Shown: positions 1 through 64,000 of the stretch, in pieces
Numbering within the stretch: the stretch's first letter is position 1
Layout of the letters: each line of letters begins with the position of its first letter
NCBI GenBank assembly: GCA_002049455.2
Contig: KV919010.1
Span: 55,738-119,737, forward strand
Length of the DNA: 64,000 bases
From: Porphyra umbilicalis
Lineage: Eukaryota > Rhodophyta > Bangiophyceae > Bangiales > Bangiaceae
Reading direction: 5' to 3'
The notes under the pieces: model-generated
Databases searched by the model: none
The model's input: the letters and a program-made list of their open reading frames with translations, nothing else
Told to the model about the DNA's origin: nothing
Position numbers and translations under genes: made by a program

Positions 1-1156
1 TTGTTTTCCATTCCCCTCTCTCCTCTGCCCCCACTCCCGTCTTTCCCTGCCCCATGGACTCCCAGGATTTGTTGGGCTCTGCTCGAGGGGATCTTTGCCT
101 CTCCTCCTGACCAACTGTCACCCGCCCGACAAGCTCCCTCCCTTAGCGCTGGCCCCTGCTCGGCATCACCCGCTCCTGACAGCTGTATTTGGCGCTCATA
201 ATATCACTCTTGGAGACTGCAAGGGGGGTGAGCAGGGGCGTTGGTTGCGTGGGGGGCACCGATATGGACAGGGTGTGCAGGGGCGGTTGGAGGGGGTTGG
301 ATAGCGAGTGAGGCCGAGGTGGGCGGAGGGGGACGGCGTCCGCCGGTTGGGAAGGGAGGGGGGGGTAGGCGGGCAGGGCTAAGATGGGCGGGGGGCGATT
401 GGGGTGAGCGCGGGTGGGCGGGCGCGGTTGGCGGGGATGGGCGGGGGTGGGTGGCGGGGCGTGGTGGGAGCAAGTTGGGTGGCGCTTAGCTTGTACGATA
501 GCAAAGACACTGTAAATTTGGCTATCTGTTATTAACGCCCACGAAGAAGCTGGGAAGATCAGCCCGCGACGTCCCCAGTTTTTCATGCCGCGATCTCCTC
601 AGGGATGTGACCGGAGCGGCACGCGCAAAAACGTCACTCGAGGTCGCAAACAGAGAACCGGCGACGTCTTGCTTGCGATCCCTACCGAGGCTGTTCCTCC
701 GAATTCTTGAAGTTCTGTGGGGGGCTTCTGATCTCGTTGTCTAGTTTTTCTGGCTATCAGCTGATCTGATGATCCAATCTGCGTTGCGCTAGTCACAGCA
801 TTCCCACCAATGTCGGGCCAACGCCGTATTGGGCACACGTTTCAGAAGCGTGTCTCACATTCGACGTTGGCCAGTTCTCGGGGCGGGTAACAATGTCAAA
901 CGTGCACGCGACGTTGCCAGTGGAGGGCAAGCGAGTTAAAACGCGAATGTACTTGCGTCCGATTCGGTGTCGGAGCCGTTGGCCCCGGGGCCAACGAGTT
1001 GCCAACCGAGCCTCCGTTGGCAACTCGTTGGCCCTGCGGACAACGGGTCCTGTGCTCTGATCGGCCCATGGCAGTTTCACGGGGTTAAATCAGTGACATG
1101 TGGCACTTCATATTGTCCTCAGATCGCCCGAGTTATCATATTTTTGTTTCGACAGC
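1..1156. other. No gene seen; G-rich tract inside
   Basis: I see no convincing gene here. Positions about 299-480 are strongly G-rich on the plus strand, with many runs of three or more G (GGGCGGG, GGGGGTGG and similar). This could form G-quadruplexes and explains the Pro/Ala-rich open frames on the minus strand. The rest is ordinary mixed-composition DNA up to the target site of the Tigger element. Confidence 0.6.
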
Positions 1157-1182
1157 TACAGTCATTATTCGGTTGAATCCGT

Positions 1183-1213
1183 CCCGGTTATATCCACAGT
1201 GGATATAACCGGG
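1183..1213. repeat. 31-bp near-perfect palindrome in the left end of the Tigger element
   Basis: Two 15-bp arms (CCCGGTTATATCCAC and its exact complement) surround one central base. It lies just inside the left TIR and includes the GGTTATATCC motif that is also near the right end. It may be a duplicated, inverted subterminal transposase-binding site. Confidence 0.8.
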
Positions 1214-1330
1214 CCGAAGAACGCACCACAGGCGCCGAGAGAACGGGGAATGTGGGCTGCAAACGCATTTATGATCCACCTTTTGAAATTATTCTAAGAC
1301 CGGATCAACTGACACTGATCCATGGATGAC

Positions 1331-1337
1331 TATATAA
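1331..1337 (+). promoter_or_regulatory. TATA box of the Tigger transposase gene
   Basis: TATATAA lies about 150 bp upstream of the ATG at 1484, which has the favourable context CACCATGA. An earlier in-frame ATG at 1322 is upstream of this TATA box, so 1484 is the more likely translation start. Confidence 0.5.
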
Positions 1338-1483
1338 CCCCTTCTCTTGGCGGTCGGATCAGAGCCAATCGACCTCCGGTGCGCGCCTTGTCACGGGCGA
1401 TCCGCCCAAATTTTGCGCACCTCCGCTCCTCTTCCAACCCCCGCAGCCACACCAACCGCACTTACCGCACTGTTCACATCACC

Positions 1484-3102
1484 ATGACGCTCGCAAGCGC
1501 CATTGACGCCGACGCTGCAGCTGCTGTGGCTGTCTTGGCCGAGAGCAGCCAGGCGTTGGCAGCGGAGCACGGGGAGAGTCTACGTGCGGCTGCTCGGGCG
1601 GCCGCTGTGACGGCGGATGCTGTCTTCTCGTCACCCCCTGCTGCACGGTCGCCGGCTCGACATGTTGGAGGCGCGCGCCGGCGCCGTACGCCGATGTCTT
1701 CGGACACAAAGCTGCGCGTCTTTGGCTGGCATGCAGCGGGGAAGAGCATCGACGTTATGAGCCGACAGCTGAACCAGCAGTATGACCGCAGCGGGCTTCA
1801 CAAGATCATCAAGCAGAAGGACGCCCTGCTGGCCCGAGCCGCCGAAGGAGCGGCGGGCCGCGGTCTCACTTTCAAGACAAGCAACTACCCGGACGTCGAC
1901 AAGAAGCACCTAGAGTGCTTCCTGGCCGTGCGCGCGAGGGGCCAGAAGCGTGTGCCGTGGTCACTTACCATCCTCCGGGCGAAGGCCGTACAGATTGCGG
2001 AGCACCTCGGTGTTACAGACTTCGCGGCGTCCAACAGCTCATCCAGCGGTAGGCGCGGCGTCGCGGCCTTTCGAACGTCGCGCTACATGGTTTTGGCGCG
2101 TCCGCCAATGTAGAGGAGGCGGCGGCGCGCATGGCTGCCATCCGGCAGCAACTGGAGGGCGTCGACTTGGACCTGTTGTACAATGTGGAAGAGACCGGGC
2201 TTCCATATCGGGGCCTACCATCGAGATCATACGTGCCTTCGGAGGTCCGTCGAACGGCTTGGGGGTCTAAGGCGATGAAGAGCAAGGACCTTGTCACTCT
2301 CACGCTGTGCTGCAACTCTACTGGCTCCCACAAGCTGCCGGTGACGATGATCAGCAAGGCGGTGCAGCCGATGTGCTTCGCAGGCAGGGGCAATGAGTGT
2401 CCCCTGCCCTTCTTCTCGCAGAAGTCGGCCTGGACGGACGCGTCGATCTTCAAGCGCTGGTTCGATGAAGTGTTCGTCCCAGCGGTGCGGGCGCGCACGA
2501 GACACCAAGTGTACCTGATCATGGACAACCTGGGCTGCCACAGCTCCATCGCCAACCCGCAAGTCACCATCATTGAGCTTCCGCCCAACACGACAGCTGT
2601 TTTCCAGCCGCTGGACGCTGGCATCATCGCGACGCTGAAGATCCGATACAAGAAGCTGCTGCTGCACCGAGTCGTCACCAACCTCGACGCCCTGCTGTCG
2701 AGCGAAGCGCGCGACCCCCGAGTACCGCGGGGAGGGGGTCTCGAATACGAGGGACACGCTCATCCCCTCGACGCGGCCAAGTTCATCCTGGCGGAGTGGA
2801 ACGAGATGCCGCCCGAGCAGAGTTTCCGCTGCTGGCTGAAGGCGGAATGCCTGCCCACCGAGGCCAACGATGAGCTGAGGCGCCAGCTGGGTGACATTCT
2901 GCCTGTCGCCGACAACGAGCACATGGACGTGTCTTCTCTGGTGGCCATGATGGCCAACACGACGCTGCAGCACGAGTTTGAGGGTGTGAGCGGTCCGGAC
3001 CAGGCGCAGGCGATGCGTCGCTGGCTGGTGGCTGAGACCGATGTTGAGGCCATCTATCAGACGGTTGAAATGGTCCTGGTTGGGGCGGACGATGACCAGT
3101 GA
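1484..3102 (+). pseudogene. Tigger/pogo transposase, frameshifted and with a stop
   Basis: The product would have bound the element ends and cut and pasted it. The N-terminal part has an HTH (about SSDTKLRVFGWHAAGKSI) followed by a CENP-B-type second HTH (YPDVDKKHLECFLAVRARG). The C-terminal part is a DDE_1 domain with YNVEETG, IMDNLGCH and QPLDAGII. The frame changes near 2039: the 5' part is open to 2113 in one frame, while homology continues in another frame from about 2041 (IQR, then an in-frame TAG at 2050-2052, then GLSNVALHGFGAS). A single lost base at a Trp codon would explain this. The first catalytic motif, normally NxDET, reads NVEET, so the first Asp has also become Glu. AATAAA follows the stop. 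A long overlapping minus-strand frame is a shadow. The gene is dead. Confidence 0.88.
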
Positions 3103-3160
3103 TGGGGCATGGGGGAGGGACACGAATGACGTTGACGCTCTATCAGGTTCTGCTAAGGCA

Positions 3161-3166
3161 AATAAA
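3161..3166 (+). terminator. Polyadenylation signal of the Tigger transposase
   Basis: AATAAA sits 58 bp after the TGA at 3100-3102 and inside the element, in the expected place for transcript 3' end formation. Confidence 0.55.
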
Positions 3167-3435
3167 TCTTGCTTTTCATCCCGTCTGAGATCCCCATAAA
3201 TGCTGCCTTCCATACTTCTTTCGCTGCCGAGTAGTATCGAAACACCTCATTGCAGCCCATCGCAAAGTCTCTCCAGGCGCTGATAACTTCCGTCAGCAAC
3301 TGTAAACAAAAATGGCGATGGATATAACGAAAAAATGACTGTACCCACGGATGGAATTTGGCACCTCTCGGAAGTGGACGGCCGCGTGTCAGCTCGGCCC
3401 AAGGGTCCGGATCGTTGAAGCGTGTCACGCATCCC

Positions 3436-3613
3436 ACATGCGTACATGGTAAAACACTTCAACACTCGACCCTCTTTCCGACGTCAAAAAGAGGTTGAAG
3501 CGATCCGCATCACCACCCACCAATGGCCATTCAAGGTGGTTCGAGAATCGCGCTTTCAACGTCAGAAAGGCCTCTCTCGTGAGCAAGATGTGGACAGCTG
3601 CTGGCCAATCAAT
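3436..3613 (-). repeat. Left copy of a ~180-bp inverted repeat
   Basis: The complement of this segment is roughly 80% identical to 6163-6355. Both translate to similar peptides (IDWPA, VH, LLTR, AFLTL, LEWP, DADRFN / NADRFN). The two copies face each other across 2.5 kb. This fits either long terminal inverted repeats of one element, as in MULE-like elements, or two independent insertions. Confidence 0.65.
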
Positions 3614-4437
3614 GGACCATCGATGAAGGGTGCTGTCCAACGGAACATAGTCAAGGTTACTGGGAAGGTCAACTCCAGAATATACGCAGCAGAGTTTGTC
3701 GTCCAGATACCTATGTGGCGTATAGTTCTTTATGTCGAAACTTGCAGCGGACACTAATCTTCTTCGTCATCGACGTCGGCACCATCGTCGTCCCTGGTCG
3801 TCGTGCCGCGGCCACCTCCACCCCCCCGCCCCGCCCTACCACATTATTCTTCCACCAGGAATATATCCTGCGAATCTTTCAAACTCACCACCACTCCGCT
3901 CTCCCCCGCTCCTCGTCCCCCCGCACTCGGTCACTCTCACCTCCACCTCCACCACCCCCCCCCCGGCCACTCTCACGCACCACTCTGGCCGCCCCCCCAT
4001 TCCCCCCCCCTTCGTCAATCCCTCACCACGCCCACTACTACCAGACACACGAACTCCACAGCGCGTCATAATCATAGCGTCACCGCATCAAGCTGCCCAT
4101 GCACCGCATCAAGCTGCTCATGCGAGCTGGCGGAGGGCAAGGGTGACAACGGTGCAAAGATGCAGGGGATTCGACTGCCGAGTGGTCGTGGCCAACGGGG
4201 GAGTCCAGCGAATGCCACTGGGCGGGCAAAAGCGGGAGGCCATGGTTCCGAACGCGACGCGACACCCCAGATCTATCCAATAAGAAGGTAGATTCGTAGA
4301 AAGTGTTTGTTGATCTACCAATTGATTGGTGCGAGCTCTGAGCGATTCGGTTGCGCGCCCTTTCATTCTTGGCTGCAATCGCCTCTCGGCCGTCAGAGCA
4401 CGTGCCTCGCCTCCCACGCGACGGCATTGGTTCTGAC
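3614..4437. other. No gene seen; C-rich stretch
   Basis: No supported gene. About 3790-4040 is a pyrimidine-rich low-complexity segment (CCTCCACCCCCCCG-like) open in several frames. The sequence ends at GTTCTGAC (4430-4437), the target duplication of the next element. Confidence 0.5.
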
Positions 4438-5574
4438 CAGGCCTCACCAAGGGTATCAGTTTCAGCCACGAGTACGGTATGTGGCTCGGATCCAGCCACC
4501 GAGTATTGGCTGACAGTGAGCCGGATTTTAGACATCCGAGTATGAGTATCGCTCAAACCTGACAGAGCGGGTATCAAGAGTACATACCCTTGAAGTTTTG
4601 GGACGTCGGTACCGAATGTCGTTCCGAGGCGCGGGTATGCGTATATGGCGCGTCGCCAAAGAATGATCGGATCTGAGAAACGCTCACAGCAAGTCACAGC
4701 AGTTCACAGCAGCTCACAGCACAGAATTTAAAATTGCTGTGATCGTCCTTGCCTCCCACAGAGCCATCCAGGAGCCCTCAGCATGCAATTTTATTTCAAA
4801 GCACAGTCACAGCACGGTCACAGCATGCTGCAACTTGCTGTGGAACTTGCTCGGATCCGATCATTCTTTGGCGACGCGCCATACCTTTTACAGGAATGCA
4901 CATTTCCTTCGTGCAGCTAACTTTGTAGTGTTGATACCAATTTATTCGTTAAGCGGCTGATGTCGTCGTGGTGCCGGACCTCCGTTGGCCCGAACGAGCA
5001 TTGTCACTGGGTCCGACCGGGTGGCGATCAGGGCTACAGGCCCTGTCGAATGCGTCCACCCCAAGGACCGATTGGAACTCTCGTTGGAAGTACAAGGAGC
5101 GAGCGAGAGGCTCGCAAAAGGCGAGACGAACGGGAGGGTTGGGAAGGTGACCGCCGCCGCGCCGCGTGGTGGGCGAGGAAGAAGATCGGGGCGGAGGAAC
5201 GGGGAGAGCAGAGAAGGATGACGGACGCCTAAGAGCGCAAGAGGGTGGATGGTGGGCTGTCACTCGCTTCGCACGCATGCAGATGCGTGATGTTGGCCCG
5301 AATCGCACGCTCTGCCTCTGCTCAGATTGCCAGGCATCAATTTGAAGTGGGAGTATCCGGTCAATTCACCGTCAAAAGTGTCGAATTATCCAGAATCGAG
5401 AGTACGAGTAACACTCTTGATACCCTTGGACGTCAAGTTTCGCGGGTGTCTGACCACTGCTCATTCACCGAGTATGGGTATTGGGGAAGGACCGAAAAAT
5501 CCCGCGAGTATGAGTATATACCCGAAAAATATACTCGAGTGATACTCTTCCCGAAATACTCTTGGTGAGGCCTG
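4438..5574. mobile_element. Non-autonomous hAT-like element with 8-bp target duplication
   Basis: The 1,137-bp element has inverted ends beginning CAGGCCTCACCAAG; the next base differs between the two ends and GTAT then matches. Exact 8-bp direct repeats GTTCTGAC lie at 4430-4437 and 5575-5582. An 8-bp duplication with a CAGG-type terminus is characteristic of the hAT superfamily. Both ends carry clustered GAGTAT/GGGTAT motifs, as expected for hAT subterminal transposase-binding repeats. No transposase frame is present, so mobilisation would need an enzyme from elsewhere. A TA-flanked MITE (4646-4881) is inserted inside. Confidence 0.88.
4646..4881. mobile_element. 236-bp MITE with perfect 28-bp TIRs, nested in the hAT-like element
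   Basis: TGGCGCGTCGCCAAAGAATG begins the left end and the right end is its exact complement over 28 bp (4646-4673 and 4854-4881). TA lies on both sides (4644-4645 and 4882-4883). The interior is built from repeated CACAGC/GCTGTG motifs in opposite orientations, so the single strand could fold back. The TA target and lack of coding capacity fit a Tc1/mariner-type MITE. It is younger than its hAT-like host. Confidence 0.88.
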
Positions 5575-5582
5575 GTTCTGAC

Positions 5583-6162
5583 CTTCGTTGCAGCCCCTCT
5601 GAGCTCGACGTCGGCATCTCGGACGACGCACTTTGCCCCATGCACGTCCCTCCCTCCCCTCCCCACAGTACGTCCGTCCCTTGCCTTCCCCTTTCACATC
5701 CCTCTCTCCCTCCCCTCCTATATGTCCCTGCCCCCCCCCTCTGACGCTCCTTCTCCGCCCCTCCCGGCTCTTCTTTTCCGCCTCCCGCCCTCTCCTCCCC
5801 CCGTGCACCCACCGCGTACCCGGGGGACATGACACACTTGCAGGTGGATGGGTGCTCCACGATGGGAGCTTCACCAGCCAGTGTAGAGTTTCCACGCCCC
5901 GGTGCTTGACGGGTCAGTGGTGGCGTGAAGGTGGAGGCTGATGAAATACAAGGAAGACGGGGGGGGGGGGGGAGGGGAGGTGGGAGCGAGGAAGGAGGAC
6001 GGGGGAGGCGGTGTCGCTCAGCCAAACTAAGCTACATGGTTTCATAAAATCCTTAGGTCATAAGATTTGCCAACTCTTATCGTCCAATTGTAGTTGAAAA
6101 GGCCCCCGCCAGGTAATGGAACAGAGAATGATTCTCCGTCTCAGTGGATAACGGGAGCGCTT
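5583..6162. other. No gene seen
   Basis: Contains pyrimidine-rich low-complexity sequence (5640-5810) and a G13 homopolymer near 5959-5971. Open frames are by-products of the composition. Confidence 0.5.
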
Positions 6163-6355
6163 ATCACGTGGCCATTGATTGGCCAGCAACTGTCCACGTC
6201 TTGCTCACGAGACAGGCCTTTTTGACGTTAAATGTGGGATACTCGAACAACCTTGAATGGCCTTTCCTGGGGGGTAATGCGGATCGCTTTAACCCCTTTT
6301 TTGACAACAGAAAGAGGGTCGAGTGTTGGGAGTGTTTTTCGATGCTCCACATGCG
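6163..6355 (+). repeat. Right copy of the ~180-bp inverted repeat
   Basis: Facing counterpart of 3436-3613, sharing GGCCAGCA, TGTCCAC, TTGCTCACGAGA, GACGTT, CTTGAATGGCC and AAAGAGGGTCGAGTGTT. It is embedded in a 97-codon frame whose peptide matches the translated left copy. That may reflect an old coding segment or just shared DNA. Confidence 0.65.
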
Positions 6356-6601
6356 GTGGCGCGTGGCCGAACGTGCTTTCGGGCGCGTCAGACACGCGGC
6401 GCGATCCTACCGACACTGGAAAAGCAAGTGGATCTGAGCGAATGAGGGGGCACACGAGGCGGGGCTGCTCCCAGCGGCCCCGCGTCAGGCCCTCCTCAGG
6501 CTACGGGGCCGCACAGGCCGCCACGTGTGCCCGCCAGCGCCGGTGCGCGCCCGCACCACCCCCGCCGCACCGAACGGCAGTGGCGGTGGCATACAACAGT
6601 G

Positions 6602-7763
6602 CCCATCGTCACGGCCGGCACAATCCCCATCCGTCCCCATCCGAAGCCTATCCGTATCCAAAACTCTGATGGATGGGCGTTATTGACGTCTGTGAGCGCT
6701 CCCCGATTTCCCATCCAAAGAGTTACTGGGATGGGCTTCCTCGACCGAGGCCAGTCAAAAGTCACCACACTTTTGTGCAGCACAGCCGTTACTTTCCGGG
6801 CCTTCTCACGTCTAAGAAAAAATTACGGCATCTTATTGGGCCAGCATCATTTCTACTCCTGTAGCGGGCCCTTGCGAACTGTAGCCCCCGCACTGCTCCC
6901 ATCTGGTCCGTCTGCTCAGCGGCATACGCGGCACGAGGTCGACCCTTACTTTCCTGCGATACAACTCCCATATTTCTCAGTCCTTGACGTTCAAATTTTG
7001 TAGATTGTGTCAACCCCGTCGACGTCACGACCAGACCGACGGTCGTCTTGTTCACGCCGACAGACAGCAACAGAAGATGACTTGGCCTGGAAAATTGCAA
7101 TGAGTCGGTGACATCGCGAAACGCCGTGCTTCACGCTGCGCTCCGCTATTCGCTTTGAGAGTGCAAGAAATCCGTCACTTGCACAGTGTGTTGTGAGACT
7201 CCGCAACTCGCCCAGCTCCCGCGAAAACGACCGCTCATGCAACGCGGCCCTGGATGCACAAACGCTGTAGCTCTGCTGCCGCCGCGACTTCACCTCGTCG
7301 GATTCGATGTCAGTGGTGAGGACGGCCGGCTGCAACCGAGGCCCGTGCAACTGACGTGCTTTGGAACAAAATACTTATACTTCCTGCAGACCAATTGAAT
7401 TGGCCCGAACAGCTGCGCGGTGTGGCCAAAACATGTGCGACTGGTAGCCAATGACATGGCCTTATGGTTTTGCGCCGGGTTTCTGAATACGAAACGGCCG
7501 AGCCTGCCGAGGATCACACGGTGTCTCTCGAGCGGGCCACCTCGACACGAAGGACTCCCGGGCGGAACTGGGGACCACGCCATCGGCCGGAAACGCTCAT
7601 CCGAAGCCCATCCAAAGCCCAGCGGTATCCCATCGAAAACTCTCATGAGTCCGCTTGGATGAGCAGGAGAAGCCCATCCGTCAACAACCAAAGAGTGACT
7701 AGACAACATCCAAGGCCCATCTACAACCCGCTTGGATGAAGATTCTTCCAGCCGTGACGATGG
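6602..7763. mobile_element. Candidate non-autonomous element bounded by imperfect inverted repeats
   Basis: CCCATCGTCACGGCCGGCAC at 6602 is matched by the complement of 7734-7763 (CCATCGTCACGGCTGG), and both continue into AATC..CATCC. Just inside each end, CATCC/GGATG motifs recur many times, like subterminal binding sites. No convincing target duplication was found, so the true ends may lie slightly outside. There is no transposase frame. Confidence 0.45.
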
Positions 7764-10250
7764 CCACCCTCATCACCGCTGGCACCGCAAACGCCACCCC
7801 CGCGCGCCCATGGCCATCGCCCCCATCCGGCCCACCGAAACTTCTGCCGTCCTGGACGCCCCTACCGCCGTTGGTCGCGCCCCCCCCCGGCTGCCGCCGC
7901 CCTCGCGGCTGTCGGTGGTCGCCAGCATCGCCGCCCTCGAGACTGCCGGCCCCCTCTTCGCGAACCGACGTCGGCCACCGCCTCCACGTCACCCGCCGCC
8001 GTCCACGACCGCCACCAACGCCACCCTCACTGCCGATGCCGCCACGCGCCGGCCGCCGCTCCCCCGCCGCTCCCGTCGCCGTCGGCCGCCACCGCCGGTG
8101 TCTGCCGCTGTCGCCCCCGCTGACTCTGCCGCCGTTGCCGTCGTTGGGCGCCCCAGCCTCGCCTGCCCATGCCGCCCGCTGCCGACGCCATTCCCGTCGC
8201 CGCCGTCCCCGCCCCCGCCGCTGTCAGCCGCCGATGTCATTTGCCGCTGACGCCACGCCCGCGTCCCCGCCGTCGGCGTCCGTCGCCCCCGCCGTCACCA
8301 CCTTCGCCGCCGCCGCCGACCGCCGCCTCCCCCGTCCTTTACCGACGCCAATCGCCCCCCCCATCGCCACCTCGGACCACAGCCCCCGCTTGCGCCGCCT
8401 CCCCCGCCGCCGCCGCTCAGAGCCGTCACCCCCGCCACCATCGCCGCCGCCGCCACCAGAAACCATCGGCGCCCCCCCCGCCGCCCCCGCCACCGTCGGT
8501 TGCCGCCGCCGGTGTTCGCGGCCACGGTTAAACCCCCCACCGTTGCCTTCACCGGCCTCCCCCGCTTCCCCTGCCCATACCGGTTGAGGTCGCCGCCGCT
8601 CCCGCCGTCGCCGTCCTCGCCCCTGCCGCTGGCGACCACCGGCGCCGCCGTGACCGGCGCCGGCGTCTTATACTTGTCTTCCCGCTGCCGCTCCCATCGG
8701 CTGCCTCGCCGTCGCTGCCTTTTTTGCCGCCGCCGACCGTCGATGCCGCCGTCCCCGCAGACCGCCGCATCGGTCGACCGCCGTCCGCGCCACCGCTACC
8801 GTTGGCGACGGCCGCCCCCGCCGTCGTATCGCGCGCCGCCGCCCCCGACGCCGCCGAGAACCGACGCCACCGGCCCGACCGTTGCCGCTCGCCTCGCCCG
8901 CCGCCGCCCCCGACGGCCGACCCCGCTGTAGCGCCTCCCCCGGCCGCCGACGACTGCCGCCGCCACCACTTCCGCCGACAGCCGGCCCCGTCGACCGCCA
9001 ATCGCTTCCCAGCTCCCGTCCCCGTCGTCGCCGCTTCCATCACAGCTGCCGTCGCCGCCGACGGCGGGCGCCACCGCCGCCTCTTCCACAGCCGCCACAC
9101 GTCCTCAGGCGCCGCCCCCACAACTGCCGTCGGCTGTTGCCGCCCAACCGCCGCTCCAGCCGACACCGCCCCGCCCGCCCCCGCTGACAGCTGCCCCCGA
9201 CGTCTCCGCCACGTCCACCACCGCCGACCGCCGAACCGATCGTCGCTGCTCCCGCCGACAACGCCAACGGCCGCCCCCGATCTCGCCGCCGCAGCCGGAA
9301 GCCGCCCCCGACCCCGCCACCGTGCACGCCGGCGCCGTGCGCGCCCCGCGCCGCCACAGACGGCCGCCCCTGCCGTCGCGCCCCCCTCCGCCGACGCTTT
9401 CTGCCGACCTTGCCGTCGCCGCCACCGCCGCCACTTCCTTCCGCCACCTTCGTCGTCTCCGCCGCCATCGTTAACCGCCGCCCCCGCCCCTGCGGCCCTC
9501 GTCGCCGTCGCCGGCCACCATCCTTGCCGCCCAAGCTGTTGCCGTCTCCAGTCGCCGCCCTCGCCTCTCCCGTAGATTCCGGCGTGTATGCCCCCCCCCC
9601 TCGCTGCCGCCGCACCATACATCCCCGCCGCCACCAGCCACTGCCGCTGCGCGCCCCGTCATCCCGCTGCCATCGGCCGCTGACCCACAAGCCGCCGCCG
9701 CCGCTGCAGCCGCTGTCGGCCAACCAGCCGCCGTCGTTCCCGCCGCCATCCTCCACCACAACGTCTGCCGCCAACGCCGCGGCCGCCAGGTTGAGCCGCC
9801 GCCCTTGCCGCAGCGGCCGTCTCCACCTCTGCCGTCGTCGGCCGCGGCGCGCGCCACCGCCCCCACCGCCGTCTGCTGCCCTCGCCCGACCCACAGCTTC
9901 CGTGACCATCCTCCGCCGTCCCGACTCCCGCGTCGCCATCCCTCGCCACGCCCTTCGCCGCGAAGGGCTCCCGCGCTGCGTCCCCCGCCTGGTCATCCTC
10001 CTTCCCCACTACCCCCACCGCCCTGTGCCACCAAACCCTCCGCCAGCGCCGCCGTCTACGGCCTCCCCCGCCCACCCCACTGTTGCCCCCTGCAGTCTCC
10101 GATTCTTTTGGATGGCTGCCGCTACAGCATCTGCGGGGTCAACGTACGTTGGCAGCCCCCCCGCAATTATTGTATTTTTCAAAACGCCACGACACAGCTC
10201 ATGCTTGTGCGGGGGAGTTTCTCACTTTGGAATTTTCGCCGATACGAACA
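7764..10250. repeat. 2.5-kb degenerate (CCG)n / GCC-rich low-complexity block
   Basis: The plus strand is almost entirely permuted CCGCCG, CGCCGTCG, CCCGCCG and similar trinucleotide-based words. A and T are so scarce that several overlapping frames stay open for 280-360 codons on both strands at once (for example 7736-8587, 8724-9575 and 9410-10288 plus; 8549-9634 and 9040-9996 minus). The predicted peptides are only Pro/Arg/Ala or Gly/Arg/Ala and have no domain. I therefore annotate a low-complexity block and no genes. Confidence 0.75.
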
Positions 10251-11965
10251 CTATTAATTACGCCAGAAACAGCAGTCTTGGCCGATGACATGTCCGGAAA
10301 CAGGCAGAGCACCACTCAAGCAATGTTCTGCTCTGGGCGATTTACAATCAAGGTATGAAAATTTGCATGCAACCGCAATACCCTACACAGCAAATTTGGT
10401 ACAGCGGGAGTTGTGGCACAGAGGTGACAAGGCCGGCGGTGACCGAGGGGCGCATGCTTGCGGCCGCCGTGCGCTGAAGAGCTTGTGTCACCAAGAGCAA
10501 CTACGCCCGCGTGCCTGTGTGGTCGCGCCCGCTGGAGTGGGCCACGGCCCAGTGTTGTCCACCGTGCGCAGGGGTTCGCTACACCCTGTCGGGAACTGTT
10601 GGTCGAGCCCCGGCCGCTGTGTTTTTCGTGCGTTGTGGCTGGGAGGGTGAGAAGTCTGGGGCGAGGGTCGCGCGCGCCGGGTCGGCGGGCGGCGCAGGCA
10701 GGCTAGGGGACAGGGTGCGCGCATCGTTGGCTGGCGAGCGCCTCTTGCTGCTGCAGATTGATTTGTACAAGTTGGATGAAGAAGGCAGGCCACCTGTGTC
10801 GTTTCTCTGCGTGACGTTTATGTGCCACAAATGTAGCGTCGGACAATGGGGTGCTACCCATCGGACCGATCGGCGATTCCACCACTGTTTCGCGGTCCGA
10901 CGCGGATCCAACGGGACGCAAGGACAGGCCTGCTATGGTGCTTTTCTATATTTTGGCCACGCTGCGGGACGCACGGTTTGCCCAAACCACGACTTGGCAC
11001 AACCGCACCCCCTCTCAATGCATCAGAATCGCCGATGACAAGAGCGTGCGGGAAGCCAGCATGTCTGTCATGCACGCCTCTTGCCGTGCCCCCGGCCTTC
11101 AGACGAGATAAATGTGGCCCAGTTCCGTAGAATCGGTTCTATGGTGGCCCTTCGAGTAGGCACTTCGGCGCGCCACGCCCGGAAGCGGCACGGGTGGGAA
11201 AAGCAACGCGCCGCCGACGTTGGTTTCTAATGCGAACCCCTAATAGGGGCTTTCAGGGGGGGGGTAGGTCTTAATGAGGTGATGCAGGTCTCCCCACAGC
11301 CGCCCGGAGAGAGCAAACCATCGGCGTCGTCGTGTGCTCTGTCGGCCATCTATCCGTGAAGTGCATGGCGCGTGTGTCTACTATTGGTCGGATCACAGGC
11401 GAGACCCACGGCAATGTCGATTGCCCAATGAAGGGTCAAATGGGATCTCCAGCGGACGACTAGTGGGCCGAATGTGAACTTCGTCTGACCGTGTCGTTTG
11501 GGAGTGGGGCACATTTAAATTCTGGTGGCCCGGTCCATTTCGCCGCTGTGCAGCCGATAGCGCTGGCACGTTCATTGGCCTGGCTCAGATTCTGCACAAC
11601 AATTGGTGCTGTGCTCCCAGCAGACAGTTCCCATGGCCGCCCGCATTCAGTGGGCAGCGCAAGGTTGATCTGTGCACCAACGACATGAATGTGGATCCCT
11701 CGCGCCCCCTCACTTCGTGTCGTGTGGGCATGTTGCCCGGTTTTCCCGGCCCCCCGACGGCCCCTCGTGGGATGGTGCCCTGCAGAGGCACTCTGGCGAC
11801 GTGCTTCCGGTTCGATGGTGTCGACGACGGCGGCCGCCCCCTTCCCCGCGGCGATCTTGCTGTTTGCCTGTGCCTCCCGCTCTGTGCACTCTCCTCACCC
11901 CCACCCATCGCCTCCCGCAGGATCGCCGATTCCACTACCGGGCGCGACTCAATCGCTCGCGTCGT
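10251..11965. other. No recognisable gene
   Basis: Normal-complexity DNA with open frames up to 175 codons (10511-11038 plus), none with a recognisable domain. It contains one arm (10934-10987) of a long-distance inverted repeat. Its 3' end runs into the 19-bp minisatellite. Confidence 0.4.
10934..10987 (+). repeat. Left arm of a 54-bp inverted repeat (partner 28370-28423)
   Basis: The complement of 28370-28423 matches here at 53 of 54 positions (TATGGTGCTTTTCTATA at the start, TTTGCCCAAAC at the end). The arms face each other across 17.4 kb that includes the zinc-domain gene block. They could be the ends of a very large element or two fragments of one dispersed repeat. Confidence 0.7.
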
Positions 11966-12235
11966 CCCTCTCCGCCAGCGTCTGCCCTCTCCACCCGCGT
12001 CGGCCCTCTCCACCCGCGTCGTCCCTCTCCGCCGGTTTCGTCCCTCTCCGCCCGCGTCGGCCCTGTCCGTCCACGTCGGCCCTGTCCGCCCGCGTCGTGC
12101 CTCTCCGCCTTCTTCGCCCCTCCCCGCTCGCGTCGCCCCTCTCCGCTCTCGTCGCCCCTCTCCGCTCGCGTCGCCCCTCTCCGCGTCGCCCCTCTCCGCC
12201 GGCCTCGCGCCTCTCCGCCCGCGTCGTCCCTCCCA
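11966..12235. repeat. 19-bp minisatellite, about 13-14 copies
   Basis: The unit is close to CCCTCTCCGCCCGCGTCGT, repeated with substitutions and one shortened copy. Because 19 is not a multiple of three, all three frames cycle through the array. This makes long but meaningless Pro/Arg/Ser frames on both strands and blurs the 5' end of the adjacent transposase frame. Confidence 0.8.
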
Positions 12236-12488
12236 CGGGTTTGTCCGAGTGCCTACCCCCTCCTCGCCCTCGTCGGCAAAGGCCTCGTCGTCGCCGCTCG
12301 ACGAAGTGGGCATGTCGACGACGACGACGGACCGGGCGGCGACCGACGCCGTCTCATCCACGTCTTCGGGGTCCACTGCATCCACGACACCGTCGACTTC
12401 ATTCGACCTGCTCTCTTCCACCGCGGTGTCCGCCTCGACAGGGTTCACCTCGTCATCTTGCAGCACCAGCGGGGCGGACGGCGGAGTT

Positions 12489-13556
12489 ATGGAAGCGCCG
12501 ACGTCTGAGTCGACCGTTTGTTGCGCGGCGTGCGCGGCGGCGCTGATGTTCTCCGAGGAGACACGTCAACACGTGCTCGGCCTGCTCGACGAGCGGTACC
12601 CCGCCGTCGACGTAGCTGAGATCATCGGCTGCTCCAGGCGCTCTATGCGTAGATGGATGCGCATTTTCGAAGAGAACGGGACGGTTTGGCGAGACCCCAG
12701 GCTTCGCAACCTCCACGCTGATGCCGCCATCCGCAACCCACACCTGGCGCGCGCCATCCTCACGCTCGTCGAAAAAGAGCCGGCCGCGTTCCTGGGCAAC
12801 TACGTGGATCTGCTCGTTGCATTGAGCCTCGACTAACCCGCTAGTGACAACCGGTACGTGAGCGCCGCGACGGTGTACCGCGTGCTGCGCTACCACCAAT
12901 ACACGTGCAAGAAGATTGAGAAGCTATACGCGGAGAGCTCACTCGAGGCTCAACGCGCGTTCGCCGCCATGATCGACGAGATCCCACTCCGGTGCCTCGT
13001 CTCGTGCGACGAGACGCACACGTCAGGCAGCGACATGCTCCCCCGCTACGGGCGCTCGCGAAAGAATGTGCCGTGCGTGCTGCGGGACCGGGACACCCGC
13101 CCGCTCAAGCGCACCAGCACGATGATGGCCGTGTCCCTGGCGCACGGGGTCCTCTGGTCACAGACGGAGATCGTGGGCAACTAACAGACGGCGGACGATC
13201 GGCGTTTATTTCTACAATGTCTTCGTTCGCAGATGAACACCTACATTCCCGGTCTCGTACTGTACGACAACGCGAGCATCCACGACCATTGGGGAGATGA
13301 GTACATGCAAGCAAACGGCATCCATTATGTACACTTGCCTCCATACTCGCCCAACTTGCAGCCGATTGAGGGCGTTTTTGTTGAGATGAAGAAGCACGTG
13401 CGGTCGCTCGTGTACGAAGACGGACGGTACATGGACAAGCCGTTCCACCTCATGGCGGCAGCAGTCGGCATGATCACCACGGCGCAGGTGGCGTGGCAGT
13501 TTTCACGTGTCTCGCATGAGATCTCCCGGCTGCTCACTGTTGTGCCTCCCACGTGA
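12489..13556 (+). pseudogene. Tc1/mariner-like transposase with two in-frame TAA stops
   Basis: One frame carries the whole protein but is interrupted by TAA at 12834-12836 and 13182-13184. Homology continues uninterrupted on both sides (LVALSLD-stop-PASDNRYVSAATVYRVL; EIVGN-stop-QTADDRRLF). The order is an HTH (VAEIIGCSRRSMRRWMRIF), a linker, then the DDE_3 catalytic core: VSCDETHTSGSD and GRSRK, LVLYDNASIH, and PPYSPNLQPIEGVF. The three acidic residues are retained, with 33 residues between the second Asp and the Glu. The start is uncertain because the open frame runs upstream through a minisatellite; the ATG at 12489 is the nearest one before the HTH. Related to the minus-strand gene at 44.2-45.3 kb but clearly diverged. 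Confidence 0.85.
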
Positions 13557-13603
13557 CTTCTTGTATGATTTTGTGCTGCTATATTCAATTCTTGGGTGGG
13601 TGA

Positions 13604-14977
13604 TTAAAGCAACATTCTTCCCTGTTCTTGGCAATTACTGCTCATCCCTGCGCCACCTGCAGCACAAGCAGAGACGACGCTCGGGCCAATCACGGTAGAC
13701 TCGGTGGGGTCCTGCTGGTGCTCCACGTCGACGCCGATGTCGGCAGCTACAGGCTGCACCAGCATCCAGGTGGGCGGCCACCAGACCGCCGCCGCAACCA
13801 CCACCAGCGCGCGCGAGCACACGCCGCACAACTGCACCTCCGCCGCCGCCGTCGCGTCGTTGCCAATGACAGAGGCCACGCGCTGCACCAGCATCCACGC
13901 CAGCGGCGGCGGCATGACCGCCGCCGCAACCACCACCAGCGCGCGTGAGCACGCGCCCCACGACTGGACCCCCGCCGCCGCCATCGGGCCGCCGCCAATG
14001 TCGGCGGCCACGTCCTACCCGAGCATCCACGTCCGCGGCGGAATCACCGCCGCTGCAACCATCACGAGCGCGCTCGAGCACACGCCGCACAACTGCACCC
14101 CCGCCGCCGTAAAGTCGCCGCCAACGTCGGCGGCCACGCGCTGCACCAGCATCCACGTCAGCGGCGGCAGCACCAACGCCGCAACCACCACCAGCGCGCG
14201 CGAGCACACGCCGCACGACTGGGCCTCCGCCGCCGCCGTCGCGTCGCCGCCAATAGCGGCAGCCACGCGTGGCACCAGCATCCTTGTCAGCGGCGGCGGC
14301 ATCACCGCCGCCGCAACCACCATCAGCGCGCGCGAGCACACGCCGCACAACTGCACCTCCGCCACCGCGGTCGTGTTGTTCCCAATGTCGGCGGCCACGT
14401 GCCGCACGAACATGCACGTCGGCGGCGGCATGATTGTAACCGCAACCACCACCAGCGCGCGAGAGCACACGCCGCACGACTGCACCTCCGCCGCCGCCAT
14501 CGCGTCGCCTCCAATTTCGGCGGCCACGCGTGGCACCAGCATCCACGTCAGCGGCGGCGGCATTACCGCCGCCGCAACCACCACCAGCGCGCGCGAGCAC
14601 ACGCCGCACAACTGCACCTCCGCCGCCGCCATCGCGTCGCCGCCAAAGTCGGCGGCCACGCGCGGCACCAGCATCCTTGTCAGCGGCGGCGGCATCACCG
14701 CCGCCGCAACCACCACCAGCACGCGCGGACACACGCCGCACAACTGCACCTCCGCAGCCGCCATCGCGTCGCTGCCAATGTCGGCGGCCACCTTCTGCAC
14801 GAGCATCCACGTCTGCGGCGGCATTACCGCCGCCGCAACCACCACCAGCGCGCGCGAGCACGCGCAGCACGACTGCATCGCCGCCGCCGCCAATTCGCCG
14901 TCAACGTCGGATGCGACAATGGACGGCGTCAGAGCCGTGGTTGTCGCCGCGGGTGCCGCGGACACGAGAAAATGCAT
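13604..14977 (-). pseudogene. Hypothetical 44-residue-repeat protein, one in-frame stop
   Basis: Starting at a genuine ATG (14977) just outside a tandem array, this frame reads through nine ~132-bp units to a non-repetitive C-terminus (VDVEHQQDPTESTVIGPS) ending at 13604. One TAG at 14015-14017 interrupts it; other units have CAG there. The consensus unit is about GGDAMAAAEVQLCGVCSRAL followed by VVVAAAVMPPPLTWMLVPRV, so each unit has a Cys-x2-Cys pair and a hydrophobic stretch. Nearly all unit-length differences are multiples of 3, which suits coding. However, a plus-strand frame (13704-15164, no ATG start) and another minus frame are also open across the array, and substitutions do not decide between them. 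No known family is recognised. Whether this is a gene at all is unsure. Confidence 0.35.
13742..14910. repeat. Tandem array of nine 126-132-bp units
   Basis: A recurring landmark (GGCCACG..CACCAGCATCC) appears near 13742, 13874, 14006, 14132, 14261, 14393, 14522, 14654 and 14786. The spacings are 132, 132, 126, 129, 132, 129, 132 and 132 bp, followed by a last unit of about 126 bp. Every spacing is a multiple of 3, as expected when indels are filtered for reading frame. Confidence 0.85.
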
Positions 14978-17184
14978 GTGTCTCTGTCTCGCCGTGGCCG
15001 TTGCGGCGTTCTTGGAACAGGTGCAGCCGCCGCCACGCTGCCGCCATCGTCACCTACAAGGCTTTGTGCCGACACAGACGGCGGCGGGGAGGTGGCCGGC
15101 TTGGAGGTGTCGCACCTCGACACGGCTGCCGCGGCGGCGCCCTGCATCGCCGCCGATGTGGTGAGGTTGCGCGTCCCTGGTGTCTAGGGCAACAGTTCTG
15201 CAGCAGCCCGCCATTCTGGTTGCGTGAGTCCCGAGTGGGGAAGAAGATTTCGGGTTTTTTCTGCTGTGTGATTCGTCGCGTGACAGCAAGTAGCCTGACC
15301 CACTTTCGCCACAACAAATGACCCTGATGCCCTGTCGCTTTTCTCCAGAGACGCAAGCGAACTCAAAGCACTTCACATCGAAATTTACTACGTCATATTG
15401 ATACAACAGGCACCAGTCGGGCGCGAGATCGATGTCGAAAAGACGGGGGCTACTGCGAAATCGTCGCGTACCTGGTCATCAACTGATATTTCATGTGTGA
15501 TTCGGCAGGCAGTGTCGTTTCTATCGGAAAACTCAAAGCGGCAAACCCGTGGACCCCAGAGAACACCTGCAGCACCTCTTAGATGTATGCCCATGAGTTT
15601 CCGCTTTTGGGCTCCGGCAGTCGAACCAGCTGGCTTCCCGTTTCCTTCTCGGGCACGGGCAGATGGATTGGCTCACCGTCGTCGTCGTGTCGTCGTCCCG
15701 TCGTCGCGCTATCGGTGGGAGACCTTCTTCGCGGCGCTGTCGATGGCGTGTCGTCATTGCGCCGTCGTTGGCCTGTCGGTGTTGCGCCGATCTCGGTCTT
15801 TTCCCGTTGGCATACCGCGCTTTGACGGTCGTCGGACGAGCGCGTGCTGTACGTTTGATGCTCTCTGACGCTTGATCGGGCGCGACTGCAACAGTGTTTG
15901 ATCCTTGCCGCTCACACCGCGGCACATGCAGTCAACCTCTATTGGTTTCACGTCACTGATGATGCCTGTAAAGATCAATCGCTGTCAAAGTGTGAGCCGT
16001 GCATGCATTTCTGATCCAGGTTTCGACACTCGGCGGTGCCGGGCAGGCTCGCGCGAGGTCGCGCGGCCGCTCCCTGGTCAGCTTAGGGAGGCGCCGCCGT
16101 CTTCAGGACGACGGCGCCGGCCGAGACGGCGGCGATAGCCGCGGCGGCAGCGGCGTTGGAGCCACGGGCTGTCGGCGGCGGCGTTGAAGCAGGCGCACGG
16201 CCGTCCTCGCACACGGCGGCGGTGGAGGTGGTGGCGGCATCGGCCGGGGCGGCATCGCCGGTTTTGGTGGACACTCCTGTTCTTCCTGTGGTCGCTGCTG
16301 CGCAGCGGACGCCGACGTGGGGCCGGCTGCTGGCTGTACGGGCCGGCAGCTCTCCCGTGGTCGGTCGGACGCCCCCCCTTCCACCCCCCCCCATGTCACC
16401 ACAGACACAACGGGAACGCCTGAGTGCGGGCCCGCGCTCACGCCGTACCGCTCTGAGAACACTGCCTTGACGTGAGTGGCGGCCGCGGACGCGACAGCAG
16501 CACCGCAGTGTGCCGCAGCCGCGTCGGCGGTGTCCATCAGATTGTGCGCGGGGCCGTCCACGCACCTGTCGGCGCGGGTTGGGCGGGCGACGGTGGAGGT
16601 GCCCTTGGTGGCAGCACGAGCGCCGGAAGGCGATGGCGCTCTCGTGGCTGTGGCTGACTAGCGCTCGGGTTGCGTGCAGGCGGCGGATGGGGCCGGCGGA
16701 GCCGTCGGAGCTACGAGCTAAAGACCCATGCGCCCGTCGTTTCTTCTTATTCTGCCCCCCCCCCTCCCCCCCCCCCCCCGTTATTGCTCGCCCAAAAGAA
16801 TATTCGGCGACCCGCGGCGGCTTCTCGTCGAGCACCTCCGTGAGCGTGCACGCGCAGGAAAGACTGCAGCTTCGGAGACGTTAGCGGCGGGGGCGGTGGC
16901 TGCGGGGGCGGCGGGGACGACCTCGGCGGCCCGTCAAGCTTCCCGCTCCCGCAACTCCCCCCCATCCTCTTTTAAGCAAGGCCACAATCCACGCCGTTTG
17001 AAGGTGGTCAAGTGAGTGCTCTGGGATGGTGTAGGATCAGTGGGTACTGTTGTCGTCGTACTTCTCGTCTATTTGGAGCGATTTCTTCTTCCTCTGGAGT
17101 CGCAGGCCAGAAGAAGATTCAAAGACCATCACACAACCCTACATGCTTACGTGACACTCCCCCACGTCCACGCTCCGGCCAACT
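14978..17184. other. No firm gene; GC-rich, multi-frame open sequence
   Basis: 15000-15180 and 16080-16960 are GC-rich with several overlapping open frames. The minus frame 16083-16835 ends in an Ala-rich tail (SNAAAAAAIAAVSAGAVVL) loosely like the Ala-rich tail of the zinc-domain protein at 25.9 kb. It could be a 3' exon of the minus-strand gene(s) upstream, but no exon borders could be fixed. 15200-16060 shows nothing. Confidence 0.35.
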
Positions 17185-17748
17185 TCAGCGATGCTTCTTG
17201 TTGCTGTCGTGGTTTCCGTCTCCTGGAGCACCAGAGCCTCGGCCAAGGCCGCCAGCGACTGTAGAGACGGACGATGGGTTGGCACGTGCGGTGGAAACGC
17301 CGCCGCTACGACGACTGTCAAAACCGCCATGGCGACCCGAGCTCCCGCTGCCATGTTGCCCCGTTCGCGGATGTGGCATCGTCGACGCCTCGCTGGCAGG
17401 AGCCGGCTCGACCGCTATATCGTGCAGCCGGCCGCCCATGGTGCCTGCGCTGAAGTAGGGAGGCTCGACACTGACGACACAGTTGCCGGGGCGCGTGTCC
17501 TCCGTGACGACGACGTCGGGCCCGGGCTTGTCTCGGGCCTGCCGGGGTCGCGCTGCCGGTGCAATCAGCATCGACTGCACGCGAAGGCCGACGGCGGCCG
17601 CCTCTGCTACAAATTGCTCGATACGGGCCATGGCGGCCCGCGGGTCGGCGCGCTCCAGAGAGTCGCGCTCAGAAGGGGTAGGGGCAGGCAGCGGGTTCTC
17701 GTCGGATGAGTTACCATCGCCACTCGGGGAGGTGTGACGGGAAGACAT
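17185..17748 (-). CDS. Hypothetical protein, 187 aa, Ser/Gly/Pro-rich
   Basis: The frame from ATG 17748 (MSSRHTSPSGDGNSSDENPL) gives 187 residues. The ends are disordered-looking (Ser, Gly, Pro, Arg). A central helix-like segment (RAAMARIEQFVAEAAAVGLR) is followed by VQSMLIAPAARP and a mixed-composition part (PGPDVVVTEDTRPGNCVVSV). No family is recognised. It lies 476 bp downstream of, and on the same strand as, the zinc-domain ORF at 18.2-18.6 kb. It could be a separate gene or a downstream exon of that one; the larger paralogue at 25.9 kb also has a long low-complexity region after its zinc domain. The frame is open for a further 83 codons upstream but without an ATG. Confidence 0.35.
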   Translation of the reverse strand: MSSRHTSPSGDGNSSDENPLPAPTPSERDSLERADPRAAMARIEQFVAEAAAVGLRVQSMLIAPAARPRQARDKPGPDVVVTEDTRPGNCVVSVEPPYFSAGTMGGRLHDIAVEPAPASEASTMPHPRTGQHGSGSSGRHGGFDSRRSGGVSTARANPSSVSTVAGGLGRGSGAPGDGNHDSNKKHR

Positions 17749-18224
17749 GATAGTCACAGTGGCCGTTGTGGTCCCTGCCAGTGCGGGGAGGGGTGTGCTC
17801 CCGGGTAATGAGGGCATGGGGGCGGTGAGTGTGCGGCGGAGGCAGCGATGACGAGCACGACTCGCAAGAGAACAAACGCGTGCAGCGCGGCGCAACGCCT
17901 TGCCAGAGGTGCAAACAGACCACAAAGCAACCTGGCCTGGTTTCGTGATGGTTGAAACACGACAGACGAGTGGACACTCGCAAGATCGCAGAGCCACGGC
18001 AATGAGACAAAGGCCCTGCCGACTTCGATCCGTTCCGACTTCGATCTGTCAAATCGTCAAATGCCAACCTAGGCTTCACCATGCTGGTGTCTTGAGTCGC
18101 TGGGATTTTTTCGCCCCGACGTTTTTATGCAGCAGACGGACAGCACCCTTCAAGTGAAGAAAAAATAATGATGAGAAGCACGCACTGCGCCGCTGAAGAA
18201 AAAAAAAGTGAAGAGAGAATCACG

Positions 18225-18602
18225 TCATCGCTCAGAGAGAGCGAGGTCATGGACGGCGGCCACCATGCGCCTAGCTTGGCGGTCGCCCACCAATGGACAC
18301 ATAAAGTCAATGCCAGTGATGATGGGCACCTCTAGCGACGCAAGGGGATCGACCCTGCCGTGAGGCAACCTCCAGCGAGTCGGACGCAACGCGAGGGAGT
18401 GGCTAGTATGACCAAGCAAACCGCACACGGCACACTGCTTCGCGTGGGAACATGTCTCCGACAGACATGGTCCGGGAGGATAAAAAGGGTGCTCATTGGA
18501 GACGTGATAACGGCACTGCAGGTGCCGCCGCAACGGGCATCGGAGAGCTGTGTGACCTTGCACACCAGGCGTGGCCACAAAGCGACAAGTCAGGCACGTC
18601 AT
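18225..18602 (-). CDS. Small protein with an unrecognised 12-Cys/His domain (paralogue of 25.9-28.1 kb)
   Basis: The ATG at 18602 begins MTCLTCRF directly at the domain. Potential ligands are C3, C6, H17, C22, C30, H38, C46, C51, H53, C57, C60 and H65, with signature blocks RCPLR, QCR, EHPF, PPGPC and CAVCGLLGH. The N-terminal region of the protein at 25880-28114, counted from its internal Met at 27904, aligns with a single-residue gap and has all 12 Cys/His in register. A further match follows (LALRPTRW versus ALHPGRWK, and DFMCP versus DFVCP). Twelve ligands could bind three zinc ions. The C2-x4-H ending resembles a zinc knuckle without its last Cys. The frame stops after 125 residues, so the gene may be truncated or continue after an intron. 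Role unknown; nucleic-acid or protein binding is only a guess. Confidence 0.6.
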   Translation of the reverse strand: MTCLTCRFVATPGVQGHTALRCPLRRHLQCRYHVSNEHPFYPPGPCLSETCSHAKQCAVCGLLGHTSHSLALRPTRWRLPHGRVDPLASLEVPIITGIDFMCPLVGDRQARRMVAAVHDLALSER

Positions 18603-19699
18603 GACGAGTCGCGGTGTTCCTGAATGGAAAAAAAAAAACGGATCAAACCAATAGGCGGCGACGTAAGGGATACGACCAGCCGGTGGTTGAGACTCTCATG
18701 AGTCAGGTACAGTGCAAAAAACGAAGACGCTTACCCACTCTTGCGAAAAAAGACACGACAAAAGTGGACGTACCGAATGGACCGCACTGCTCTTGGAAGC
18801 GCTATCACCGACGTGGTCCGGGGTCGTCACCCTCAGCGGCGTGGAGTGCGTTGACCCAGCGATCCGTGGCAGTGACGAGAGCTGGTGGTGAATGGTCACC
18901 GAGCGCCCCTCGATGAGTGCTCCTTGGTCATGTGTGTCGCGCGGCATCGAGACCGGAGCCTGGAACGGGTACGCTGGCGGGGGAGATCGTCCAGAGATCG
19001 GCATCGCCGTTTGCATTTTGCGCTCGCAGGGCCCAGTGATGGGGTTTACCATCGGCCAAAGCGCCTTGAATATGGTGAATGCTGATTCAGTGGGTGCTCA
19101 GTGACACTTCGGCTCGCCGAATGGTGATAACCTCTCATGTAGCCTCTCAAAGCAATCGCGATCAGGCACGTCGCTGGCGCAAGCCGAGAACGGCTGCTCA
19201 CTCGCAAGTGGAAATTGGTGACATTTTCAATTCCCTCACGCCATATTCTAAACTCATGGCTTTCTCAGGGGGCTTCTTTCGCCAGAAACGATAAAACAAA
19301 CGGTGCGGTTGGCCAAATCAGTACTGTCCTGTGGTTGGCCAAACTATCGCTGTCAGATGGGGATGAGCGACAATGACGTTGCCGCTTGGGCGCGCTCCGT
19401 GCTTCCCAGAGCGCCATCCAACGGAACTTGCTGCCACCTCCGTCCCATCCCAGTGTCTGCACCAGTGCGGCCGCCGCCGCTACCGCCTCCGAATGGCGGT
19501 TGTGCGGTGTGTGTTTTGATGCGCCCCTCATGACGCCGGCGACGAACCGCTGCCGATGCAGAACCGGCTGAAACGGCGGCAGCGGCGGCGGCGATGGCCC
19601 CCTTGGCGGCGGCCATGGCGTCCCCCTCGGTGGCGATGCCAACGCCCGCGGGAGCCACGGATTCCGCCGCCGCCGAGGCGGCGCAGCCGTCCTGGCGGC
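18603..19699. other. No gene seen
   Basis: Mixed-composition intergenic DNA. A minus-strand open frame at 19353-19775 ends in this region and starts in the Ala/Gly-rich array; its Ala-rich composition makes it unreliable. Confidence 0.4.
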
Positions 19700-20420
19700 G
19701 CAGCGCCGGGGCGACGGCGGAAACAGCGGCTGTGGCAGCTGCGTTGGCAGTGGCGGGCGCGGTGGCGGCCGCCACAGCAGGAGCTGCGGGCTCTGCGGCG
19801 GGGTGGCACCCGTGAGGGTGGCGGTGGTGGTTGCTGCGGTGGCGGCCGCGGGCTTTACGGCCAAGCGCCGCCAGTTGCGGTGACGCTGGCGGCCGCCACG
19901 GTGGCGGCCGCAGGTTTCAAGGCGGGGTGGCGCCGGTGAAAGTTGCGGTGGCGGCCGCCGCGGCGGCAGCTGCGGGCTCTGCGGCGGGGTGGCACCGGTG
20001 AGGGTGGCTGTGGTGGTTGTTGCGGCGGCGGCCGCGGGCGCTCCGGCCAGGTGCCGCCAGATGCGGTGACGCTGACGACCGCCGCGGTGGCGGCCGCGGG
20101 TTTCACCGCGGGGTGGCGCTGGTGAGAGTGGCGAAGGCGGCCGCCGCGGCGGCAGCTGCGGGCTCTGCGGCGGGGTGGCACCGGTGGGGGTGGCGGTGGT
20201 GGTTGCTGCGGCGGCGGCCGTGGGCTCCACGGCGGGGTGGTTGTAGATGCGGTGGCGCTGGCGGCCGCTGCGGTGGCGGCCGCGGGTTTCACGGCGGGGT
20301 GGCGCCGGTGAGAGTGGCGGTGGCGGCGGCCGCGGCGGCAGCCGTGGGCTCTGCCGCGGGGTGGCGTGAGGGTGGCGGGGGTGGTTGCCGCGGAAGCGGC
20401 CGCGGGCTCCGCGGCGTAGG
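19700..20420. repeat. ~186-bp tandem repeat, about 3.5 copies, Gly/Ala/Pro-rich in translation
   Basis: The landmark CTGCGGGCTCTGCGGCGGGG recurs near 19785, 19970, 20156 and, with two changes, 20342, a period of 185-186 bp (62 codons). On the minus strand it reads as repeats of TATLTGATPPQSPQLPPRRP. It may encode a repetitive tail or be a plain minisatellite. It lies directly downstream of the ePHD frame on the same strand. Confidence 0.7.
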
Positions 20421-20610
20421 TCTGTTGTTGCGAGGTGAGAGGCAAGGTGGCTGTGAGGGCTTGTAGGGCACGAGACTGTGCAGGCCGTTCATGCGGGCGG
20501 GCGGTGGTGTTCTGGAAGCTGTGGGCACAGAAGTTGCGGTGGCCAGGAGTGAAAAAACGTCTGCTGTTCTATTCTCGCATCTACTGCGGTCGCTCATCCT
20601 CATGTTTTTC

Positions 20611-22578
20611 TTATCTTTGTGAGGGACCAGGTCGCGATCGCGGGGCACAGGTGACATCTGGAGCCCCACGATCGTTGGAGGGCCCAGCCCGGATGCTTTG
20701 TGCCGCCGCATGATGACCAGCACATGCAACTCCCCCGGCCATACCATCACCGGCTGCTGCCACAGCACCGCCGCCACCTGGTCCAGCATAAGCGCCTCCT
20801 CCGACCATATCATCACCGGCTGCTGCCGCAGCACCGCCGCCAGCTGGTCCAGCACATCCACCACGGGGCGTCTTCCCGCTGCTATCCGTCTCCTTCGCGG
20901 GGGCACGTGGCCTTGTTGGTTGGCCATCGACGACGTGCGGGGAAAGAAAAGTCGGAGGCACTGCAGGCAGCGACCGACGAAAAGTGGGACCTTGATATCG
21001 GCGAATGTTTCGCAGGAGAAACACGGGCGCCCGCCGGCGACGCCCACCGTCGGCGTCGCATGGTGCGGCAAACGATGCCGCTCCCGTGGGTTGCAGATCT
21101 TCTGCGACAGTGGTTCGGAGGGCGATGGCTAGAGCAGAGCGCGGGACTCGGCGCGGCCAATGCCGCGGCGCCAGACGTTCCCAGCGTTTCAGCACTCGCC
21201 GGTGGGGACGAGCAGTGACTGTGACCCACGCAGACTCGGCTGCCTCCGATGCGACACCCCAGACACGGCAGAAGATTGTCTCGGTCTCATTTCGGCGGAC
21301 ACCCGTGATGTGGTAGTTCGGGAAATCGGTGCCCTGCTCTGGATCTCCACCGAGGGCGGCATCAACGGCCGCCGCACGGTCCGACAAAAACGTGTCATCG
21401 GCCGCGTCCGCCTTCATGCGCTGCACGTACGCGTCTTTGTTGGACCTTGCGGCGTGCTCCGGGCAGAAGGCAGCATAATAGTCGTCGTGCCTCACGCGTG
21501 GTCCGTCATTCTGCGGGTTGGCGGCACGCGACGGAGGAGAGCCATAAAGACAGCAGAAGTAATAGACACGCGCGCATTCCTGCACGTAGCAGCCCACAGA
21601 GGCGCCGTTGTCGCCGCACACAGAGCACACGAGACCTCGGCTGCGCTGGTACGCTGACATCACGTTGACCAGTTGGTCCGTCTCGGGGTCATGGTAGACC
21701 TCGGGCGCCCACATCGCGCAGACATGGTGAAAAAAGACATTCTTGCGCATAAACCCCTTAGTGAAGGGGCCAAGCATCGGTGACGACAGCGTCCCGCCCG
21801 TCCGGTTGACTTTCGGGCAAAAATCGCAAGCGCGCTCGGCCTCGTCCGCCTCCGGCTGGACGTCCCCCTTCTTCATTGCCCGTGATCGAGGGCGACGCTT
21901 CGCAAGTCCTTTTCTTCGCTTCTGCGCGCTGCTCGCCGTAGACCTTGACGGCCCCGCGTTGCCCGCCGAGCTGTGGGCAGGACCCTTACCCTTGCCCGTG
22001 TACGGTACCGGCGCCGAGGCGCTCTCCTCCCTCTCCCTCCTGCGCTTGTCGGCAGCGAGCAATCGCAACCACCATGCCCTATCCGCCCTTTCCGCCCTCC
22101 TGGTGGCAACGGACGATGGATACTCAGGCACGCCCGACACCACACGCGGGGGGGTCGGCAATCCGTTCCGCACCGCGTCTGAAGAGCAAAGCGACCGAGG
22201 TGGCTCAATGCGGGGAGGGGGAGAGTCTTGGCGGAGGGGCGTCCGACGTGGCGTACGAGGACGCGCGGCCGATGCGACAGCCGCCTGAGGTGAAGAGGGC
22301 GGCGTGATCAATGATGTCACAGGTATGGCACCTGCTGGGGGATGCTCCGCAGGAGGGAATACGGAGCGCCGAGGCGGCCGCGGCGCCGGCGCCGTCTGAG
22401 CGAGCCGCGGAGAGGCCGGCGGAGACGGCGTCTGAGGGGGCGTCACTTCATGTGGACGCGACCCTCTTGGCTGCCGTGGGCCCGTTCCAGTGGCACTGTC
22501 TGGCACAGGCGAGGCAAACAGAGAGAGCTGACGCAGCACCACAGGCGGGTGCTGGCCAGGGGCTTTTAAATCTGTCAC
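20611..22578 (-). CDS. ePHD (extended PHD) zinc-finger protein, start unresolved
   Basis: Extended PHD domains (C2HC5HC2H, as in the JADE/BRPF/AF10 group) are chromatin-associated modules that bind zinc and nucleosomal or protein ligands. In this frame the domain spans about residues 251-375. It begins CDFCPK, continues FFHHVCAMWAPEVY (H-x2-C, then W as in family members), CSVCGDNGASVGCYVQEC and YYFCCLYGS, and ends FCPEH. Before it are about 230 Pro/Ser/Arg-rich residues including a basic patch (KRRKGLAKRRPRSR). After it is a mixed region (NYHITGVRRNETETIFCRVW) and a Gly/Ala tail with an internal duplication. The open frame begins with a non-ATG codon; the only upstream in-frame ATG before the domain is at residue 235. 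The true N-terminus is therefore either there or in an upstream exon. In the last 300 bp another minus frame (to 21071) also looks protein-like, so an intron near 20.9-21.0 kb is possible. The domain call is firm; the borders are not. Confidence 0.75.
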   Translation of the reverse strand: MTDLKAPGQHPPVVLRQLSLFASPVPDSATGTGPRQPRGSRPHEVTPPQTPSPPASPRLAQTAPAPRPPRRSVFPPAEHPPAGAIPVTSLITPPSSPQAAVASAARPRTPRRTPLRQDSPPPRIEPPRSLCSSDAVRNGLPTPPRVVSGVPEYPSSVATRRAERADRAWWLRLLAADKRRREREESASAPVPYTGKGKGPAHSSAGNAGPSRSTASSAQKRRKGLAKRRPRSRAMKKGDVQPEADEAERACDFCPKVNRTGGTLSSPMLGPFTKGFMRKNVFFHHVCAMWAPEVYHDPETDQLVNVMSAYQRSRGLVCSVCGDNGASVGCYVQECARVYYFCCLYGSPPSRAANPQNDGPRVRHDDYYAAFCPEHAARSNKDAYVQRMKADAADDTFLSDRAAAVDAALGGDPEQGTDFPNYHITGVRRNETETIFCRVWGVASEAAESAWVTVTARPHRRVLKRWERLAPRHWPRRVPRSALAIALRTTVAEDLQPTGAASFAAPCDADGGRRRRAPVFLLRNIRRYQGPTFRRSLPAVPPTFLSPHVVDGQPTRPRAPAKETDSSGKTPRGGCAGPAGGGAAAAAGDDMVGGGAYAGPGGGGAVAAAGDGMAGGVACAGHHAAAQSIRAGPSNDRGAPDVTCAPRSRPGPSQR

Positions 22579-22802
22579 ATTTTATAGAATCAGAATATAC
22601 TCCACTTGCCCTAACATGCACTCAGATATGAGTTTTCGATGATGTCATGTATCTGAATTCGGATACGACCGCGTTGGTTGGAGTAAGGATCAGCATTATA
22701 TTCGGATATGTTATCGCTCCGATTTTGATTTTACTCTGTGTACCTAGAGTGAGTATATTCCTTCCGAGGACGTTTCTGCATAAATAGGGATCGGCGCATG
22801 TA

Positions 22803-23202
22803 TTGCTGATCCCCGAATTTTGTCCTGGGGGACAGAGACAGAGACTGACTCTGAATAAGAGCACTCTATTGGTTTACAGCGACAGTAAAAAAGGCATCGA
22901 AGCCAATAGAAATCCTGCATTCGGTACCAGGACCTTGCATCCAGCAGAACTCACTGTTTGTTGCCGCTTGATCCGATTTTCTTGGCACGGAGCAAGCTGC
23001 CCACGCGAGATCTTGAGATTTTCTACTGTCTCCTTGCCAAATGTGCAGAAAATTAGAGGAGCTGATGTTGATTTCCAGGCTGTATGGGCACATGTAAGCA
23101 ATCAGGAGCACCAAGTCAGTCCCAGGGGCGCATCTGATTGGTGGAGAGAGTCGGTCCGTAAGTCAGTCTCTGTCCACCAGGACAAAATTCGGGGATCAGC
23201 AA
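22803..23202. mobile_element. 400-bp MITE with ~37-bp TIRs and TA target duplication
   Basis: Both ends begin TTGCTGATCCCCGAATTTTG and match for 27 bp before the first difference, then continue GGACAGAGAC. TA flanks both sides (22801-22802 and 23203-23204). No coding capacity. The TA target suggests Tc1/mariner-type mobilisation. It lies upstream of the ePHD frame in that gene's orientation, so it could influence that promoter. Confidence 0.88.
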
Positions 23203-23204
23203 TA

Positions 23205-25879
23205 CCAGCGACAGATTGTCCGACGATGCCGCCAACAAAGTCTGGCGCCAGCCAACGTACGTTTTGAGCTGGTCTCAATCTCCTGGGAAACTGGAGTTGT
23301 ATGGTGTACCTGCACAATTTCAGCGTGCATACTAAAAGCTACAATCTCGTCATCGGCCACCGAAAGAATTTTGGTGCTGCGGGCAGTGTTCCCAAGACAC
23401 GACGAGTGCTCGCCGGGGTGCAAAAGTGGTCGACCCCGGATGGTGTTGTGACAGCAAAGAGGCGCAGATTTTATGCGTCGAGAAGCAGGGGGGCAGGGCT
23501 GCTCCTCACGTGAAGAGGATATGATCATGATGCGGATACCCAAAAAATTTCACGTCGTGGTCCGGGCATCCGGCTCGGGTGTGGCAGACACATTTCCCTC
23601 TTAGTTGCGAAGGTCCGGCCATCATCGCCGAGCTGGTAGCCAACATTGGCATCTTGTTCGCCTGCGGCGTCGCAAGGGCTGCCCCAAAATGCTGTTGTAG
23701 CGCACAGCCGAGTCCGGGAGTCGGATAATTCCAGGCAAAATATCTGCAATCTGATTACATTATATCCCGCCCTCGGAGAATTATTAAGGCACATTATAAT
23801 CGTCGGTGCATGGACAGAGTACATTAAGAATACGCAGCTACGGCATGAATATGGATATATCCGAGTATACTGTGCGGATATATCTAGCTCAACTTTATCC
23901 ACCTCAGCCCCTGGTGCTGGCGGCCCGACACTGGAAATGCTGCCTGCTGCAGAAGCAGCAACAGCCGTACGAGCTGCGCCTGGTGTCCGCCCGCGACGCG
24001 GACGCCAAGCCGGGTGACAACACGGGGACAGCGACGGCTCGTGCAGCGTGGCCGCGCCGCAGCACTCACCGACGGCAGCGGCGGCGCCAGCAGCGCCAAC
24101 AGCGGCGCCGCGCCCGGTTTACCTACTCCGCGCCACGCCTCAACGGTGGAGACGCCACCGGCAGCGGCAGTGGCAACAGCGGCGCCTCGAGCCGCGTGGC
24201 CGCGCCGCGCCACGCACCAACAGCCGCGACGACGCCGTCAGCGGCAGCGGCAATAGCAGCGGCAGCGGCAGCAGCAGCGGCAGCGGCAGCAGCAGCGGCG
24301 TACGCGGCGTGGCCGAGCTGCGTAACGCCCAAACGGTGGCGACGGTGCTGGCAGCGGCAGCGACAACAGAAGCGTCGTGCGCGGCGTGGCCGTGCTGCTC
24401 CACGCTGCGACGGTGGCGACGGCGCCGCCATCGGCAGCGAGTGCGGCGGCTGCACCAGCTCGTGCTGCGTCGCCGCGAAGCCAGACGCACGAACACTGGT
24501 GGTGTCGCCCGCAGCGACAGCGCCAACAGCAGCGTCGCGTGCGGCGTGGCCGCACGGTCACGGGCGCCAACGGCACCGACGGCGCCGGCAGCGGCAACAG
24601 CAAAAGCGGCGTGACGTGTGGCGGCGCCGCGCGGTCGCCAGCGCCACTGGTGTCGACGGCGCCGGCAGCGGCAACGGCAACAGCGACGCCTCGTGCGGCG
24701 CGGGCACGCTGCGCCACGTCCCAACGGTGGCGACGGCGCCCGCAGCAGTAGGGCCGACAGCAGCGCGGCATGACCAGGGCCAAGTCATTGTCCGTGCGCT
24801 TGACGAAAACAGTGGTCGTCCTTTACAATGTGACCACGAGCCTCACAGCCAGCGATTGGTCAATATCTCAAACGAAGCCACCGGCCGGCCGCCTCAATGC
24901 CGTGGGGCCGGCGTGAAAGCACGAGCATATGCCCCGCTCCCGTACCGAGACATCGCACTGGCACCAAGGTGTTCGCTGGTAGGCCCGTCGAGGTAGAAGT
25001 GTCGGTCACGCGGCCCTGCGTGCATGTCAAGACAAAATTCAGGCTGGGCTGTGACGAGTGTCCACAGTGCGATGATTGGGCGTCGTCTCTGCGACCCGTG
25101 GGCTGCGTTTAACCCATGAGAGGGCCTCTTGATATGACCGGTGGTGCACCGAGGCTCACACAGGATTCCGTTCCATTCTGGTGGTGGGTGCACAGACACC
25201 TGGAGGACGAGGGTGACTCTTCCATGGATCTCATTTGCCAAGGAACGATGGTCACACAGCGAAGGCACATGGCGAGGAGTGAGAAAAATGTAGGCACACA
25301 GGTCCCCGTGACACGGACCGATGATGACCACCACATGCCTCAGAAAAGCGCAGAGGCCAGACCGGTGGCGACTGGAGCTCAGTCATTCCACGCTGCGGTC
25401 GGGCCGGTCTTGCAGCGGTGTCTGCTGTTATCGTGGAAAAGATGGGTGGGTGGGCGCTCTGGTGGAGACCGATCAGGGCGGGCAGTTCGTGCCCTCCTCA
25501 ATCCAGTGCCATGCAGATTCGATTACTGATGGCCAGTTGATCTCCCTTGTTACTCAAATTTAAAGCCCGCAATCCCTGTCCAATCCCGGAAACGCGTCAA
25601 AGTGGTTGCGTCGTGGCTGCGCCGTCGTCGATCCACCGTCTCAGCTCATGGCACCTCACTGCCAGCGCGGAGCTGGCACCGCACTGCCAGCGCGGAGCCG
25701 GCAGACACGCTGCCATGCAGAAGTCCCATATCTTCTTGGTGCCAGAGCAGGCCACAACGTAGCGTCGAAGCCCGAGACAAGAGGACAAGAATGACGGACC
25801 GAGCAGGCCCCCGTAAAGAAAGAACTATGAATCGGTCCGCAGAAACGACCCTCATGAAGCGACACACGCCCGCGAAAGC
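23205..25879. other. No firm gene; Ala/Arg-rich repetitive core at 24.03-24.77 kb
   Basis: 23205-23880 and 24790-25879 are mixed-composition sequence without a recognisable gene. 24030-24770 is built from irregularly spaced repeats of GCGTGGCCGCGCCGC..CAC and CAGCGGCAGCGGCAAC-type words. These open several frames on both strands (for example 23806-24996 plus, 396 codons) with only Ala/Arg/Gly/Thr content; I regard them as repeat by-products. Confidence 0.45.
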
Positions 25880-28114
25880 TCACACGTCGGTTGGGGTGCT
25901 GGCAATAGGTAACCCCGCCGCAGCTGCAGCCGCAGCGGCCATGGGAGAGAGCTCTGGCACGGCAGCTGCAGGCACACCTGCAACTGCAACGAGGGGCCCC
26001 AACGCGGTCCCGCGCCCGCCAATAAGCGCCACGGGAGGCACGGACGCCGCGGGGGGCGCAGAGGTCTCAGAGGTAGGCGGTGCGAGGCCAACGTGCTCTG
26101 CAGGCTTGGCGGGGATATGCGGCGCCGGACCACCAGCTGCTTGTCGTGCACCACCACGGACAGCGGGGGAAGCAATGGTGACCGCGGCACGAGGAGCAGC
26201 GCCGGCGACTGTAGGAGCTCCGACGATGAGCGCGGTGGATTCGGCGCGAGATGTAAAAGCAGGGCCCCTTCGTGCCTTCGTTTCCGAAGATGCGACAGCG
26301 ACAGCATCAGCCCGACCGGCCCCCACTCCGACCGTCGCTTCAGCAGAGGCAATATTGACGACACGCTGCACCGCGTATGGTATGCTTGGCAGCGACGCCC
26401 GGCGCAGAGCCGACGGCATGGCTGAGCAAAGCCACTCCGAGACCTGGGCAGAAGATAGCGTCCCAGAAGTTAGCGTAAATTCGCGCACCTGCGAGTCCAA
26501 TGCGCGTTTGATGACCACGCCCGCAATATCGGCGTCAACGTCCTCAAGACGACACTGGAAGAGCTCAGCCAGCAAGGCGTGAGCGATGCGAACGGGGGGG
26601 TTGCCCCCGAACCGCGGCGAGACAAAAGCGGGAAGAGTACTCTCGAAGCGCGCACGCGTCTTGTCTGGCCACCCATCATCAAGCACCAAACCAGACTGTG
26701 GGTCCTCCATGTCATCAACGTCGATGGGCGCCGATGAAGCGCCACCATTTTTGCTCCTGCTGGCCTTAGATTTGCCACCGCCAACCTTTTTCGAGCGCAC
26801 AGTCGCCGGAGATGGCCGCTGGCTCTGGCTCTTCGCAATGGCCGCAGCGTACCGGTCCGTCCGACTCTGCCGCCCTGCGTGGTGAGCGCGCGCGGCCTTG
26901 CCGGCGACAACACCGCGCCAAACCTTCCGCATGCTGGTACCGCCAACGCTTTCGCCCTCGCCGCCGCCATTGCCGCCGCCATTAACGCCGCCATTGCCGC
27001 CGCCATTGCCACAGGTATTGCCGCCCCCATCGCCGCCCCGATTGCCGCCCCCATTGCCGCCGCCATTGCCGCCGCCATTGCCACAGGCATTGCCGCCCCC
27101 ATCGCCCCCCCGATTGCCGCCCTCATTGCCGCTCCCATCGCCGCCCCCATCGCCGCCTTGGAGCCGCGTGTTGACGCCGACGCCACGGCCACCACGTCGC
27201 TTGCGGCCTCTGCGGCCGCCAGCTCTGGGGCCCGCCGCGGAGGCCGCCGCCTCGTCCTCCGATGTGCCAAACATGCCGTCGCAGTCGGAGGAGGATGGTG
27301 TCCCGTCGTCGAGACTGCTCTCAGCGGCTGAAGCAGCCAGGCGGTTGGCGGCGACAGCGCCGAGGTGGGCGTTCGAGTACAACGTCTCGAAGGACGCCTT
27401 GTTCTCCTCCTGCAACAGCGCCGCGTTACTGCCAAGACCCTCCATCACCCGCACCGTCTCGTCGATGTCTAGGCGCTCGGCGTTGGTGTTTGCGTGGAGG
27501 CGCGACGTGGCAATACGACGCGTGTGCGCGTCCTCTGCCGCCGTGGTGAACACGCTGGCCGTGTTGTCGACCATGCTCTTAATCGAGATTTTCGTCATCA
27601 TGGGACAGACAAAGTCGTCCGTGGAGAGAGGCTGCTTGTTGGGCTTCCTCACAGGCCGGCCCTTCTTGTTGAACTTCCAGCGGCCAGGGTGCAGGGCCTG
27701 CGTCCCGTACAGGTGCCCTGTCACACCACACGTGTTACACTTCTCCTTGTGAACGCAGAGCGCGCTAACGCACTGGCCAGGCTCACGAAAAGGGTGCCCC
27801 TCAGGCAGCGACCGGCGGCACTGCGTCTGCCTCAGTGGGCACGAACGCGCATTGTGCATCGGTCCATCGGGAGAACTCACATAGTGACAGAGGCTGCACT
27901 TCATGATGGCTGTTTCCGCGTCGCCACCCCCTCGCTGCCTGTAGAGCCAACCGACGCAGTCTGTCCCGGTTACCTCTGTCACTGTCGCGGTGACCGTCGC
28001 GGTGACCGTCGCGGTGACCGTCGCGGTGACCGTCGTCGTCCCGTCACGTTCCGGGCACCGACCACGGTCCGTGTACCGGGCCACGCCAGCTCTGTTGGGT
28101 AACTCATCGCCCAT
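25880..28114 (-). CDS. Protein with unrecognised 12-Cys/His domain, Gly/Asn-rich spacer and C-terminal domain
   Basis: From ATG 28114 this encodes 744 aa; from the ATG at 27904, which aligns with the start of its paralogue at 18.6 kb, 674 aa. Counting from 27904 the ligands are C3, C6, H17, C22, C29, H37, C45, C50, H52, C56, C59 and H64 (MKCSLCHY, SCPLRQTQC, HPFREPGQC, CNTCGVTGH), then DDFVCPMM. Next come a helix-rich acidic part (LDIDETVRVMEGLGSNAALL), a basic stretch (GRRGRKRRGGRG), a (GGGN)n spacer of about 70 residues, a second basic region (SKKVGGGKSKASRSKNGG), and a compact C-terminal region (RFESTLPAFVSPRFGGNPPV ... LLAELFQCRLEDVDADIAGV). The tail is Ala/Pro-rich. No known family is recognised. 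The domain order suggests a nuclear or nucleic-acid-associated protein, which is inference. The 12-bp repeats near the N-terminus (VTAT repeats) make the region before 27904 doubtful. Confidence 0.65.
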   Translation of the reverse strand: MGDELPNRAGVARYTDRGRCPERDGTTTVTATVTATVTATVTATVTEVTGTDCVGWLYRQRGGGDAETAIMKCSLCHYVSSPDGPMHNARSCPLRQTQCRRSLPEGHPFREPGQCVSALCVHKEKCNTCGVTGHLYGTQALHPGRWKFNKKGRPVRKPNKQPLSTDDFVCPMMTKISIKSMVDNTASVFTTAAEDAHTRRIATSRLHANTNAERLDIDETVRVMEGLGSNAALLQEENKASFETLYSNAHLGAVAANRLAASAAESSLDDGTPSSSDCDGMFGTSEDEAAASAAGPRAGGRRGRKRRGGRGVGVNTRLQGGDGGGDGSGNEGGNRGGDGGGNACGNGGGNGGGNGGGNRGGDGGGNTCGNGGGNGGVNGGGNGGGEGESVGGTSMRKVWRGVVAGKAARAHHAGRQSRTDRYAAAIAKSQSQRPSPATVRSKKVGGGKSKASRSKNGGASSAPIDVDDMEDPQSGLVLDDGWPDKTRARFESTLPAFVSPRFGGNPPVRIAHALLAELFQCRLEDVDADIAGVVIKRALDSQVREFTLTSGTLSSAQVSEWLCSAMPSALRRASLPSIPYAVQRVVNIASAEATVGVGAGRADAVAVASSETKARRGPAFTSRAESTALIVGAPTVAGAAPRAAVTIASPAVRGGARQAAGGPAPHIPAKPAEHVGLAPPTSETSAPPAASVPPVALIGGRGTALGPLVAVAGVPAAAVPELSPMAAAAAAAAGLPIASTPTDV
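26966..27165. repeat. GCCGCC-CATT microsatellite-like repeat inside a CDS
   Basis: Repeats of CATTGCCGCCGCCATTGCCG-type words encode the Gly-Gly-Gly-Asn spacer of the minus-strand protein at 25.9-28.1 kb. Its length probably varies between individuals. Confidence 0.7.
27983..28035. repeat. 12-bp tandem repeat (GTCGCGGTGACC), about 4-5 copies
   Basis: On the minus strand this reads as VTAT-type tetrapeptide repeats near the N-terminus of the zinc-domain protein. The frame is kept because 12 is a multiple of 3. Confidence 0.75.
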
Positions 28115-28369
28115 TAGGGCAACGGGCAATGTCTCCTGGGTTTCCACGCCGGAAGGGTCACATCTGAAAGCTTAGAGTCTACCAGCAACCGGCGGTTGCC
28201 GGGCCGAGCTGGCTGTCTGAAATCAGGACTGCAGGTAACGTCTCGGAAGGGGAAGCGCACAGCGGTATTCGATTGCAGATGTCATGATCCCGCGGGCCTC
28301 AATTACCATTGGCTGTGGAGACAATCGAGATCAATTTGGACCACAATCGTGATTAAGTGGTCCGCATTA

Positions 28370-28423
28370 GTTTGGGCAAACCGTGCGTCCCGCAGCGTGG
28401 CCAAATTATAGAAAAGCACCATA
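28370..28423 (-). repeat. Right arm of the 54-bp inverted repeat (partner 10934-10987)
   Basis: 53 of 54 positions match the complement of the left arm. It lies 256 bp beyond the upstream end of the large zinc-domain gene. Confidence 0.7.
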
Positions 28424-29898
28424 TTAACCAGAAAACAGTCATGTGTACATTTATTTCTTCCAGTGCCCTTGCTTTTACAGAATGTTGGTTGGGTCCGGGC
28501 CGTCCTGTACCCCGGAGATTACCCCAATATCATCTTGAGGTGCGGAGGGGGGGCTCTACGCTTGTGGCGGATGCCATTGTGGACCGATCGTGAAAAGGGT
28601 CATTTTGGGACCGGCAGTGGCGGCGGCGGCAGGCCGAATGGGCAAACAATAGCCGGCGCGAACACTCCCCCCCCCCCTCACCGACACATGTGCTGGCGCA
28701 GAGGGCACTTAACGGAGCCACCCCCACCCGCCTCCCGCACCTCGCCCTCGCTGGCGGTCGTGGCGGTGGCGGTGGCGGTGACGTCGGCCATGAAGGTGAC
28801 GGCAGGGGCGGTGGAGGCGGCTGCAGCGACGATGGCGGCGGCAGCGACAGTGGAGGCGGCGGCGGCGGCGACGCGCAGCAGCCGCAGGCCACCGCGGCGT
28901 TGCCCGATGGGTCGGCGGCGCAGGTGGGGGGGCGGACTGCACCGGCGGTGAGCACGGGCCACCCCGCGACGCCGTTGCCCCTTTCGCCGCCGCTGCGGCC
29001 GCGGCTGCCCGTGGCCAAGGCGACGCTGACGGCGGCGCGGGTAATGGCCGACGGGCCTGCGGCGGCTGGGCTTGTAGAGATCCCCACCGCCCCGAAAGGC
29101 TGCGCCGCCTGGCGGCCCGACGGGAATGGCGGCGGCGGCGGCAGCGCGGCGCCAGCGACACGCGCCGCCAAGGCACGCAGAAAGAAGGTCGACGCACTGG
29201 CGTCACCGCCGCCGCCTTCCTTACCTCCATCGCCCGCGCTGGGGCGCTCCGCAGCGGCGACAAATGCGCAGGCGGCACTGGCTGGAGCGTCGCCACTGCC
29301 CCCCCCCTGCATCCCCACACCGCCGGTGGCCCCGCCCTGCTCCGCCTCGCCGCTCTCGTCGTCGCCGCCCAAGCCCCAACCGCTGCCACCGGCGGCGGCG
29401 GCGGGCGCCGCCTAAGCGGCCAGTCCGACGGCGTCCGCCGCGGCACGCCCTTCCACCGAGCGCCGATCACCGTCGTCGCCCCGCGCCGAGCGCTGCGCCC
29501 GCGCCGCCGCCCGGCTGCCGCGGCGGCGCGCCGCGTCGCTGCCGCCCGCCCTACGGGAAAAAGTTCCTGGATTACCAGGGTTTTTCATTCGAAGATCCGG
29601 AAAAAACCTGGATCTTCATGGCTTCGAGTCGATTTCGACGGGAAACAGTGCCGATTTTGCGCTCTCGGGCGCCTGGGCAGAATGCAAACAGCATTCGCAG
29701 CCTCCTGTGTGCAGTAGCAATTGTTGACCGGCAGGCAATCCAGGATTTTGGGCGGCCGCGCGCTTCTCGAGATACGATCCTCCATTCCATCTCCCAGGAA
29801 GCGGTCGATGTGCGGCCGAGATCGCTGGGTCTTGACAAGCCCCCTCCCTCTATCAGGAGCCCGGGTGGCGGGGTTGTCACCCAGCGCGCCACCACATG
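28424..29898. other. GC-rich stretch; possible Gly/Ala-rich ORF, unproven
   Basis: A plus frame at 28690-29415 (no ATG at its start) and an opposing minus frame at 28530-29372 are both open. The plus frame has a slightly more protein-like part (LPVAKATLTAARVMADGPAA, ATRAAKARRKKVDALA) but no domain. 29560-29898 contains an imperfect hairpin near 29598-29617 (GAAGATCCGG..CCTGGATCTTC) and otherwise nothing. Confidence 0.35.
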
Positions 29899-29928
29899 AG
29901 AGCAATCCCAGCAACGTCGGTCCCATCT
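29899..29928 (+). repeat. Left arm of a 30-bp inverted repeat (partner 37609-37638)
   Basis: AGAGCAATCCCAGCAACGTC, then GG(T/C)CCCATCT; 29 of 30 positions match the complement of 37609-37638. The arms face each other across 7.7 kb that contains both PIF/Harbinger genes. Confidence 0.7.
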
Positions 29929-31954
29929 TCCATTTGACCCGATCTGGGGTGACACGTGTGGCCCTTTCAGTGGAAAGACTACCCTAGGGGCCCCATATCC
30001 CGACGGGCGGTATGTACTGCGCAACATCGGCCGTCGAAGCTATCATGGCCGAAAGGACGTTATGGTATACGTTGCTGGATTACACACGACCCAAATGGGA
30101 CCATTGGCTGTTCAGAGAAGGACCGAGTTATTACAGATGGCAAAACTGTCCCGTGTCGACTCGAGATGCACAACAGAACTCGGCCGAAGTCCCTCAAAAA
30201 CGAAATCAACCACGCCACGAGACCAAGAATTGAACGACAGCTCGCGAAACAAGGCTAAACGTATCCGAATTGTGCTCAATACGACACAACATAGGGTGAA
30301 CGCGAAGGCATGTGGCAGTGTCACGGTTCGTCCAACAAGGCTATCTGTTGCCGAGGCCTCCAGCAGGCGACGATATGTTCTGCATAAGGCCGATCACCCA
30401 CAATCTAGGTTGCGGCTGTGTCGTCAGCAGATGCTGAGAGCAGATGAAGGTGCTGTCCAGGCCCGACAGGGACCCTCTCATGTTGTGTGGAACGGACGTT
30501 GCTGTGGCCTTGAGGGTATCAACCAACAATAGCGGATGTCATGAGACTCTCTCGTGAAGAGTTCTTAGATTTCAGGCCGAAGAGGCGCTGTCTGATTGGC
30601 CTTCGCGGAAAATCACTCGTGTATCCAGATAGACCTCCACGGGACTTAGTGGAATCGGAGCATTTTGGAAGTCCATGGTCGTAGATTGGGCTCCTTTTGT
30701 ACCTAGATCGATCCGCCATCCTTCAATCAGTCAAAGCGGATCGCGCGGGGGTCATCACGAGAGGACGATCGCGTGATTTACAGGGACACTGGATGGACAG
30801 CGAGCGGGCGCCGCGCAGCAATGAGTGGCTCAGCAAAGTAGTCGGGCAGCCGTCGGTCGGCCGCACCAGGTGGACCGTATGCGCATCGTTGGCAGACACG
30901 TGCGTGAGCGGGGCGTGAAGAGGCGGTCGGCAGCCAGCTGTCGCCCGGTGGCCGAGCCCCAGAGGCGGCGTGGCGAGTTACGCTGTGGCTCTGTTGCAGT
31001 GGCACGTCTCACGATACTCAGATTTGTGGTCTTGGGGCAGTGCCCCGACGCGTGGGTCCGTTTCTGGAACCCTGTTGCGCAGCGCGGGCGGTGCCCTGAA
31101 GCCCACAGGCCGTGGCCCGCTGTCGGAGGTGTCAGTATGGAAGGCGTGGGCCACGCTACCCGCGTGCGGGGCGGCCGCCGGGCGCCACTCGCCGCAGGGC
31201 GGGCAGGACCGGGAGGTATCCAGTCTCTTGCCTGCCCCTCTAGGTACCGTTTCGGCGGACCTGCAGCCCTGTTCGCTCGCGGGTGTCCACCGCCTGACCG
31301 ATTCCTGCTCAGCGAGGCTCAGGCCCAGGGGACACGCAGGCTGTCGTCCCCCACTTTCACAGACGAATGTGGGGTCCTGGCGCAGCCCGCGCGCTCATTC
31401 GCTTTTCGGCGCATTGCTGAAGGGGGTAGGCCGACCCGGCCGGCACGCGGTTGTGGTCCGCAGCCACACACAGCGATTGGGATCGCTCGCAGTGTTCTCG
31501 CGCGCGCGTGGGCGCCTGACGCAGTGCGTGCGTGGCGTCCTCGGGGGGCCCTGGCGGCCTCCCGCTGGTACCAGCGCTCGTGTGGCGCCCTGCCCCCACC
31601 CCGGGCCTCACCTACCACGGGGCGCCACCGCTCTCGCGCCTTCTTTATCCCGCGCAAACCGTGTATCCCGACTGTGACGACCTCCGCGCCCTCCGACCAT
31701 GAAGCGCGGGAAGAGTGCCAACGACTCTCGGAGGCGACGCGCCCATTGCAACCGTAACGCCCCCCTCCTCCCGTCCTCCCCTCCCCATACCTGCGATGGC
31801 CCCTGTGACCATCTCGATGTGCATGCTTCCACACCTCCTCCCCCTCCATCTCCCATGCCGCACGTGAGGCACGGGGGACCTCCTCTCCCCCCCGGCTTTG
31901 GCGGTGGCAACGATGGAGGGCGGCCGCATCGACTAAAGCGGCCGGGGTCCGTCT
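29929..31954. other. No recognisable gene
   Basis: Open frames up to 310 codons exist (30825-31757 plus) in GC-rich sequence, overlapped by a long minus frame. None shows a domain or an unambiguous coding signal. Confidence 0.35.
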
Positions 31955-32605
31955 ATGATCGCTACAGTGGACGTGGCTTCCCTGAGGACCTCGACCAACA
32001 ATGGCGCGCGATTCGACCCCGCGGAGCTCGGGACCTGGACGGTGGGCATCGTGCACCCCTTGAACAGGTGCGCCAACCTCTCCCTCCTGGCGGTGGACGC
32101 GGCCGGCCGCCTTTCAGCCCTCCTCGACGCCCATCCAGTTTCCCGTCTGGCCCACCACGCCCGCCGCCGAGGCCGTCGCGGGGTCCCCCCCCTGGCCGGC
32201 CAAGAGGTTGCCCTGACCCGCCGAGGGGCGGCACTTTCTTGCGTCCGTGTAGTCCGCCGCGCCGTCCGCCGGGCCCTCCTGGCCCGACCGGGCGCCACCC
32301 GTCTTCGCCTCGGGGTGGTGAGTAACGTCGCCTGTGGACCTCGCCGCGCCGTCCGCCGGGACCTTTTGGCCCGCCCGGACGCTACCCGTCCCCGCCTTGG
32401 GGTGCCAACAATCACTGCCCCTGGAGCCCGCCTAGAAGTTCTCCGCGGCCCCCTTCTGGTCCTCCGTGCTTCTCTTCACATCCGAGATGGTACGAGGACG
32501 CCCCTCCGTCGTCACACGCTGCACGCGCTTCGACCGTTTATGAGGCGTCAGACGCGCCGTCATCCTGGCGGGGCGACCCCGGCGCGCTTCATCCAGCGCC
32601 ACTAG
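31955..32605 (+). CDS. Hypothetical protein, 216 aa, with an internal ~30-residue duplication
   Basis: The frame begins at a real ATG (MIATVDVASLRTSTNNGARF). The first 75 residues are mixed composition (DPAELGTWTVGIVHPLNRCA, NLSLLAVDAAGRLSALLDAH). The C-terminal half is very Arg-rich with two similar units (RRAVRRALLARPGATRLRLG and RRAVRRDLLARPDATRPRLG). No family is recognised. It lies 0.25 kb upstream of the Myb/SANT-like gene and inside the 30-bp inverted repeat pair, so it may belong to the Harbinger element or be chance. An overlapping minus frame (31933-32415) is also open. Confidence 0.3.
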   Translation: MIATVDVASLRTSTNNGARFDPAELGTWTVGIVHPLNRCANLSLLAVDAAGRLSALLDAHPVSRLAHHARRRGRRGVPPLAGQEVALTRRGAALSCVRVVRRAVRRALLARPGATRLRLGVVSNVACGPRRAVRRDLLARPDATRPRLGVPTITAPGARLEVLRGPLLVLRASLHIRDGTRTPLRRHTLHALRPFMRRQTRRHPGGATPARFIQRH

Positions 32606-32838
32606 GGTACGAGTGGGTGCTGACGCACACGTCGTCCCGTAACACCTTCGCGCCTTTGACCTGGTTGCCCGCGTTGCCGCAGCAGGTTCCGCAGCAGACG
32701 CCGCAGGACGTCGGGTTATTTTTTCTGTACGCGCTGCAGGGGCCTCAAGCCCCCCCCCCTTCGGCCTATTAACTAGTCCCTGTGGCCCAACAGACTCGAC
32801 GCGTGGTCCCTTTCTTCCCACCGCTCCCCTACCTGCAG

Positions 32839-34049
32839 TAGCCTACGTTCTTCCCAAGAACACGGGGTCGAGTTTGGGGTGGACGAATGACGACCGCGTC
32901 CCTTTCTGCGAGGTCTACCTGCTTGTGTCTACCGACGCTGTTCACGGGACGAGTCGGAGAAAGGATGATATGTGGGCGGCGGTGCATAAGGTATTGGAAG
33001 ACAAGATGCACAAGAAGGTGCCCATGCGCGTGGCGCGTAACGCAAGTGCCGTCGAGAAGCAGTTCAAGCGGATCCGCACGGGTGTGAGTACTTTTACATC
33101 GCACAACCTGGTTGTGAAGGTGATGCCAACGGCCGGCAACCTCACGGAGGAGGATATCATCAGCGGTGCCGTTGCTCGCTACTGCTCGCTGGACGTGTCC
33201 GACGCTATGCGCACTGACCGCGAGAAGGACAAGCGACAGGATTCGACGCGCAAGCGCAAAGCGAAGCTAACGCACTGCAAGTGGGTGGCTTGCTGGCGGG
33301 TGCCCCGGCATAGCGCCAAGTTTAGCGGCGCCGCCAACCTGGCGATCTCCGAGACGGACGTCGATACCACGTCGGAAGACGAGACCGGCAGCAGAGGCGG
33401 CGTCGGCGTCAACATAAGCAATGGCGGTTTCCAACGGCGCCCTGGTGGCGTCAAGGCGGTCAAAGCGGCGTGCTTCGAGGACATGCAGTATGAGAAGCAG
33501 GTGCAGGCGAGGACGGGCGCGCTGGCCACGCTGACCGCGGCGCAACACGAGCGTACCGCCCTTTGCTTTTTAGAGTCGCCATCGATGAGAAACACGCCCG
33601 AGGCGGCACGCTACCGCAAAGCCATCGTCAACACGATGCTGCAGAGCGCTGGTTCTTCACTGGGGTCGACTAGTGGTGCGGGGGGGGCTTCGGGTGTGGA
33701 CGTGTCTGTGGACGGCCTGAACGGCGGCGTGGTCGGCCCCGGTGACCGCGACTCGTCGCTCACGGCGCCGCCAGGTGCCAGCCCTGCTGCCGAAGCACTG
33801 GCGCCGCCGGCGCGTGGAGCCCCGGCGGCGCCCGGCACAGCTGCAGCAGCATCTGTGTCTGCACCGGCGGCGCGGGCAGCGACTGGCCCGGCGAAGCGTT
33901 CAGTACAACGAGCATCTGTGGCGGGCCGCAAAGCGCAGGCCTCCGAGGAGCAGGCAGCGAAGGCTGTCCTCCTTTGCAAGCTGTGGACCACGCGCGATCT
34001 CGACGACAGGGACGAGGGCAGCACCACCGACAGCACTGAGGCCTTGTAG
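32839..34049 (+). CDS. Myb/SANT-like protein of a PIF/Harbinger transposon, 5' end incomplete
   Basis: PIF/Harbinger elements carry a second gene for a Myb/SANT-like protein that helps the transposase bind DNA and enter the nucleus. This frame has the family pattern: LGWTNDDRVPFCEVYLLVST, DAVHGTSRRKDDMWAAVHKV, an Arg/Lys-rich loop, KQFKRIRTGVSTFTSHN, TEEDIISGAVARYC, and the characteristic CKWVACWRVPRHSAKF (CW..LR.SPKF in relatives). A Ser/Gly/Ala-rich linker and a Lys/Arg-rich C-terminus (KRSVQRASVAGRKAQASEEQ) follow. The frame has no ATG before the domain. A good 3' splice site (pyrimidine tract then CTGCAG at 32833-32838) suggests that the first exon lies upstream. It is convergent with the transposase at 34.9-36.5 kb, as expected for one element. 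Confidence 0.75.
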
Positions 34050-34944
34050 AGACTGTACTGTGTATTGCGAGTGCGCATCCATGTTAGTTGATAGTTGCAG
34101 CAATGGTTTTTGTTCCCCACTCGGCAGGGTTTTTTTTTCCTCCCCACTTTGCAGTTCTCGTGCGCTAAACCAGTTCTTCACTCTCTTTTAAGGCGTGGCA
34201 GAAGCTGGTGTATCAGCTCCACCAGGGAACAAACAAAACAGACGCCGCTTGCGTCTGCAGCAAAGGGCACGGCGACACAATCGCACCGCTCGTCGCCATC
34301 AGACAATACCGCCCCCTATCACAACTAACTGGTCGTCCACCTTACCCGCCAGACTTTATCACCCAACACCCATCCCGCACACCCCCACCCAAACAAAAAA
34401 ACATCACCCCTCTAGCACGCGCGCGGAGAAAAAGGCGAGAAAGCTGGGGGCAGTGCCGAACGGGCATTGGGGGCGGCCACATCAGGAGCCAGCGCGCAGG
34501 GTGGCCGGCGCGCGCCCAAAGCGAGCGCAAAACGAGATGGCGCACCGCCAGGTAGCACGCGCGAGTGCATCTGGGCTCGGCACTGCGAGGAACCACGAGC
34601 GTGCGGCACGAGGCGGCGGCCCAGGAAAGAGCACGCGTGTGCGGCGGATGGGGGCGCGCCGCGAGGCAGCGCGCGCGTGAGTAACAAGGAGGCGCGCCCC
34701 GAGGGAGCACGCGTGCGGGCCAGTGCGGCGTGGACGCGGCGGCTTGGCGGCCGCGCGGGCGTAGAGGGCGACGGTGTGTCCACGCAAGCCCTCGCGGAAT
34801 CTGAGCTCCAGCCGCGGACTCGGCCGGTCACGCCAGTTCCGACCGTGGCGCTATCGACTTTGGCTCTCTGTCTTACGTGCAATAGACAACAAAATAATGG
34901 TAAAAAAAGACCTTGCCCAACGGGGAAAAACAAACCATTGTATG
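34050..34944. other. Spacer between the two convergent Harbinger genes
   Basis: Holds the 3' regions of both genes. No ORF with a domain. 34390-34780 is GC-rich with repeated GGCGCGC/GCGCGCG words. No clear AATAAA was found. Confidence 0.4.
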
Positions 34945-36475
34945 TCACCTGCTGTCACTCTTCGAAAGGTACGGGGCCAATAAGTCACCGCGGTCGTTCC
35001 ACACATGCGTGGTGAGGCCAGCACGAAGTTGGTTGTGCTCAGAAGCATTGCAAGTGTCGCCCCAGGCCTCAAAGACGGCGGCCATGCCGCCCGCAGCCGG
35101 CTGCTCGACAGAGTGGATCTGGAGTGGCGCGTTGGCGCAGGCGTGTGCGCCGCCTGGTGCAGCTTCCCCGGCGGCAGCACCCGCCCCGAAGTCCGCCCCA
35201 CCACGCTGTCCACTGCCGCCACCGCCAGCTGGCCCACCATCAGGTCCGTTGCCGTCCTCACTCCCAGTTCCCTTGTCGTCACAATCTACAGGATGAGCAC
35301 CCCCCCCCCCGTTAGGTCCCTCTGTGCGTCTGCGTTGTCTCAAAACGCCCTCGGGGTGGCTCTCACCACACATGTTCTGCAGTATGGAGACCGCCTTGAA
35401 GGTTAGGATAGCACCCAGGGTGGAGCGCGATGTGGAAGCGTTGCGTCAGGACACCAAAAAGGCGCTCCAAGTCCTTGCGGTTCGCCTCCTGCAGGCGGTT
35501 AAAGACCTTCTGCTCCTCACTGGAGGGCATGGGAAGCGGGGACATGAGGAACGCATATCGCGGGTAAATGCCATCCACCAGGTAGTACGGCAACGTGCGA
35601 CGTGTCCCGTTCAACGTGTAGGACTGGTTGCGAGTCGGCCACCGGCCTGCAGTCACGTAGAGGTAGAGGGGGGACTGGTGCATCAAGTTGACGTCGTTGA
35701 GGCTCCCAGGTGCGCCGACAAACACGTGCCGAATCCACAGGACCTCGTCGCACATAGCCTCCACAGCGATGCCGCGCGAGCCCTTTCGGGTCTGGTAGCT
35801 GCCCGCTATACCTCTGGGACACTGGTGCCACGCCCAGCGACTGCCATCAAGCGAGCCCATGAGTCCGGGGAAGCCACGCTCCGCGTTCCGGTCCAGGATC
35901 GTCTTCAGCTCCGCGTCGTTGGGCCGCCGCAGGTAGGCAGACTCCCACTCAGACACGATGCATACCATCAAAAACTTGATCGAAAGGAGGATGGTTGAAC
36001 GGGAACTCCGCACGTACTCGTCAGCGTGGTCTGCCGCCTCCCGATACGCAAGCACACGAAAGGCAGCAACCACCTTTTGTAGAGGATGCGCCTGCGGTCG
36101 GCCCGTAGCGTTGATACGCCGCCGGAAGGAGGGAGTGTCCTTGACCTCCGAATAGACGCGCCGGAACACAGCACGCGGAACGCGAAAACGCGTTTCAAAG
36201 TCGTGCTCATTGTAGACAGGGTCTTGTCCATCGACTCCACAGTAATCTCGCACAATGTTGTTCAGCCCGGCATCAAAGTCCCGCTGCTTGTTGGGCTGAC
36301 GTCTAGGAAGGGAGCTACGGTAGCGGCCACGTCGGATCATACGCAACGCAGTCACACGCATTCGCAGCGCCCTAACCGCCGCCACATGCGCGTGCTCAGC
36401 GGCGCAAACGACCGCGCCGTCGCCATCAGACAGTCGCACGGCAATCGGGCACGGCTCGTCCTCTTGGGGCTCCAT
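34945..36475 (-). pseudogene. PIF/Harbinger DDE transposase, one frameshift
   Basis: A cut-and-paste nuclease of the Plant_tran/DDE_4-like group. From ATG 36475 (MEPQEDEPCPIAVRL) the order is an N-terminal acidic part, an HTH-like region (NEHDFETRFRVPRAVFRRVY; LQKVVAAFRVLAYREAADHA), then the catalytic core: D210 in GLMGSLDGSRWAWHQCP, D261 in GAPGSLNDVNLMHQS, D301 in YLVDGIYP, and E337 in KDLERLFGVLTQRFHI. The first frame runs to 35363. The conserved C-terminal motif ILQNMCGE continues one frame over, from about 35420 to 34945; one extra G in the CCTGGGT near 35425 accounts for it. All catalytic residues remain, so the frameshift is recent or a sequencing error. It is convergent with the Myb/SANT-like gene. 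The length with the shift corrected, about 510 aa, is on the long side because of a Gly-rich tail. Confidence 0.82.
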
Positions 36476-37608
36476 GTCCCCGGGCAAACGCGCCAAAAAG
36501 CTGGTGGCGAGAGCACCGTGGCGACGTCGACAGTGGTGGCCACGCGCGGACGCCGGTGGCGGCAAGCGTTGCGGTGAGTGGCCGCAAAGGATGATGGTTG
36601 TCGCAGCCGTGGGGAGCTAGTCGTGGTGCGCTAGGAATAAAAATGGGAGTGCAAGTGGGGGGAACATGCAGGAAGGGAGATGGGGCGCGGGTCGTGCTTC
36701 TCAAACCAAGGACGGTGACATGGGCAACGGACGAGGCCAAGAGATCATGAAGGAAGAGGGCGACGGACGGGACCGGGGACGCGGGTGGTGATGCGAGCCG
36801 CTCTTGTCGAACCCGTGGGCGTGACGTCGACGGGTTCTGTGCGCGGCACGCCGCGGCACGCCGGGCAGCCGAAGCGACCCCCCCCCCCCGCACAACAGCC
36901 TCCATGCGCGACGATGGTCCACTGGTGCCCCCAGAAACGCTACGTGGGGGACCCACCTGGGGCCTCGACCCCGCAGACCCCCCCCACCTCTCTCTAAACA
37001 CGCTGTGGGCGGTGTCGGATCACCACCCGCCCCAGGCCCCCCGATCTGGTCGGCCGACCACCCTCCCCCTCTTCTAACATTCTGTGACGGTGGCGGGCTG
37101 GCAAGCTCAGCCGAGCACCCGCCCAGTCGCAACCCGCGTGGCGCACAAGGACCCTCTCGATGATCTGATCACGGGACACCAAAAATCTGCTCTGTTGAAC
37201 CACGCCTAGTGGGCGATATTTGTTGGTCGGCTCTCGCGTGCCGAGGACCACGCCATTGCTGTTGATTGCAGATCTTTGCTATAGAGCTACGAAAGTGGTC
37301 AGGGGCGTGCCCTAACACGTTTTGCACTAATCCGATACAAATTGATATACATGTGGACTCGATTGCCCAATGAGAACACGGACAGCGTTGGGGCCGACTG
37401 CAAACCTACCCCATTTTGCCTCGCGATTGGGTCAGGTCCGCCACCCGCCTCACTTCTGTGTATTGGAGTTGATTCGTACTTGCAGGATTCCGTCAAGAGT
37501 ATTGGAGACCAGATTGGGGTCGATCACATTGACAGAGAAGCCGATTGGCCCCATATTCTTCATAAACAGACACGTTTCTACAACGTGGCGCTACGTGTAC
37601 CGAATATG
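36476..37608. other. No supported gene; right flank of the Harbinger genes
   Basis: Probably contains the promoter of the transposase gene and the right end of the element. No convincing terminal inverted repeat with a 3-bp target duplication was found. C-rich homopolymers lie near 36880-36900 and 36970-36980. Confidence 0.4.
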
Positions 37609-37638
37609 AGATGGGGCCGACGTTGCTGGGATTGCTCT
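37609..37638 (-). repeat. Right arm of the 30-bp inverted repeat (partner 29899-29928)
   Basis: Complement of AGAGCAATCCCAGCAACGTC plus ten more bases, with one mismatch. Flanking trinucleotides (TGA left, TAA right) resemble but do not equal a Harbinger 3-bp target duplication. Confidence 0.7.
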
Positions 37639-37793
37639 AAGCACGTCCGGACAAGATCGACCGCACGCCAACTCCTGTGGTGTTGCATGCTGCACGGGAG
37701 CTTGCGACTACCCCCTAGCCTACCATCGACTAACCCCTCATCCTTCCCGGCAGCCCTGCCCCCTCTCTCCCCCCCCCTCCCCCCCATCTTTCG

Positions 37794-38080
37794 ATGAACC
37801 TGGACGCCTGCTCCTGCGCCACCATGCCCCCTACAGACGTCGATGCTCTTTGCGCTGGTAAGTGGCTTTTGTTGCTTGCCCAGTTATGGAGGGATCATTG
37901 CCGTGTGCCGCAGCGAGCACGCCTCTCATCATCGCGTTGCCTCCCGCTGTGGCCGCCAACTCTCACCTCGCTGTTTTTTTCCGCTGATCATGATCACGGC
38001 CGCTGACTGCACTGCCAGCTGCCTTCAGTCCTTCCCATGCCGAAGTAGGTGACTGGATCTTTCGTTGGAGGGATGAGTGA
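37794..38080 (+). CDS. Two-exon mini-gene, 41 aa
   Basis: Exon 1 (37794-37857) begins with an ATG after a long pyrimidine-rich leader and ends at CTG|GTAAGT. Exon 2 (38019-38080) begins after GCTGACTGCACTGCCAG, which has a CTGAC branch-like motif 17 bp before the acceptor. Splicing out 161 nt joins DVDALCA to AFSPSHAEVGDWIFRWRDE and reaches a TGA in frame. The consensus splice signals and frame continuity support a real transcript. The product is not recognised. It could also be the 5' part of a longer, alternatively spliced gene. It lies 155 bp beyond the right arm of the 30-bp inverted repeat. Confidence 0.4.
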
Positions 38081-38589
38081 TTGACGAGCACCATTACCGG
38101 ACAATGGAGACTGTTCATTGACAGCTATGCGCTTTATATTTGCCACGTGATTTTCTGAGCACTGTTACTGTTCTCTGGTCTGGTCATGCGTTTCATGTTT
38201 TGCTTCTTCTATTGCTTGTGTCTGTCAGTTGTTCAACTTGAAGGGGGAGAGGGGGAGCTCGCGCATGGCGCGCCGCACCATGCGCTTGCGTTCATTTTGC
38301 CTGCTTGGTGGCACTCGATCGCCCTTCATGTCGCTATTATGAACAGGATGAACAAACGCAATTACGGTAAAGAATCTGTAAGCATGTGCGTCATAAAGCA
38401 CGATCGGCCAATCGTAACGGGGCTTACAGTGACGTGAGAAGTGTTGTGAACCAATCAAATTCCCATCTGATCCAGCTTTTTTCCTAGATCTTGAGCCATC
38501 GACGTGCCCTCACGACCGAAACGCAGCGGACAAACTTGTATGATACATCCCCAACACATCACCTGTGACTGACAAATTGAAGCGTTTTC
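38081..38589. other. No gene seen
   Basis: Mixed-composition DNA of lower GC than its surroundings, without a supported ORF. Confidence 0.5.
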
Positions 38590-39350
38590 AGTCGGCTGCA
38601 TATCCAGGAACATTTTCCCGGAGGGCCGCGCGGGCTGATACAGCAGCCGCCGCCGCTGGTCGCGACAGCGTGGACAGTTCGAAGCCGACGCCGTGGCCCG
38701 TGCCACCCACCGCAGGTGGCGGCGGCGGCGGAACGGCAGCGTGCTGCCGCTCGTCCGCCTCCTGCCGCGCGAACGCGCGTAAGATCGTGGCCGCCGCCGC
38801 TGCGCGGATTGACGCGTGAGCGCCCGGAGGGTCGGGCGGCTGCGGCGGGGGCGTTGGCGTGGCGGCCGACGGTGGCAGCGGCGGCGGCGGTGGCGGCGGC
38901 GGCGCGGCGGCTGATGGCAGTGGCGCGGCCGCAGGCGACGGCGCCGCCAACGCGGCGGCGGCCGGTGACGCGCCTTGCCCCCACGCAACGGCTGATGGCC
39001 CATCCTCCGCTCCCGCGGCCCATCCTCCGCTCCCGCGGCCGGCCGTCTGCCCGCCGACGCACTGCGGAACGATTGGGACGGGTGGGCGGCGCTGGAAACG
39101 GCCAACCACCACGTTGACGAGGGCGGCGCTGCCGCGGGTTCTGACGGCTCGGCCGCCTCCTCCCCCCCGCCGTCAAGGCGCTCGTCGCCTACGTGCTGGC
39201 CGTCGGGGGGAAGAACACGGTGCTCGCCGCCCACGTGGCGTTGCTGGCCCACCGCTGCGGCACTGAGGCGGCACAGCTGGGGGAGACCCTCGACGTGCGC
39301 GTGCTGCTGCTGGGGCGTCGCACCTTCGCGGCCGTGCGTTCGGCAACGGC
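38590..39350 (+). pseudogene. Unknown Gly/Ala-rich protein gene broken by a stop, a 20-bp duplication and a C-tract
   Basis: The plus strand reads protein-like sequence in pieces: FQSAAYPGTFSRRAARADTA to KIVAAAAARIDA, then TGA (38817-38819), then a Gly-rich spacer to DAPCPHATADGPSSAPAA. A perfect 20-bp tandem duplication (39001-39040) then shifts the frame to GRLPADALRNDWDGWAALET and ANHHVDEGGAAAGSDGSAAS. At a C7 run (39162-39168) the frame shifts again to AVKALVAYVLAVGGKNTVLA, AHVALLAHRCGTEAAQLGET and LDVRVLLLGRRTFAAVRSA. The last part is well-composed protein without low complexity. No family is recognised. Removing the duplication and one base would restore continuity, which argues for recent decay. 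The long minus-strand frame here (38455-39438) is a shadow. Confidence 0.4.
39001..39040. repeat. Perfect 20-bp tandem duplication causing a frameshift
   Basis: CATCCTCCGCTCCCGCGGCC occurs twice head to tail. Twenty bases shift the reading frame of the surrounding pseudogene. Confidence 0.85.
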
Positions 39351-39468
39351 TGGGGGGGGGGGGGGGGAAACCGCCTGGGGTTGCCGCCCGCAGTCGCGGC
39401 TGGCCGCAGGGGGGGTGGGGGGGGCGGGCGGCCGCCACTGTGGCCGCGGCGGCAGTGGCGATGCGTGA

Positions 39469-41369
39469 TCGACAATGTCATTTGACTTGAGGTATATCTC
39501 ATGCACTAAAACCTGCCCCAACAACGATGTGGGAGCGTCGGAACTGGTCCTCCAGTAGCCAAAGTCCCTTAGATGACAGATATGGGAGTGTCGGCGGTAC
39601 TCCGGAAAAAAGGGGCTGTGAGTGCGATAAGCGCCTGAATGCGCGTGGGTCGCGCGACACGGGTGAAACGCTGCGTCCGGTTTCCTGCTCAGCAATAGCC
39701 GTTGCAACAATGATCCAGCTGATCATTACAGTCCACTCAAACTGATCGGGCGGATCAAGCCGGCGGGCTTGCATGAGACGAAAAAGAGAACATGCAATCA
39801 AACAGTAGCCCACGCTTCAGAATCTCTGCGTCCAGGTACGGCCGAGTCCATGGGCCGGCGTTTCATTTTCGGTCCCGATGCTTATCCGCCACTGAAGTGC
39901 TCACGTAGTGCTCGCGTCTGCGACACATTTAGCCTCTCTGCGCGACTCTCTGGCGGCACTCTGTTGTATTGTATCGTCATTGTGTCGCCAACTCCAGGTA
40001 CGTGCGTGCAATACCGTGGCCTTGAGGGCTGTGGCGCGCTCGGCAACGCATCTACACCAGGCACGCCGGCCGGCCCCGGAGCCGCAAGCGCGCACGGGGG
40101 CACAAACAGCCAAGTTGCCGTGGCGGGGGGGGCGTGCGGCGAGGAAAGGGGTGCCGCTGCCGCCACCGCAGCGGCGGCGGCCCGCCCGCGTCGCGCAACA
40201 CCGACGGGAGGGGCCGTTACACCGCCGCACAGCGCACCTGCGCACGGCTAGCGAGGCGGCTGACACAGCGCACGGGCGGGCGGATGAAATCGACCGAGGC
40301 GTGACACGGCGCCTCTAACCGCGCCGCTAGATGGCGTCAGAAGGCTCCGATGATTCGCCGCAACAGAAGCCGGCGCGCAGGCACGTTCACCCGCAGGTCA
40401 TTGTGGGCGCGTCGAATCCCAGAAGACGCTGCGCCCGGTAATCGGGTGCAACTCGGGGCGGTGGCCACCGCCTCCTCTGCCCCACACTACGTGGGGGGGG
40501 GCAGGGGGGCTGGCGCCGTCCGGGCCCTGTGACCCCTGTGGCAGGACAGTCCTTCTCAGCCGCGTAACGTTTTTCGCTTTTAGCGTCATCGCGACCCTTC
40601 CAACACTGACACTCCCTCAGATCCCTTACAACACGAATGCAGACTGCCACCTCAGAAACGGAGAGCAAGTCCCTTGATCAACGTCACCACTGGTGGCATA
40701 ATCCCCCCCCGGACGGGCCTGCCGACCGCGACGCTACACCCCGAGGTGACTCGAAGGAACCGGTGCCACATGGGCAGACGCGTTCGGGTCAGGTGTCCAG
40801 TCGAAATCCACACACGCGTGTCGATGGCAAAAGCCGAACTCCTTGGTCGCCACGTGGCGCGAAAATTTGCGGAGCGAAACGTTGATGGAAGTGCTTCCAG
40901 ACAAGGGGTTTTCTTTGAAGCCATGTGAATTGTCTTTCCTGGACGATGGGGACCTATTTCTTCATAGCCAACGAAATGTCTCGACGGCCAGAGTATCAGA
41001 TGCCGATCCACTGCTACTATCTGACCGCTACAGGCATCGTCTTTGATCCAGGGCTGTAAGCTTTCGACGAAAGTATCGTACATGGTTCTTTCCTGAAGAA
41101 CTATTGATACCTATCGTTCATGGGTTGAAAAACCATCAGCCCGACTTTTTTTGTAACTAACTCGAAGCGCGACCTGACTTTTGTCTGATACAGTCGTTCC
41201 ACAGAAAACCCGTCAGTCGGCCGAAACCAACAATGACACCGACATGACACTTAAGTTACGGACATGTTGTGCTAAATTGACGTCGAGGCAAAAGAGACTG
41301 CCCACGTGGTGATGTCAAACCTTTCAGCAAACTGCCAATGTGCAACCTCAACGGCGACGTCGTCAACAC
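39469..41369. other. No recognisable gene
   Basis: Contains open frames up to 160 codons (39769-40251 plus, Ala/Gly-rich towards its end) but no domain. 40060-40250 is GC-rich. 41040-41250 has lower GC and is featureless. Confidence 0.4.
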
Positions 41370-42010
41370 AACCTGGTGTGGCGGGCCCACTGCCAAATTG
41401 ACTGCCACGCGACACGCCGTGTGCCAGAAACTAGCGGCGTCGGTTCCAGAAAGATTCAGCGATGCATCGGCGCTCAAACAAGGTCAGGAGCCGTATGTTC
41501 TTGCGAGCCGCAAGCTTATAAAATCAAATACCACAGGATGATTGGCCTCAATTTGGTCAGTGTGTTCTGCTGTCGCGTTCAGGGTCGATTGCGATTGAAT
41601 TTGTGAATCGATCGTCGATAAGGTTTTCGAAGAGACTGGCAGCCCAAATCCGCGGATGAATCCGATCGTCGTCATCCACGTTCCGGCTGGACGCGGCGGC
41701 AGGCGCCGCCGCTGTCGCACACCGCGTTGTCGCCAAAATGTGACAGATTGCGTGGTGTTAGACGTCTGTTGCGGTCTTTTGGGTGATCATTCGGCGAAGC
41801 GCAGCCTCTCGGAGCGGCGCGCCTGGCTCAATGGCTGCTATGAGAGCGATTACATGTCTCTGCCCCCCCCCCCCTCGTCGGAAGCGCAATTTGGCCACCG
41901 TGCCGGCTGAAAAGGCATCCAGGAGGGGTGAGGACTGCGTACCCTCACCCCCTTCACCTCCGTGGCGTTCTAAACGGAGGTGCGTGATCGATGCGCGCTC
42001 ACGCGATCCA
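41370..42010 (-). repeat. Dispersed repeat copy, inverted relative to 54895-55530
   Basis: The complement of this ~640-bp segment is roughly 80% identical to 54895-55530 across its length. Shared words include GCAATCGACC, ACGACGATCGGATTCATC, GGGCTGCCAGTCTCTT and GGATGCC.TTTCAGCC. Both copies translate in part to similar peptides (TTIGFI.G.GLPVS, QSQSTLNATAEHTDQIEA and QTQSTVNATAEHAEQIEA). It is probably a fragment of a transposable element of unknown family. Confidence 0.75.
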
Positions 42011-42956
42011 TGTCTGCACGTCGAAGGCCTGCTCAAACTGAATTTAGCGCCATGCCGCCTCTCGTGGCGCATTTTTCGGGGTGGGGGGTGGCGGCTCGCT
42101 GAGCCCTTGGCGCCCCCCCCCCGCTCACAATGACCCGGAAGCAGTTCGATTCAGCTGCGATAGGTGTCTCAGACAGTCAAAATTCAAACTTTGTGCGTCA
42201 GTGATGTCCCAGCTCCGTCCGGCAGGCATCGACATCGTCACGCCGTCCTCTTCCCATACCGCTACCAGCGGATTCGCGCCAGCGTCGTCGTTCCACACCT
42301 GAATCTGGTCCGTACCAACGCGCCCGATGGCGACTGACAATGCGGTGACATCGGTTCGCGCAAGCCCCGTCGGGACAACCGATGCAGCGGCTTCTGGGTG
42401 CTCCGCACCGCTGTCCTCAATTGGGTCTGAGGGGGCTCCGCAGCTGGGCGGGGGTGCTCCGGCTGACGATGGATCTGGTGAGGAGGAGGTTAAGGCCCAC
42501 TTGGGTCAGGCGTGCTCGATTTAAGGGTACCGCGGGCGGTTTTCGCACGATAAGCACAATACCGGCACGTGCGGCGCTCGGAACCGCGAGTGCGTGTCCA
42601 GCCCAACGGTCCCCGTAGAGTTTCAGACCGAGCATTGTCCACGCTCTAATGCTACAAAGAGAACTTGCCCGAAGACAGCAGTGTGCGTTTCCATTTCTTT
42701 TTTCTTTTGCGAACGGGAAGTCTATTTTTCGTGTCTTCTGGAGCTTGTGTTCTCTCGCGTCTTCGTTCGGTGACAGACACTGACTCTTGTGGCACTGTCA
42801 TTGTCACTCGCTGATCATTGCTATGGGACATCAGCCACTGGTGCTGCTCAGCTGTACACTTTGCTTTGAGCAGGGACATCTTCCCCATACCATGTCTTTG
42901 ACGAAGGCCGTCACTCTACGACGGACTCAAACAGGTCGGCTGTCTATCGTCAAAAA
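42011..42956. other. No gene seen; upstream region of the 43-kb gene
   Basis: No supported ORF. The 3' part, 42650-42956, has lower GC and would hold the promoter of the gene that starts at 42957. No clear TATA box was identified. Confidence 0.45.
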
Positions 42957-44054
42957 ATGGAGACGCGCTTTGAGCCCCGATTCATGGTGTGTAGCAAGAC
43001 GCAGCCCGTGCATCGCGAGCGCGAGGCAGAGTCGGCACGCCGTGCAGCAGCCCTGAAAGCAGACAGGGGCGCCGCCGTCGCCTTGCGAAAGAAGGCGGCA
43101 CTGCGAACACACGTAACAACCCGAGCTGCCTCCATGACCCGTGAGGCGGATGCGCCGACAGAGCCGCACGCACGAGCGGCTCTCGTGACAAACCCTCGTG
43201 GAGCTGCCTACCATAAGGCCTACGTGAATGGGATGGCGGGGGGCATGAATGAGAACACCGCCTTGCTGTTCGCTGGTGCAACGCAGGATGGCATCGAGTT
43301 TGCAGAGTCGGCTTCTGAAGAGATCCCGAGCTCAGATTTGGGTCGACGTGAGCTGCACAAGCGGCTTGAGAAGGCAAGCGCAACTAAGCACAAAGGCCAC
43401 GTGGACCGCATTTGCGCATTGATGAGCACGCGGAGTGGACCAATTAGGTCGGTTCGGTTGTATGTTGGCGGTGCCTCCTCCCCCGTTGCATTGACTGTAT
43501 CGTACTCTCATTCTTCGCGTTTTTCAGCCACGAGAGAGAGCTCCAATCACGAACTCACTATTTCGAATTTGTGTTTGCCTATCTCGTTTTTTTCGTTCTT
43601 CTTTCATAGGGACGCGCACAACCTTCGCAATGGGTCTACGGGCCTGCCTCGGGTGGCTGCGGCCAGCTGTCCGGCACCCCGAGTCGGTCAGGTGGGAGAG
43701 TACCAATTGATGGTAGCTGAGATGCGCGGGGGTCCTGGATTGACATCGGCGTCTGATGATGGCGTCGCATTCAACCGCCTCGGACCAGCGGAGCGTTTTG
43801 ACAGCCTAGGCGTCTTCGTTTATGGGCCAAGCCCTTCGACTGAGAGTACCGGCTTTGCCGGCAAGGCGCGAGCTGGGATGGAGGCCCAGTTTGTCCGGGG
43901 GAACAACGTGTCGGGGTCATCTTCGACCGTAACGGCTGTGGCGGCGCTCGTTTTGAGTAAGTGGGGAGACGCCGGAGAGGACCACCCGTCCATTAGGGAC
44001 CTACCTGCTGGCTTAATTGACACAGTCACTCGTTGGGTGTTTTCCCGGCGTTGA
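42957..44054 (+). CDS. Unknown protein with one intron, about 315 aa
   Basis: The ATG at 42957 has a favourable context (AAAAAATGG). The frame is open throughout, but 43460-43609 has every mark of an intron: GTATGT at the 5' end, a T-rich, lower-GC interior, a pyrimidine tract and TTTCATAG at the 3' end. The intron is 150 nt, a multiple of three, which is why no stop betrays it. Splicing gives 315 residues. The N-terminus is basic and Ala-rich (EREAESARRAAALKADRGAA, VALRKKAALRTHVTTRAAS). The middle is acidic (QDGIEFAESASEEIPSSDLG), then LHKRLEKASATKHKGHVDRI. The C-terminus has mixed composition (ERFDSLGVFVYGPSPSTEST, IRDLPAGLIDTVTRWVFSRR). No family is recognised. It is convergent with the Tc1-like transposase 173 bp away, the same layout as the Harbinger pair, so it may be an accessory gene of that element or a host gene. 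Confidence 0.6.
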   Translation: METRFEPRFMVCSKTQPVHREREAESARRAAALKADRGAAVALRKKAALRTHVTTRAASMTREADAPTEPHARAALVTNPRGAAYHKAYVNGMAGGMNENTALLFAGATQDGIEFAESASEEIPSSDLGRRELHKRLEKASATKHKGHVDRICALMSTRSGPIRSVRLYVGGASSPVALTVSYSHSSRFSATRESSNHELTISNLCLPISFFSFFFHRDAHNLRNGSTGLPRVAAASCPAPRVGQVGEYQLMVAEMRGGPGLTSASDDGVAFNRLGPAERFDSLGVFVYGPSPSTESTGFAGKARAGMEAQFVRGNNVSGSSSTVTAVAALVLSKWGDAGEDHPSIRDLPAGLIDTVTRWVFSRR

Positions 44055-44227
44055 GCGTTTGTCGGCGGCGCCGTGTCCTTGTCTTCGTATCATTGTGCAC
44101 CTTCGACAAAAAGCGGGTCTTTGCGTAATTAACTCATCCACGCTACGATGCTCTACTCTCGCTCCATTGGCGACGTCTCGAAGGCCTCTCTTCACGGCCC
44201 TTCCGGGCCAGCCAGCTCCAACATACT

Positions 44228-45298
44228 TCAAACGGCTTCCGTACGACACTGGTCGAAGTGCGTGCCTATGTTTTCTGCCGTCAAGGCAGCAATCGCCACA
44301 GCGTGGCCTAGGGCGTCTAGCTTCCCCGGGAAGGCTTGATGCATCGTTTTTAACAAGCTCGAAAGCTCACTGAACACCTCCTTGATTGGTTGCAAATCCG
44401 GGCTGTAGGGGGGCAGCCGCAGAGGGAAGATTTTCGCCGCTGCAATCCACGCGTCCGCTTCAGCCGAGTTGATGGGCGCATTGTCATAGAGAAGGACGCA
44501 CTTTTCGGGCTGAAGCGCCCAAGGCAACCCCGGAACGAGCTCGCTCATCGTCCGCAGCAGCCCCCCGAGGATGATCGGCCAGTCGTCTGAGTTCTGCGCC
44601 GGGGGTGTTAATGTCGTCACGCAGTGGATGACGCCCGACTCATCGGATACTGCCATCGTTGTTAAAGTCCTAAGCGTGTTCTTTTCAGCACTGGAGAGGC
44701 AATCACAGCGCATTCCGCGCAACCACCTGCCGCGCCGTCTCTGCATATCTGCCCAGTCTTTGTGCGTTTCGTCGACGGAGACGATGCACCGCAGAGAAAT
44801 AGCTGTCAAGAAGAGCGCAAAAGCCACGCGGCGTTCTTGGTCGCACTCCCTGCACATTCGGCACAACTGGCGGTAGGTATAACCAGTAGCGCGTAGGAAT
44901 CGGTCGAGCGTGCCGATAGACGTCTTGAAGGAGTCGCGGTAGCCAGAGAGGGTGAACAAAAAAGCAAAGTGATACTGTAATACACCTATCAGCTGCTCTG
45001 TGTCCGACAGGATGACAGCATTCCCTAATGGAAGAAAATGGAAATCGTAAATGACGTTGTCCGTATGCCGGTTTCGCAAAACCAGGTCAGGCCACCACTC
45101 GCCCGACACGATATAGGCGCTGACCCATCCATGCACCGTCACTCGATGGCAGGCGAGGCGTTGTGCAGCCTCCTTCTTGGTAAATCCCTCAAACAGCACC
45201 CATGACACCGCCAGAATGCGCGCCGTATCGTCAAAGACCATGTTGCCATTCGCCTGCGTCGAGCACACAGTTAGGGTCCCACTCTCTAGGTGCAGCAT
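44228..45298 (-). CDS. Tc1/mariner-like transposase, catalytic Glu position altered
   Basis: A full-length 356-residue frame from ATG 45298. It has an HTH (FTKKEAAQRLACHRVTVHGW) and a DDE_3 core with D176 in IVSVDETHKDWADM followed by RRRGRW, D272 in VLLYDNAPINS, and the third motif PPYSPDLQPIKEVFSEL. In the relative at 12.5-13.6 kb, and in the family generally, the third motif is QPIE. Here the Glu position is Lys306 with Glu307 next to it, giving D-x34-E if Glu307 substitutes. The frame is otherwise intact, so the copy is either recently dead or uses the neighbouring Glu. An alternative start is M20 (MVFDDTARIL). Terminal inverted repeats were not located with confidence. Confidence 0.85.
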   Translation of the reverse strand: MLHLESGTLTVCSTQANGNMVFDDTARILAVSWVLFEGFTKKEAAQRLACHRVTVHGWVSAYIVSGEWWPDLVLRNRHTDNVIYDFHFLPLGNAVILSDTEQLIGVLQYHFAFLFTLSGYRDSFKTSIGTLDRFLRATGYTYRQLCRMCRECDQERRVAFALFLTAISLRCIVSVDETHKDWADMQRRRGRWLRGMRCDCLSSAEKNTLRTLTTMAVSDESGVIHCVTTLTPPAQNSDDWPIILGGLLRTMSELVPGLPWALQPEKCVLLYDNAPINSAEADAWIAAAKIFPLRLPPYSPDLQPIKEVFSELSSLLKTMHQAFPGKLDALGHAVAIAALTAENIGTHFDQCRTEAV

Positions 45299-45726
45299 GC
45301 CAAGTCACAGCCGAATCTCGACCAGATACCGGGATGGATGAGGCCAAGTTTGTGGTTTTAGCCCCCCCGTACAACATGCGTGGTGAGAGCGCAGAAGTCA
45401 GAGGAAGCTCTGGAACTAGAAGTAGACCGTGTAGCTTTGGGAGGCTTGGCCGGCCAGAGCATTCCATAACGCACTGCGAGCGTAATGCGCAGCTGCGCAC
45501 ATGGATTTGCTGCCGAGGCAGTCCCAGTCGCGGTGCCACGCAATTTGCCATGGTATGTGAGACTGCGGGCTTCAAGGAGGCCCCAGGGCGCCCGACCGAC
45601 ACACAGCGCTCCAGACGACAGGCCGACTCTCTGATGCACCTGAGTGGGCCCGCGCATGCAAGGCGGCAACAGCTTCACCACCAGCGGCAATTGTTCCAAA
45701 TCAACAAGACCTGGTCGCGTGAGCCA
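45299..45726. other. No gene seen
   Basis: Flank of the transposase gene; probably its promoter and the element end. No inverted terminus was identified. Confidence 0.45.
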
Positions 45727-45731
45727 ATTTA

Positions 45732-46378
45732 TGTAGAACTAGAGCCCCCTATGCGCCAGGGGGCCACCGCGGGGACGTCGGCAACGGCAGGGGACGCGGT
45801 CCCCGACGCGAGGTGGCGACGCCAGCGGCGGTGGTGGCCGACGGGTTGGCGACGCGGGATGGCGGGGCGAGGGGGCGGCCCCGCTGCCCGGCTCGGGCCA
45901 CCTGAGGGAGCGTACCCGATCCGCCGCGCCCGGCACGCGGGTCCCGCGGGAGGCCGGATTTGCGCGCCCGAGCGGGCGCTGGCGCGCCCGAGAGGGCGCG
46001 GCAGGCGACGGCCGACCGCGCGCCACGCGGCGGGTGCAGCGCGTTGCGCGCGGGACGGTTTCTCCCCCTCTTCTGTAATGATCGCCTCGGGGGACTTGAC
46101 ATGCATGGAGGGAATTATCTGCATTGGTTGGTGACGGCCCGGGTCAATTCCCATTTGGGGAAATTGGGCCCGGGCGACGGATTCCGCCCTTTTCGGACGA
46201 AGGGCGACGACGGTGGGAGGCACCGTCGTCGCCGGCAAGTAAACCGTGTCTTGATGTCTTGGCGTTTCGATCGGCCCGACTTCCCGGACCTCGAGTCCCA
46301 TAGCGGGTGTCGCGCGAGCGGCTAAGACGGCCGTTACTTTCCTCCTTCTGAGGTAACCCCCTAGATTGTGGTACTATA
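45732..46378 (+). mobile_element. Solo LTR (647 bp) with ATTTA target duplication
   Basis: It begins TGTAGAACTA and ends GTACTATA (ending ACA in the related copy), and is flanked by exact 5-bp direct repeats ATTTA (45727-45731 and 46379-46383). It is about 95% identical to the LTR at 62717-63366. With no internal retrotransposon sequence on either side, it is a solo LTR left by recombination between two LTRs. It contains a 13-bp perfect hairpin at 46203-46233. Long open frames across it are by-products; the same frames occur in the other copy. Confidence 0.92.
46203..46233. other. 13-bp perfect hairpin inside the LTR
   Basis: GGCGACGACGGTG, loop GGAGG, then the exact complement. In the other LTR copy one stem base differs (GTGACGACGGTG). 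It could form a stable structure in the LTR transcript, for example near 3' end formation. Confidence 0.6.
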
Positions 46379-46960
46379 ATTTAGAACGGTGACGACGATG
46401 CATTTGGGAATGCCAGAGCAGAAGCAGGGCTTCTAATAGGAAAGGGAAGGTGGTAGCCGCCTATACCACGAGACCACGCAGAAGCACGCCGTATATTCAG
46501 CGGATCGCGCGTAGCGCTCGGGATGAACGCCTGTGCGGCTTGTGCTCTCCCTACAGAAACGTACGGTGCCCATAAGGACGCGTGCGATGGCGAGACAGCA
46601 TAGGAGTGAGCGTCATGCGTCTTCTAAGGAGACGTGGGCGCCTTGAAGCTCGTGCGCAGGGGTTTCTACGAGCTGGAGAGGCACGTTGGCAAACAAGGGC
46701 CACCACTGTGACAGACATAGCGCGAGGTCAGTTGCCTCCCTCGCCGAGGAGGCGAGAACAGCCCTTCATTATAAGGAAGCTCTGGCGCTCTCGTGTCGTC
46801 CCTGGATCGCGCCGGGGTCGACGGTTCCAGGTAGACCGGACAACTGCGACAAGTATGCGGGACCAAGAGCAAAGCCCTGAGCTTTCTTGAGTCTGAGTGA
46901 CAGTGCCAGTGCCTGTTGCAGTTGAGCGTTCTCGTAGACAGGCGGCACAGAGAGCATGGC

Positions 46961-49960
46961 GGGTCAATCGAAAAAGAGGCCGACGTATCCGTTGAAGCTT
47001 TTGTCCTTCGTGCTGCCAAGCAGCTCCATCTCGACCAGGGCTTCGAGGAAGTATGGATGACGGTTCTTGTGGAAGCTGCAGTCGCACTGTCTCAGTAGTC
47101 AACGACTTCGACTACCAGAAGAGATAGCCATCTCGTTGCGGCACGAGAGCTGCACATCGAAATGCGTCAGGGGCTGACAGGAGGCACGGAAGGAGGGATA
47201 TGGGGAACTGTGAAAGGTGGATGGGGCAGCAAGACGGCGGCAAACGCCGCTGCGTCCACAAGGAAAGTGGTCTCCTGGCCGTGTGACCGAACCTACATGA
47301 AGAAACGGTGGTGCGGTATTGGCAAAAATGCCAAACGTGGGGCCGCCGACGCGCCTCAGGCAGTGGCAGGGCGCTAGCGTTTTTACGCTCTCAGGGAATA
47401 GGAGTCGAAACGTCTGTGGGACCCTTTAAAGACAGACCGCGATGTTGCCATGTGCTGCGCGTTCCTAACGAGAGACTAAGCACCCTTGGCATCAAGAGGG
47501 GCTGACCGGAGGACATAGAGGCTACCCCCGCCCGGTACACGGCTACCATGTCGTCGGTCATAAGCCCCAGCAGACCGAAATTACGTGGCGAAAGGGCGCT
47601 GTGGCCAGGAGACGGGAGCTCCGACGGGAGCTCTAGAGCCCGACGCTGGGGTCGGCGGAGCGCCGCCGATTGCTGAAGCTGGTGGCGCCAGATCGGCCCG
47701 CGGCGCTCCAGGCAGCCGATGTGTGGTGGCAGAGGACGGCTGCAAAAAAGCTGTCGCTTAGGTGGCTTTCGCGTTGCGTGCTGCGGCGGTGACAACTTCT
47801 GACGAGGTACTAGATTTGGGGCTGCTGCGGGGTGCAATGAAAGACTTGCCCGGCGTGTTGCACCGTGCAGACGACCAGGTGAGGCCTTGTCGTGCCGGCT
47901 GGGGCGGCATGGCGGCGGGCCGTACCCCGCCCTTCTACCGTCCTCTGGCACCCTTTTCTGCCTTCTTCGTCCTGTCGGCCTGGCCACTGGCGGTGGCCGT
48001 GATGCCCATGGTGGCTTTCCCCGAAGCAGCTGACCCAACGGCGCTCATTCGGCTTTTGCGGCCGACGACGAAGACTAAGAGGAGGTGAACTTCGACGCCT
48101 ACGACGGCGACTACCTGCCGTTGGGAGATTACGAACTACACCTTCGCTGTCGTACTGGCGGCCCCCTCGGCGGAAGCTGCACTTCGCCACCTCGCGTGGG
48201 TCACGCCGCCGTCCTGCTTCTATCAAGCGGTCGAGGAGCGCGCCATCGGCCGCTCGACGCCCAATTTGGGATTTCAAGCGCTGCCGTCCCGCCCCGGCGA
48301 CTTCAAGGGCCCCTTGTACCGCCCATCTTGGGTGCAAAACGACTCAAATTGGTCAAAGGCTTTCGAGTAGGTTTTATCTCCCATCTTGGGTGCAATACGA
48401 CTCAGGCTGGTCAAAGGCTTTCGAGTCCGTTTTATGTCCCGTCGTTGGCGACGCCTTCTCTGTCGAAAACGGCAGTCTCTTGGTGCAGGAGGTTGGCAAC
48501 TGCATTCTCGACATCAAAGAGGCGCGGCAGCGCGGCGAAATGTCATTCGGGGAGCTTCTGAACGTGGTCATTCTTGTGAGGGCCGCGCTGCTCCAGCTGT
48601 ATCTCACTTTCAACATGGGCTACCGCGTCCTGTCAACGAAATGTACGAAACTCACGTTGTCGGCTAACTGCCATAACCAACTGCTCGCGTCTGATGTCAG
48701 CGGGATCGTTTACTCACCGATGACCACCTTTTTTGAGTCGTCGCGGCTGGCGCACCGCACGCACCCTATCTCTCGGAAGCAGGCGCAGCTCGTGAATTGA
48801 GATGCGCTGCCGCCCGAAGCAGGATTCCCAATCGACAACCTCCCTGGGTCCGGCAGGTAACGCGCCCAGCACATGCCGTCCAAAATACAGTCTCCTCCTC
48901 AAAGAGTGTGTAGGCGCTGCCAGGGCCCACGACACCTAGGTCACCCGCGCGAATGCTCAGCCAATGGACACGGCGCACGCTGTGGAGGCGTCCCTCACAG
49001 TCGGAGTGGCGGCGACGGCGGCGTCTGCGGCGAGGGTCTTGACTGTAAGTGTGACGTGGGCGGGGTAAGCCGCCACGGCCACAGCGCCAGCGGTGGCAGC
49101 TGCGGCGGCGAAGGAAGCGACGGAGGCTTCGGCGCCGCCTCGACTCCAGCGGCCTCAGTCTGACACGCGCCGACGCTGCGCGGCCGCTCCTACTTCGCAC
49201 TGGCAGCTGCAGTAGGGCTCTTCTCAGTGTCTGCCGTAGGGCGGCCAGCAACTCATTCAAGCCGCAAATGCTCCCAACCATAAAGGTCGGATCGTCGAGA
49301 CGCTTCCAAGTGAATGGCAGCTAATGCTGCGCAAACGCCCCCCCACGTGCGCCCGGCGCCCATTTGTGCCTCTCTGCGGAAGTCGGTGGTTTTCAGCGCC
49401 TTTCTCTGGGTCCTTCGGAAGCTCAGGCTTGTCTATAGCATCTCCTTGTCCCACTTCTCCTGTACCCGACGTTGCCCCTCCTACCTGCGGGCATCCGCGA
49501 CTCTCTAGTATGAGCCCTTTTCGGCAGACTCCTGGGTCGCAAACGTCTTCGACTACGAGCTGTCAGCAAGCGACGTGGCAGCCGATGCGGACGTGGCTCA
49601 CACGTTCGTGGTACACCATCGCAAGGGTCGCCTACCGGCGGATGGCTCCGCAAAAAGAGACCGCGAAGTGCACGACCGTACCTTCATGAACTATAGCCTG
49701 CCGCACTATGTGACGCAGCGCTAGCTGGGCGATACCCTCATCAGCTCGGAAATCATCAAGGCATTTTTCATCGTTACCGTGTTTGCCGCGAACTATGACC
49801 GGCCTGCATTTCGCGTGAGTGCCCGCGTCTTTGCTCCCCCGGTGCTGCCGCTCGGTATGAAGCAGTCCCTCTGTGTCTTGTTCAAGGTGCCTCAGTCAGT
49901 GTTCAGGATAATGTGGCGCCAGTGCATGATCAGTCAGGCCACCAAGGAAAAATTCAGTAG
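46961..49960 (+). pseudogene. Decayed gene(s) of unknown family, in several coding-like blocks
   Basis: Several blocks on the plus strand look like real protein. (i) 46958-47376: GGSIEKEADVSVEAFVLRAA, KQLHLDQGFEEVWMTVLVEA, TAG at 47096-47098, then an Ala/Gly/Lys part. (ii) 47790-47878: TSDEVLDLGLLRGAMKDLPG ending at CAG|GTGAGG, a good donor site. (iii) 48131-48370: NYTFAVVLAAPSAEAALRHL, AWVTPPSCFYQAVEERAIGR, ending WVQNDSNWSKAFE-stop. (iv) 48390-48800: VGDAFSVENGSLLVQEVGNC, ILDIKEARQRGEMSFGELLN, VVILVRAALLQLYLTFNMGY. (v) 49527-49960: DSWVANVFDYELSASDVAAD, TAG at 49722-49724, IIKAFFIVTVFAANYDRPAF. Blocks iv and v share a frame; iii and iv were separated by a 58-bp tandem duplication. No family is recognised. 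48.8-49.5 kb is either an intron or an insertion and has a fragment resembling a CCHC knuckle (CRRCQGPRHLGHPREC). Confidence 0.4.
48322..48437. repeat. 58-bp tandem duplication breaking the decayed gene
   Basis: CCCATCTTGGGTGCAAAACG recurs 58 bp later as CCCATCTTGGGTGCAATACG; the rest of the unit (TGGTCAAAGGCTTTCGAGT) also repeats. 58 is not a multiple of three, so the duplication introduces a stop and shifts the frame by one base. Confidence 0.8.
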
Positions 49961-51635
49961 GCGGCCCTCGAGGCCGCGCCGTCAAGAGCTGACGCCGCCA
50001 GGGCGACGCGCCTCCAGGTCGAAACGCTCAGCGACAACCTCTGTCTGACAGTGCACCCGACAGAGGATGCTGAAGTTGGTAAGCGGATTCATCCGGCAAT
50101 GCCGCTCGTGTGTCCACAGCCACGTCGATGCTTGCTGCGAACAGTCATAGCGGAGCTGCCAAACACACCGTCCGTAACTGCTCTGCCGCAGCTATTTTGA
50201 AGGTGGTGGATGGTCAGCTCAGTAGCCAATGCCGACATCAGCATTCCGAGCGGAGAACGGCTCACGGACACCGCGGCAAGTGCAGCCGCCAGCGTCGACA
50301 GGCACGCTCACTGCAAAACAGTTTCTTCCTCGTCAACATCTAACCCGCACGCGGCAGGCTCTCGGTGCACATCATCTCCCTTCTAGTTTGAGGGAGGGGC
50401 TGTCACCGGTCCGTTGGGGGCCGCCACATGCTTAACGCACTGTATGCGCAGTCCAGAGCATCGCGGCCGCGCTACATGGTTGGCATGTCAGCATCCATTG
50501 GGCTCAAGTCGGCAACATCACCGCAAAGAATCTCAGATGCTCGCGCGTCATGCGGGCCAGCAGATCACCGCGGAGTCTTCGGGCAACGCGCGCGATGCCC
50601 CGGCCATCGAGAAAGCTTTTGTCGGAATTGATGCAAACGACGCCACCTTTGCTTATCCGGCGTTCAGGTCTGCGCAAGCGGGGTAACAGGGACGACCAGG
50701 AGGTCGGCTTCTGGCGGGTGGGTGACGGAACGCCGAGGCCCAAGAATGTTTTTTCTTCAAGTGAAGAGGCTCCAAGTGGTGCGGAAGGCCCTCGCCAACA
50801 CTTTGCGTGCGGCAGTCGGCCGTGGAGCGCCCGTAGATGATCGGGAGCGAGCAAAAGTACGTCGGTAGAGGATGGGCACCTTGCGCGGCTACGTAAGCAG
50901 AAGGCTGTAGGACCATAGATCGCAAAAATCCTGACCACGTCTGTCATGAATGCTCGCCGGGATGAAAATGGACTGCACAGACCTAGATGTGGTGGCTTAA
51001 AGGAAGCTTTGGCACACACTGAGAAAGGATTGTGCCTTCTTAAGAGGCTTGTACAGTGCATGTGCCTCGGTTCGATGCTGAATGTACGCTGGATGTGAAG
51101 AGTCCGATCACGCGCGGCAACCGCGTACGTACACATGTAGCTACCATTGGGTGTGGCGCTCTCTTGAGGCCGTGGACAGTCCGTTTAGGTGCTGGTATCC
51201 GCTTGTCGGGAATAAACAGCGCAAGAATCAGCGATCGCTCCTGATCGCGCTCAAAGTCGTGATGCGTGTCACGCGCAAACGTCCGAGAAAATATTGCGGA
51301 GTCGTGCTCTGCAATAAACATGGGAGTTCTGTTCGGTAAGCGTCATAGCGGGCCGTCCTGAGGGCGCACTTCACAGCCATTTGGTCGGCGTCAATTGAAG
51401 AGCGCCCCAACGCCGTGTCCTGGTTGCGACGCATTCATTGAGCTCAGTGCGGCTAACTTCGTGGACTGCAGATCCTCTGGGACGGTGTGTCCGCAAATAC
51501 GCATTGCCCAAAATAGAAGTGGTCCAGCTCATGCTGGGGACATATAAACGATCAACACAAGGTAGCATCCCGTTGATGCGTGCGAAACACGTGTTAGTGC
51601 CAGGCCTATTCAGCTCTAGTGGATGCTTGTAGCCA
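49961..51635. other. No supported gene
   Basis: Mixed composition. Overlapping open frames on both strands (for example 50504-51136 minus) have no domain. No repeats were recognised. Confidence 0.4.
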
Positions 51636-53057
51636 CTAGTGTCTATTCTACCGGAAAAAAGGATCAAATGAGCTTGTGCTGAGGATCAAATGAGCTTCTG
51701 CAGAATCGGGGATTCCAGCGATCCTGCATATGAGAATGGGTGATCACGGCCTACAAACCCACTTCGTTGCTCTTCCCCGTGAGACCATGAGCATCTCAAG
51801 CATGGAACCGAGTGTTGCGGGGAGGAAACATCGTTAGCTTACCTGCTACGAAAGAAGCGCGTCAAAAACGTATCAGGAAAGTCCTTTCTAGCACGCCCGA
51901 CGTCGACCTGCCCCCCCCCCCCCCCCTCAAAAAGCACAAAAAACGACGATTTCGTCTTGCAACGCTGTATGAACTGCCCCATGTTGGCCCCATCTCCGGC
52001 CCTTTTCTCTCGCTCTCAGCGTGAGATGAACACGTAAGTCAAGAGCGGGTGTTGTTTACATACCATGCTGAGGCTCACGGTTCCCCAAGAAGTGGTGGGG
52101 CCCCGACCAGTGGGCGCTACGAGTGTTCGAGAAACAGCGGGTGGTGGCCACCGTAGGTCCTCCTTAATCCGCCCGGCCCGGCCCGGCCCGACCCACCCCC
52201 CTCGCCCACCACCCGACAACTCTTTCGGACCCACCCTATCATGACGACATCCTGCTTGCATGCCCTCCGTGCCAACTTTTTTACCTTCTTCATGCCCCGG
52301 TTTTGTCATCTCAGGCAGGGGAACAGCGTCAAGAAGCGCGAGAAGTTGAAGGAAATAGGTCCACCAGGGCATGCTGCTTTGTACAAGAGCCCGTACTTGA
52401 TGAATTACTGCTCTCTGGGGTGTTTCATAGCGAAAGACTGCGTCCTATCAGTGGTCTACCTTTCTTCCAACACGGTCCTCTGGGGAGCTTCAAAAGTTGA
52501 CGCTTCAGTACCTCTCGAGGTACATTGGCCGAGAGCTGAATCTTGAGTGGGTGTCCCGAGGCCAGAACGGCATCGCTGAGCTCATTTATGCAGTCAGAGC
52601 CGCCGTTCTCTATAAGGGTTCCTCAGGACAGTCCTGCCGACAGCAGCATCAAACAGTCATTTCTGGGTCAAGTGAGCCCCCTCGTACAACAGACACCAGC
52701 ATGTTGGCGCCATTGGGGGCGTTCAAGCGTGCCCACGTCTCGGGCAGACGCAATGGTGGATGATATTGCGCGCGCGCGTATCCAGAACAGGGCACAGCGC
52801 GGACAGAGGGCGGCATTTGAGGTCCCTGGGAGTGGCGGGAACCGCCCCAGGGCGCCCCAAAAATGGCGCCCCAAACTGACTTTTTCGCTCAGCAGAATGT
52901 ACTCCAGTTCCTCCAGGGCTAAACAGACCACGCTGAGTTCATTCCTGGCGTCAGAATGGACAGCAGACAACGAAAAGTGCTCGAAAACAGACGCTGAAAA
53001 TGAGGATCAAATGAGCGGAAAAGGATCAATTGAGTCCCCCGGTAGAATAGACACTAG
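51636..53057. mobile_element. 1,422-bp element bounded by perfect 19-bp inverted repeats
   Basis: CTAGTGTCTATTCTACCGG at 51636-51654 is exactly complementary to 53039-53057. Just inside both ends, GGATCAA(A/T)TGAG recurs (twice at the left, twice at the right), as subterminal binding sites would. No unambiguous target duplication is seen (GCCA left, GTCA right). Inside are short protein-like blocks in different frames: KKHKKRRFRLATLYELPHVG (~51930), YLSRYIGRELNLEWVSRGQN (~52510) and FSLSRMYSSSSRAKQTTLSS (~52885). It may be a degenerate coding element or a captured gene fragment. Superfamily unassigned. Confidence 0.7.
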
Positions 53058-54894
53058 GTCAGGTGAAGACCATAGGCACCTTGCTCGCTCAATAAAAAAG
53101 AGCGCCAGCTGTGTGAAGCAACCGTATCTGTTTCTCTGTGATACGTTTTCCTGCTCGACATGTTGCCGACTATGCAGGCAAAATACCACGGAGGCCTTCG
53201 CTGTCTTCTTATTGAAGCATGGGGCATGCTGATGCGGACAGGAGAGCATACACACTGAAGCATGAGCACGTCCGAATAAAGCGCAGTCATTTGAAAACAA
53301 GGAACTGCTGCAACATGCAGAAGCACTTGTGGCTCTCTACGGTAAAGCTCCGTGGCTGGCACCGGGCACCTGTGGCTTCCAACAGAGAGATGCTCAAATG
53401 TTTCGCCCGGCCGTGCACTCTGCGTGACCCGTAGTGTACGGGATGAGACACGCGGCTCCCAGAACAAATAACACGGAACAAGCAAAAGCACAAGAACAAA
53501 GACTGAGAAGACAGCATAGACAGGTAAGGGTATGGCCGCGCTGAAGGGTCTCGGACACCAACGTCGACTACGGTTCTCCCACAACCCCTGAGCGTGTCAA
53601 GGTACTCTTCGAATCGTGACATGAGTCCTACTTGACTGCTGTTTTTCTTCAATGGGCGCCTCACAGACGATACAACGAGTCGAACGGTCACTGTCCGTGT
53701 GGAGGACCCTTCCCTCCCCCCGATTCCCTCAACCGGATGACAATGGCCCGACGAGGTTTCTGTGTAGCTGACGGTGGACAGACGAAGCAGGCAACAGGAT
53801 GCACGGAGTATAATCGAAAGCACCAAATAGATAGTAGGCGCAAGAGCGTGGCGACAAGCAGAGGCAGATGTCCTTGTGTTAGGAAAGAAAACAGAGACGG
53901 TCGTAGAAGCGGGGCAGCAGCCACACTGAATGCCGTTATTCACCATTTCCCGCTTCGACTTACATGCACATTGGAGCTCGGACGAGAATCCGCCGACGCA
54001 CACCAGTGGTACCTGCATTGGTGGATGCCGCCCTATCGAGGACGCTTCAACACCACCCACATCTACCAAACAACGTTGGTCGCAGTTGCTCTGTGTCTGA
54101 TGGCGTGAAGAAGCTGGAAAGGCACTCAGAAGCACAGATGGCGAAACGAGCAAACAGAAGGGGGGGGGAAGGAAAAAGACGACGCTGGCAGGTGTGGCTC
54201 TGTCAGTAACAAAAATAGAAAAGGTCGTGAAGGCGAGGCTGGTGGCACACCAAGAGACAGTACTCGTCCGACTCTCCGCTGTGGCAAACACCCACCTTGC
54301 AGCTCAGCTAGGATGCCGTCGACAAAGAGCGGAGACGCCGTCTTGGACAGACGCCGAGCTGCTGAGGGCCTAACCCCCCCCCCACGTCACCTGCCCGACA
54401 AGAGGACGCGGGATCGACGTGGATTTTGCACATCGGACTTAGAAAACAGAAATCCAACACAGAAGAAAGGACAAGCGACGATGACAGAGAGGAGGCGGCC
54501 GAGGCCGCAAAGATTGACATGACAGGTGTAAAAAGAAATGGAACGTCAGAAATGGAGAAAGCGCATGAAAAACATGATGCGACGCCCCTCCGTGCAGTCT
54601 ACTCTCTCCGTTCCCGTCCATTCGGCACATCGTTGCACGATCAACGTCGCGAAACGTACGCTTTCGGTGAGTGATAGCTCGAGAAGCCCAGGCGTCGGCG
54701 GGCTCGAGGTAACGGGCACATTGACGTACCGGTCAACAAGCGCGATTGGTGGTGGTGCTGATCGAGACCGATGTACCGTATGAAAAAAGAGCATCACGCC
54801 GAATTCAAATTGGGGCAAGCATTTGCACCGGAGAAGCAGAAATTCGTCGGCTCACGGACGGTCAGCACGCGGATGACGACGAATAGAGAGATGG
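53058..54894. other. No supported gene
   Basis: A 334-codon minus frame (53287-54291) lacks an ATG at its start, is Ser/Cys-rich and has no domain. 54110-54560 is purine-rich on the plus strand. Nothing else was recognised. Confidence 0.4.
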
Positions 54895-55530
54895 TTCTCA
54901 GGATCACGCATCGAGCCCACGCCTCTGTTCAGTACGCCAGTAAGGTCAGGAGGGGGAGGGTATGCAGTCCCGACCCCCCCTGGATGCCATTTCAGCCAGG
55001 ACGGTGGTTAAATTGCGCTTCCGACGAGGGGGGGGGGAGGGGACGGAGACGTTGAACTGCTCTCACAGCGTCCGTTGAGCCAGGCGCGCCCCGCCGAGGG
55101 GCGGCGCTATGCCGAATGATAACCCGAAAAACCGCGACGGACGTCCAACACCACAAAATCTGTCAAATTTTGGCGACAACGCGGTGCGCGACTGCCACGG
55201 CGACTGCCGGTGCTTACAGCCGGAACGCGAATGACGACGATCGGATTCATCGGCGGATGTGGGCTGCCAGTCTCTTTAAAGGCCTGGTCGACGATCCATT
55301 CACCAGTTCAAACGCAATCGACCGTGAACGCGACAGCAGAACACGCTGAGCAAATTGAGGCCGATCTTCCTGAGGTATTTGATTGTGCGGACTGGCGGCT
55401 CACTGGAATGGCAGGTTTTCGATCTGAGTTGAGTGCGGATGCATCCCTGGATCTTTCTGGAAGCGTAGCTGCTTGTCTCTGGAACGCGCCGAGTCATGGG
55501 TCAGTCAAATTGGTGGTTGTTCCAGATCGC
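54895..55530 (+). repeat. Dispersed repeat copy, inverted relative to 41370-42010
   Basis: See the partner entry. This copy reads GFIGGCGLPVSLKAWSTIHS and QTQSTVNATAEHAEQIEADL in a 117-codon frame to 55560. The partner has the same peptide with more stops, so this copy may be the less decayed one. Confidence 0.75.
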
Positions 55531-56896
55531 ATGCCGCACCCGCTTCGGTCAGTACTCTGAAGAGCTGCGGCTCGCATCATGGGTTTTGAAGTCTGAGGCA
55601 GCTGTTTCAGAGGAAGATGGGTGGCGCAGTGCATGACCCAGATCTGTGCTGGCTCATCGAGTGCAGGAAGTGGGGCAACAAGTTGGAGGCTCTTTCTCAG
55701 CAGGGGATATACCGAGGGCGCCCATTGGTTGACGCTCCCAGGAGACTTCTGAGAAATGCCAGTGACACGAGTGAGCCAATCGAAGGCTATCAGGGGGGCA
55801 ACAATCAATGCAGAATTTCTCAACCTGCACGCATTGTGCAATCCGCGTGTCAGAACGGAGGCGGCTCTTTTGCCACTACCTTAGAATGTATGCCATACTC
55901 GTGGAAACCATGCGTTGTCGCGCATTCACGTACGTCATGATCTGGAAATTTTAGATAATATTTTTCCTTTCTTCTCGCGACCGCTGATGCTGGTGTAGAA
56001 TGGGCGCTTGCGTGTGCTCACCCCAAACGGGTCGGCTTATTTTCAGGTCAAAACTCCGCGCAGAGAATTTTGCGACATGTCACTTGTGCGGGTTACTGTT
56101 GGTCTCGGCGGAGTGATGAGTGTTTTGAGGGAAGACTGTAGCCTTATAGTATTTCTTCGGTACTTCTCTCGTGCAACTTCTCACTATGCCTATGGGGGTG
56201 CGCTGCCGACTCCGCGGCCCGGCACGCGCTTGCCGTCCTCGAGGCGACGGGGTTGCCTCCTTGCGCGGCGGCCGCCGGCACATTTGCGGCGGCCGGGGGG
56301 TGGGTCGGAGGGGCGGGGTGGGGTGCGGCGGTTACGGGCCGACCGCGACCGCCCCATGGTCACCCTTGCCAGGGGCGAGGTGTGTGACTCTTTGCTCTCT
56401 GCATTGCCGGGGGGATGAGAGATGGCGACCAGCCTGTGAAGCGATGGCATGCATTTGGGCGGGAGGGCGGTGGCAACGACCGCCAGACCGAAAAATGCCA
56501 TCCCGACGGCGATAGCGGGAGCCGCTGCCACGCGGCGTGCGGCCGGGAAGAAGTGTAGCATTAAACATAGCAGCACTCCTTCCACCTGCACGGCGGCTGT
56601 CGTAAGCGCACATGACGGTGGCGCAGCAGTGGCATTGAGCAGGCTTGCTCTGCAGGCAAGAACCGACGGAGGCCCGTTCGCAGTAGAACATTGTGTGAAA
56701 GAACACCGGCGTGACGGCGGTATATATCTACAAAGGATCTTTGGCGTACCGTCCCGCGCATGAATTCAAGTACACGATTCTTTTCGTCATACTCGCAGGA
56801 TTTCTATCGCCATCAGGCGCGGACAAGACCGACCGTCGAACCATCCACCGCGCCACCGACCGTCCTGCAGCTTCTCAGCGCGCAGCGACCGCCAAT
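55531..56896. other. No recognisable gene
   Basis: Open frames below 140 codons without domains. 56210-56350 is GC-rich. Confidence 0.4.
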
Positions 56897-57244
56897 ATGG
56901 ATCCTTTCCACATCCTACGCGTCGGTGTTTGCGTGCCGTCGCTGGCGGGGGTACTCCGTTCTAGTCTGAGTATCTCTTTATCACCCACTCAAAAGACGAC
57001 CATTCGGAATCATTTTTCTCATGTGCGGGTCCGTCACAGTCCCCAATTTGAGCGCGCAGTGCGCATAACGGACGGCGCGTTTCATGCCTTGGTGGGCATT
57101 TTTCGCCCTCGCGTACCTCGCCGCGGGCTCTCCGCCGAATTCCGCACAGCTTTGTCCCAGCGCTACATTGGTGGTGGCAGCTACGTTGACATGAGCTCCG
57201 CTTTTGGCGTGCACTCGGCAAGTGCGTACAACCATTGCGGTTAG
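56897..57244 (+). CDS. Possible N-terminal fragment of a Harbinger-type transposase
   Basis: From the ATG at 56897 (MDPFHILRVGVCVP) the 115-residue frame contains GAFHALVGIFRPRVPRRGLS, then AEFRTALSQRYIGGGSYVDM and SSAFGVHSASAYNHC. The layout (hydrophobic helix, I.P.., LS.E.R.A..L.YL..G.SY.....FGV..ST) resembles the HTH region just before the catalytic core in PIF/Harbinger transposases. No catalytic core follows: the frame stops at 57244 and the downstream sequence (to 57768) has no DDE motifs. If correct, this is a relic fragment. The similarity is by pattern only. Confidence 0.25.
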   Translation: MDPFHILRVGVCVPSLAGVLRSSLSISLSPTQKTTIRNHFSHVRVRHSPQFERAVRITDGAFHALVGIFRPRVPRRGLSAEFRTALSQRYIGGGSYVDMSSAFGVHSASAYNHCG

Positions 57245-60200
57245 CTACCGTTTCGAGCGCCGCAATGTGTGTTCCCAACGGAGAGGGGGGTGGGGGAGAA
57301 TTGTGCAGATTGATAGGGTGGCGGGTAGAGACGGTTGCAGCGAACGGAGACATGCAGCGCGGTGCGTCTCGCGTGGGCCGTTGTGCGCGGGTCGACTTCT
57401 CAGGCCAGTTCGCAGCGGCGTGTGTCACCAAACCTGCGAGGAGGTGCCAGGTTATCGACACTTCGTACGACAACTCTTGCCTGAGACGAATTTTAAAAAA
57501 GCAAGACGCGGTATTCCTCGTCTTCAGACGGTTTACCGCGGTACAAAACATACGCCGGGATCCGTGTATGTCTGTACCCGTATGCCATCAAGTGATGGGC
57601 CCTTCTAATCACATCAACATGACGTCGGTGTACCGTCATACCGCCTGCAACTGCGAACCGCCTGAGGCGGTGACAGCGAGTCCAGGATCCGCTCGTTTCA
57701 TGGGCTGCATGACGTTTATGTTTTTAAAAAGAAATACGAACGCGTGGCCCGCAGACGATCATAATTAGCTCGTGCCGGCATGATTTCAATGATTTCGCGA
57801 TACTTATGACCATCATTATCTTGCGTTGATTATCGACTCACATCCCTTGTTTGCCCATCCATCGCCCTCATCACCCCTTTGCCACCAGCATCTCCACCAC
57901 TCGCACAATCACCATCATCCCCACCATCCGGACCGCTCGGTGACCTCTAAGCTCGGGGTCGTGGGGACTGACGATCGTTTCGCCCTGAGGCCGCGTCGCG
58001 ACCGTCATCAGAGGACTACATCCACCCTACACTGCTGGCGCCTGATTCTGGACCAAGGTGGCGGAGTTGGGCACGGTAGCAGGGGGGGAGTTGGGGGGCG
58101 GGAGGGAAGGGTAATGTGGCGGACGAATGAGGGGGCCCGCAGGCTGGCTTGGTCGTTGGAAATTTGAAGGAAGCGTTGTCCTTGGTGAGGGGCACGGGGA
58201 AGGCGCGGCTGCCAAGGTGGCTGCGCCGAAGTAGCATCACACACCCGCCGACGACGAATCCGTTGACGCCGGCATGTTGGTCCCAAAGGAGGAATACGAC
58301 GATTGAAAGAGCGTACTTTAATGCTGTGGGTGCGCGGCGTGGCCGGGGGGGGGCCGAAGCGAGGGGGAGGGGGGAGGCGGGGGGAGGGTGACGCTAGGGA
58401 AGGAGGAGGCGAGGGGGGGGGGAGGCGATGGGGGGGGGCGGGTAGCGGGATCAGGGGGGGGAGGCAAGCAAGGGGGTACGGGGAACAGAGGTAGAGTCCG
58501 CATGTTGGCGTGGCGGATGAGGTGTTAGCAGCGAGACTTCGAAATAGTTGCGGGCACGCCGCAAAATACCGGTCAGAATAAGATGCCAGCACGAGTTACC
58601 ATGTCATAAAAGCATTCTATTGGCCAGATCTATACGCCTGAGGCAACGACAGACGCTCATTTGAAACAATGGCAGCCACGCAATCTTGCCTTCTTTTCTT
58701 TCGGGTATCTTCCTTGTTCTGTGAGTCGTCCCTCTGTGTCGTTGAGATGTACAATTGCTGTAGCGTTTCCTTGTCGCCTCTGCCACTGCTGCCCTCGTCG
58801 ACGTCCTTGGCTGCTGCTGATCACCGCCGGTGGCTGCCTTGGCTTTTTTTTATTGAAAGCGCGAATAATGGTCACGGCGGTCAGTTTGTGCCCTCCGTAA
58901 TCGAGGCAGCTTGTCCTTTGACCACTTGAAACAGCAATTTACGCACTGCGGACGAGCGAGAAAAACTAATGCGACAGCAAAGAGGTGCAAAAAAGTTCGT
59001 AGACCGCCAACTCATTCCGCCATGCACAAGAAAGACGAAGACAAGAAGGACCAGGAGCTGCGTGTGTGTATTTCTACGACGTATAGGGACAGCCCAGAAA
59101 ACAAGGCAGATGACCGAGGGAAAAGAAGGCAAGAAAAATGAATGCAAGAAGAGAGCAGAGGCAGAAGTAATCGTATCAGTGGCAGAGGCGGGGGCGAGGG
59201 GGGGGGCGGGGCGGCAAGGCGGGTGGGTGGGAACGACGCGGCGGCCGCAGCAGCGGCCTCGGCGGCGATGGCAGATGGGGGGGGCGGGAGGGCGGCGAAC
59301 CGCGGCGGCGACGTGATCTGAATTAACGACGCCGGCGTCCAGTGGACATCTGCGTTCTGATCGGCATACATTTGATCATGAGAACTCGACCTGCCAAGAA
59401 CGCGCCTGTGATCTGGACCGTCGGGCCATCATGCAGGGATCAAGATAGTGTCTGAAGATGCCGCGATTCCAGAAAACTTCGTAATGGACTTGCCAGCAGT
59501 CCAAAATGGCTCGGCAGACAAGATCTACGGGCCGCTGTCCTGCTCGCGCTGGGCTGCGAGCTGAAGTGGGCGACGGGCCCTGGCCCGCGCTCTCATCCTC
59601 GACACGGGAATTGTGACGCCTTGAACGAGCGCCACTGCGCAGCGGGCTTAATATCATTGTCAAGAGCACGTCTGCTTTTGCGTGTTTTGGGACGAACAAA
59701 TCATCTGCAAACCGCCCTCGGGCTTTTTGAAGGCTGGTTTTTCCCAGGAAGGGCGCCAAAATAATCTGTCCGCCTAGGTAGATACATCTTCAGATGTAAA
59801 CAGAGTGACACAGCATCACACGTGTACACTCGACCCTTTCAGAAAGAGAGAGAGGCGGATAAGCATCTATGGCCCTGCTTGCAGGCGCAATGTTTGAAGT
59901 TAGCAACATTTTCTGTTCTCGCAAACACAAATATGCAGGGAACTCGCATCAGATAGCCTCTGAGAGCCTGTCAAGGGGGTTCGATCTGTTTTTTGCACAG
60001 GCATTCTGTTTCTTCGAACAAGAACACGGGTCTCCAAGAGGCTCAAAACAGGCAAAAAGATAACGTGCTTTGGACGACGGTTCTGGGCCTGCTGCGCGAG
60101 AGGAACAGCCACATTGGTCGATAGGCCTTGCCCCATGACGTGGGGGGCCAGAGGAGGCCCTTGAGCAGTCATTGCAGCTGTTCGTTGGCTCGTGAGCCCC

Positions 60201-60323
60201 TCCAGCTTGCGTGTGATGAGCCCATTTCGAAAATGGCGATGGGTTCCAACGGATCAATCCCACTTAGTCGTCTCCTTCCTTACCACCGCGTATATCCGGT
60301 AGCAAGTGGGGCATCTCTTGCAG
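57245..60323. other. No supported gene; low-complexity tracts
   Basis: 57830-57940 is a C/A-rich simple stretch. 58330-58490 and 59185-59295 are G-rich. 58960-59160 is purine-rich. Open frames across these are compositional. No TE ends were recognised. Confidence 0.4.
58336..58482 (+). repeat. G-run tract with quadruplex-forming potential
   Basis: At least ten runs of four or more G occur in about 150 bp of plus strand (up to G10), separated by short A/C-containing spacers. Similar, shorter tracts lie near 59187-59285. Confidence 0.7.
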
Positions 60324-60488
60324 GGCCCGATCTCAAAAGAGGAACTCTGGAGCTCTCTCATTGGTCTGCCACATCAACGAGAATTTGGGCCGTGCCGTGT
60401 GGACTATCGCACCAATCAGAGCGCTTGGCCAAAGGATCTATCGAGGGAACAATTTGCTGCCCTGCGTTATAGTGCCCAACACGTGTGA
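60324..60488 (+). CDS. Candidate terminal exon, unknown protein
   Basis: A 3' splice-like CTCTTGCAG precedes a 54-codon frame of well-mixed composition (GPISKEELWSSLIGLPHQRE, FGPCRVDYRTNQSAWPKDLS, REQFAALRYSAQHV) ending in TGA. No upstream exon could be fixed and no family is recognised. It may be a fragment or chance. Confidence 0.2.
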   Translation, partial: GPISKEELWSSLIGLPHQREFGPCRVDYRTNQSAWPKDLSREQFAALRYSAQHV

Positions 60489-62716
60489 ACGTGGGCGACA
60501 TTTTGGCGCCACGCGTGCAATAAACCTGCCATAAGCTCCGAAATCCGGTGCAGCTGCAGCTGTCTCGGAAGTATTGTTCCAGAAATGTCGGGTCTCTCTT
60601 GGGCAGGTCCCTCAGGCCCGCCGGACCTGCGCGGTCATCGTGAATTTGTCATGTTCGATGAAGGTTTAAGAGCGTTTGTATAAAAGAGACAGCATGGGAG
60701 AGAAACAGAGGCACACGTCAGATATCGATGGATTTATTCGTCCCGCGGGTTCGCTAGGTTTTTGGCGGAACGACTGTAAGTGTACGAAGACCTCCTTCAC
60801 TGCAAACGGCAAAATTGAGCAAAACGAGCGGTAACGGATTGCTTCCGGGTCTCTCTGAACTTCTGATCATGACAATGTATATGGTGCTGGTGACAAATAA
60901 TGTGCACTGAACTTCTCGACGTTCGTGCAGCGCTCTGCTTTGTGATTTTTTGAATACAGGTGGATACGGATAAGAAGACTTTGCCTCAGATATCTTGCGA
61001 GCTATCCAATAAGGATCAGGAGCCCATCTCTGCAACCTCAACCCTTCAGCAATGTTCAGGCAGTCGCTGCAATGATGGCCTGCGCGTCGGTGGCTTCATG
61101 GAAAGAGAACGACGCAAACTAGTGTTCCGTGTTCTTCTTCCGCTCAAGGTGCCGTGCACCCCGCCCACGCGGCCCGCCCGCCCCCGCTGCCAGGCCCCCG
61201 TCCCCGTTCATTAAAAGACAGCCGTGTCAGTTCGGCGGCGACGTCCGCCACAACCGCCAGACACATCTCCGCTGCCGCCACCGCCGCCGTTGCCAGGCAC
61301 ATTTTCCCACGACGCACACGTTCAACACTGCAACCACCGTTACCACAGCGGCCACCGTTAATCCTGAATGCCACCACAGCACACCCTCGCCGCCGCATTC
61401 GCCGCCGCCGCCTCACAGCTCTTCATTTCGCTCCTCGCTGCCCACCCGGAATTTCGCCACTGCCACGGCCACGGCCTCATCCCCACGCTTGGACCGCGCC
61501 CGGTCCCCCTTACCGCGGTTCCTTGCCTCACACCAGACACCCGCGCACAGGAATGGGACGGCCACGTACGCAAGACGCTACCATGCGGACAGTGAAAGTG
61601 CATGCACCCAGCAGCTTCGAGTCCATCTGAGAAAAAAAACAACGCCGAGGACCATTGCACATGCCACAAACACATCATGAAACACGAAGCAAAAGAGAAG
61701 AGAACGCCACGCAGAGGAGAGAGATGCGCGCGTCTGCCGCACTGCATACAGACAACATCATACACACTGTCAGTCCAACTGCAGTCCACATATATCGGGC
61801 ACAGATACACACCGCCACCACCACCGCTTCATCCTCGAGCTCCGCCCACGCCTGCACCCCCTTCTTCTGGCTAGCATTCTCCCGCTCCCCTTCCCCTGCT
61901 TTCTTTTCCCCGCCGGCTTGTTGCATGAAAAAGAAGAGTGAATCGTGGACTTTGAAATGGCAGAGAGCGCCCGGACGTGGCTTAGAATAAACGCTGTGGG
62001 GGCGCACCCGGAGGCGGAGGCTGTCAGCAACGAGCTGTGCTGGCCTCCTGCTCACCGTGCCTGAGAGGCATGAGGTTCCACTCGGGCAGTAAGCCCCGGC
62101 TGAGGGATGCCCTTCAGATTGTCTCAAGACAGCGCACAATTCACCTGGCTGTGGCAGCTCGCCGACGCTTTGTTCGACGCGCCGCTCGAGCGGCCCTATA
62201 TGCATGCTGAAGCGGCGACCCTGCACACCCCCAGTTCAGAGCGGTCGTATGGATCATCAGGCAGGCTTCCCATTGGTGGATATTGCCAGGAAAGGGATAT
62301 TCTTCTATTTATTAGTCGTAAAGTGAGGCATGGACGGAGACCTTTCAGGAAAAAACAAGAAGGAAACTCCGAGCCTAACAGATTCGCCTTTTATTATTCT
62401 AATTAGTCATGCTCTATTTGTGTCCTGCAAGTCCACAGCCTCACTCCACCTTACGGTGTCGGAGCCAGAAGCCCTGGAAAGAATGGTATGAACTTGGTGT
62501 GTGCAGGGCCGACCCCGGCGGCTATCGTCGGATCATAGCTATCGTGCCGGTGAGTTCGAACCGTGTTTCTGCCCGTCGACGAGGCGATCTCAGACGATTT
62601 GCATTGGATAAGAGCCATGTCCTCATTGTTATGCTCGTGTACCCTTGTGCGTTCAGCAATATGATAGGTTGGCCGTGACCTCTTCTTGCGTAAATGCATC
62701 CAGACCGCTTGAGGGG
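60489..62716. other. No supported gene
   Basis: 61130-61560 is pyrimidine-rich on the plus strand with open frames on both strands. 61600-62410 has ordinary composition; overlapping frames of about 180 codons have no domain. Confidence 0.4.
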
Positions 62717-63366
62717 TGTAGTACTACGTGACCCCCTATGCGCCAGGGGGCCACCGCGCGGACGTCGGCGACGGCGGGGGACGTCGGTCCCCGACGCGTG
62801 GTGGCGACGCCAGCGGCGGTGGTGGCCGACGGGTTGGCGACGCGGGATGGCGGGACGAGGGGGCGGCCCCGCTGCCCGGCTCGGGCCACTTGAGGGAGCG
62901 CACCCGATCCGCCGCGCCCGGCACGCGGGCCCCGCGGGAGGCCGGGTTGGCGCGCCCGAGCGGGCGCTGGCGCGCCCGAGAGGGCGCGGCAGGCGACGGC
63001 CGACCGCGCGCCACGCGGCGGGTGCAGCGCGTTGCGCGCGGGACGGTTTCTCCCCCTCGTCTGTAATGATCGCCTCGGGGGACTTGACATGCATGGAGGG
63101 AATTATCTGCATTGGTTGGTGACGGCCCGGGTCAATTCCCATTTGGGGAAATTGGGCCCGGGCGACGGTTTCCGCCCTTTTAGGACGAAGGGTGACGACG
63201 GTGGGAGGCACCGTCGTCGCCGGCAAGTAAACCGTGTCTCGATGTCTTGGCGTTTCGATCGGCCCGACTTCCCGGACCTCGAGTCCCATAGCCGGTGTCG
63301 CGCGAGCGGCTGAGACGGCCGTTACTTCCCTCCTTCTGAGGTAACCCCTTAGATTGTGGTACTACA
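62717..63366 (+). repeat. 5' LTR (650 bp, TG...CA)
   Basis: It begins TGTAGTACTACGTG and ends GTGGTACTACA, with short inverted ends. It is about 95% identical to the solo LTR at 45732-46378. Differences are mostly point substitutions, many at CpG or GC-rich sites. Confidence 0.92.
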
Positions 63367-63368
63367 TT

Positions 63369-63386
63369 TGGCGCTCCGGGTGAGAC
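63369..63386 (+). other. Primer-binding site (tRNA complement)
   Basis: TGGCGCTCCGGGTGAGAC starts 2 bp after the LTR. It reads as the complement of a tRNA 3' end: CCA, discriminator G, a seven-base acceptor strand (CCGGAGC), and a T-stem beginning with C (CTCAC). This places minus-strand priming here. The exact tRNA cannot be named without the genome's tRNA set. Confidence 0.75.
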
Positions 63387-63515
63387 CCGCGGTACGCACG
63401 CTGTGCGCGTCGCGGATCGACAACTCTTTCGGTACCAAGAATCGGGGGACTCTCGTTGGTTGTATTGCGGTGCGGTGACAGGAGGACATCCGATCGATAC
63501 GCGGGCCCCGCTTCC

Positions 63516-64000
63516 ATGGCTCGCGGATCTTCCTCATCTTCCCCGCTTGACGGGGGCGCTCCTTCGTTTGAGATGCCTGGCACCAGCCGGGTGACGGACG
63601 CGTCACCGGCGGGAGACCCCGGGGCAACACCGTCCTTGGGCGCCGTGGCCCCCGTGGGGGGTGGAAGGGCGGTCCCGGTTGGCGGCGGCGGTGCGGTGGC
63701 GGGTGAGTCGAACTCCGCGCCCGAGGACCCCAGCCGCACGCCGACCACAGGGGCACGTCCTCCTCCCGGCGCGGGACGGACGTCCACGCTGATGGAGCCC
63801 CAGGCAGGGGGTGCGGGGGTTCACCCTTCCCCCCTGGACGGGCAGCGCCTGGAAGGGGCGCCGCCCTTTCGCCCTCCGCAGGTGGACGCGGTGGGCGGTT
63901 CATCAGGAACTTTAGTTGGCGGGACCCCCGCGAGCCGGGGGCCACGTCGATCAATGGACACGCTGTCGCTCGAGGAGGACGAGCGGCAGCGCCGGGAATT
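63516..64000 (+). CDS. Gag-like ORF of the LTR retrotransposon, partial at 3' end
   Basis: The first ATG in a long open frame after the PBS (MARGSSSSSPLDGGAPSFEM) starts 161 codons that are still open at the window end. The N-terminal part is Gly/Pro/Ser/Ala-rich and probably disordered, as is common for the start of gag or gag-pol polyproteins. Near the window edge it becomes acidic and helix-like (SMDTLSLEEDERQRRE). No capsid, protease or polymerase motif is reached, so the call rests on position. Overlapping minus frames are shadows. Confidence 0.65.
   Translation, partial: MARGSSSSSPLDGGAPSFEMPGTSRVTDASPAGDPGATPSLGAVAPVGGGRAVPVGGGGAVAGESNSAPEDPSRTPTTGARPPPGAGRTSTLMEPQAGGAGVHPSPLDGQRLEGAPPFRPPQVDAVGGSSGTLVGGTPASRGPRRSMDTLSLEEDERQRRE

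What the first reader, a model, noticed from the sequence alone, without database searches (positions are those of the whole stretch)
18225..28114. Unrecognised 12-Cys/His domain present in two paralogous proteins
The ORFs at 18225-18602 and 25880-28114 (both minus) share a ~65-residue N-terminal domain with twelve Cys/His in register and only a one-residue gap: C-x2-C-x10-H-x4-C, QC, HPF, PG-x-C-x4-C-x-H, C-x2-C-x4-H. It then shares (A)L.P.RW and D-F-x-C-P. The spacing is not a PHD, RING, CCHC knuckle or other zinc finger I can name. Two copies only 9 kb apart, with different lengths and tails, indicate a multigene family that may be lineage-specific or element-borne.
Basis: partly seen in the sequence, partly recalled or inferred. 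Interest (0 to 1): 0.72.

Follow-up and report, generated by a model that had tools for sequence, protein, structure and literature searches.

The report
Chromatin-gene-carrying giant mariner transposon
The two zinc-domain genes are passengers of a 17.5 kb jumping gene of the Tc1/mariner kind in a red alga, part of a large family in which many members also carry either a histone-reader-like gene or a Polycomb-type histone methyltransferase gene.

Summary
Both minus-strand proteins share a Cys/His domain (BLASTP 76.6 bits, 35% over 114 residues) with no convincing Pfam, NCBIfam, PDB or IMG/VR relative. Twelve ligand positions are conserved, but the 'HPF' His is not one; the DFxC Cys is.

They are element cargo. 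The window holds a 17.5 kb element (10934-28423) with 54-bp terminal inverted repeats (98%), TA at both ends and a decayed DDE_3/HTH (Tc1/mariner-IS630) transposase. Between lie zinc gene 1, an ePHD gene, zinc gene 2 and a small ORF. Ten compared loci have both zinc genes, nine the ePHD domain. Of 22 ends examined, 21 abut TA. The host is a red alga with at least 162 zinc-domain and 136 transposase loci.

Unexpected: a second clade carries an E(z)-type CXC+SET gene instead: 92 SET loci, none within 30 kb of any of 42 ePHD loci. Zinc gene 1 is under purifying selection (median dN/dS 0.13). That the zinc proteins target chromatin partners is inference.

The parts
10934..28423 (.). Giant Tc1/mariner-type element with TA at each end; element proper 10936-28421, 17.5 kb
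   Evidence: TIRs, TA at both ends, genes shared with 10 other loci
10934..10987 (+). Left terminal inverted repeat, 54 bp including the TA; inside the TA it reads TGGTGCTTTTCTAT...
   Evidence: 98% complementary to the right arm, 17,382 nt apart; 26-base core in 24 places in the genome with up to 3 mismatches, 0 for the reversed control
28370..28423 (-). Right terminal inverted repeat, 54 bp including the TA
11478..13553 (+). Transposase gene, decayed: three ORF pieces (11478-12833, 12837-13181, 13185-13553) separated by in-frame stops; about 12546-13535 matches the conserved DDE/HTH part
   Evidence: Pieces. Pfam HTH_23 E 6.4e-7 on the first and DDE_3 E 1.5e-9 on the third; the middle piece was not scanned. 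80% identical to the C3 (L015) copy, 2 stops inside. Open homologues elsewhere give DDE_3 E 5e-12 and 6.1e-10
17188..18048 (-). Small ORF (G4); about 75-115 residues shared with 5 of 10 compared units
   Evidence: little constraint, median dN/dS 0.78; no Pfam family
18225..18602 (-). Zinc-domain protein 2 (short, 125 aa)
   Evidence: in 10 of 10 compared units; dN/dS median 0.49 over 11 pairs
20611..22578 (-). ePHD protein (655 aa); zf-HC5HC2H at about 21454-21729
   Evidence: Pfam zf-HC5HC2H E 1.1e-10; best solved relative Jade-1, 32.7 bits, E 3.1e-7; dN/dS median 0.22 over 20 pairs
25880..28114 (-). Zinc-domain protein 1 (744 aa): zinc domain 27596-27904, Gly-rich linker, second conserved region at about 26358-26892
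   Evidence: in 10 of 10 compared units; dN/dS median 0.13 (zinc part, 13 pairs) and 0.14 (C-terminal part, 3 pairs)
22795..23210 (.). Nested ~0.4 kb repeat with 48-nt inverted ends, between zinc gene 1 and the ePHD gene (probably a MITE; not part of the core element)
   Evidence: inverted arms; 90-94% identical copies in the fetched C332, C39 and C51 stretches

Best explanation
Shown: the two Cys/His-domain genes are accessory genes of a giant (17.5 kb) DNA transposon of the IS630-Tc1-mariner superfamily in a red alga: TIRs, TA at the insertion boundary, a DDE_3 transposase with an N-terminal HTH, two zinc-domain proteins and an ePHD protein. The family is large. It falls into a clade with an ePHD gene and a clade with an E(z)-type CXC+SET methyltransferase gene; the two were not found together. 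Inferred mechanism (my estimate 0.35): the transposase binds the TIRs and moves the element by cut-and-paste into TA sites. The zinc-domain proteins are element-encoded nucleic-acid-binding or adaptor proteins, with the conserved C-terminal region of protein 1 as a protein-interaction part, that bring the chromatin partner (an ePHD histone reader, or an E(z) H3K27-type writer) to element DNA, so that each copy sets the chromatin state of itself or of its target sites. The copy in the window is decayed: its transposase carries in-frame stops, so it could move only in trans. The confidence below is for the identification, not for the mechanism.
For: TIRs 98% over 54 bp. TIR core in 24 places, 0 for the reversed control. 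TA at 21 of 22 examined ends (20 of the 22 ends outside the window were fetched, plus the 2 in the window), although the search pattern did not include the TA; the 40 bases shown beyond it are otherwise unrelated, and in the five elements with both ends found (13.5-17.5 kb) I see no longer duplication outside the TA. Ten other loci: zinc 1 and zinc 2 in 10 of 10; ePHD domain in 9 of 10, C51 keeping only the part behind it; transposase in 9 of 10, in the fetched stretch of 7 and on C68 and C94 by genome search, none found on C39. DDE_3 plus HTH_23 above cut-off; catalytic D, D, E with 95 and 33 residues between. Association: zinc loci with a transposase within 20 kb 84 of 147 against a null mean of 32.4, maximum 47 in 300 draws; ePHD near zinc 35 of 42 against 10.0, maximum 18. 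E(z): SET E 5.9e-17 and preSET_CXC E 9.7e-5 (just under its cut-off) in the C50 copy, SET 5e-15 and preSET_CXC 6.5e-6 (above cut-off) in the C5 copy; EZH2 112 bits, next SET kind 56.7. Exclusive cargo: 0 of 42 ePHD loci within 30 kb of a SET locus. Purifying selection across copies. [quoted passage not shown]
Against: No experiment or structure supports DNA binding, zinc binding or chromatin targeting; AlphaFold gave pLDDT 35. No clear array of repeated binding sites was seen near the window element's ends. 25 of 162 zinc, 10 of 92 SET and 4 of 42 ePHD loci have none of the tested partner genes within 30 kb, and 30 of 136 transposases lack all cargo genes within 30 kb: remnants, other arrangements or missed genes. 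One of 22 ends has TG, not TA. No empty site was compared, so the TA duplication itself is not proven. In the C50/C179 element all four ends read GTA, so the exact boundary there is not settled. Zinc protein 2 and G4 are only weakly constrained (dN/dS 0.49 and 0.78; some close pairs near 1), and one close ePHD pair is at 0.56; pairs share sequences and are not independent. No transposase pair fell in the usable dS range, so constraint on the transposase is untested.
Confidence: 0.8

Rival explanations
1. The zinc-domain, ePHD and E(z) genes are inert passengers (captured host genes) that hitch-hike and do nothing for the element.
For: E(z)- and ePHD-type domains are common eukaryotic host domains; a host-like E(z) stands at C76 with no element gene found within 30 kb. 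G4 and zinc protein 2 evolve fast.
Against: Zinc protein 1 (both parts) and ePHD are under purifying selection across element copies (median dN/dS 0.13, 0.14, 0.22); the zinc pair is kept in 10 of 10 compared units; the C5 and C50 element E(z) proteins are 78% alike over 231 residues but only 31% like the host-like one in the SET part, so they are not recent captures of it.
Confidence: 0.2
2. The zinc proteins act directly in transposition (a second subunit of the transposition complex, binding subterminal DNA), and the chromatin genes are a separate matter.
For: Zinc genes are found in both the ePHD and the E(z) clade, so they are more constant than the chromatin gene; accessory DNA-binding proteins are known from other DNA transposons (En/Spm TnpA, recalled).
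Against: Ordinary Tc1/mariner transposases need no element-encoded partner (recalled); no subterminal repeat array found in the window element.
Confidence: 0.3
3. The unit is a host segmental duplication or host gene cluster that happens to contain transposases.
For: Similarity extends over about 15 kb between loci.
Against: Matched TIRs, TA boundaries and unrelated flanks at 21 of 22 ends; C50 and C179 similarity stops at the 27-bp TIRs.
Confidence: 0.02
4. An endogenous virus or virophage-like element rather than a transposon.
For: Size, several genes.
Against: No relative of the zinc domain confirmed in IMG/VR, though only one peptide pattern could be scanned; Pfam scans of the shared genes gave no viral family.
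Confidence: 0.03

Closest known systems
IS630-Tc1-mariner superfamily
   Same: DDE_3 transposase with HTH, TIRs, TA at the boundary
   Different: 12-17.5 kb with several accessory genes; most members are 1-5 kb with one gene (recalled). The Ectocarpus paper gives a 4.4 kb autonomous TcMar element and names KDZ, EnSpm and Sola-1 as its giant superfamilies (passages of PMC12477816)
Giant algal DNA transposons (KDZ, EnSpm, Sola-1 of Ectocarpus; EnSpm of red algae)
   Same: More than 10 kb, accessory genes, among them one that may modify the element's own DNA (ParB-like plus DNA methyltransferase in Sola1-1; passages of PMC12477816)
   Different: Other transposase superfamilies; the cargo there is a DNA methylase, here genes of histone-directed kinds (E(z), ePHD) plus a Cys/His domain not recognised by the libraries used
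E(z)/EZH2, catalytic subunit of PRC2
   Same: CXC plus SET, best match EZH2
   Different: Carried by transposons in dozens of loci; large N-terminal part without a Pfam match apart from a weak trace of MCSS (E 0.0077)
Tc1/mariner with EsV-1-7 domain (TcMar-2_Ec32)
   Same: A mariner element that has taken on a possible zinc-finger domain of unclear function (passages of PMC12477816)
   Different: There fused to the transposase; here in separate genes. The EsV-1-7 pattern differs as I recall it; the Pfam scans listed no such family for the zinc proteins
SETMAR
   Same: SET domain together with a mariner transposase (seen in search listings only)
   Different: SETMAR is a primate host fusion of a SET gene with one decayed transposon; here an E(z) gene is carried by many element copies as a separate gene

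Membership tests
IS630-Tc1-mariner superfamily | DDE_3-type transposase with N-terminal HTH | tested here: met
IS630-Tc1-mariner superfamily | DDD/E triad with about 34 residues between the second D and D/E (spacing rule recalled) | tested here: met
   D, D, E with 33 residues between the last two in the C3 (L015) copy, placed by motif, not from a structure
IS630-Tc1-mariner superfamily | TIRs and TA target site | tested here: met
   TIRs; TA at 21 of 22 ends; duplication not shown by an empty site
IS630-Tc1-mariner superfamily | Small single-gene element (typical, not defining; recalled) | tested here: not met
   13.5-17.5 kb in the five elements with both ends found, several genes
KDZ (Kyakuja-Dileera-Zisupton) giant transposons | KDZ transposase and 8-bp duplication (recalled) | tested here: not met
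   transposase is DDE_3, boundary is TA
CCHC zinc knuckle | C-x2-C-x4-H-x4-C | tested here: not met
   C-x2-C-x4-H present, no conserved fourth Cys at +5; Pfam zf-CCHC 14.6 bits against a cut-off of 20.8 for the window copy
E(z) histone methyltransferase (for the C5/C50 cargo, not the window) | CXC plus SET, closer to EZH2 than to other SET classes | tested here: met
   (CXC above cut-off in C5, just below in C50)
E(z) histone methyltransferase (for the C5/C50 cargo, not the window) | H3K27 methylation in a PRC2 complex | not testable with these tools
   no biochemistry; regions that bind EED and SUZ12 not tested
ePHD (zf-HC5HC2H) | Pfam profile over its cut-off | tested here: met
   42 bits against a cut-off of 29.1
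Polinton/Maverick | RVE integrase, PolB, capsid genes (recalled) | not tested
   no search aimed at these; the transposase found is DDE_3

The most novel reading that the evidence does not exclude
A radiation of giant mariner transposons carries its own chromatin kit: a private Cys/His targeting protein pair plus either a Polycomb writer (E(z)) or an ePHD reader, so that elements write or read histone marks on their own copies to time their activity or pick insertion sites. If so, host and transposon have competed through the Polycomb pathway, with the transposons owning dozens of E(z) loci.
Probability: 0.35. Interest if true: 0.88.

Novelty: new variant of a known kind. Interest (0 to 1): 0.68.

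Why it matters
Mariner elements are thought of as small, one-gene parasites. Here they reach 12-17.5 kb, hold a conserved protein set with a Cys/His domain that no library used here recognises, and carry Polycomb-class or ePHD genes that were not found together. That makes a direct test possible of whether transposons use histone modification on themselves. It also warns that counts of E(z) or SET genes in red algae can be inflated by transposon copies.

Tried and rejected
Tried without result: Pfam, NCBIfam and PDB for the zinc domain; IMG/VR scan, one peptide pattern only, 41 pattern matches and none confirmed; a GTDB scan was not possible, no pattern conserved enough; AlphaFold on the two window domains (pLDDT 35), so no fold search was made; tRNA and Rfam (gathering threshold) on the window, none; a search for repeated binding sites near the element ends, nothing clear. 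Literature searches for such elements (open-licence papers only; listings seen) gave no description; the Bostrychia genome paper, cited for giant red-algal EnSpm elements, is not held, so it could contain something similar.

Considered and rejected: host gene family or segmental duplication (TIRs, TA, unrelated flanks); known zinc finger; virus; KDZ. The first version of the idea, that the ePHD gene is typical of all copies, was dropped when the C5 and C50 elements proved to carry E(z) instead.

Rows dropped or limits: of 24 TIR hits I examined 22 ends; C527 and C537, close to contig ends, were not fetched. Counts from genome searches are lower bounds: only the best 150 candidates of each zinc query were scored. 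In one search the hits new were picked out by eye; for the zinc hits a full recount gave the same 162, for the transposases (136) it was not recounted. In one search I left out 4 of the 22 domain copies then in hand (L013, L014, L017, L023). In one search only pairs with 0.03 < dS < 1.2 and at least 40 codons were used; for even numbers of pairs the median given is the upper one.
Full report
1. Observation. The two minus-strand ORFs are present as described. They share a domain, 35% identical over 114 residues, 76.6 bits. Within the window there are only these two copies. Using 25 distinct copies, twelve Cys/His positions are conserved in 22 to 25 of 25: C3, C6, H17, C22, C29, C45, C50, H52, C56, C59, H64 and C100; the His of the 'HPF' motif is present in only 14 of 25 and is thus probably not a ligand. 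Also conserved are R30, F39, G43, R75, W76, D97 and F98 (18 of the 22 copies then in hand). The domain has no Pfam or NCBIfam family of weight; the best hints are CCHC knuckles at E 0.03-0.04 in a few of 18 members. A profile found nothing meaningful in the PDB (best E 0.33, a TNF-receptor-family chain).

2. Not a pair but a genome-wide family. The window lies in an 83.8 Mb genome of 665 contigs. One domain query gives 150 matches, the number scored, so a lower bound; with a second query from a distant copy there are 162 merged loci. Many contigs show two copies 5-9 kb apart on one strand, as in the window. Comparing the window with ten such places (20 kb each) showed a shared unit: zinc gene 1 and zinc gene 2 in 10 of 10; the ePHD gene in all ten as an ORF match, but in C51 only the part behind the ePHD domain, and C51 is absent from the genome's ePHD list; a further gene on the other strand in the fetched stretch of 7 of 10. 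The genome search puts matching genes also on C68 and C94, 15.6 and 13.5 kb from zinc gene 1, and none on C39. A small ORF (G4) is shared with 5 of 10.

3. It is a Tc1/mariner-type transposon. The further gene is a transposase: DDE_3 E 5e-12 and HTH_23 E 2.6e-8 in the C3 (L015) copy, and the same families in the two of three pieces of the window copy that I scanned. The window copy is interrupted by in-frame stops. The triad reads D, D, E with 95 and 33 residues between. The unit ends in 54-bp inverted repeats, 98% complementary, at 10934-10987 and 28370-28423. A 26-base core of the repeat, searched with up to three mismatches, occurs 24 times in the genome, and the reversed control 0 times. 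The pattern did not include the outer TA, yet 21 of 22 ends examined are preceded by TA, with otherwise unrelated flanks; the exception is in C106. Five elements have both ends found by the pattern: 17.5 kb (window), 16.4, 16.0, 16.3 and 13.5 kb. By eye no longer duplication lies outside the TA in these five.

4. Two clades with exclusive chromatin cargo. Elements with more distant transposases carry another gene. The C50 copy has a 1283-residue ORF with SET (E 5.9e-17), a CXC domain just below its cut-off (E 9.7e-5) and a weak MCSS trace; the C5 copy has SET and CXC above cut-off. In the PDB the best matches are EZH2 (112 bits), ahead of other SET classes (56.7 bits for an H3K36 enzyme). Genome-wide there are 114 matching segments, 92 loci; 82 of 92 lie within 30 kb of a transposase or zinc locus, while none of the 42 ePHD loci lies within 30 kb of a SET locus. 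Among the 119 transposase hits of the first query, the 36 best have an ePHD gene within 20 kb in 27 cases and a SET gene in 0; of the other 83, 52 have SET and 2 have ePHD. Protein 1 of the C50 element shares the zinc domain and the C-terminal part with the window's (30% over 87 residues, E 1.9e-8 for the single comparison); C5 and C50 share the C-terminal part (39% over 116), but C5 against the window gave no match in that part. The C5 element has a second Cys/His gene beyond its transposase, recognised by eye and aligned; the genome searches did not list it. C50 and C179 are two copies of one element of about 12 kb (ends 12.1 and 11.8 kb apart): their similarity stops at a 27-bp perfect TIR (GTATGGCGCTTCC...), and flanks differ; all four ends read GTA, so the TA boundary is probable but not proven in this subfamily. 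The middle of C179 was not read.

5. Chance and selection. Against random positions on the 146 contigs that hold any of these genes (lower-bound lengths, so a conservative null), zinc-transposase neighbours within 20 kb are 84 of 147 (null mean 32.4, maximum 47 of 300 draws), ePHD-zinc 35 of 42 (10.0, 18), SET-transposase 54 of 92 (20.2, 33). Between element copies the zinc part of protein 1 has a median dN/dS of 0.13 (13 pairs), its C-terminal part 0.14 (3 pairs), ePHD 0.22 (20 pairs), zinc protein 2 0.49 (11 pairs) and G4 0.78 (6 pairs); the pairs are not independent. So protein 1 and ePHD seem to be kept working as the element spreads; protein 2 and G4 evolve loosely, with some close pairs near 1. 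No transposase pair was in the usable range.

6. Host. Twelve phycobilisome-linker matches, four of them on contig C665, which carries an 893-residue ORF with three linker domains as in plastid apcE (recalled), and eight on other contigs, mark a phycobilisome-bearing host. The one Rubisco large-subunit gene, on the same contig C665, is of the red type: 1002 bits to 8bdb and 962 to 1bwv (red-algal enzymes, as I recall), 945-958 to a group that I recall as diatom enzymes, and only about 613 to the best cyanobacterial or green-type chains. Together these mean a red alga. Size recalls Bangiales (Porphyra/Pyropia), but that is recall, not a result. A host-like E(z) gene (CXC+SET) stands at C76 with no element gene found within 30 kb; its SET part is 31% identical to the element proteins, which are 78% identical to each other. 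The element E(z) genes thus look like an old lineage of their own; no tree was made.

7. How it probably works. Shown: anatomy, family size, exclusive cargo, selection. Inferred: transposition by cut-and-paste into TA (from superfamily knowledge); zinc binding (from twelve conserved ligands; three sites would fit the number but were not seen); nucleic-acid binding or adaptor function of the zinc proteins; recruitment of an ePHD reader or E(z) writer to element DNA. The pairing of a constant zinc module with an exchangeable chromatin module is the main argument. I give this about 0.35; that the zinc proteins serve transposition itself, about 0.3; that the cargo is idle, about 0.2.

8. Compared with what is known. 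Giant algal DNA transposons with accessory genes exist: the Ectocarpus paper (PMC12477816, passages read) describes KDZ, EnSpm and Sola-1 elements of more than 10 kb, a Sola-1 element with a ParB-like DNA methyltransferase thought to modify the element itself, and cites giant EnSpm elements in red algae (paper not held). In the passages seen, mariner elements are not among the giants. The review of giant transposons (PMC6431247, word search) holds neither 'mariner' nor 'Tc1', though it notes artificial Sleeping Beauty constructs with very large loads. Two papers on PRC2 (PMC9018016, PMC8788455; word searches) mention red-algal E(z) but no transposon-borne copies in the passages seen. My nine answered literature searches found no description of mariner elements with E(z) or ePHD cargo; they cover open-licence papers only. 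I therefore call it a new variant of a known kind.

Noticed in passing
G000 C5, C50, C179 and further loci (L049-L052, L055-L058): Transposon-borne E(z)-type CXC+SET methyltransferase genes: 92 SET loci in one red-algal genome, 82 of them within 30 kb of a transposase or zinc locus; the most striking thing found, although outside the window.
   Followed up: partly
window 22795-23210: A ~0.4 kb repeat with 48-nt inverted ends nested in the element, with 90-94% identical copies in three other fetched loci; probably a MITE.
   Followed up: partly
window 41393-42015 and 54887-55513: Long inverted arms (482 + 151 nt, 80%) about 13 kb apart, with a second DDE_3 transposase ORF (44234-45304, minus; Pfam E 1.1e-9) inside: possibly another large TIR element.
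   Followed up: no
window 2053-3099: DDE_1 transposase ORF (pogo/Tigger-type, as recalled), E 1.4e-31.
   Followed up: no
window 35369-36616 (minus): Plant_tran / DDE_Tnp_4 transposase ORF (Harbinger-like, as recalled), E 9.4e-48.
   Followed up: no
window 45797-46096 and 62785-63084: Two copies of a 300-nt stretch, 97% identical, 17 kb apart; a dispersed repeat.
   Followed up: no
window 13727-14935 and 19759-20378: Tandem arrays of about 130 bp and 62 bp inside the element, outside its main genes.
   Followed up: no
G000 C5 and C482 (L058, L062): An apparent tandem array of about 115 bp on the transposase side, matching itself at many offsets between the two copies.
   Followed up: no
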